Shown: positions 1 through 25,721 of the stretch, in pieces
Layout of the letters: every line of letters starts with the position of its first letter
Position numbering within the stretch: position 1 is the stretch's first letter
Program-made: the position numbers and the translations under genes
From: a virus
Length of the DNA stretch: 25,721 nt
Virus record (IMG/VR): IMGVR_UViG_3300017971_000711
Span: 1-25,721 of that record
Reading direction: 5' to 3' (one strand)
Notes under the pieces: model-generated
Told to the model about the DNA's origin: nothing
The model's database searches: none
Seen by the model: the letters and a program-made list of their open reading frames with translations, nothing else

Positions 1-1
1 C

Positions 2-391
2 ACCCATATTAGCGGAGTGGGTAAAGTAGTAACGTCTTACTCCGTAGGAGGCGGCATATCTTTTCCAGCGCAAGGAAAGTCATTCTCGCATCTACCTTTC
101 GAGAAAGCCTCACTAGCGGGATTCAAAAAGTTGCTCAAAAGGCCGTTCCAGATAGACCGCACACCGTTAGCGAAAGGCTGCCATTTCGATTGCGCGCGCG
201 GTCGGTATATCGGAGAAGCCGTTCAGGAGTTAGCGATGGAGCGCGGCTGGGCAGGGAAGTACGCGGACGCGGACCACGATCAGTACGCGGACGCCGTAGA
301 GGAAGCAGAAGATTTTCTCCAGTCCTTATGCCCGAAGAAGTGCTGGGCTGGGTTTAACGAAAATGGAGATTGGGGTGTGTGGGATGATTAG
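2..391 (+). CDS. Hypothetical protein, probably cut at its 5' end by the window edge
   Basis: I do not recognise this protein. A GTG at 17 could start a 124-aa product, but no ribosome binding site sits at the right distance before it, and the frame is open back to base 2. The real start therefore probably lies outside the window. The N-terminal part is Gly/Ser-rich and the C-terminal half is acidic and aromatic, with Trp and Asp near the end. There is no signal peptide or membrane segment. Its stop overlaps the ATG of the next gene, so it belongs to the same tightly packed early operon. Coding is supported mainly by this overlap and by the absence of a competing frame. Confidence 0.6.
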   Translation, partial: THISGVGKVVTSYSVGGGISFPAQGKSFSHLPFEKASLAGFKKLLKRPFQIDRTPLAKGCHFDCARGRYIGEAVQELAMERGWAGKYADADHDQYADAVEEAEDFLQSLCPKKCWAGFNENGDWGVWDD

Positions 392-758
392 AACTGAAGA
401 TGAAACGGCGGTCGATTTGGTGCTGGTCCTGCTTAGGGATTATGAAGCGCCAGATTATTCGACTATTTTGCGGATAGCTTATAGGGTGAAAGATGCCTTT
501 GCGCAATATAGCTCTCCTAGTACGGTGGCGACTATCGTGGATCGGCGTATAAAGGAGGCGCCAGCGGGTTGGTCTCTATTCCGCTCAGATATTCTATACC
601 CGCCGACTATAGCTATAGGCTCGGTCGTAACCGACCGCTCTACTAATCGTAGGGGAGCGGTCGTGGCTTTCGTAGACGATTGGGGCGTGGTTATACGAGA
701 TGCGGATGGCGAAATTCATACTGCGAGAAATCGGAATTTGATAAGGGAGAAATTATGA
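384..758 (+). CDS. Hypothetical phage protein (124 aa)
   Basis: Unrecognised. An in-frame ATG at 363 would add seven residues. I prefer the ATG at 384 because a GGGG tract at 372-375 sits about 8 nt before it and because it overlaps the previous stop, the usual arrangement in this arm. The N-terminal half looks helical. The C-terminal half (about residues 75-120) is beta-rich, with an SVVTDRSTNRRGAVV stretch followed by DDWGVVIRDADGEI, which suggests a small SH3-like or Tudor-like barrel; that is only an inference from the residue pattern. The stop overlaps the start of the next gene (ATGA). Confidence 0.65.
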   Translation: MIRTEDETAVDLVLVLLRDYEAPDYSTILRIAYRVKDAFAQYSSPSTVATIVDRRIKEAPAGWSLFRSDILYPPTIAIGSVVTDRSTNRRGAVVAFVDDWGVVIRDADGEIHTARNRNLIREKL

Positions 759-991
759 AAATACCCGAAGTTGTGCTGGAAGATTTTGAGCGCGTTTATG
801 CTGAGATGGAAGATGGGGGAGATACGAGCGCGTGGAAATCGTTGCCGGAAGGATACTGGAGTGCGTTCTGGGTCTGGAGGAATGCGAAGGCTAAGGACGA
901 AAGGGACATGGCGCGCGCTTATCGGCTTTATGTAGAGCGCACGGCGAAGGTTAACTTTAAGCGCACGATGAAAGGAGGGTTGGGGAGATGA
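755..991 (+). CDS. Hypothetical protein (78 aa)
   Basis: Unrecognised small protein. The frame is open further upstream, but the start at 755 is clear: it has an AGGGAG ribosome binding site 6-11 nt upstream and overlaps the preceding stop as ATGA. The product is acidic and Trp-rich in the first half (W-K-S, Y-W-S-A-F-W-V-W) and basic at the C-terminus (KVNFKRTMKGGLGR). No membrane segment or known motif is visible. The stop overlaps the next start at 988, so the two are probably translationally coupled. Confidence 0.6.
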   Translation: MKIPEVVLEDFERVYAEMEDGGDTSAWKSLPEGYWSAFWVWRNAKAKDERDMARAYRLYVERTAKVNFKRTMKGGLGR

Positions 992-1386
992 GAGATGGCG
1001 CTGAGAAACGAAAAGAGTATTTGCGCAAAATCTGCGGAAGGATTCTGGATGAGGATAATTCGCGCTTGGCGCCTCTGGCTCTGGAGGCGCTGAAGGAATG
1101 CGGCTTAGTAAAGGAAGCCTTATTTACTCGCTTCGTTTTATACTTATGGGAAGGTGATGCGCGGGAGCTATCGGCGCGCGGTGATCGAGATAATGCTGCG
1201 CGAAAAATCGCCTTAGCTCCTTTATACCGGGCACAATTCCGTACCATAGACCCTTTAGCCATTAGAGAGGAACTGCTAGAGACTGGCGGCTGGCAAGTTC
1301 ATGAGCTTCAAGATAACTGGGAGAACCAAAAGCGCATTTTGTGGATAGCGGGGTGTAACCTTAAGGAGGAAAACCGATGGGCATAA
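988..1386 (+). CDS. Hypothetical protein, helical (132 aa)
   Basis: Unrecognised. The start at 988 follows a strong AAAGGAGG sequence and overlaps the previous stop. The protein is rich in Leu, Arg, Glu and Ala and looks all-helical, with pairs such as RRYLRKICGRIL-type and LALEALKECGL-type helices, but no catalytic motif stands out. The opposite strand has an open frame over most of this stretch; it lacks a good ribosome binding site and runs against the operon, so I read it as a shadow. The end overlaps the next gene by 10 nt. Confidence 0.65.
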   Translation: MRDGAEKRKEYLRKICGRILDEDNSRLAPLALEALKECGLVKEALFTRFVLYLWEGDARELSARGDRDNAARKIALAPLYRAQFRTIDPLAIREELLETGGWQVHELQDNWENQKRILWIAGCNLKEENRWA

Positions 1387-1697
1387 CGATGGTCACAATT
1401 TATTACTGCTTAGCCGTGGCGTTTATCGTTACGGTGGTGGCTGGGCTGCGGATACGGAGCGCGGAGAGGCGTGAGGCTGACTTATACGTCGATTGGCGCC
1501 GTGAGCGTGGGCGCGCCTTAAAGTATCGCGGTGCGTTGGAGTATCTGGAGACGATATTGAGGCCTAATCAGGTCTATGTTAGCGCAGATCCCGCTAAACC
1601 CGCACCGGGGAAAAGAAGCCGTGAGTACATTCGCGCTCACATTTTACGGACCCTAAAAGACGCTGAAATTCAAAATAAAAAGGAGACGCGCCCGTAA
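1377..1697 (+). CDS. Small membrane-anchored protein, one N-terminal TM segment
   Basis: Unrecognised. The ATG at 1377 follows an AAGGAGG site. Residues about 5-24 (VTIYYCLAVAFIVTVVAGL) form one hydrophobic segment, followed at once by an Arg-rich stretch (RIRSAERREADLYVDWRRERGRALKYR). That gives a predicted topology with the basic C-terminal domain in the cytoplasm. The rest is charged and probably helical. Small early membrane proteins of this shape often act on the host envelope or in superinfection exclusion in phages, but nothing in the sequence proves either role. Confidence 0.65.
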   Translation: MGITMVTIYYCLAVAFIVTVVAGLRIRSAERREADLYVDWRRERGRALKYRGALEYLETILRPNQVYVSADPAKPAPGKRSREYIRAHILRTLKDAEIQNKKETRP

Positions 1698-1740
1698 CTC
1701 GTTGAAAAATAAAAGACTTATGTCACCGGGGTCGAGTTAC
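1694..1740 (+). repeat. 8-bp inverted repeat after the first gene block
   Basis: GTAACTCG at 1694-1701 is matched by its reverse complement CGAGTTAC at 1733-1740, with 31 nt between. The left arm covers the stop codon of the preceding gene. The loop is long and there is no T-run after it, so it is a weak terminator candidate. It could be a protein-binding site or chance. Confidence 0.25.
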
Positions 1741-1753
1741 GCTGGCAAAAATA

Positions 1754-1781
1754 TTACTAGCGGAAAAATAAAATATATACT
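1754..1781 (+). promoter_or_regulatory. Possible sigma70-like promoter in an AT-rich gap
   Basis: The 110-nt gap at 1698-1807 is the longest in the left arm and is AT-rich in its second half. TATACT at 1776-1781 is a good -10 match. With a 16-nt spacer, TTACTA at 1754-1759 is a poor -35 (about three of six positions). A start of transcription here would serve the block beginning at 1808. Treat as tentative. Confidence 0.25.
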
Positions 1782-1807
1782 ATCTTATAGGCAAGGAGAG
1801 TTGACCG

Positions 1808-2104
1808 ATGACTGATGAACAAATTTGGTTAATGATAGCGGAAGCGTGGAATAAGCCCACCGCCGATAGGACGCTTTTAGAGAAGGCGATGACGGCTGCG
1901 GGTTTGTGTTACTCCTTAACGGTACTGGCCGACTATAATCGGTGTTCTTTTAGCACCGCAGGGCGTTTACAGTATCAAGTTAAGGCTCCACGGGATTCTG
2001 GCAGCTTCCCTTACCGCTGGCCGATGGACCGCGCTCACGATAAGGAGCGCGCCTTGTTCTGTTTCGGTTTGGCAAGAAAGGCGGGACGAAATGGGCAGGC
2101 CTAA
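1808..2104 (+). CDS. Hypothetical protein (98 aa)
   Basis: Unrecognised. The ATG at 1808 follows AAGGAGAG at a good distance and opens the block after the AT-rich gap. The first part resembles a helix-loop-helix region (EQIWLMIAEAWNKP, then a TLLEKAMTAAGLCY helix). The rest contains scattered aromatic and basic residues, with no clear domain. The C-terminus overlaps the start of the zinc-ribbon gene by 14 nt in a different frame. The opposite strand is open over 1980-2279, but that frame ignores the ribosome binding sites and the clear zinc-ribbon motif, so I rejected it. Confidence 0.6.
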   Translation: MTDEQIWLMIAEAWNKPTADRTLLEKAMTAAGLCYSLTVLADYNRCSFSTAGRLQYQVKAPRDSGSFPYRWPMDRAHDKERALFCFGLARKAGRNGQA

Positions 2105-2381
2105 GAAAGTTTGTCCGCGCTGCGGGTTGATTGATAATCCCGATTGCGCGAAATGCCGCGCGCGAATTAAGCAGCGCGAACAAGTTAAGCAATGGCAAAT
2201 TGATCACGCGGAACAATACGCCGAAATACGTAAGGAAGCCATGGCGAAACAAAACGCCAAGCGCAAATCGAAGCATCAAGAGGGTCGGCGCAATAAGGAC
2301 CTTTACCAGCCGAAATCACTTCAACAGCTTCCGGTTGAGAAAATGATTAGAGCTTTTAAGGAAGGCAGGGTGGTATCGTGA
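2091..2381 (+). CDS. Small zinc-ribbon protein
   Basis: A 96-aa basic protein whose N-terminus carries two CxxC knuckles, C8/C11 and C19/C22 (CPRCG and CAKC), the usual signature of a zinc ribbon. After that comes a long, highly charged, probably helical stretch rich in Lys, Arg, Gln and Glu (about residues 25-70), suited to nucleic-acid contact. The C-terminal part (LPVEKMIRAFKEGRVVS) looks like one amphipathic helix. A role in DNA or RNA binding is likely but the target is unknown. The stop overlaps the GTG start of the next gene (GTGA). Confidence 0.7.
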   Translation: MGRPKKVCPRCGLIDNPDCAKCRARIKQREQVKQWQIDHAEQYAEIRKEAMAKQNAKRKSKHQEGRRNKDLYQPKSLQQLPVEKMIRAFKEGRVVS

Positions 2382-3295
2382 GAATTATCGGCGCGGGTTT
2401 AGCGGGTTTATTGGCCGCTCAATACTTCCCGCACGCCTCTATTATAGAGGCATCGCCGAAACCGGACACGCATAAGGCGCTGTTACGATTTCGGAGTGAT
2501 AAGATTGCGCGCTTTCTGGGCATCGATTTCTTACCCGTTACTGTAAGGAAAGGAATATGGCTTAATGGACGATTTATTGATCCTGATATTCGAGTGGCTA
2601 ACTGGTATGCGCAAAAAGTGATCGGAAGTTTGGCTGATCGGAGTATTTGGAATTTGGATCCTGTTACTCGATATATCGCGCCGGAATGGCTGATTGAAGA
2701 GCTTATCGCGCGGTGCGGTGATCGGATAACGTGGGGCCTAGAGGCGGGAAAGGAGATACTGGACTTAGGAGAGGACCTTATTAGCACCATCCCATTGAAA
2801 TTTTGGGCCACTGCTTTCGATTTAGGTAGCACTCCGCCATTCGCCTATCAGCCAATCGCAGTTCGGCGTTATCGCATTCCATCAGCTAACGTGTATCAGA
2901 CCGTTTACTTTCCCGCTCCCGATCAACTTTTATATCGGGCTAGTATCACTAAGGATATACTAATTTGCGAGTATATTGGGCGGGTCGATGATCCTGTATT
3001 TGACGATAGCGTTTTGGACGCTTTCGGTTTGGCGGGTAAATGGATAGAACCGATGGATAATACGGCGCGGGAATTTGGCAAAATCCGCGCTATCGATAAC
3101 GAGTGGCGCCGCAGTTTTATTTATTGGCTCACGAATAAGCATCACGTGTACAGCTTGGGCCGATACGGAACGTGGCGCAACATTTTGCTGGATGAGGTCT
3201 TTAGCGATTTGGAACAGATTCAACGATTGCTTAGGACCGGAAACAAATATGACCGCTTACTTAATGTAATAAACCCTTTTAATAAGGAGGCCTGA
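2378..3295 (+). CDS. FAD/NAD(P)-binding Rossmann flavoprotein, oxidoreductase or mutase-like
   Basis: The first residues, IIGAGLAGLLAAQ, contain the dinucleotide-binding GxGxxG loop (G5, G7, G10), with E24 at the end of the second strand placed to bind the adenosine ribose. This is the classical FAD-binding start of amine-oxidase, UDP-galactopyranose-mutase and protoporphyrinogen-oxidase relatives. Near the C-terminus, YSLGRYGTW followed by a long helix resembles the second FAD-contacting region of the UDP-galactopyranose mutase group. At 305 aa it is shorter than those enzymes (usually 370 or more), so the substrate domain is reduced. The substrate cannot be read from sequence. The GTG start overlaps the previous stop; AAGGAAGGCAGGG lies upstream. 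It sits between DNA-binding-type genes, which hints at a role in nucleotide, base or surface-sugar chemistry. Confidence 0.75.
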   Translation: MRIIGAGLAGLLAAQYFPHASIIEASPKPDTHKALLRFRSDKIARFLGIDFLPVTVRKGIWLNGRFIDPDIRVANWYAQKVIGSLADRSIWNLDPVTRYIAPEWLIEELIARCGDRITWGLEAGKEILDLGEDLISTIPLKFWATAFDLGSTPPFAYQPIAVRRYRIPSANVYQTVYFPAPDQLLYRASITKDILICEYIGRVDDPVFDDSVLDAFGLAGKWIEPMDNTAREFGKIRAIDNEWRRSFIYWLTNKHHVYSLGRYGTWRNILLDEVFSDLEQIQRLLRTGNKYDRLLNVINPFNKEA

Positions 3296-3296
3296 A

Positions 3297-3689
3297 ATGG
3301 CTAAGAAGAAAGAAACGATGAAGGGGCTGGTCGCTGAGTATAACAAGCTGACCGGCAAGAAGGTGAAGAGCTTCAAAGACATGAAAGAGGCTCAACGCAA
3401 AGTGAAGGCCGCGCGGGTTTTGGCCAAGAACAAGGTGAAACCGGCAGCCGACAAAAAGACCCCGGCCAAGCGGAAGACATCGCCGGGTCGTGGGGCCACG
3501 GGTCCGCGTCCGCGCCACGCCTGTAAGGTGGCGAAAGGGAAAAAGACCTGGGAATTCAGATCAGTCCAGAAGGCATTCACCGAGTTAGGCTTGCCGATAG
3601 GTAAGCTCGTGAAGTTCCGTAAGGGGCTGGCTGAGTCGAAGAAAGCCGAGTTTGAAGGCGGCTATAAGTTCTCCTTAGTGGCGAAGTAG
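3297..3689 (+). CDS. Basic two-domain protein, probably DNA-binding
   Basis: A 130-aa, very Lys-rich protein. Three parts are visible. An N-terminal segment (about residues 8-42) has the pattern LVAEYNKLTGKKVKSFKDM.EAQRKV, seen in phage and bacterial proteins of small DNA-binding type. A Lys/Pro/Arg linker (about 45-78) resembles histone-H1-like tails. A C-terminal domain (about 83-130) reads FRSVQKAFTELGLP..KLVKFRKGL, then FEGGYKFSLV. The start follows AAGGAGG. Strong DNA or RNA binding is expected from the charge; the specific role, for example nucleoid-like packing or transcription control, is not known. A strong hairpin follows it directly. Confidence 0.7.
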   Translation: MAKKKETMKGLVAEYNKLTGKKVKSFKDMKEAQRKVKAARVLAKNKVKPAADKKTPAKRKTSPGRGATGPRPRHACKVAKGKKTWEFRSVQKAFTELGLPIGKLVKFRKGLAESKKAEFEGGYKFSLVAK

Positions 3690-3713
3690 GCTCCCGCTAC
3701 ATAGGAGCACCCA

Positions 3714-3747
3714 GAGCGCGGGGATAGTTTACACTATCCCCGTGTTC
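3714..3747 (+). terminator. Strong hairpin, terminator or RNA processing site
   Basis: CGGGGATAGT at 3719-3728 pairs perfectly with ACTATCCCCG at 3733-3742 around a TTAC loop. The helix can be extended by five more pairs (3714-3718 with 3743-3747), two of them G-U, giving about 15 bp. No long T-run follows, so it could be a factor-dependent terminator, an mRNA stabiliser or an RNase III-type processing site between the basic protein and the next gene. Confidence 0.6.
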
Positions 3748-3784
3748 GCATTTATAGACCGCAGTACAACGAAAGGAGCGAAAG

Positions 3785-4288
3785 GTGTCTAAAGACCTAT
3801 CGAAAAGGTTGATGAGCTGCGTTACAGACCTTATTAAAGCCGATGAAAAGGTGGCTAAGGCTGAGAAGGCGCTGACGGAAGCGAAGAAAAAGGCCCAGAC
3901 GTTACGTGAAGAGACTATACCGGGGATGATGGAAGAGTTGGGAATAACCCGCCTAGATCATCGTTCTGGGCGCGTAGTAACGGTGAAACAGGAAGTTTAC
4001 GCCTCTATCCCAGCCGATAATAAGGAGGCAGCGCACCGCTGGCTAGAGGAACACGACCACGGGGATCTGATCAAAGTAGATGTTACCGCTAAATACGGGA
4101 AAGGAGATATCAAAAAGGCGATCAAACTCTGGGAACAACTGGAGAAAAAGGGGCTGAATGTCGCTTTTAAGGAATCAGTTCACGCTAGTACCTTAAAGGC
4201 GTTTTTACGGGAACAATTAGCCGCAGGAAAGAAAGTGCCGCTGAATTTGTTCGGCGCACGTCCTGTTTTGACAACTGTTATTAAATAG
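3785..4288 (+). CDS. Conserved phage coiled-coil protein next to the ssDNA-binding gene
   Basis: A 167-aa protein starting with GTG after GGAGCGAAAG. Residues about 14-45 are an Ala/Lys/Glu-rich coiled coil. The remainder follows a pattern I associate with a phage family of unknown function found near replication genes: an IPADNKEAAHRWLEEHDHGDLIK stretch (about 75-97), then VHASTLKAFLREQLAAGKK (132-150) and P.NLFG near the end. I cannot name a biochemical role. Its place directly before a putative ssDNA-binding protein, with an 8-nt gap, suggests a replication or recombination accessory. It is the first gene after the hairpin at 3714-3747 and may be transcribed or processed separately from the genes before it. 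Confidence 0.7.
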   Translation: MSKDLSKRLMSCVTDLIKADEKVAKAEKALTEAKKKAQTLREETIPGMMEELGITRLDHRSGRVVTVKQEVYASIPADNKEAAHRWLEEHDHGDLIKVDVTAKYGKGDIKKAIKLWEQLEKKGLNVAFKESVHASTLKAFLREQLAAGKKVPLNLFGARPVLTTVIK

Positions 4289-4296
4289 GAGAGACC

Positions 4297-5091
4297 ATGC
4301 CTAAGAAAAAGCCAGTTACGAAAAAGAAACCGCCCACAAAGGCGGTCGCAAAACGCGGTTCAACTGAAGTTGGGAAGCCGCTTGATTTTTCCGCTGATGC
4401 GGGAAAAGGGATGGAAGGAAGTGATGCCGATACTTTCGCGCTGCCTTTCGTCAATGTTCTACAACCCTTATCGCCGCAAATGGACACCATCGATGGCGCC
4501 AAAGCGGGGATGTTCTTCAACAGTATTACCATGGAGCTTTTCAAGACCGTCCGGGTCATCCCGTGCGCCTTCCAACGGCGTTTCTTGCGTTGGGCCCCAC
4601 GTGACCAGGGTGGCGGCTTCAAAGGTATCTTCCATCCATCCGACATCGAAAGCGGCAAGATCGATGGAGTGGAGCGCGATGAAAATGGCTTTTTGAGTAT
4701 CGATGGCGATGATTTGCGAGATACGCGGAGCCATTATTGTCTCGTGTATTCGGAGAAACTGGACACATGGACCCCTGCGGTCATCTCGATGTCCAGCACC
4801 CAGGTGAAAAAGTCCAAACGGTTTATGAGCATGATTAACGGTTTGGAGCTCAAAAAGGGGAAACAGAGCTTCACCCCGCCGTCCTTCAGCCACATCTATG
4901 AATTTTCGACCGTTAAGGAAGAAAACGAAAAGGGTAAGTGGTTTGGTATCGAAATGGAGCTTGTCGGTCCTGTGGAAGATGCTTCGCTGTACGCCAAAGG
5001 CCGCGCGTTCAACGAGCAGGTTTTGGCCGGGGAAGTTAAAGTGTCGGACCCCGTGCCGGAAACGTCTAACGGAGACGATGACGATTTTTAA
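4297..5091 (+). CDS. Putative ssDNA-binding protein with acidic C-terminal tail
   Basis: A 264-aa protein with a Lys/Pro-rich N-terminal tail (residues 1-20), a mixed beta-rich core (about 45-235) and an acidic C-terminus ending GDDDDF. An acidic tail with a terminal Phe is characteristic of ssDNA-binding proteins such as T7 gp2.5 and bacterial SSB, where it recruits replication partners. The core has FALPFVNVLQPLSPQ (47-61) and RFLRWAPRDQGGGFKGIF (95-112), patterns I associate with phage proteins of this class. No OB-fold motif can be proven by eye. The start follows AGGAGAG. It precedes the Prim-Pol/helicase, from which it is separated by a terminator-like hairpin. Base composition here looks more GC-rich than in neighbours, in keeping with a highly expressed gene. 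Confidence 0.6.
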   Translation: MPKKKPVTKKKPPTKAVAKRGSTEVGKPLDFSADAGKGMEGSDADTFALPFVNVLQPLSPQMDTIDGAKAGMFFNSITMELFKTVRVIPCAFQRRFLRWAPRDQGGGFKGIFHPSDIESGKIDGVERDENGFLSIDGDDLRDTRSHYCLVYSEKLDTWTPAVISMSSTQVKKSKRFMSMINGLELKKGKQSFTPPSFSHIYEFSTVKEENEKGKWFGIEMELVGPVEDASLYAKGRAFNEQVLAGEVKVSDPVPETSNGDDDDF

Positions 5092-5104
5092 TTGTCGTCT
5101 AACG

Positions 5105-5134
5105 GTGGGCGGGGATTATACCCCGTCCACTTTT
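5105..5134 (+). terminator. Rho-independent terminator or attenuator
   Basis: GTGGGCGGGG (5105-5114) pairs with CCCCGTCCAC (5121-5130) around an ATTATA loop; the 10-bp stem has one G-U pair. TTTT follows at once (5131-5134). This is a good intrinsic terminator placed between the putative ssDNA-binding protein and the Prim-Pol gene. Because the next gene starts only 20 nt later with no clear promoter, partial read-through is likely: abundant binding protein, less replicase. Confidence 0.75.
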
Positions 5135-5153
5135 ACTTACAAAGGTTGCATAC

Positions 5154-7313
5154 ATGGATACGATGCATAAAGCAGCAATTGAATATGTTAAAAAGGGGTG
5201 GCTCGTTTTCCCTTTACACTCCGTTAAAAAGGACTTACAATGTACTTGTGGCAAAGTTGGTTGTACCGATGCCGGCAAACATCCCCGCACAAGGCAAGGC
5301 CACAAGGATGCTACAAGAGATTTGGCGCAGGTCGATAAGTGGTTCAAGAAAGGTCGAGCTAAATCCAACATCGGTATCGTTACGGGTGAGCGCTCAGGCA
5401 TTACCGTTATCGATATTGATATTGGCGAAGGCAAATTTGGTAAGGAATCATGGGCAGAGCTAATAAAGGAGCACGGGGAACCTGAAACCCTTATGGCTCA
5501 AACGGGGTCTGGCGGCTTACACGTGATCTTCCAGTATAATTCGGCATTAAAAACTGCGTCTAATATCTTGGGCAAAGGGATCGATTGCCGAAATGATGGG
5601 GGCTATATTGTCGCAGCTCCATCGCACCATTGGTCTGGTGGGAAGTACAAGTGGCTTAACTGGGGAACCGATTTAGCCGTGCTTCCAGCGCACTTATCGC
5701 AGCGCAAAGAGACCAGAGGCAGACCGCGTAAAGATGATCCATATCGCGGGAAGTACACCATTGAACAAATCGCTTCGATGTTAGAGTGTATTCCTTCCGA
5801 CGATAGGGACCTGTGGCGTGCGGTCGGTATCATTCTAGGACGTGAGTTCAATCGTATCGATGAGGCTTGGGAGCTATACACAGAGTGGGCCGACACTTAT
5901 ACCGGGAAGAAAGGCAGGGGGCACGACGAAATCATGCATCAGGCCTTCTACGAAATATCACAAGAGGAATCATCCAGCCAATTATCATTCGGCACCATCG
6001 TTAAGGCCGCGCTCGATAACGGTTGGGCTCCGAAGAAAGGCGAAGTGCCTATTGAAAATTTTGTGTATTTCGGTCCTGGGAACAGTTTTATATATCGGCC
6101 TACCATTAATCATTGGGTGGGGTCGGCGGTCGATGCTGCTGTATCTCCCGTTAATATGAACGGTAAGATAGTGAAGGCAAGCGATTGGCTAAAGATAAAC
6201 CAATTATGTACATCGATGACCTGCGATCCCGCTATTGATGAGGATTATTTGAAGGGGCACGATTGTAGGGAAGGGGAGATTATCGAGAACCCCGGTGCCG
6301 CTTTGTTCAATTCCTATCGGCGACCCACGATTGAACCGGGAGATGCGAAGTTGGCCAAGCCTTTTATCGAGCATTGCCATTTGATGTTCGATAAACCGGG
6401 AGATGCGAAACAATTTCTCGATTATATGGCGCATCGAGTACAGAAGCCATGGGAGAAGCCACGTTTTGCGCTCCTTATATCGGGAGGCCAAGGCGTGGGG
6501 AAGGATACTGCTGTTGAATTTTGCGCTCCTGCTATCGGCGTTTGGAATTTTGCCAATATCGATCCTAATGCGCTTGAGTCCAGCTTTAACGAGTATGTTA
6601 CAGCCACCCTTATAAGAATAAATGAGGCGGCTAACTTAGCTGAGATGACAAAGTGGGCTTTTAATGAGCACACCAAAGTTCTTATCGCTGGCTCACCGGA
6701 CATCTGTCAAGTAAACCCTAAATATGGTCAAAAGTTCTCAGTCAGAATGCATTGTGGCGTGGTCATCACCACTAATCACTTAGCGGAAGGCATATATATC
6801 CCGCCGGATGATAGGAGATACGATGTTATACAATGCGCTACGCTGAAAGAAATGGGGCTGGGGGATGATAAAAAGCGGAGAGATTATTTCAGCGACCTGT
6901 GGCAATGGTTTCTTAAAGGAGGCATGGCTCATGTAGCTGCTTACCTTCAAGAACGGGATATCAGAAAATTTTCGGCCAGCAATGGTCAGCGTAAAACTGA
7001 TGCGCATAAGACGATTGTTGCAGGCGGTATGGGCGGGGATCAATGGCTGGATGATATTATCGATGAACTGGGAGAGCCTATTGCTATACGCTCTGACTGG
7101 CTTATAACGAGAGCAACCGAAGGTGGAGAGAAGGAAGCAAACATACGACGCAAACTGGGGCCTACGATGGGACGGTTGGGTTACACGATGCTTCGTAGCA
7201 ACCACAAGGACGGTCGATGGAAGATAGGAGGCAAAAAGGTTACGGTGTATGCGAAATCGGGGCTGCCAAATGGATATGATCCGCAAACTGAATTACTAAA
7301 GGAGCCATTCTAA
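5154..7313 (+). CDS. Bifunctional primase-polymerase fused to a helicase
   Basis: A 719-aa replication protein. Residues 1-180 form a Prim-Pol (archaeo-eukaryotic primase) domain: CTC..GC...GKHP (C30, C32, C37, H43), the catalytic VIDIDI pair (D87, D89), SGGLHV with H123, and GIDCRNDGGY (D144). Residues about 200-290 match a PriCT-2-type primase C-terminal region (LECIPSDDRDLWRAVG, then GRGH). Residues about 390-620 are a helicase of the D5/NrS-1-like kind, with Walker A GGQGVGKDT (444-452), a region RINEAANL resembling Walker B/sensor, and VVITTN as sensor 1. It would make primers, and perhaps short extensions, and unwind at the fork for the DnaE-like polymerase encoded downstream. The ATG at 5154 is the first in frame after the terminator hairpin, with AAAGG upstream. 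The stop overlaps the next start (TAATG). Confidence 0.92.
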   Translation: MDTMHKAAIEYVKKGWLVFPLHSVKKDLQCTCGKVGCTDAGKHPRTRQGHKDATRDLAQVDKWFKKGRAKSNIGIVTGERSGITVIDIDIGEGKFGKESWAELIKEHGEPETLMAQTGSGGLHVIFQYNSALKTASNILGKGIDCRNDGGYIVAAPSHHWSGGKYKWLNWGTDLAVLPAHLSQRKETRGRPRKDDPYRGKYTIEQIASMLECIPSDDRDLWRAVGIILGREFNRIDEAWELYTEWADTYTGKKGRGHDEIMHQAFYEISQEESSSQLSFGTIVKAALDNGWAPKKGEVPIENFVYFGPGNSFIYRPTINHWVGSAVDAAVSPVNMNGKIVKASDWLKINQLCTSMTCDPAIDEDYLKGHDCREGEIIENPGAALFNSYRRPTIEPGDAKLAKPFIEHCHLMFDKPGDAKQFLDYMAHRVQKPWEKPRFALLISGGQGVGKDTAVEFCAPAIGVWNFANIDPNALESSFNEYVTATLIRINEAANLAEMTKWAFNEHTKVLIAGSPDICQVNPKYGQKFSVRMHCGVVITTNHLAEGIYIPPDDRRYDVIQCATLKEMGLGDDKKRRDYFSDLWQWFLKGGMAHVAAYLQERDIRKFSASNGQRKTDAHKTIVAGGMGGDQWLDDIIDELGEPIAIRSDWLITRATEGGEKEANIRRKLGPTMGRLGYTMLRSNHKDGRWKIGGKKVTVYAKSGLPNGYDPQTELLKEPF
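6334..6409 (+). repeat. 16-bp direct repeat inside the Prim-Pol/helicase gene
   Basis: AACCGGGAGATGCGAA occurs at 6334-6349 and again at 6394-6409, exactly 60 nt apart and in frame, so both copies encode PGDAK. It may be a short internal duplication or chance; there is no sign of further copies nearby. Confidence 0.6.
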
Positions 7314-7597
7314 TGCCACTTGATGTACAAATGTTACAAGCTATGCCGCCGGGAACCAGATTTGCGACTGGCGTAGCAACAGACTGTAGCGAAGGTCTAT
7401 TTATGGCCAATACGGGGAAAGAATTGCGTTGGGTCGCTATGCGTGGCCAAGGAACGCACGACTGGGCAATATATTGCCATTTTGATGCTGCCACCATCGA
7501 TGAGATAGCTCGCACAGGGGATAAGGTTCAAATGGAACAACACATTAGGTTCTGCGTTCCCTGCGATGATGCAGCATTAAAATGTTATAGGAGATAG
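7313..7597 (+). CDS. Small conserved-looking hypothetical protein (94 aa)
   Basis: No named family recognised. The start at 7313 overlaps the Prim-Pol stop (TAATG) and follows AAAGGAG. The C-terminal half has a distinctive pattern: HDWAIYCHF, then a D/E-rich helix, GDKV..E.HIRFCVPCDD and a final CYRR. Cysteines at the C-terminus (CVPC, C) could bind a metal together with nearby His residues, but they do not form a standard zinc finger. No membrane segment or signal peptide. It is probably cytoplasmic and expressed with the helicase and the DUF5662-like gene that follows 4 nt later. Confidence 0.65.
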   Translation: MPLDVQMLQAMPPGTRFATGVATDCSEGLFMANTGKELRWVAMRGQGTHDWAIYCHFDAATIDEIARTGDKVQMEQHIRFCVPCDDAALKCYRR

Positions 7598-7601
7598 ATG
7601 T

Positions 7602-8072
7602 ATGCGAAAACACTGGCGATATTTGAAGTATTTGGCAAGGCATAAATGGTATGTCTTTATCGAATGTTGCAAGTTAGGAATACCCTTCCACGGCGTATTC
7701 CACGACTTATCGCAATTGTTGCCTGATGAATGGTTTGCTTATGCTGAGTTTTTTTATGGCGATTGGCTGGATGATGTTAGTCCTTATATCCAAAAACGAT
7801 TTAACAAGGCGTGGCTTAAGCACCAGCGAAGGAACAACCACCATTGGCAACATTGGGTTCTGCGTAGGGACAGCGGAGAGTCCATCCCGGTTGACATACC
7901 GAAGAATGTCATCCTCCATATGATAGCTGACTGGCGTGGAGCTGGTCGCGCGATGCAAGGTTATGATGATTCTAAAATGTATTATCACAATCGTAAACGC
8001 ATTATGATACTTACGGAAAAGACGCGTGCTGCCATCGAGTGGCGTCTCCGTTACAATGAAAGGGACCTGTAA
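7602..8072 (+). CDS. DUF5662-like protein, His/Asp-rich
   Basis: A 156-aa protein that follows the DUF5662 pattern as I remember it: HKWYVFIECCKLGIP, FHDLSQLLPDEWFAYAEFFYG (H34-D35 and P41-G53), LKHQRRNNHHWQHW (72-85), MIADWRGAGRAMQG (107-120) and YYHNRKRIMILTEKTR. The spaced H34-D35, H80/H81 and D110 could make an HD-like metal site, which would suggest phosphohydrolase activity on nucleotides; that is inference. The start follows AGGAG at 7589-7593. The gene overlaps the ThyX start (TAATG), placing it in the nucleotide-metabolism-like cluster. Function of the family is not established. Confidence 0.75.
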   Translation: MRKHWRYLKYLARHKWYVFIECCKLGIPFHGVFHDLSQLLPDEWFAYAEFFYGDWLDDVSPYIQKRFNKAWLKHQRRNNHHWQHWVLRRDSGESIPVDIPKNVILHMIADWRGAGRAMQGYDDSKMYYHNRKRIMILTEKTRAAIEWRLRYNERDL

Positions 8073-8785
8073 TGAAAGTAACACTACTTAACTATACGCA
8101 AGACGCCATCGACCTATTGCTGTTCACCAAAAGCACGCGGCTTGGCCTCACTCCGGGGCTGATGGATAAAATTAAGGCGATGGACGAAGAAGACAAGATG
8201 AAACAGCTAGTGTATATGGCCAATACGGTCCCCAGTAGCTGGGAGTTTGTCGATTACACCTTCTTGATCGAAGGGGTTAGCCGCGCCTTTACCCATCAGC
8301 TAGTGCGGACCCGCACGGGGTCTTATGCCCAGCAAGCCATGCGGGTCGTAGATATGAGCGACTTTGATTATGTTTATACGCAGCATAATCTTGAAAACGA
8401 TTTTGAGCGAACCGTGATTGATGTTTTACTTGGGCGTATACACGAAGTCTATCATGGCTTACTTCAAAATGACGTTCCCATCGAAGATGCACGGGGCATC
8501 CTCCCGACTAACATAGCGACTAACATCATAGCGAAGTTCAACCTGCGGGCCTTCGCTCAATTGATCGCTAGTCGCATCGGCGGTCGCACCCAAGGTGAAT
8601 ATCGAAGCGTTGCCATGGCGATGGCGGATGCCGTGCTCGAAGTTCATCCGTGGGCCGAAATGTTCATCTTCAAGAAGGATCGTGATTACTACGATGAAGC
8701 TGAAAAGTTCGCGGCTACGCTTTCGCCGAAAGACAAAGATCAGCTTCTCAAAATCATCCACCACATGAGGGGAGCTGGGTCATGA
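8072..8785 (+). CDS. thyX: Flavin-dependent thymidylate synthase (ThyX), divergent motif
   Basis: A 237-aa protein of ThyX type; the family makes dTMP from dUMP with methylene-tetrahydrofolate, NADPH and FAD. The region THQLVRTRTGSYAQQAMR (74-91) aligns with the signature RHRxxSxNxxSxR: R79, R81, S84 and R91 are kept, while His80 is Thr, Asn86 is Ala and the active-site Ser89 is Ala. The second conserved region, FNLRAFAQLIASRIGGRTQGEYR, matches the NLRxFxxxR...AQxEIR block. Published work on the Thermotoga enzyme showed that the Ser is not an essential nucleophile, so activity is possible. It would boost dTTP for phage replication, or act on a related pyrimidine. The start overlaps the previous stop and the end overlaps the following membrane protein (ATGA). 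Confidence 0.85.
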   Translation: MKVTLLNYTQDAIDLLLFTKSTRLGLTPGLMDKIKAMDEEDKMKQLVYMANTVPSSWEFVDYTFLIEGVSRAFTHQLVRTRTGSYAQQAMRVVDMSDFDYVYTQHNLENDFERTVIDVLLGRIHEVYHGLLQNDVPIEDARGILPTNIATNIIAKFNLRAFAQLIASRIGGRTQGEYRSVAMAMADAVLEVHPWAEMFIFKKDRDYYDEAEKFAATLSPKDKDQLLKIIHHMRGAGS

Positions 8786-9090
8786 ATAAGCGTGATTTAA
8801 TAGTCAATTTGTTAGGCTATTTTATGTTCTTTATCGTTGCCGTTGTATATCCTATCGGATTGTGGATAGGGGGACAAGATCACGCAACGATACGTTATGC
8901 TGAAGTGATAAATAAAGAATCTGTTAAAAGCAGAGTATTTTATATCACTTTGCAGGCGAAAGGCACAGCATGGGGCTTTACGCAAACGTGGACCGAAAAT
9001 GTGCCTTATCAATTTTATGATGCTATAATGATTGGTGATACCGTCGATGTCAAAAATCGTTGTACATTAACATTCGCTAATAAATATTGA
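8782..9090 (+). CDS. Small membrane protein with one N-terminal TM segment
   Basis: Unrecognised, 102 aa. Residues about 9-30 (NLLGYFMFFIVAVVYPIGLWIGG) are a hydrophobic membrane segment. The remaining 70 residues are polar and beta-rich (VFYITLQAKGTAWGFTQTW, VDVKNRCTLTF), likely a small domain outside the membrane. The N-terminus is basic (MNKRDL) and no cleavage site is obvious, which suggests an anchored protein with the C-terminal domain in the periplasm. GAGGGGAG precedes the ATG, and the start overlaps thyX. Its presence among nucleotide enzymes is odd; an early host-envelope function such as superinfection exclusion is possible but unproven. Confidence 0.65.
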   Translation: MNKRDLIVNLLGYFMFFIVAVVYPIGLWIGGQDHATIRYAEVINKESVKSRVFYITLQAKGTAWGFTQTWTENVPYQFYDAIMIGDTVDVKNRCTLTFANKY

Positions 9091-9103
9091 AGGAACGGAC
9101 TTT

Positions 9104-9595
9104 ATGAGTTACCAAATCTTTGATCTCGACAACTGCATTTCGGATGATAGCTGGCGCATTCCGCACATCCAGCACGAAGCTGACAACGATTTTATCAAAT
9201 TCCACGATTATCATTCGCTGTCGGCGTTCGACGTTCTCAAAAATGAGGAAGCCGTTCGCACCAAGAGCGACATCATTATATTGACCGCAAGGCCTGTGAT
9301 ATATCACGCGATAACTATGCATTGGCTGGAGCTGCACAATATAACGATCACCCACTTGCTGATGCGTAGCGTTCACGATCACCGATCCAGCGTAGTGGTG
9401 AAAAAGGAACTGCTAAACGTTTTGTTCAATATGGCTAACGTGCCCATTCGTGAAATCGAAGCGGCTCACGATGATGATCCTAAAGTGGTTCGACTATACC
9501 ACGACCTGGGACTCAACGCGGTGCATATGAAGATCCACGATGTTCCGTATAAACTGGAGGAAGACAGCAATGGCTCAAAAACTAACCCCGCCTGA
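9104..9595 (+). CDS. HAD-superfamily phosphatase
   Basis: A 163-aa protein with the HAD catalytic motifs in order: motif I FDLDNCISDD (nucleophile D7, acid/base D9), motif II ILTARP (T61), a Lys pair at 100-101 for motif III, and motif IV HDDDP (D123-D125). The arrangement, without a large cap, resembles the phosphatase domain of T4 polynucleotide kinase and small nucleotidases. Probable substrates are 5'-nucleotides or 3'-phosphate ends; the sequence does not decide. There is no kinase P-loop attached, so it is not a full Pnk. AAGGA precedes the ATG, and the end overlaps the next gene by 26 nt. Placement between thyX and a DUF1599-like gene supports a role in nucleotide turnover. Confidence 0.82.
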   Translation: MSYQIFDLDNCISDDSWRIPHIQHEADNDFIKFHDYHSLSAFDVLKNEEAVRTKSDIIILTARPVIYHAITMHWLELHNITITHLLMRSVHDHRSSVVVKKELLNVLFNMANVPIREIEAAHDDDPKVVRLYHDLGLNAVHMKIHDVPYKLEEDSNGSKTNPA

Positions 9596-9899
9596 AATAA
9601 TGGAGGAAATGAAGGCGTTGTTTTTGGAGCGGTCTAAAATATACGGCGCCAATTACCAGATGGTGGGGAATGTGTTAAAGGCTTTCTTCCCCAATGGAGT
9701 TAGGCTAAGGAGTGATCACGATTTCTTAGTGTGGCACCTATTCGAGCTGATGATCGTTAAGCTGACTCGCTTCGTACATAGCGGCCTATCCCATCACGAT
9801 AGTATCAGGGATTTGGCCGTATATGCGACGATGGTGGAAAGTGAACTCGATGGAGAAAGGATCGGTGATGTCGAAAATACTAGTGACAGGATCGGCTAA
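9570..9899 (+). CDS. DUF1599 (Nmad1) / DUF6378-like small helical protein
   Basis: 109 aa from the ATG at 9570, chosen because GGAGG (9556-9560) lies 9 nt before it; an upstream ATG at 9540 has no such site. The pattern is helical with RSKIYGANYQMVG (21-33), a FxxLMIVKLTRF helix (58-69) and HHDSIRDLAVYATMVE (75-90). These K-x-YG, K-x-x-R and DSIxDLxxY blocks resemble DUF1599, also called nucleotide modification associated domain 1, and the similar DUF6378. Members are common in phages; a link to modified bases was proposed from gene neighbourhoods, not biochemistry. It overlaps the HAD gene upstream and the SDR gene downstream (32 nt), so all three are probably co-translated. Confidence 0.65.
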   Translation: MAQKLTPPEIMEEMKALFLERSKIYGANYQMVGNVLKAFFPNGVRLRSDHDFLVWHLFELMIVKLTRFVHSGLSHHDSIRDLAVYATMVESELDGERIGDVENTSDRIG

Positions 9900-10539
9900 C
9901 GGCTTAGGCAGGGTGGTGTTAGCTGCACTTTATAAAGCTGGTCACGATGTTTATCATTATGATATCGAACACGGCCGTAATGTGCTTGAACCTGACCTTA
10001 CCGGCATCAGCGAACTGGATGTACTCATCAACAATGCCGGGGTCAACTATCTGAATTGGATCGGTCGCATCAGCGAAGCGAAATGGGATTGGGTCATGGA
10101 CACTAATGCTAAAGGCGCGTTCATGATGACGAAGGCGTGCTTACCGATGCTGAAAGAAAGCAAAGGCACGATCCTCAACATCATTAGCAATGCGGCATGG
10201 GATCCCATGACTTGCTCACTGGCCTATAACGCTTCTAAGGGCGCACTCGCTATTATGACCGAACAAATGGCGCGTGAGCTTAAGCGGCAATGGGGCATCG
10301 ATGTATTCGGGATCGCTCCTAATAAGTTGAAGGGCACGCCGATGTCTAACAATGTTGATCGAATGGTGTGTAAAGTTCGTGATTGGACGCCTGAGCACGC
10401 TTTTCGGTATCAGCAGCAAGCTCTCCTTACTGGCGAAGAAATCCCGTGTGAAATCTTGGCCGAGTTTATATCATATTTACTGGCCACAAAAGACAACCAT
10501 CGTTTTCTTAGTGGCTGTATTATACCTTACGGAGCGTGA
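9868..10539 (+). CDS. Short-chain dehydrogenase/reductase (SDR)
   Basis: 223 aa from the ATG at 9868, which has AGAAAGG upstream; in-frame starts further left have no ribosome binding site. The classical SDR features are complete: cofactor loop TGSANGLG (residues 7-14), NNAG (55-58), and the catalytic set N80, S107, Y120 and K124 in YNASK. It should be an active NAD(P)-dependent oxidoreductase. The length is slightly short for classical SDRs (about 250), and the segment after PNKLKGTPMS that closes over the substrate is divergent. The substrate is unknown. SDR genes are uncommon in a phage replication region, so a role in modifying a sugar, base or cofactor precursor is worth considering. The stop is 1 nt before the exonuclease gene. 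Confidence 0.88.
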   Translation: MSKILVTGSANGLGRVVLAALYKAGHDVYHYDIEHGRNVLEPDLTGISELDVLINNAGVNYLNWIGRISEAKWDWVMDTNAKGAFMMTKACLPMLKESKGTILNIISNAAWDPMTCSLAYNASKGALAIMTEQMARELKRQWGIDVFGIAPNKLKGTPMSNNVDRMVCKVRDWTPEHAFRYQQQALLTGEEIPCEILAEFISYLLATKDNHRFLSGCIIPYGA

Positions 10540-10540
10540 C

Positions 10541-11095
10541 ATGAACTTTCTTTTGATCGATGTAGAAACAACCGGGTTGCTGAAGGCGAAAAAGAGTGAG
10601 CTAGATGATCAACCTCATATCACCGAGTTCGGTGCAATATTGGCGACCGATAAAGGCGATATCATCTATGCCGCTGATCAGCTTATTCAACCGCCCATCC
10701 CGATACCGGAAGAAACGATCAAGATCAACGGGGTCACGGATGATCTGGTGAAAGGGATGCCGACATTTGAGGAATACTTTGACATCATCGATTGCATGTT
10801 TGAAGATGCTCATGTATTAGTCGCTCACAACGCGCCGTTCGATAAAGGGATGATCGATGTCGAATACAAACGGCTTTGTAAAATTGAAAAGTTGGATTAT
10901 CCCGAACATGTAGTATGCACGGTTCAAGAATATAAAGCTAAAATGGGTAAATGGCCTAAGCTCACGGAGCTTTACAAAAAGGTCATAGGAAAGGAGTTGC
11001 AACAGACCCATCGAGCTTTAGACGATTGCCGCGCCTTGCACGATATATTGAAGAAGGACAAGTTTTACGCTAAAATGAGAAAGGCTTTGAAATGA
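10541..11095 (+). CDS. DnaQ-like 3'-5' exonuclease (proofreading subunit type)
   Basis: 184 aa from the ATG at 10541; the open frame extends 189 nt further left inside the SDR gene, but the protein family starts at LLIDVETTG. The DEDDh exonuclease residues are all present: D7 and E9 in DVETTG, D101 in HNAPFDKGM, and H157/D162 in HRALDD, matching HxAxxD. It is a stand-alone domain about the length of the catalytic part of E. coli epsilon, without a clear C-terminal polymerase-binding tail. Together with a DnaE-like polymerase 320 nt downstream whose PHP site is lost, it is the likely proofreading exonuclease of the phage replisome. The stop overlaps the next start (ATGA). Confidence 0.9.
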   Translation: MNFLLIDVETTGLLKAKKSELDDQPHITEFGAILATDKGDIIYAADQLIQPPIPIPEETIKINGVTDDLVKGMPTFEEYFDIIDCMFEDAHVLVAHNAPFDKGMIDVEYKRLCKIEKLDYPEHVVCTVQEYKAKMGKWPKLTELYKKVIGKELQQTHRALDDCRALHDILKKDKFYAKMRKALK

Positions 11096-11421
11096 AAACG
11101 CTCGTAGTCACCCATCCGACAGTCGATATGGATATGAGCTGGAATCTGGACGATGTCCAGTATATTATCGACGGCTCTATCAAACTCGCTAATGTCGAGA
11201 CGCCTGTGCCGATCAGAGAAAAGGCAGCCGACCTGGCCCTGCAGCTGATCAATCTGGGCTTCATTGAAGTTTACGATCCGACTACAACCCATCCGAAATA
11301 CGTGAATATCAGTCACATTCGCGGCTGGTGGGATCATGTAATCAACATTCGCGGCTCGATGACCCCGTTCGATTGTTCCGAAGATATGCTGTCCATTAAG
11401 GGCAAGATCGAGACAGTATGA
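11092..11421 (+). CDS. Hypothetical protein between exonuclease and polymerase (109 aa)
   Basis: Unrecognised. It begins by overlapping the exonuclease stop and ends by overlapping the polymerase start (both ATGA), so it is bound into the replisome operon. Beta-strand-like start (TLVVTHPTV), an acidic helix (about 60-75, KAADLALQLINLGFIEVYD), and a Trp-rich segment HIRGWWDHVINIRGS. No metal or nucleotide motif is evident. Its place makes an accessory role, for example linking exonuclease and polymerase, an attractive guess, but the sequence does not show this. Confidence 0.65.
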   Translation: MKTLVVTHPTVDMDMSWNLDDVQYIIDGSIKLANVETPVPIREKAADLALQLINLGFIEVYDPTTTHPKYVNISHIRGWWDHVINIRGSMTPFDCSEDMLSIKGKIETV

Positions 11422-14186
11422 TCCAACTTCGACTAAAAACTGAGTACAGTTTCGGTCGTACCTTTGCGCCTATCGGTCGTATGATCGATAGGCTCAAAGG
11501 ACTTAATTGTACAGCCGCTGGCATCGTCGATGGTTCTAGTTGGGGCCACGTAGCGTGGTATAACGCGTGCCGAAAGGCCGGAATACGACCGCTTTTAGGG
11601 ATTGAATCGATTGTTAGCGACGATGATACAGCATCGTCTATGTGGTTTCTCGCTAAGAATAAGGCCGGATTAGTCGAATTATACCGGGCCATCAGTAAAA
11701 GTTACCATCAGAAAATTAAGCTCTCCCGTGGCGCCTTACCCCGGTTGCACCGTCTCGATGTGCGCAACATGAGCGATAACATTTTTAAGTTCGCTGGCGA
11801 TATCACTGATGGCCCATTCCTTAAGGACATTGAAGCGGTTCTCGATCTCAACCCATCTAGTCGCATTTTGAATGTCCTTAAGAGGCAGCTGGCTCGTAAG
11901 CACCATCTTAAGATGGTCGATACTTCCGACAACGCCTTTGTTCATAAAACCGATGTTGATGTATATGAGATGATGTCTAAGGCGGGGCTGAAGGTAACGC
12001 CTCAATATATCTTAGAGACGCTTGAATGTCAGGGCACGGCGCGTGCTATCGCTAAGGCGTGCGAAGAACTGGAGCTGCCGAAGGCTCCTAATCTTCACGC
12101 TGAAGGCGATTTAGAAAAGTTATGTCGGAAGGGCATCAAGTATCGTAAGATGAAGTGGACGAAGAAGTATGAGGAGCGGCTACAGTATGAGCTAGAACTA
12201 ATCCGCGCAAAGAAGTATGAGAGCTATTTCATTATTGTAGCGGATATGGTTCATTATGCTAAGAAACACATGCTGGTTGGGCCTAGTCGTGGATCGGCGG
12301 CTGGCTCTCTAGTTTGCTACACTACTCGTATCACCGAAATCGATCCCATACCGCCAGGGCTGTATTTCGAGCGGTTTATTGATCCCACCCGAGTCGATTT
12401 ACCGGATATTGATTTAGATTTTCCTGACAACAAGCGCCATATGGTGTTCGAGTATATGGCTAAGAAGTACGGCGAAGATAATGTTGCGCACATCGGCACC
12501 ATTAGCCGCTTTAAGCCACGCTCAGCGCTCATCCAAGTTTGTAAGGCTCTTAATATCCCGCCACAGGCCACCGCACCCGTTAAGGTTGCCATGATTGAAC
12601 GATCATCGGCTGATGCGCGCGCTAGTAATTGTTTGGAAGATACGCTGAATGAAACATCGGTCGGTAAGCAATTTCTCAAGCAGTATCCCCAAGCCGTCAC
12701 CGCTACCTTATTAGAAGGGCACGCCTCTCACACAGGCGTACACGCAGCGGGGTTACTCGTTTGCGATAACGCCATTAATGATTATTGCGTGGTAGACGAT
12801 AAAGGCGTTGCGCATGTCGAGAAGAAAGCCGCTGCTGAATTAGGCTTATTGAAGATCGACGTGCTGGGATTGCGCACATTGGGGATATTGGAAGATAGCG
12901 GAGTTAAGGTTGATTGGTATGGATTGAAGTTCAATGATAAAAAGACATTTAATGTTTTCAATTCTGGCAATCTTTGCGGCATCTTCCAGTTCGACGGTCA
13001 GGCGATGCGGTCAATAGCATCGTTGATCGACGTTCGCACCTTAACGGAAGTCGATGCTATTACAGCTCTTGCTAGACCGGGCCCATTTAGAGGCGGGGTG
13101 ACTAAGCAGTATATTGAGCGCAAGAATGGCACCCCATATAAGCCGATCCACCCGAAGGTGGAGGCTCAGATGAAGGAGACATTTGGGCTACCTATTTATC
13201 AGGAGCAGACGCTGGCTATTGTACACAATATCGGAAAATTCAACTGGACCGAAACAGCCGATATTCGTACCGCTATGTCTAAGAGCCTGGGTGAAGAGTT
13301 CTTTGATAAATACACCAATCGCTTTATCAAAGGAGCCTTATCGCAAGGGGTTGATGAAGAAGGCGCGCGTACAACCTGGGAGCTTATCAACCATATGGGC
13401 GCATGGCAGATGAATAAGGCGCATACCTATAGTTACGCCGTTATCAGCTACTGGACTGCGTATCTTAAGGCGCATTATCCGCTTGAATTTGCTGCGGCTA
13501 ATCTTCGCAATGCGAAGGATAATGATCACGCTATCTTATTGCTACGAGAGCTTAAGCGGGAGGGCATCGATTATGTCCCCTTTGATTTAGAATGCAGCAA
13601 ACTCGATTGGTCAGTCATCGATGGTAAATTGTATGGCGGGTTCTTGGCGCTTAGAGGAATTGGAGAGAGTAAAGGCGCGAAGTTGATTGATGCGCGGGAT
13701 AAGGGTGCCCTGACTAAGAAGCAACTAGAACAACTAGCTAAGGCCCAGAATCCCTTTGATAACATCTTCCCGTTCCATACCTACTATCAAGACTACTACG
13801 ACAATCCAGAGGCGCACGGCATATCTTCGGGCAAGGTTTGGGAAGTGGCCGATATCAATATGGAAAACGGGGTGCCGCACGGCCATACCCGTGTCTTCTT
13901 AGCAGAACTAATACACAAGAACGCTAGAAATGCTAACGAAGATGTGAATATCAAGAAACGCAACGGCGTAGTGGCCACAGGCCCTTTAGAGTACGTCGAT
14001 GTACGATTGCGAGACGATCACGCGGTGATCGGCGGTCGTGTTGACAGGTATCGTTTTGAGAAGTTGGGCAGAAAGCTATTAGAGGAAGTGGACATTGGAG
14101 CTCATCTGTTAATCCGCGCAAAGTTTTTCAATGGGATCCCATGGGCCTTTATAAGTAAGTGGAAGGAGATAACGCCTAATGATTAA
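11418..14186 (+). CDS. dnaE: C-family DNA polymerase (DNA polymerase III alpha / DnaE-like)
   Basis: A 922-aa replicative polymerase, shorter than bacterial DnaE (about 1,160). The palm motifs are complete: GPSRGSAAGSL, PDIDLDFPD (catalytic D332 and D334) and LLKIDVLGLRTL (third Asp D481), followed by the fingers region QFDGQAMR and ARPGPFRGG. The N-terminal PHP domain is reduced: the first strand reads LRLKTEYSF where metal-binding HxH is usual, and IVDGSS replaces ITDHGN, so PHP exonuclease activity is improbable. The HhH region (FLALRGIGESKGAKLI) is kept, while C-terminal clamp- and tau-binding parts are shortened. It should copy the phage genome with the upstream DnaQ-like subunit. The ribosome binding site is weak and the start overlaps the previous stop, which suggests translational coupling. 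Confidence 0.95.
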   Translation: MIQLRLKTEYSFGRTFAPIGRMIDRLKGLNCTAAGIVDGSSWGHVAWYNACRKAGIRPLLGIESIVSDDDTASSMWFLAKNKAGLVELYRAISKSYHQKIKLSRGALPRLHRLDVRNMSDNIFKFAGDITDGPFLKDIEAVLDLNPSSRILNVLKRQLARKHHLKMVDTSDNAFVHKTDVDVYEMMSKAGLKVTPQYILETLECQGTARAIAKACEELELPKAPNLHAEGDLEKLCRKGIKYRKMKWTKKYEERLQYELELIRAKKYESYFIIVADMVHYAKKHMLVGPSRGSAAGSLVCYTTRITEIDPIPPGLYFERFIDPTRVDLPDIDLDFPDNKRHMVFEYMAKKYGEDNVAHIGTISRFKPRSALIQVCKALNIPPQATAPVKVAMIERSSADARASNCLEDTLNETSVGKQFLKQYPQAVTATLLEGHASHTGVHAAGLLVCDNAINDYCVVDDKGVAHVEKKAAAELGLLKIDVLGLRTLGILEDSGVKVDWYGLKFNDKKTFNVFNSGNLCGIFQFDGQAMRSIASLIDVRTLTEVDAITALARPGPFRGGVTKQYIERKNGTPYKPIHPKVEAQMKETFGLPIYQEQTLAIVHNIGKFNWTETADIRTAMSKSLGEEFFDKYTNRFIKGALSQGVDEEGARTTWELINHMGAWQMNKAHTYSYAVISYWTAYLKAHYPLEFAAANLRNAKDNDHAILLLRELKREGIDYVPFDLECSKLDWSVIDGKLYGGFLALRGIGESKGAKLIDARDKGALTKKQLEQLAKAQNPFDNIFPFHTYYQDYYDNPEAHGISSGKVWEVADINMENGVPHGHTRVFLAELIHKNARNANEDVNIKKRNGVVATGPLEYVDVRLRDDHAVIGGRVDRYRFEKLGRKLLEEVDIGAHLLIRAKFFNGIPWAFISKWKEITPND

Positions 14187-14625
14187 AGTACAACGAGAAA
14201 AGAGAGCCTACCAGACTTTGCGAAAGAACATGCCGATGCCTTACGATAGGATGAATCGAGTAGAGAATATTGTTATCAAAGGGATGCCCGATATCAACTT
14301 TTGTAGCGAAGGGGTTGAATGCTGGATCGAGATGAAGGCTATCATTGAACCAGTTCGAGAAACGACCAGGGCCTTCACCGGGCATAGTCATAATCTTACT
14401 CTAGCGCAGCGCAATTGGATGCTGTCGCAAAAGAATGCGAAGGGCAATTGTTACATTCTCATCGAAACCGATAAGCGGTGGTTGCTGATAGACGGTTTGT
14501 ATGCTGATGAAATTAACACAGCGACTATAAACCGACTTATTGAGCTATCGGCGTGGTACCGAGAAAAACCTGTCTATAAAGAACATTGGCTTGCGCTTAG
14601 AGCCGTGCTGCAAGGAGCCGCGTGA
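14179..14625 (+). CDS. PD-(D/E)XK nuclease, VRR-NUC/Holliday-resolvase-like
   Basis: A 148-aa protein with the nuclease core: E29, GMPDIN with D38, and WIEMKA with E51-x-K53, the PD...ExK signature. A Q-rich helix (LTLAQRNWMLSQ) follows at about 74-85, as in VRR-NUC and related single-domain endonucleases. Likely metal-dependent cleavage of branched DNA or flaps during replication or recombination; substrate inferred. AAGGAG lies before the ATG, and the gene overlaps the polymerase by 8 nt. It is followed at once by a DUF4031 gene and an SNF2 helicase, a set that would suit fork repair or joint resolution. Confidence 0.82.
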   Translation: MIKVQREKRAYQTLRKNMPMPYDRMNRVENIVIKGMPDINFCSEGVECWIEMKAIIEPVRETTRAFTGHSHNLTLAQRNWMLSQKNAKGNCYILIETDKRWLLIDGLYADEINTATINRLIELSAWYREKPVYKEHWLALRAVLQGAA

Positions 14626-14891
14626 TGGCTAAGGCTCCTGTGATATACGTTGATGATGCGAAGAATAGATTTCACAATATGGTGATGAGCCATCTATTCG
14701 TTATTCCGCATCATTGTAAGAGCGCGCTGGATCGCTTTGCTACGCGGCTGGGCTTAAGCCTATTAGATAAGCACAATCAGCACTACGATGTGTCTCAATC
14801 TAAACGCAAGCTCGCAATTCGACTAGGGGCAATCCCCATCGGCCAAAAACAAGGCGCTAAACTAAGATTGGAGGATTACAAAAATGACTAA
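14625..14891 (+). CDS. DUF4031-like protein
   Basis: 88 aa from ATG 14625; a GTG at 14622 is an alternative, and AGGAG at 14613-14617 suits either. The pattern VIYVDDAKNRFHNMVMSHLFV, followed by ALDRFATRLGLSLLD and HYDVSQSKRKLAIRLGA, matches the DUF4031 family as I know it. The family has no proven activity; conserved Asp pairs (D10-D11), His and the HYD motif hint at a metal-dependent or nucleotide-binding role. The start overlaps the nuclease stop (TGATG) and the end overlaps the following gene by 8 nt. Confidence 0.75.
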   Translation: MAKAPVIYVDDAKNRFHNMVMSHLFVIPHHCKSALDRFATRLGLSLLDKHNQHYDVSQSKRKLAIRLGAIPIGQKQGAKLRLEDYKND

Positions 14892-15246
14892 TATTGGGCG
14901 ATACATAGCGCCATTCAGCGTAGAAAAAACGCTAACCGGGATGCGCGTTCGAGATGCGCATGGCGCAGATATTATTTGGGTGCCGTATGATGGTAGCTGC
15001 AATTGGACTATTGAGGAGTTAGAAGAAGTGGCTGCCCGTCTGAATTCGCAGAACAAGAACGCCGAGATCAAGGAGTACAGATTGGCATTGGAGTTTTACG
15101 CCAACCCTGATATATACGTAGAAGATGAAACCCCTTCGCTACCCGTGAACGACATACCTATAGGAAGCATTGAGGCTGATGAACCTGAAATCTTAGAGGA
15201 TGGGGGTAGACGCGCCCAAGCCGCGCTGAGGGAAGGAAAGAAATGA
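14884..15246 (+). CDS. Hypothetical phage protein with acidic C-terminal half
   Basis: A 120-aa protein without a recognised family. The N-terminal half is a small alpha/beta region with RVRDAHGADIIWVPY and a helix (TIEELEEVAARLN). The C-terminal half carries EYRLALEFYANPDIY and ends with ILEDGGRRAQAALREGKK, a pattern (DGGxxAxxAL) I have seen at the end of small phage proteins of unknown function. GGAGG precedes the ATG at about 9 nt. It overlaps its neighbours on both sides (8 nt with DUF4031, ATGA with the helicase), so it is expressed with the repair-like set. Confidence 0.65.
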   Translation: MTNIGRYIAPFSVEKTLTGMRVRDAHGADIIWVPYDGSCNWTIEELEEVAARLNSQNKNAEIKEYRLALEFYANPDIYVEDETPSLPVNDIPIGSIEADEPEILEDGGRRAQAALREGKK

Positions 15247-16736
15247 AATTCAAAACTAAACCATATGCCCATCAACTAGATTGCCTTAAGAAATTCTGGA
15301 AATATGAAGCATATGCTTTGTTGGCGGAAATGGGCACGGGCAAAACCTGGATAATGATCAACAACGCAGCACGGTTATGGGAAGAAGATATATGTGACGC
15401 TATGCTCGTATTCGCACCCAATGGCGTGCAGACAAACTGGACGCGGCTCGAAATCCCCGCGCATATGCCTGAATCCGTTAAGTACCATTCAGCTGCATGG
15501 ATCGCCGGGGCCAATAAGAAAGAGTTGGCTGATATTGAGAGATTATATACAGTTAGCTCTGAGATGTTACGTATTTTCTCGATGAATTGGGAGGCGCTGC
15601 AAAATAAGCGCGGTATGGAGGCGGCTTTGCGCTTTGCCGAGAGCGCGGAGAATTTGATGATTGTTTGCGATGAGAGCGATGCGATCAAAAATCCTAGCGC
15701 CAAGCGTACCCGCAATCTAATGTATCTTAGATCATTTAGCACTTATCGTAGGATTATGTGCGGGACGCCTATCAACAACGCACCCTTCGACCTATTTAGC
15801 CAATTCCGATTTCTCCATTCCAAGATCATCGGTACGACGTCATTTTGTACCTTTAAGGCGCGGTACGCAAAGATGATCCACAAAGGGCCATTATACGATT
15901 ACATCAAAGCGCGGTCAAAGCGCGGTGGCAATATTCAAGTTATAGCGAAAGATTCTCGTGGATTGCCGCAATATTGTAATCTGAATGATTTATCGCGCCG
16001 CATCGCGCCGTATTCTTTCCGCATTCTTAAGGATGAGTGTCTTGATCTACCGGATAAGATATACAAAACGGTTCTATTCACACTTACTCCGAAACAACGC
16101 GCTGTATATACGAAAGCGGAAAAGGAGTGCCGCTTGGTATTTGAGGAAACGGAAATGCCATTTGATAGATTGGTGGCAATGGTAAAACTTTCCCAGATTA
16201 CATCAGGCTATTTCGTCCATCCGGCAGCAGATAAACCCGTTAGAATAGACGGAGAAAACCCGAAATTAAAGCTGTTAATCGAGCGCGTACAGTCGATAAT
16301 TAGGGCTGGAAATAAGATTATCGTGTGGGCGCGTTACCGGATAGAGATAGAAGATATTGCCAGCGCCTTTAAAGAGGCGGGCATCAACTTTGTCGAATAT
16401 CACGGTGGTACGACTAAGAAGAAACGTATAGAGGCGATTGATAGCATTAACGACAAAGATAGTCCTGTAAGCGTATTTATTGGCCAACAGCAAGCTGGCG
16501 GTCGTGGCTTGACGCTCATCGGCGCCAGTTACGTTATCTATTACAGCAATTCCTATTCCTACCGGGACAGGGCCCAATCTGAAGATCGCACGCACCGTAT
16601 TGGGCAACGCCGTAATGTAACATATCTTAATTTTGCTGCGCAAGATACCGTCGATGAGCAAGTCATATTCGCCTTAGCGCATAAAAAGGATGTAGCAGAA
16701 ATAATCGTCGATAAAGGATTGGAGTTGTTTCAATGA
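15243..16736 (+). CDS. SNF2-family DNA helicase/translocase
   Basis: A 497-aa superfamily 2 ATPase with both RecA-like halves: Q-motif region YAHQ, Walker A AEMGTGKT (29-35), Walker B VCDESD (141-146, where most relatives have DEAH), motif III CGTPINN, and in the second half HGGTTKKKR, GGRGLTL and motif VI QSEDRTHRIGQ (445-455, arginine finger R452). The HRIGQ box is typical of SNF2/SMARCAL1-like proteins that move on dsDNA and remodel forks or displace proteins. It is the last gene of the left arm, with a hairpin 3 nt after its stop. No nuclease or restriction-type domains are attached, so a replication or recombination role is more likely than defence. Confidence 0.93.
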   Translation: MKFKTKPYAHQLDCLKKFWKYEAYALLAEMGTGKTWIMINNAARLWEEDICDAMLVFAPNGVQTNWTRLEIPAHMPESVKYHSAAWIAGANKKELADIERLYTVSSEMLRIFSMNWEALQNKRGMEAALRFAESAENLMIVCDESDAIKNPSAKRTRNLMYLRSFSTYRRIMCGTPINNAPFDLFSQFRFLHSKIIGTTSFCTFKARYAKMIHKGPLYDYIKARSKRGGNIQVIAKDSRGLPQYCNLNDLSRRIAPYSFRILKDECLDLPDKIYKTVLFTLTPKQRAVYTKAEKECRLVFEETEMPFDRLVAMVKLSQITSGYFVHPAADKPVRIDGENPKLKLLIERVQSIIRAGNKIIVWARYRIEIEDIASAFKEAGINFVEYHGGTTKKKRIEAIDSINDKDSPVSVFIGQQQAGGRGLTLIGASYVIYYSNSYSYRDRAQSEDRTHRIGQRRNVTYLNFAAQDTVDEQVIFALAHKKDVAEIIVDKGLELFQ

Positions 16737-16738
16737 GA

Positions 16739-16769
16739 AACGCCGACCCCCATTAAGGAAGTCGGCGTT
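16739..16769. terminator. Bidirectional terminator between the two convergent arms
   Basis: AACGCCGAC (16739-16747) pairs perfectly with GTCGGCGTT (16761-16769) around a 13-nt loop. It lies in the 56-nt gap between the SNF2 gene (+) and the FnIII gene (-), where both transcripts must end. T-runs are short on both strands (GTT, and GTTTCTC on the - strand), so efficiency is uncertain, but stem and position fit a shared terminator. Confidence 0.7.
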
Positions 16770-16792
16770 GGACGATAGGTAAGGATGCCCCC

Positions 16793-17227
16793 TCATTCGA
16801 GCTGGATGATATATACTGGAGACGGCGGGACGCCATCAACTGCTCGCCACTTCGGTATATTCCCCGGTGCGGATCGATTGCCGACCTGGTCATAAGCGAT
16901 CATAGTAAACCAATAATCAGTCTCAGTAGGTAGACCCGTTATAACATAAGTAGCGGTATCGCCTACCGATCCCGGCACGATCAAATGATCGACAACTGTT
17001 ATCAAGCTATCGTCATAATCACTATAATCGATATATCCAGTAGCGGATGCCAGATCCATGACAGCAGCGCTATCGATCCCATAATACAGAGTATAGCCAT
17101 TTGCTGGTTGGCTAGACAGCCCTGTATCATCCGGCACGAGCGTCCAATGCACAGTAGCATCGGCGGCCTTAAGGCTAAATGCGCACAGTAGGCATACTAT
17201 GAGCGTGATTAGAAACACTTTCATCAT
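16793..17227 (-). CDS. Secreted protein with a fibronectin type III-like domain
   Basis: A 144-aa protein with an N-terminal signal peptide: MMK, then about 18 hydrophobic residues, and a probable signal peptidase I site after ADA (about residue 24). Two Cys are in the signal segment, but they do not make a good lipobox. The mature part reads as one FnIII-like beta sandwich: ATVHWTLVPDD, NGYTLYYG, YVITGLPTETDYWFTMIAYDQVGNRSAPG. It is the last gene of the late operon, after the holin, and its start overlaps the holin stop. It could act in the periplasm during lysis or on the cell surface; it does not have the outline of a spanin (no coiled coil). Confidence 0.78.
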   Translation of the reverse strand: MMKVFLITLIVCLLCAFSLKAADATVHWTLVPDDTGLSSQPANGYTLYYGIDSAAVMDLASATGYIDYSDYDDSLITVVDHLIVPGSVGDTATYVITGLPTETDYWFTMIAYDQVGNRSAPGNIPKWRAVDGVPPSPVYIIQLE

Positions 17228-17772
17228 CCTTCTCCCTTCTTAGTGAATTTGAATATCTTATCGGCAGTCCTGAAACCGAGATAGGCGCCAGCAGGAGCTA
17301 TAAGCGTCAAGGCCAGCTCCATCACTGCGCCATCACCATAGCCAAATGCCTTCCCCAGCTCGAAGCCGATGATATATATGATTGTGGCCCACCACGATTG
17401 ACGAGCGATCATTGGCCGTGTCTTGCGCACATATTCGTCGCTCGCTGTATCTCCTGCCCTGATCGTCGCTTGTTGCTCAGCGTGCGCCTTTTGCTGATCT
17501 TCTAAACGTAGTCGCTCCATCTCTTGGTGATGCGCCCTTAGATTGACAACATCAGCGTGTGCCAGCGCCTTTAGGCGCTCCAATGTTTTAGGATCGTTTT
17601 GTAAGGCTACAAAAGCCTTATTCATATCGCTCGATCCAGTGGCTTCTGCGATCATCGTTGTTACAGCGGCAACTCCTGCCGGAACCCCGCCTGTGAGCAC
17701 GGACCCTGCCATGCCTAGTATCTTCCCACCATTTTTGCCGAGAAAACTTGCTATGTCTCCAAAAATACTCAT
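17224..17772 (-). CDS. Holin, three-TM family (GTA_holin_3TM-like)
   Basis: A 182-aa protein with a Gly/Ala-rich hydrophobic N-terminal region (about 11-45), a charged coiled-coil middle (about 58-115, HHQEMERLRLEDQQKAHAEQQ) and two C-terminal membrane segments (about 126-145 and 150-168). The RAGDTASDEYVRKTRPMI motif before the second membrane segment matches the three-TM holin family first described with gene transfer agents. It should form the inner-membrane lesion that lets the M15 peptidase, which lacks a signal peptide, reach the cell wall. AAAGGAA precedes the ATG; start overlaps the endolysin stop (ATGA). Confidence 0.85.
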   Translation of the reverse strand: MSIFGDIASFLGKNGGKILGMAGSVLTGGVPAGVAAVTTMIAEATGSSDMNKAFVALQNDPKTLERLKALAHADVVNLRAHHQEMERLRLEDQQKAHAEQQATIRAGDTASDEYVRKTRPMIARQSWWATIIYIIGFELGKAFGYGDGAVMELALTLIAPAGAYLGFRTADKIFKFTKKGEG

Positions 17773-18164
17773 GCTGGGTATTCCTTTCTTGAAAGCTGAA
17801 TATGCGGGCCATCCTTCTTAGGATGATTCCAATCGCCGCCCCACTCAATGGCGATGCCCAATTCCTCACCTGCTCGTTTGGCGCACGCGCCTAGTATGTA
17901 ATAAAGCGACCAGTCCCATCTTAGCTCTCCGTTTACCAGTACGCCTAAATCTGCTGCGTGACCAGTAAGATGGCGACTATCCATCGTCCAGCTGGCGCCG
18001 GCATCTACGAGTTCTCGTTGACGCATTACAGTTCGGCGTCCTTCAAGCGTAGTCAAGTCAAAAGGGCACAGCTCTAATGTACGATCTAACACTTTGATTA
18101 GATCAGGGTGAACCCCTTCTTGATTCTTTTTAGATCGCCGACCCCACTTATGCTCTTTAGCCAT
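17769..18164 (-). CDS. Endolysin: M15 L-alanyl-D-glutamate peptidase
   Basis: 131 aa from the ATG at 18164; a TTG at 18200 would add 12 residues but is less likely. The product resembles the phage T5 endolysin: TTLEGRRT.RQRELVDAGAS (38-58), SRHLTGHAADL with zinc ligands H65 and D72, IEWGGDW (107-112) and DGPHIQL with catalytic D118 and zinc ligand H121. All active-site residues are present. It cuts the L-Ala-D-Glu bond of Gram-negative type peptidoglycan stems. No signal peptide, so it depends on the holin encoded next. The start overlaps the preceding coiled-coil gene by 8 nt. Confidence 0.93.
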   Translation of the reverse strand: MAKEHKWGRRSKKNQEGVHPDLIKVLDRTLELCPFDLTTLEGRRTVMRQRELVDAGASWTMDSRHLTGHAADLGVLVNGELRWDWSLYYILGACAKRAGEELGIAIEWGGDWNHPKKDGPHIQLSRKEYPA

Positions 18165-18423
18165 TGTTTTTGTCCGCCTTTGAATCAAGTTTAAGTTCAA
18201 TGCGATCTAAGGATTCGTGTACACGGTTATGAGCCGCGCTACAATCTGTCCTTTTCACATAGTTGTTGGCTGCATATAGCTTAGTTGTGTTTAACTCATC
18301 TAGCAACTGCTTGGTCGCTTTTTGTAGATCTGTGATAATCTTCCACATAATTTTCGACAACGCTCCTAAGAACATTATTGATAAGCCACCACCGATGTTC
18401 GCTATCCATTGCCAATCCATCAA
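18157..18423 (-). CDS. Small membrane protein with C-terminal coiled coil, lysis cassette
   Basis: An 88-aa protein with one N-terminal hydrophobic segment (about 6-26, WIANIGGGLSIMFLGALSKIMW) followed by a helical, probably coiled-coil region (about 28-85) ending DRIELKLDSKADKN. Many phages have such proteins by their lysis genes; they have been likened to XhlA-type membrane proteins or inner-membrane spanin subunits. I cannot choose between these. It lies between the tailspike and the endolysin and is co-transcribed with both. GGAGGGG before the ATG supports the start. Confidence 0.7.
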   Translation of the reverse strand: MMDWQWIANIGGGLSIMFLGALSKIMWKIITDLQKATKQLLDELNTTKLYAANNYVKRTDCSAAHNRVHESLDRIELKLDSKADKNNG

Positions 18424-18430
18424 CCCCTCC

Positions 18431-20203
18431 TTACACGGTTGAAATCTTCATGCCGCCGATTTGAGTAATATAAAAATGAAAAGTCCCTGACGTAGAACCA
18501 ACAGGCGTAGCAATCAACTGATTGCTAGCATTTACAGTAAAGGTGAATGACGGCCATGATGCAGCCGCGCCCGTTTTTAATCCCTCAGATGCGATCAGCA
18601 CTTGATTATATACTGTCGTTTTAGTAATCAGGTAAACATATGATGCAAGATTCGATCCCGATGACGAGTGGTAAGAGTCAAGCGTTGCGATGATATGGAT
18701 CAATCCTGAATACATATTGGTGTGACCTGCCAGCGACGATAATGTACATATTGCCGTGGCAGCCGTTACCGACTTGCTGAATCGCAAGATGTTGGTTTCA
18801 TTCCCCACAATGCCAACACCGGATATAGTATCAAGCAAAATGCAGTCACGTAGCGTCAATTTGTGATCCAGCTCCACGCCTGTTCCAACTACGCTAAACG
18901 ATCCATCGTTGCTGAATTCCTGAAAGCGCTCAACGATGACATCAATATTTCCCGTATCAACTTGATTACTGTATATCGATCCATAAGAGCCGCCATCATC
19001 ATCCGCACCGTGAGAGAAGCAATCGATCAGCGAGCATTGCGTGCCCTTTATCGTACTAGCAGCATCGAGCGCAGCAGATGATTTAACGTAGAAAGATGCG
19101 CGACCAGCATCCTCCGCGCCACAACCGATAAGCGCCACGCCAGAAGTATTATTGATCTCATAAGCGTAATAACCAGCGCTATCGCAAGCGCAGCCTATAA
19201 AGGACGAATAAGCGACATCATCAATTCTGAATCCGGTTCCGGTGGCAGCTGTTGAAGCGCAATAGCAGTTACTGATCACCAACGATGTATTATAGCCGCC
19301 GCTGAAATCAAAGCCTCTAGCTCCATTAGGAGTTTTAGCCCTACATTGATCCATAGTGATTAAAAATGATTGATCGACTAAAAAGCAAGCCGTTGTCGCA
19401 TATTGGCAAAATACTCGCTGAAGCCTGATCTCTGAACCGTTCTCGATGTGGAGGCAATTGGTGACCTGATCATTGCCATCGATACCCATATCTTCAATCA
19501 CGCAATACGTAGAGTGCTGCATATATAAAGCATCTGTTCCGGTAAAACCTGATGCACAATCCAGCGTGGTATTTTGCATCCCATCACCGCGTAAAGTGAT
19601 AGAGGCTAGATGCTCAGTGGCTTCCGTATTGCGCATATTAAGCGTGGCGCTGATTACATACGTACCCATCGGGAAGTATAGCACGCCGCCCGTTTTTGTG
19701 AGATGCGCCGTATCTATAGCGTCGATAGCGGCTTGAATCGCAGTTGTATCGTCTGTTACGCCGTCTCCTACAGCGCCGAAATCCTTAACGCTGATGATAT
19801 CGCGGCCTTTCGCTTGCAAGGTACGGGATACCGCGCCTGTTTCAGACCGGATAAAGGAGATGGCGCTAGAGGCTAGGGTGCCTGTTACATCGCTAATTGG
19901 AATCGCATTATCCGTATTGAGCGCGGTATATACGACAGCACCAGCTGAATCCTTAATCGTTATCGAATAGTCATCAGCATCAGCGAATATCTTTGCTGGC
20001 GTACCGTTGTTGGCGATATACCCAGCTGAGGTGCGGATCGGAACCGATGCTGTTACGGCTTTCCCTGAATCCCAATATACCGTTATGGGATTAGTTTCAG
20101 CATCCGAACCAGCGGTGCCAATGTATATATATCCATTGTCTAATGGCGTGCCATCCGTATCGACTATAAGTGGATACGGAACAACTACTTCATTAACTGA
20201 CAT
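18431..20203 (-). CDS. Tailspike with P22-like head-binding domain and pectate-lyase-type beta-helix
   Basis: A 590-aa receptor-binding protein. Residues 1-105 (VVPYPLIVDTDGTPLDNGYIYIG... PVRTSAG-like ...AKIFADADDYSITIKDSAGAVVY) follow the P22 tailspike head-binding domain. Residues 139-190 (VKDFGAVGDGVTDDTTAIQAAI ... GGVLYFPMGTYV) are the start of a Pectate_lyase_3-type beta-helix that runs to about 470. The last 120 residues are a beta-rich, Ser/Thr/Tyr-rich domain, perhaps for trimer formation. It probably binds and may cleave a host surface polysaccharide; catalytic residues cannot be assigned by eye. AAAGGAGAG precedes the ATG, and it follows the ejection proteins directly, as in P22-like late operons. 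Confidence 0.92.
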   Translation of the reverse strand: MSVNEVVVPYPLIVDTDGTPLDNGYIYIGTAGSDAETNPITVYWDSGKAVTASVPIRTSAGYIANNGTPAKIFADADDYSITIKDSAGAVVYTALNTDNAIPISDVTGTLASSAISFIRSETGAVSRTLQAKGRDIISVKDFGAVGDGVTDDTTAIQAAIDAIDTAHLTKTGGVLYFPMGTYVISATLNMRNTEATEHLASITLRGDGMQNTTLDCASGFTGTDALYMQHSTYCVIEDMGIDGNDQVTNCLHIENGSEIRLQRVFCQYATTACFLVDQSFLITMDQCRAKTPNGARGFDFSGGYNTSLVISNCYCASTAATGTGFRIDDVAYSSFIGCACDSAGYYAYEINNTSGVALIGCGAEDAGRASFYVKSSAALDAASTIKGTQCSLIDCFSHGADDDGGSYGSIYSNQVDTGNIDVIVERFQEFSNDGSFSVVGTGVELDHKLTLRDCILLDTISGVGIVGNETNILRFSKSVTAATAICTLSSLAGHTNMYSGLIHIIATLDSYHSSSGSNLASYVYLITKTTVYNQVLIASEGLKTGAAASWPSFTFTVNASNQLIATPVGSTSGTFHFYITQIGGMKISTV

Positions 20204-22536
20204 TATTGCTCTCCTTTATCTTCTTCGCCATATAAGTTGCGATATGTTTGCATCGAAGCGAGCAGCCATTTCTCAGGATCGGTTGGCACTCGATCTCTTG
20301 GCAACAATTTGATAAACCGTTTCCAAGCTGGGGTTCTAGTAAATTGACTAGCTGCTTCCTTAGTTTGCTTATTCACCAAATTGATAAATTGAGGCGACAT
20401 AATAAGATTATCAGCAGCCGCCATCATCTTATTGCCGCTGGGCGTAAGGAGATTGCCGATAGTCGCAGCAACACCTGCGCCGCGCCGACCTTGAAGGATA
20501 TATGAGCCTCTGCGCACAAGATCGTATAGATGATCCATAAAGCCATCTGCCGCTAACATCCTGCTGGTCGCAGCTTGAATGTCTTTGCTCTTATCCGAAA
20601 GCCTGATGCCTTTAGCAACTCGGTATAGGTCTGAAAGGCGTTTACGAGAGTGCTGAGGAAGATTATTCATCAACGCTCTATAAGCTCCCTTATTCCTTAG
20701 CAGCCCTTCGTACCAATCTGCGTAGAAATTGAAATTTAGATCGCCTTGTCGTGCGGTTTTACCAAAAGCGGTATTCAATCCGGTAGCAACCACTTCTTTG
20801 CGCATATCTTTGGGGATGCGATTGATAAACTCGTTAAATTGCACCGCATCCCCTTTAGGCAGGTCTTTGATACCCTTGCCTAATTTACCGACAATAGTTT
20901 TATCCAAATGTCGTCCAAAGATCGCAGTTAGATCATCTTCTATCGCCTTACGAGTAGCCACGAGTGAGCGGGCATCGTCGAATTTGTTAAGGATTTCTGG
21001 CGATACTTTAACAAGCGACTTACGCTGATCTTCCATCAAAAGTTTTTCAAGTTTCTTAATTAAGCCGCTATCAGCATCTTTGAATTCGCCTTGCTTCCGT
21101 ACCCTTGCTGCTGTCAATTGACGTCTGATGTTATCGATGCGCGCGTAAGTTGGCCCTTTTCCGAATTGGCCACGTGGCCCTTTCTCTGGCGTTAAAGCCT
21201 TCAATAATTGCTTCTCAGCCGTACTCAGATATTGCTCCCCGCCTAAATCTTTAGCCTTAGCCTTCAGCCAATTTACAGTAGTGCTAGCGGTCACAGGCAT
21301 CTTAGGATCGACAGCCTTAGCAATTTCAGCATATAGCGCATCCGACTTCTCTAATAGAGAGCCTTGTATATTGCGCAGCTCGGTTTTAACAGACACATCG
21401 ATGAGGCTTAGATCATCTGCGCCGCCGATTTCTGTAATAATATCATCTGCGCGTCTCGCAATCTGCTCATAACCGCGTAACGCTTCACGGCGAGCTTCAG
21501 AACCAGGCGAAGTTTTGATTGCTTGCGATAACTCTCGAAACTTTTGATTAGTGGTCACGTGATCGGCTTGTAGATATTCTTGAATACCTAAACGCTCCGC
21601 AGCGGCTACAGTTTTCGGATCGGGCGCAACCACTTCCGATAATTCTTCTACTGCGCCAGCCTTGCCACGCGATGCTCTTTTAGTTGTCGTAACTAAAGAG
21701 CTTAGATCATCAGCAGTTTTAGCAGCAGCAGCTCTATTAAAAAAGGCCTCATAACCTTTACCGATGAGCTTACCAGCTCCTGTCATCGCACCCGCCGTGC
21801 CTCCCGCCATGCCGATTTCTTCAACATCAATATCGCCGCCCGTAGCGGCTTGGGTCCCTTCTATGGCAGCTTGGGTTCCTGCTGCTCCTGCGGCTTGCCC
21901 TAATACGGAGGCGAAGCGTCCGGTGGGCGCGAAGGCAGCGGCAACTCCTGCTGCTCTAACTAAATCATAAGCGCGGAACCCTGGTTTGATGGCATATTCC
22001 TTATCATCGATTGTTGATTTCAGAATAAAGTTGCCTTTAGCATCTTGCCGTATGCCCATATCAGGGAATTGGGCTTTTAATATCTTAACAGATTCTTCAG
22101 GGGCAGTAGCGATAGTGCCCATTGCGGCTTTCCAACCGGGCCATGAAAAATCATTAAGCTCCGGCATCTCACCCCAATCTTTCATCTCATTTATTTCATC
22201 GGTCATCTGATCTGCGCCCGTAAACATTTCTTGTATAGTTTCTAAGACGCTCAAATCTGGCGTTTCTTCTAGCTGTTCTCCTTCAGGCAAGGCCCAAATG
22301 CCCATTTTAACATGGCGCTCCAACGCTTGCTTATCTTCGCGGGTCCAATTGCCAGATCGATAGCCAACAAGCGCCTCTGGATCCAATGGCAATGCATCTT
22401 CAGGAAGCAACGTTGAATCCGGCGGCAATTCTTGTTTCCCGCTACGCACGGCCTCAAGGAAACCAGCGCGATGCGGAGGTGTCATAACGTCATCTTTATA
22501 TGCATTATAAATGTTTAGGACTTCTTCTGGATTCAT
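20203..22536 (-). CDS. Large DNA ejection (internal virion) protein, P22 gp16-like position
   Basis: A 777-aa protein without enzyme motifs. Residues about 1-185 are acidic, with PE-rich segments. Residues about 189-265 are Gly/Ala-rich and hydrophobic (RAAGVAAAFAP, QAAGAAGTQAA, GMAGGTAGAMTGAG), suited to membrane insertion. The remaining 500 residues are helical, with several basic stretches. No lysozyme or transglycosylase motif was found. By size, the hydrophobic stretch and its place after gp7- and gp20-like genes, it is the largest of three proteins ejected with the DNA to make a channel across the host envelope. It overlaps the previous gene by 4 nt. Confidence 0.75.
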   Translation of the reverse strand: MNPEEVLNIYNAYKDDVMTPPHRAGFLEAVRSGKQELPPDSTLLPEDALPLDPEALVGYRSGNWTREDKQALERHVKMGIWALPEGEQLEETPDLSVLETIQEMFTGADQMTDEINEMKDWGEMPELNDFSWPGWKAAMGTIATAPEESVKILKAQFPDMGIRQDAKGNFILKSTIDDKEYAIKPGFRAYDLVRAAGVAAAFAPTGRFASVLGQAAGAAGTQAAIEGTQAATGGDIDVEEIGMAGGTAGAMTGAGKLIGKGYEAFFNRAAAAKTADDLSSLVTTTKRASRGKAGAVEELSEVVAPDPKTVAAAERLGIQEYLQADHVTTNQKFRELSQAIKTSPGSEARREALRGYEQIARRADDIITEIGGADDLSLIDVSVKTELRNIQGSLLEKSDALYAEIAKAVDPKMPVTASTTVNWLKAKAKDLGGEQYLSTAEKQLLKALTPEKGPRGQFGKGPTYARIDNIRRQLTAARVRKQGEFKDADSGLIKKLEKLLMEDQRKSLVKVSPEILNKFDDARSLVATRKAIEDDLTAIFGRHLDKTIVGKLGKGIKDLPKGDAVQFNEFINRIPKDMRKEVVATGLNTAFGKTARQGDLNFNFYADWYEGLLRNKGAYRALMNNLPQHSRKRLSDLYRVAKGIRLSDKSKDIQAATSRMLAADGFMDHLYDLVRRGSYILQGRRGAGVAATIGNLLTPSGNKMMAAADNLIMSPQFINLVNKQTKEAASQFTRTPAWKRFIKLLPRDRVPTDPEKWLLASMQTYRNLYGEEDKGEQ

Positions 22537-23747
22537 TGTTTTGGCCCTTTATATCCGCTATAGCCCATATATCCTTCATCCGCTTCCTCATCATCGCTTA
22601 CTAAATCACGAATCAGCTGCATATCGCCTTCAACCGCGTTCTCATTAAGGCGATCAAGATTAACCCTTCTGGTACTTTCGGGTCCTAGCACGCGTTCTTC
22701 ATCTAAGCCATAATCTTTGATGGATTTTTGAAGCCGCTGCTCGGAGTGAATCACATCCTTTTGAGATTCTGACATATATTTCGTAGCAAGCCTGACGAAG
22801 GCGGCGCGCTGTTCAGGCAACAGCCTATCGCCTTTACTCCATCTATTATATAGCCGCTCCACCTGCTTGTATAATGCGGCCGTATTCTGCGCAACGGCGA
22901 ACTCCGATTCCCGAACGACAGAATTGGGATCGAGCACCTTCATAAAGTTGAATATAAGAGCAACATCGCCGGCAGCAGATTCATCCTTAGCAGAATGCAG
23001 TAGCGTGCGATATTTAGAAGATGCCTCCCGATATGGGCTGGTCATTTTCTCAAACTCGCCGCGTAGAGCTTTTTCATGATCAAAGATTTTATCAGGATCG
23101 CCGCCAAAATCTTTTATGCGCTTTATCTCAGAAAGGATTTTATCGGTTTTTGCCCAAAGTTCAGCAGCTTCCGCCTGCATCTTATCGCGCGTATCTTCGT
23201 GTAAATCTTCTTGTCGTAGCTCTTCACCATACTTACTAACATTAGCAAGCACCTCATCGCCTCCCGGCATAAAAGCTACCATAGTACCGATAGCACGGCG
23301 CGCCGCTATAGGATCGATGCCGATTAGTTCAGCAGCATCTCTGTATGCTTTAGCTTTGATTTTATCTCCGCTATTTTCAGCTGCCTTAGCCATATCCAAG
23401 AACCTGGTTCTGGCAAGTTCAGGATTGGTATCAATTGCGGCTAACGATTGCCCTGCTTGCTGTAGCGATATTTTCTGTTCTTCTTCAGTTAGTTTGGCAA
23501 AGTTCTTCCGTACTGATTCCCCTACTTCAGGGTTGACGAGACTTATTGCATTAGCAGCAGTCATCCAATCTTCAGGCGAAGAATCAGCAGAAAGATTCGA
23601 TACAGCATCCATAGCAGCTTGCTGCCTTTTACGAGCCTCTTGCGCAGCTTTCATTTGCTGAATAGCGGGAATGGTTCCTAAACCCGCCATGATCTTTTCA
23701 CGCGGATTTGGAACATTAAGCATATAATTTTTAGGCTCAGGCATCAT
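22533..23747 (-). CDS. DNA ejection protein, P22 gp20-like position
   Basis: A 404-aa, mostly helical protein. The stretch DVALIFNFMKVLDPNSVVRESEFAVAQ (around 265-291) is a pattern I know from phage injection or internal virion proteins. The N-terminal 60 residues are Ala/Gln-rich and helical; the C-terminus ends with an acidic segment (LVSDDEEADEGY) and YMGYSGYKGPK. No enzyme motif. It lies between the gp7-like and the large ejection gene, with 4-nt overlaps on both sides, so three subunits are probably made in fixed ratio. Confidence 0.8.
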   Translation of the reverse strand: MMPEPKNYMLNVPNPREKIMAGLGTIPAIQQMKAAQEARKRQQAAMDAVSNLSADSSPEDWMTAANAISLVNPEVGESVRKNFAKLTEEEQKISLQQAGQSLAAIDTNPELARTRFLDMAKAAENSGDKIKAKAYRDAAELIGIDPIAARRAIGTMVAFMPGGDEVLANVSKYGEELRQEDLHEDTRDKMQAEAAELWAKTDKILSEIKRIKDFGGDPDKIFDHEKALRGEFEKMTSPYREASSKYRTLLHSAKDESAAGDVALIFNFMKVLDPNSVVRESEFAVAQNTAALYKQVERLYNRWSKGDRLLPEQRAAFVRLATKYMSESQKDVIHSEQRLQKSIKDYGLDEERVLGPESTRRVNLDRLNENAVEGDMQLIRDLVSDDEEADEGYMGYSGYKGPKQ

Positions 23748-24376
23748 AAACCTCCAGCGATAATACCGATTGTTTCATTTACATCACCCCACATATCCGC
23801 AGCATATTGACCGCGCGCTAAAGCGCCACCAGCTTGTGCAGCGCCAGCCTCTCCTATTAGATTGGAGATTTGCACCCCGGCGCCTGTGGCCGCTGCTCCG
23901 GTTTGCGCAGCTGACGCTTGACCCAGATTCGATAAACCGCCAAGGCGTTGATATTGCTGATCGATTAAGCTATTCAACAAAGTCGGTCGAAATCGCGCTA
24001 AGGCTTCTTGTACATTACCGCCTCTTAAGCCGCCAGTAGCAGATGCATTAGCAAGGATGCCTTCTTCGCCTTGCTTCATTAGCTCTTCATACATCGGCGA
24101 AGTCAAAATGCGATCCAAGGCCAGCTCTTGATTTTCAGCACCCTCTAAGCCAAGCAAATTCATTTGCTCACCAGTCGCTCGTCCACCAGCGGTCACCCAG
24201 GGCTTTAATAGCTCTTGAACCTTATCAAATTGACGCCTGGTTTCTTTAATACCAGCCATCGACGCGGCATATTGATATCCGGCGGCTTCACTAGACGCTG
24301 CTGCTGCATCTTTGCTCGCCATATAGCCAGTTACAATTGTGCCTCCTGCCACAAGACCAGTTACGGGATCAGGCAT
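23744..24376 (-). CDS. DNA ejection protein, P22 gp7-like
   Basis: A 210-aa, Ala/Gly-rich protein. The N-terminus has a Gly-rich hydrophobic stretch (GLVAGGTIVTGYMAS), followed by LKPWVTAGGRATGEQ, LTSPMYEELMKQGEEGILANAS, ATGGLRGGNVQEALARF and LNSLIDQQYQRLGGL. This series, especially the ATGGLRGGN motif, is typical of the P22 gp7 group of DNA transfer proteins found in many podoviruses. In the virion it is ejected ahead of the genome. Its start overlaps the stop of the DDxxD protein by 8 nt. Confidence 0.85.
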   Translation of the reverse strand: MPDPVTGLVAGGTIVTGYMASKDAAAASSEAAGYQYAASMAGIKETRRQFDKVQELLKPWVTAGGRATGEQMNLLGLEGAENQELALDRILTSPMYEELMKQGEEGILANASATGGLRGGNVQEALARFRPTLLNSLIDQQYQRLGGLSNLGQASAAQTGAAATGAGVQISNLIGEAGAAQAGGALARGQYAADMWGDVNETIGIIAGGL

Positions 24377-24812
24377 GTTTTATCTCCTGTATATAATCGC
24401 TGTATTTTTCACCATATAGCTTCATCACTAAATGGGCGTTATTTCTCGCAACTTCTTCTCCGTGGCAAAGCAGCACTACGAATAATACCAGATCATAATA
24501 TCCAGCGCGCCAAATGAATGATGATTCGCTTGGTTCTTGCTTTTCCTCTACCGCATTAGCCGCGTGCCATTTCATTATTGTAGTTATCAACACAGGAGTT
24601 AGCACGGCGGCTTTCTCCATATAGAATGGATTCGTTGGCATTGCCACAAACGTATTCCAAACTAATTTATTCACATCTTTAGGCTCCAAACTACCATCAT
24701 CATATGCATCATCAAGCATTTGCGCCATTTCAAATACTGTAACAAGCCAATTTACAGCATCTTTCGGTAAGGCCAACGGACCTTCTAAATTTTCTCTAAG
24801 GTCTTCAATCAT
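24369..24812 (-). CDS. All-helical phage protein with a DDxxD motif
   Basis: A 147-aa helical protein whose function I do not know. Notable blocks: WLVTVFEMAQMLDDAYDDGSL (about 22-42), MPTNPFYMEKAAVLTPVL (58-75), AANAVEE, then a hydrophobic helix YYDLVLFVVLLCHGEEVA (105-122). The DDAYD sequence recalls the DDxxD magnesium-diphosphate motif of isoprenyl and terpene synthases, but a clear second (NSE/DTE) motif is absent and the protein is half the usual length. As part of a late operon just before the ejection proteins it may be a morphogenesis factor. Overlaps both neighbours slightly. Confidence 0.7.
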   Translation of the reverse strand: MIEDLRENLEGPLALPKDAVNWLVTVFEMAQMLDDAYDDGSLEPKDVNKLVWNTFVAMPTNPFYMEKAAVLTPVLITTIMKWHAANAVEEKQEPSESSFIWRAGYYDLVLFVVLLCHGEEVARNNAHLVMKLYGEKYSDYIQEIKHA

Positions 24813-25147
24813 GATATCACCCTACCGCTGGCGCTACAAACCAGTGCATTTGCTACGCTCGCATATGTGCTAATGAAACCGCTTGCCTCTATTACTTGAT
24901 TAATCATCTCAGGGCAAAGATACGTTTCTCCTGCTACGATTTGACGTTGCGAAATAACCCGATTATCAGTATCAGCAGCATCTCCGCTAGCAACAAGATT
25001 ACAGCTAAACGATACCGTGCCAGAAGAAACATTTGTAATGGTAAAGGCATCGATGATCACTTTTGTCCCGCCGCTTGCCGTATATTGAGCCGCATTAGTG
25101 GCTTCGAGTAACTTACGTGGGATTATGTTTAATATCGTAACAGTCAT
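24809..25147 (-). CDS. Small phage protein, probably virion-associated (112 aa)
   Basis: A beta-rich 112-aa protein. The pattern AAQYTASGGTKVIIDAFTITNVSSGTVSFSCNLV, then ETYLCPEMINQVIEASGFISTYASVANALVCSASG, is one I associate with small proteins next to head or tail genes in podo- and siphoviruses, annotated as hypothetical or structural. The fold is likely a small beta sandwich. It follows the repeat protein and overlaps its stop (ATGA). Position in the late operon supports a virion role such as decoration, but there is no direct proof. Confidence 0.7.
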   Translation of the reverse strand: MTVTILNIIPRKLLEATNAAQYTASGGTKVIIDAFTITNVSSGTVSFSCNLVASGDAADTDNRVISQRQIVAGETYLCPEMINQVIEASGFISTYASVANALVCSASGRVIS

Positions 25148-25721
25148 CGTATTTTCTCCACATCGATAATCACCGATGGCGTAGCGGGAGCGACCCCTGC
25201 TGCAGTTTGCGCATCTAAGATAATGCTTAAGTCATTCACAGCGAACATCAACTCGTAATAATCACCGACCTGTAGCTCTATTACATGAGTGAACGTCAGC
25301 GAAGTTAAATCAGAAACTACTCGTGTCGTATTAGAATTAGCGACATTAACTCCATTAACTCTAGCCCAAACATTTATAATCGATCCAGCAGTTAATAATA
25401 CAGTAGGATCGACTATAACCGTACCAGCCGCGATAGCAGTAGGCGCAATTGTTACCGATCCTTTTAATACAGTAGGATCGACTATAACCGTACCAGCCGC
25501 GATAGGCGTGGGGGATATAGTTATGTCTCCCCCTTCGATAACAGTAGGATCGACTATAGTAGTACCCGCGCTAATCGGGTCGGGTACGATTGTTAGAGAG
25601 CCGCGTACAGCGGTAGGATCAACTATAGTAGTACCCGCGCTAATCGGGTCGGGACTAATAACGATACTGCCCTTAACGATTGTAGGATCGACTATAGCAG
25701 CACCCGCGCTAATAGGACCGG
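25144..25721 (-). CDS. Tandem-repeat virion-type protein, 5' part outside the window
   Basis: The reverse strand is open from the right edge to a TGA at 25144-25146, 191 residues, and overlaps the next gene's ATG. The start is beyond 25721. The first part holds five copies of a 23-24-residue repeat (…GSVTI-P-PI-AGT-IVDPTV…; the core SAGTTIVDPT or AAGTVIVDPT is kept). The last about 85 residues form a non-repeated domain (WARVNGVNVANSN... ELQVGDYYELMFAVND...). The repeat alternates strand-like (TIVDPT, GSVTI) and Gly/Pro turns, fitting a beta-solenoid or stacked-strand fibre. No family recognised. Place at the head of visible late genes suggests a head fibre, decoration or tail-associated protein. 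Confidence 0.75.
   Translation of the reverse strand, partial: GPISAGAAIVDPTIVKGSIVISPDPISAGTTIVDPTAVRGSLTIVPDPISAGTTIVDPTVIEGGDITISPTPIAAGTVIVDPTVLKGSVTIAPTAIAAGTVIVDPTVLLTAGSIINVWARVNGVNVANSNTTRVVSDLTSLTFTHVIELQVGDYYELMFAVNDLSIILDAQTAAGVAPATPSVIIDVEKIR
25396..25721 (-). repeat. Coding tandem repeat, 69-72 bp units
   Basis: The core TAGGATC(G/A)ACTATA (+ strand) starts at 25404, 25473, 25545, 25614 and 25683: spacings 69, 72, 69, 69, all multiples of 3. Units fall in two subtypes. 41 bp are identical at 25396-25436 and 25465-25505, and 32 bp are identical at 25553-25584 and 25622-25653, indicating recent pairwise duplication. The array continues past the window edge. Confidence 0.92.

Follow-up and report, generated by a model that had tools for sequence, protein, structure and literature searches.

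Within a viral DNA stretch of 25,721 nucleotides (IMG/VR record IMGVR_UViG_3300017971_000711; referred to here as the window), genes for a member of the flavin-dependent thymidylate synthases (ThyX), a HAD phosphatase, a small DUF6378-like protein (D6378) and an SDR oxidoreductase are part of a cassette which, as comparisons across phages support, is a conserved unit of pathway-like character located next to the replicative polymerase. With not quite even confidence, we read this cassette as a mononucleotide-level pyrimidine pathway, conserved within a PolIII-type replication module, which would most likely supply phage DNA with a modified thymine-like deoxynucleotide. The preliminary description of the window had suggested an altered pyrimidine or a remodelled dNTP pool. 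This idea gains from the pathway-like conservation of the unit and from two flavin/NAD enzymes (joined by a VOC protein in relatives) that have no evident role in plain dTMP synthesis, but it has lost its DUF1599 basis (see below).

The reading frames for ThyX, a small membrane protein, HAD, D6378 and SDR do follow one another in tight succession, as had been described (Table 1). The ThyX gene starts on the final base of the DUF5662 reading frame and overlaps the membrane ORF by 4 nt, which is separated from the HAD gene by 13 nt; HAD and D6378 overlap by 26 nt, D6378 and SDR by 32 nt, and the exonuclease gene starts 1 nt after the SDR stop. Purine-rich stretches lie upstream of most starts in the run; the upstream motifs are GGAGGA for D6378 (9570) and GGAGAAAGG for the SDR (9868). 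While the run is real, the unit is larger than initially delimited, since the FAD-fold protein, the DnaQ-type exonuclease and the PolIII alpha-type polymerase also belong to it. The FAD gene stands apart from the rest of the cassette in the window, and the VOC gene is missing from this 25,721-nt fragment.

Table 1. Genes of the cassette and adjoining reading frames in the window.
Feature	Position	Strand	Family evidence
DUF5662 protein	7602-8072	+	PF18907, 106.9 bits (cut-off 27)
ThyX-family flavin-dependent thymidylate synthase	8072-8785	+	PF02511, 109.4 bits (cut-off 24.8)
Small putative membrane ORF	8782-9090	+	no Pfam family; N-terminal hydrophobic stretch only
HAD phosphatase, PNKP-phosphatase-like, phrog_415	9104-9595	+	PF25109 HAD_PNKP, 34.5 bits (cut-off 27.6)
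DUF6378-like small all-alpha protein (D6378)	9570-9899	+	PF19905, 17.2 bits (below cut-off 27.1)
Classical-type SDR oxidoreductase, phrog_3142	9868-10539	+	PF00106, 114.1 bits
DnaQ-type 3'-5' exonuclease	10541-11095	+	PF00929, 83.7 bits; phrog_192, E = 3.9e-42
DNA polymerase III alpha-type replicative polymerase (PolIII)	11418-14186	+	phrog_405, E = 1e-214
FAD-fold oxidoreductase-like protein (305 aa), phrog_4828	2378-3295	+	phrog_4828, E = 2.1e-76

The conservation of the cassette was assessed in two overlapping sets of loci, with counts taken over the loci that have room for the respective gene. In the first set, 67 IMG/VR loci found with D6378, the gene order FAD-ThyX-HAD-D6378-SDR-VOC-exo-PolIII is kept, and the genes counted are present wherever there is room: SDR in 60/60 loci, VOC and exonuclease in 55/55, ThyX and HAD in 44/44, and FAD in 39/39. 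Anchoring on VOC (best 80 of 182 loci) gives a similar picture, with SDR in 79/79, D6378 in 75/75, HAD in 63/63, ThyX in 54/55, and FAD in 41/41. The gene run is more than chance, given that IMG/VR loci with a PolIII only ~39% identical to that of the window retain the same order. The SDR exceeds PolIII in identity to the window in 46 of 54 loci. A five-gene order had been proposed as the feature to look for in other phages. The succession ThyX-HAD-D6378-SDR indeed recurs, but the membrane ORF between ThyX and HAD is found in none of the 67 loci, and the same holds for DUF5662, so that both are present in or beside the run and yet lie outside the conserved unit. Twelve large cassette contigs all encode ThyX, and no ThyA, dUTPase, RNR large chain or thymidylate kinase was found in any of them. 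Scans of viral contigs with the single ThyX or SDR sequence gave no match; the D6378 scan gave the relatives. The D6378 alignment gave 21 pattern matches among genome contigs, none of which was confirmed, and no prophage or cellular copy was found. A literature search (mostly without subscription papers) found no description of the cassette as a unit, nor a report of a modified base or of LC-MS for cassette phages.

A comparable arrangement is the replication region of actinophages of clusters D, DV and EF (Giuseppe, NarutoRun, Xenia2). Giuseppe and NarutoRun share an FAD-type oxidoreductase, ThyX and PolIII with the cassette, and the Mycobacterium phage Giuseppe additionally encodes a HAD nucleotidase and a FabG-like SDR, which fall into the same PHROGs as their window counterparts (phrog_415 and phrog_3142). 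The Giuseppe HAD exceeds the Pfam cut-off as an NT5C deoxypyrimidine 5'-nucleotidase, not as PNKP. The actinophage region differs from the cassette in its changed order, an inserted methyltransferase, an oxidoreductase of PHROG 8720, and the lack of an annotated VOC. Sequence homology to phrog_4828 was not found for the Giuseppe oxidoreductase, and that of NarutoRun reaches 0.005. D6378 gives no direct signal with Giuseppe gp66 or NarutoRun gp54; on the D6378 side, the L045 domain matches phrog_1485 (4.1e-5), as do gp66 (7.6e-4) and gp54 (8.8e-5), and this PHROG, their sole meeting point, is a lead towards a possible link. In Rhizobium phage TM40, ThyX and a HAD/D6378 protein are located near dUTPase and RNR, and Pbunavirus phages contain FAD, ThyX and HAD/D6378, with no hit for SDR or VOC. 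FAD-fold proteins and SDRs also recur next to ThyX in unrelated phages.

The window ThyX passes the thyX equivalog TIGR02170 (90.0 bits vs. a cut-off of 87.9), and its motif is divergent (RTRTGSYAQQAMR). The signature motif of ThyX is RHRx7S, in place of which the window protein has RTRTGSYAQQA; in the family alignment, relatives have RTR or RNR, and their serine position is occupied by S, T or A. Compared to ThyX of Thermotoga maritima (TM0449), a member of the same family, Q75, R78, R80, R90, R147, R165 and R174 are kept, whereas RHR is changed to RTR and NELS to AQQA, and other residues stand at the positions of H53, H79, E86 and H178, both in the window and in nearly all relatives.

The HAD protein is assigned to phrog_415 (E = 5e-19) and has the DxD, Thr, Lys and acidic motif IV elements, with a complete catalytic set (D7, D9, T61, K100, D124) that is invariant in 13 aligned proteins. 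It has no NT5C profile match at E ≤ 1, whereas Giuseppe gp64, likewise of phrog_415, scores 31.9 vs. a cut-off of 24.8. Its PDB matches are polynucleotide kinases and are weak (E = 0.0076); the polynucleotide-kinase label of the HAD/D6378 protein in public records was set aside for this gene, which has the phosphatase half only. D6378, which is fused to HAD in other phages, matches the C-terminus of phrog_4889 (E = 1e-23) and has 33 invariant columns in 19 sequences. Relative L026 scores 25.1 for DUF6378, below the cut-off that the window protein also misses; D6378 would at best be a distant relative of this family. Its AF2 model is of low confidence (three helices, pLDDT 68, pTM 0.45) and gave no confident fold match in the PDB. 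The preliminary description had called the protein DUF1599/DUF6378-like, and its argument for base modification leaned on the DUF1599 (Nmad1) assignment, which is not supported: hmmscan gave no such hit at E ≤ 1. In phages VA-RY-3 and Ss1, a HAD+DUF3310 fusion sits in the HAD/D6378 position, i.e., a T7 gp1.7/DUF3310 nucleotide kinase takes the place of D6378 behind HAD. Homology between D6378 and T7 gp1.7/DUF3310 was considered and rejected (hhalign probability 0.1, both alignments shallow); the likeness is one of positional replacement only, with no detectable profile homology. Scanning viral contigs with the RY-3 DUF3310 domain gave no match.

The SDR is assigned to phrog_3142 (E = 9e-32), which PHROGs classes among auxiliary metabolic genes. 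It is of the classical type, with TGxxxGxG and an intact N80-S107-Y120-K124 tetrad; T7, G8, G12, G14 and the tetrad residues are invariant in an alignment of 16 sequences. The conserved H111 of its relatives is replaced by W in the window. An identity as FabG 3-oxoacyl-ACP reductase was rejected (TIGR01830, 75.6 vs. 297.75; PRK05653, 74.6 vs. 296). The FAD protein, encoded directly upstream of ThyX in relatives, has a GxGxxG-like start and is 46% identical to the L026 protein (E = 5e-78). Its AF2 model (pLDDT 81.4) matches the UDP-galactopyranose mutase fold (4dsh_B; Z 19.4, rmsd 3.2, 289 residues), with the folds of protoporphyrinogen oxidase (PPO, 17.7) and MAO (15) close behind, and the modelled structure thus places the protein in a fold superfamily only.

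In the proposed pathway, ThyX would attach a one-carbon group to C5 of dUMP (or of a related dNMP), the phosphatase would clear unwanted dNMP, e.g., host dTMP, and D6378 might bind or phosphorylate the chosen dNMP, a role proposed alongside the T7-gp1.7-type nucleotide-kinase domain found in its place in two phages. The FAD protein and the SDR (with VOC in relatives) could act on the side group by oxidation or rearrangement, and PolIII would polymerise the product, which could shield the DNA from restriction. As the fragment lacks VOC and its SDR has W for the conserved H, a shortened or altered pathway may operate in the window's phage.

A nucleotide-level scheme likewise underlies the SPO1 hmdU-type pathway. 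For phages with dU-DNA, a dTMP phosphatase that clears thymidine nucleotides has been described (PMC12697855), and the proposed pathway resembles that of PBS1, in which an altered dUMP derivative is made, dTMP is removed by a phosphatase, and the derivative is then phosphorylated and polymerised. However, PBS1 and SPO1 use a dCTP deaminase or a ThyA-type hydroxymethylase, in contrast to the ThyX member, SDR and FAD protein of the cassette, and, unlike ThyA-type hydroxymethylase pathways, the 12 large cassette contigs have no ThyA. Multi-enzyme tailoring of the thymine side chain, in some cases with a flavin enzyme, occurs in M6, ViI, SP10 and PhiW-14, where hydroxymethyl-dU that is already part of the DNA is processed with the help of a DNA kinase and a transferase; neither is named among the family hits of the window or in the Bas98 annotation.

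The E. coli Wifcevirus Bas98, a phage of the BASEL collection, encodes the full cassette. According to PMC11990801, Wifcevirus resists all tested RM systems except EcoP1_I, with no known means of protection, and is strongly restricted by EcoP1_I. The EcoP1_I site has T on one strand. The Bas98 genome contains 18 EcoRI and 57 HindIII sites. RM resistance can have other causes, e.g., anti-restriction proteins. Pbunavirus relatives without SDR/VOC were mapped using HindIII, EcoRI or XbaI (PMC6521218), and DNA of Pbunavirus JG024 is cut by SacII, whose site contains no T. Palindromes are avoided in the window, with 288 A/T-containing 6-mer palindromes vs. 385 expected and no HindIII site vs. 5.9 expected, which resembles an unmodified phage; modified T4 has 693 vs. 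688 expected. Bas98 lies in between (859 vs. 982), and its GC-only palindromes are avoided as well (39 vs. 121).

The modification reading is favoured over an ordinary dTMP supply with pool cleaning, in which ThyX would make dTMP, HAD would be a housekeeping dNMP phosphatase, SDR and FAD protein would recycle folate or flavin cofactors or balance redox, and the DNA would be canonical. We consider this supply unlikely, albeit the strongest of the alternatives: it is consistent with the equivalog and Pfam Thy1 matches of ThyX, with the invariance of the residues aligned with the T. maritima arginines, with the TM40 genes close to dUTPase and RNR, and with the palindrome avoidance in the window. 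However, the usual partners of dNTP supply (RNR large chain, dUTPase, thymidylate kinase) are absent from the 12 large contigs, a phosphatase would oppose the supply, and FAD-fold proteins and SDRs stand beside ThyX in unrelated phages; to our knowledge, plain ThyX chemistry has no need of an SDR or VOC. Counted in favour of modification are the kept order, the SDR identity exceeding that of PolIII, the Giuseppe set, the Bas98 resistance, the 12 contigs with ThyX and without ThyA and the other enzymes sought, the HAD+DUF3310 fusions, and the dTMP phosphatase precedent; counted against it are the thyX equivalog pass, the EcoP1_I sensitivity, the Pbunavirus digests, the SacII cutting of JG024, the palindrome avoidance, and the failure to find D6378-gp1.7 homology.

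It is improbable that the genes merely share descent as one replication module, with HAD as a 3'-end DNA/RNA repair phosphatase, ThyX for dTMP, and SDR, FAD and VOC in unrelated host-takeover metabolism. HAD_PNKP as the best HAD Pfam match, above cut-off, the weak polynucleotide kinase matches in the PDB, the PHROGs class of the SDR and the separate FAD gene would fit such descent, which is opposed by the comparable enzymes of Giuseppe in changed order, with a HAD that scores as a deoxypyrimidine nucleotidase, by the SDR being better conserved than PolIII (46/54 loci), and by the joint presence of VOC and SDR in 79/79 loci with room (best 80 of 182). More improbable still, the cassette might make a modified base that serves, e.g., packaging or escape from Type IV systems or CRISPR, with the Wifcevirus resistance due to another gene. 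The Wifcevirus data report EcoP1_I sensitivity yet EcoCFT_II resistance at similar site numbers, which is odd for a blanket modification, and the avoidance of GC-only palindromes in Bas98 points the same way; on the other side, most Bas98 genes are hypothetical.

Returning to the modification reading, its wider form is possible, though rather doubtful: a previously undescribed, ThyX-based mononucleotide-level route to a modified pyrimidine, consisting of a ThyX variant, FAD protein, SDR and VOC, with a dNMP phosphatase and a small domain that selects nucleotides as its safeguards, would be common to marine podovirus-like contigs, Wifcevirus, Carpasinavirus, Kylevirus and Serratia phages, would be altered in actinophages, and would explain the restriction resistance of Wifcevirus. 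If true, ThyX would be a new enzyme class for the rebuilding of thymine in phages, as opposed to the ThyA-type dUMP/dCMP hydroxymethylases. Pbunavirus therapy phages have a core version of the cassette (FAD, ThyX, HAD/D6378), and phrog_4828, the DUF6378-like domain and the VOC protein would gain functions in hundreds of sequenced phages.

The window is a linear virus record of 25,721 bases, whose plus strand carries the replication half (FAD-fold protein, primase, the run containing ThyX, exonuclease, PolIII alpha and helicase) and whose minus strand carries lysis, tail and DNA-ejection genes. The run noticed in the preliminary description, from the DUF5662 gene to the SDR gene, is present as listed below, and its overlaps and gaps of 1–13 nt suggest that the genes are translationally coupled. 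For the small protein labelled DUF1599/DUF6378-like, DUF6378 is matched below threshold (17.2 vs. 27.1), and a Pfam profile search returned no match to DUF1599.

Genes of the cassette region in the window
Feature	Coordinates	Strand	Location
FAD-fold gene	2378-3295	+	
Primase-helicase	5154-7313	+	between FAD gene and ThyX
DUF5662 protein	7602-8072	+	
ThyX	8072-8785	+	
Small membrane ORF	8782-9090	+	
HAD	9104-9595	+	
DUF6378-like protein (D6378)	9570-9899	+	
SDR	9868-10539	+	
DnaQ exonuclease	10541-11095	+	
Unassigned ORF			between DnaQ exonuclease and PolIII alpha
PolIII alpha	11418-14186	+	

Scanning IMG/VR for D6378 yielded 67 loci, which are redundant (18 D6378 clusters at 92% identity) and were read by tblastn with proteins of the window and its relatives. 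They have one architecture: FAD–ThyX–(Pyr_excise-like)–HAD–D6378–SDR–VOC–exonuclease–PolIII, in which the Pyr_excise-like gene is optional (37/67). Contig room permitting, ThyX (44/44), HAD (44/44) and FAD (39/39) lie upstream of D6378, and SDR (60/60), VOC (55/55), exonuclease (55/55) and PolIII (51/51) downstream. The unit is therefore larger than the run originally described, by FAD, VOC, exonuclease and PolIII. The DUF5662 gene and the membrane ORF do not belong to it: like the window's two flanking small ORFs, they were found by tblastn in none of the 67 loci and are therefore local additions. A second search, anchored on VOC, gave 182 loci overlapping the D6378-found set; among the best 80 of these 182, again given room, SDR (79/79), D6378 (75/75), HAD (63/63), ThyX (54/55) and FAD (41/41) recur. 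By PolIII identity to the window the loci form two groups, one at 67–68% (8 loci) and one mostly at 38–41% (46 loci, with values of 24 and 35% from short matches). In 46 of 54 loci, identity to the window is higher for SDR than for PolIII. One cassette, at locus L005, includes two 2OG-Fe(II) oxygenase domains (PF13640; 4800-5360 and 7962-8543).

The window departs from its relatives in several respects. Between its FAD gene and ThyX stand the primase and further genes; in 6/67 loci a primase lies upstream of FAD on the opposite strand, and the window's arrangement represents a rearrangement. VOC is not detectable in the window fragment (best tblastn E 0.35), and where 15 other SDRs in a 16-sequence alignment have a histidine (column H111, adjoining the catalytic Ser), the window has W. 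Possibly the pathway is shortened in this phage, or else VOC is encoded beyond the ends of the fragment; the histidine change and the VOC absence may be linked losses. The genes at 3785-4288 (phrog_2378) and 4297-5091 (phrog_2402), between those for FAD and primase, encode proteins whose relatives lie close to the helicase in Bas98, Kyle and FoX7; both are possibly further module members.

Among 50,697 phage records searched by tblastn, relatives of window ThyX occur in 496, and relatives of proteins from the related locus L026 in 360 (D6378), 359 (FAD), 54 (VOC) and 178 (SDR, other SDRs included). Compared at organism level, the counts for D6378 and FAD are almost identical. The full set is found in Xanthomonas FoX7, Pantoea Kyle and Wifcevirus Bas98; Pbunavirus DL68 has FAD, ThyX, a HAD/D6378 fusion, exonuclease and PolIII, without SDR and VOC. 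Vibrio VA-RY-3 and Cronobacter Ss1 also have FAD and ThyX; in place of HAD/D6378 they encode a HAD+DUF3310 fusion. DUF3310 is matched below threshold in VA-RY-3 (0.0037) and over the cut-off in Ss1 (4e-9), alongside the phrog_236 'nucleotide kinase' (1.3e-12 and 4e-17, respectively); the same domain is found in T7 gp1.7, an annotated nucleotide kinase (DUF3310 at 4.5e-23). At the expected SDR position, VA-RY-3 has a sulfotransferase-like gene (L002:7205-7960).

A second lineage is found in actinophages. Mycobacterium phage Giuseppe encodes, in one run, an oxidoreductase, HAD, methyltransferase (L152:6097-6627, between the cassette HAD and SDR genes), small protein, FabG-like SDR, PolIII, one more gene and ThyX. 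In Microbacterium phage NarutoRun the order is oxidoreductase–ThyX–small protein–PolIII. The Giuseppe SDR shares PHROG 3142 (1.3e-63) and a GMS..ID..V..RGWT..EA..Y segment with the window SDR; its HAD shares PHROG 415 with the window HAD and scores 31.9 against Pfam's deoxypyrimidine 5'-nucleotidase profile, above the cut-off of 24.8. Putative actinophage correspondences to D6378 and FAD are weak at the sequence level. That like enzymes stay together despite a changed order argues for function over mere co-inheritance.

As to what this function might be, the interpretation as base modification or dNTP-pool remodeling is partly supported. DNA modification at the nucleotide level is the favored but tentative reading, at somewhat less than even odds, and we infer the chemistry of every step in the pathway. 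HAD and SDR retain their catalytic residues in alignments. The FAD protein has no Pfam match, and its AF2 model (pLDDT 81.4) resembles UDP-galactopyranose mutase at Z 19.4, protoporphyrinogen oxidase at 17.7 and monoamine oxidase at about 15; a flavin fold is predicted. The VOC label derives from an H/E pattern read in 14 sequences and 'glyoxylase' names in two records. Removal of a canonical nucleotide has a precedent in the dU-DNA phage PBS1, where, according to PMC12697855, dTMP is cleared by a dTMP phosphatase structured like mitochondrial deoxyribonucleotidase. Wifcevirus, the genus of Bas98, withstands every RM system tested apart from EcoP1_I, with no protective mechanism known (PMC11990801). 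Bas98, which carries the cassette, has 18 EcoRI sites and only 3 EcoRV sites; its EcoRI resistance is thus not explained by site scarcity.

Plain dTMP supply is somewhat less likely than modification; the window ThyX still exceeds the thyX equivalog cut-off. Across 20 aligned proteins, Q75, R78, R80, R90, R147, R165 and R174 of T. maritima ThyX are kept, H53, H79, E86 and H178 are replaced, and S, T or A occupies the Ser position of RHRx7S. ThyX is present in 12/12 large cassette contigs, and ThyA, dUTPase, RNR large chain and thymidylate kinase in none of these 12, which may be fragments. Against modification, a Pbunavirus phage was mapped with HindIII, EcoRI or XbaI, according to PMC6521218, SacII cuts JG024, and palindrome statistics look unmodified for the window and intermediate for Bas98. 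In the latter (L084, L085), GC-only 6-mer palindromes are far rarer than expected (39 vs. 121) and A/T-containing ones near expectation (859 vs. 982), a tilt that is not diagnostic because that of T7 is similar.

The optional protein between ThyX and HAD (e.g., L008:4919-5404) resembles Pyr_excise, the T4 endonuclease V type, at 19.5 bits, below the Pfam cut-off of 23. The presence of a base-excision enzyme within this gene set could be relevant to a modified base.

Follow-up and report, generated by a model that had tools for sequence, protein, structure and literature searches.

A tandem 23-residue repeat of phage tail proteins joined to half of a C1q-like domain in a P22-like podophage contig

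The window, by which we mean the whole stretch of 25,721 bp analysed here (a linear fragment that makes up an entire IMG/VR record), ends in a minus-strand gene for a fibre-like protein built of tandem 23-24-residue repeats. As judged by profile searches, this repeat is widespread in phage tail proteins and unnamed in the libraries searched, and the window protein is a further member of the family. While the repeat is of a known kind, it is less expected that it is joined here to one half of a split C1q-like domain. We consider it moderately probable that the gene of a C1q-like knob took up a fibre cassette with a repeat shaft, which split the domain. If true, the case would illustrate how, in nature, a gene insertion can distribute one virion domain over two proteins and how phages can gain receptor-binding parts while retaining the old one.

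The array and the domain that follows it consist of the following elements:

25144..25719, minus strand: partial coding sequence of 191 aa, the C-terminal part of a fibre-like protein with a repeat array and half of a C1q-like domain
25648..25716, minus strand: repeat unit 1, 69 bp
25579..25647, minus strand: repeat unit 2, 69 bp
25507..25578, minus strand: repeat unit 3, 72 bp, with one extra codon
25438..25506, minus strand: repeat unit 4, 69 bp
25396..25437, minus strand: first 14 residues of unit 5, joined directly to the C-terminal domain
25396..25505, minus strand: span of a 41-bp exact repeat, with copies at 25465-25505 and 25396-25436
25553..25653, minus strand: span of a 32-bp exact repeat, with copies at 25622-25653 and 25553-25584
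25150..25377, minus strand: C-terminal half of a jelly roll of the C1q/TNF type, covering positions 66-146 of the 147 in the profile (E 2e-17 within the ORF set)

The reading frame runs from 25719 to a natural stop at 25144, and the N-terminus of the protein lies outside the contig. The whole units read, in order, PISAGAAIVDPTIVKGSIVISPD, PISAGTTIVDPTAVRGSLTIVPD, PISAGTTIVDPTVIEGGDITISPT and PIAAGTVIVDPTVLKGSVTIAPT (69, 69, 72 and 69 bp), and the fifth one, AIAAGTVIVDPTVL, switches to the sequence of a different domain after its 14 residues. Tandem Repeats Finder also reported a 69-bp period for the array. Both exact repeats are in frame and spaced at 69 bp, and their lengths of 41 and 32 bp compare with a longest exact repeat of 12 bp by chance in 500 dinucleotide shuffles. 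The closest nucleotide copies within the window are neighbours (units 4 and 5, units 2 and 3), the pattern expected from local duplication or conversion, and we infer that units were gained or homogenised by recombination. The plus-strand ORF lying over the array (25289-25720) is a by-product of the repeat and has neither profile nor neighbour support. These observations bear out the original prediction of tandem repeats open at the contig edge, of a single 72-bp unit among 69-bp units, of 41-bp and 32-bp identical stretches between adjacent units and of recent exchange or duplication among them. Its further proposals, a beta-rich repeat and a late virion protein, agree with the AlphaFold2 model and with the apparent placement of the gene in a P22-like virion gene block, respectively.

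The same prediction had held that no known family contains this repeat, and here it was mistaken. Residues 3-109 of the window protein matched positions 17-122 of the 133 in phrog_8501, a family of mycobacteriophage minor tail proteins whose members include gp24 of Mycobacterium phage Brujita (E 1.7e-6), and 11 of the 14 aligned repeat segments matched phrog_8501 as well. The IMG/VR and GTDB contigs were then scanned with a DNA pattern for three units, each hydrophobic-x-x-P-T-[VI], spaced at 69 bp. Beside unrelated matches, the scan returned about 15 further proteins of viral or bacterial contigs with long arrays of the 23-residue repeat. The profile built from the window units alone found 14 of the pattern-hit ORFs (E 1.6e-6 to 5.9e-37), several of which are pieces of the same protein or nearly identical versions of it. 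To offset the selection by the pattern, conservation was counted only at the positions that the pattern leaves free. Among 123 units, Gly stood at +5 in 80%, Pro at +11 in 72% and Ile or Val at -9 in 69%, and the window units agree with these positions. I, P, T and G are present in all four whole window units and Pro +11 in three of them, while in the 72-bp unit this proline lies one position off. The window thereby shows the period of 22-24 residues, the I/V at -9, the P-T-[VI] core, the G at +5 and the P at +11 of the phrog_8501 type, and the repeat is encoded among virion or tail genes.

Brujita gp24 and the rest of phrog_8501 share with the window protein the unit I-x-S-x-x-x-V-x-x-P-T-V-x-x-G-x-V-x-I-x-P, repeated head to tail in a tail protein with a period of 22-23 residues. 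Unlike the window protein, they are short stand-alone proteins of 132 aa from siphophages of Gram-positive hosts and have no C1q-like domain. By profile, the arrays of uncultivated viruses (L134, L139, L140, L146, L154, L168, L177 and others) contain the same repeat as the window, in some cases tens of units of it and often after an N-terminal globular part. They differ from the window protein in that no C1q-like C-terminus was seen in them, in that they belong to other phage types and in that they carry no annotation. The 23-residue repeat seems to be a building element in general use among phage tail proteins.

No family for the repeat was found in Pfam or NCBIfam, and no sequence with it in the PDB, which makes it an obvious candidate for naming and for structural study. 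No paper on the family surfaced in a literature search that mostly did not reach subscription journals. The exact pattern GT[x]IVDPTV gave no match, and IMG/VR held no close relatives of the whole window protein or of a 777-aa protein. Many matches to the three-unit pattern were unrelated, being frames with stops or low-complexity Pro/Val runs; arrays of the type 'LVNAPTIPNSVTNM' look like BspA-type leucine-rich repeats and are also unrelated. The Pfam match to Drf_FH1 (E 0.0022) was compositional and far under the family cut-off.

A second type of 23-residue tandem repeat, 'LTGDDVISGIPxVxxPTIxQTFxL', occurs on viral and archaeal-MAG contigs (L135, L137, L163 and L120). Its homologues L135 and L137 are exactly two units (46 aa) apart, and this sole clean difference in unit number belongs to the sister type, not to the window's family, for which the originally proposed setting of fibre length by repeat number is hypothetical. 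In L140 and L160, another tandem repeat ('DGTNTPWCGxxxDKLYLQSGQF') lies N-terminal to the 23-residue array.

AlphaFold2 predicted mostly two short strands per unit, with a block-mean pLDDT mostly of 68-84 over the array, while the C-terminal half-domain in the same model stayed below 50. Structure searches with the repeat model gave no significant fold match in the PDB or viral libraries; matches to beta-helix and ice-binding proteins fell below significance and were set aside as evidence. The array can therefore be called only a predicted beta repeat, with no narrower fold name. Tandem short beta repeats serve as the shaft in the adenovirus fibre (triple beta-spiral) and in T4 gp5 (triple-stranded beta-helix). 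The window array resembles these shafts in being made of tandem short beta repeats, and its own role as a shaft is putative. Their repeats have about 15 or 8 residues versus 23-24 in the window, whose units thus do not follow the ~15-residue repeat of the triple beta-spiral, and no structural match to them was significant. The array most likely forms the fibre shaft of a P22-like podophage.

By its gene content, the window genome is that of a P22-like podophage. The genes that locate the fibre gene are these:

24809..25147, minus strand: 112-aa conserved neighbour, overlapping the fibre stop by 4 bp; the anchor for locating the slot in relatives
24369..24812, minus strand: 147-aa protein (phrog_21390)
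23744..24376, minus strand: P22 gp7-like DNA ejection protein (PF25688, phrog_598)
18431..20203, minus strand: tailspike with a pectate-lyase-like beta helix, a separate receptor-binding protein

Downstream of the fibre gene, the same strand encodes the 112-aa protein, the 147-aa protein, the gp7-like protein, two further proteins that stand where P22-type ejection proteins are expected, the tailspike and an endolysin. The closest annotated relative, MW202867, has the order terminase, P22-like portal, scaffold, P22 coat, gp4, gp10, a 390-aa protein annotated 'cerebellin-1 domain', a homologue of the 112-aa protein (55% identical to that of the window) and ejection proteins. The gp10 gene of the window phage lies outside the contig; this order, together with the 112-aa homologue, indicates that the window protein occupies the slot after gp10. 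The slot protein directly follows gp10 both in MW202867 and in a second contig, L096, considered below.

A C1q-like protein was encoded just upstream of the 112-aa gene in most of the best 80 IMG/VR loci, and residues 115-190 of the window protein matched the C-terminal domain of these slot proteins. The slot proteins of MW202867 and the IMG/VR relatives thus share with the window protein a homologous C-terminal half and the position before the 112-aa gene. They differ from it in having an intact single-gene jelly roll and short N-terminal helices and in having no beta repeats. Related phages (L013-L092) differ greatly, in mosaic fashion, in what lies between gp10 and the 112-aa gene: C1q-like proteins, proteins with a C-terminus resembling an intramolecular chaperone and short coiled proteins alternate there.

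The AlphaFold2 model of an intact homologue shows short N-terminal helices and a jelly roll, most of which has a pLDDT above 90. Foldseek matched it to the TNF/C1q/BclA jelly roll (E 3.5e-8), followed by lower-ranked C1q, TNF and BclA matches. The chain of the window protein does not hold a complete jelly roll, as it covers only positions 66-146 of the 147 in the profile, and the split point falls in the intact-homologue model into the loop between the neighbouring strands 145-157 and 162-171. From reading the sequence, the boundary between array and half-domain has no in-frame ATG, GTG or TTG, and the half-domain would therefore be made as a fusion to the array. One MAFFT alignment (A3) was set aside, as it placed the C1q halves over the repeats.

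A complementary half was found on L096 (IMGVR_UViG_3300017971_001268, 8,513 bp), the sole further contig with several copies of A-G-[TA]-x-I-V-D-P-T at 69-bp spacing. It encodes the portal, scaffold, P22 coat, gp4, gp10, a 129-aa protein, a 151-aa protein and, in an open frame of 456 aa cut off by the contig edge, a protein whose last part consists of three units of the window's repeat type. By alignment, the 129-aa gene carries the N-terminal motif of the slot family and then the first C1q-like half (profile positions 2-57), after which it stops, its last residues being FTIQLNA. Among the loci searched, the window (66-146) and L096 (2-57) were the only ones with partial C1q domains, and the two are complementary: they score 65 and 49 bits apart and about 116 bits when joined.

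The fibre N-terminus of L096 has a distant homologue in another podophage (33% identity, E 6e-25), encoded immediately upstream of a carboxypeptidase/holin pair. No homologues of the 151-aa protein or of the N-terminal part of the fibre were found among the other loci. The match of the 151-aa protein to Podophage GP4 fiber I gp80 (PF23140) reached 18.5 bits (E 0.0027), below the cut-off of 27.

We infer that the window and L096 show one arrangement, and it is plausible that they come from the same phage. The tetranucleotide usage of L096 was closest to that of the window's virion region among 59 P22-like loci (0.827); since 5% of between-locus pairs reach at least 0.819, this value makes the identity of the two phages plausible only. 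Alternatively, the two contigs may differ in arrangement, with an ordinary fusion of an array to a partial C1q domain in the window and an independent truncation in L096. This would fit the sources, which are IMG/VR fragments only, the arrays, which have no exact word longer than 20 bp in common, and the compositional similarity, which is suggestive only. We nevertheless regard it as unlikely: both contigs share a rare repeat, in which the L096 segment and the window array are 67% identical, as well as the virion gene order, their half-domains complement each other and each contig breaks off within the array.

The fusion might also stem from a chimeric join made where the contig ends, since the array is located at this edge and repeats are frequent breakpoints of contigs. 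Such an assembly artefact is highly improbable: the truncated N-half gene lies ~1.9 kb inside L096, and the C-half of the window is in frame with an array whose units differ and are not simple collapsed copies.

With one arrangement assumed for both contigs, the insert would consist of the 151-aa gene and the fibre gene and would have landed in the C1q-like gene right after gp10. The left half of the knob would persist as the 129-aa gene, and the right half would form the C-terminus of the fibre, with the last repeat unit joined to it in frame. Judged from L096, the full fibre gene would encode an N-terminal part of ~385 aa, then the repeats and then the C-terminal C1q/TNF-like half-knob, and the array would be the shaft between the N-terminal part and the half-knob. 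As no single contig contains the whole gene, the N-terminus and the N-half of the window phage are deduced from L096.

The slot raises the question of whether the repeat protein is the tail needle itself, an equivalent of P22 gp26 with beta repeats in place of the coiled-coil shaft. In P22, the needle gene 26 lies at this very place after gp10. Needles of the Sf6 type, moreover, end in a TNF-like knob (PMC3741392). We consider this improbable: in L096, gp10 is followed directly by the 129-aa protein, which carries the conserved N-terminal slot-family motif, while the N-terminus of the repeat protein is different and fibre-like, with its distant homologue upstream of the carboxypeptidase/holin pair. 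The Sf6/HS1-type gp26 needle combines a coiled-coil shaft with an intact knob, whereas the window protein combines beta repeats with half a knob, and its array is predicted to be beta throughout, with no trimeric coiled-coil shaft as in the P22 gp26 or Sf6 needle. The likeness lies in the slot and in the knob fold of the intact relatives, and homology with gp26 is only putative.

Under the insertion reading, the C-terminal half may still be a mere relic, translated by in-frame chance, with the N-terminal part and the array alone sufficing for the fibre to work. On its own, half a jelly roll is not expected to fold, and the median identity of the window C-half to intact copies is 0.35, compared with 0.47 among the intact copies themselves; this greater divergence leaves room for slow decay. 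We hold the relic to be possible, if somewhat unlikely: the C-half is open and in frame up to its natural stop, and among 18 positions strongly conserved in the intact relatives it retains 14 (including W, N, G, D, Y, P and P), while the N-half in L096 retains 17 of 19. The conservation of each half suggests that both still fold, and the simplest way for them to do so would be together. In that case, one half would sit at the base spike and the other at the far end of the repeat-built fibre, on separate polypeptides; it is speculative that the half-domains fold together and hold the fibre tip to the spike. The complete version of this idea, in which the reassembled halves clip the fibre to the base spike and the number of units tunes the length of the loop or fibre, is rather unlikely in our estimate.

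Three further observations concern the plus strand of the window. The 305-aa protein encoded at 2378-3295 has an N-terminus that looks nucleotide-binding (MRIIGAGLAGLLAA) and matches phrog_4828, a family of unknown function (E 2e-76). At 9823-10539, a FabG-like short-chain reductase (phrog_3142, moron/auxiliary metabolism, E 1.3e-32) is encoded in a frame that overlaps the end of the preceding ORF and the start of the next one. The region 5154-16736 carries a replication set that is large for a small podophage: primase/helicase, a ThyX-like thymidylate synthase, a separate DnaQ-like exonuclease, a DNA polymerase of 922 aa (phrog_405, E 1e-214) and an SNF2-type helicase.
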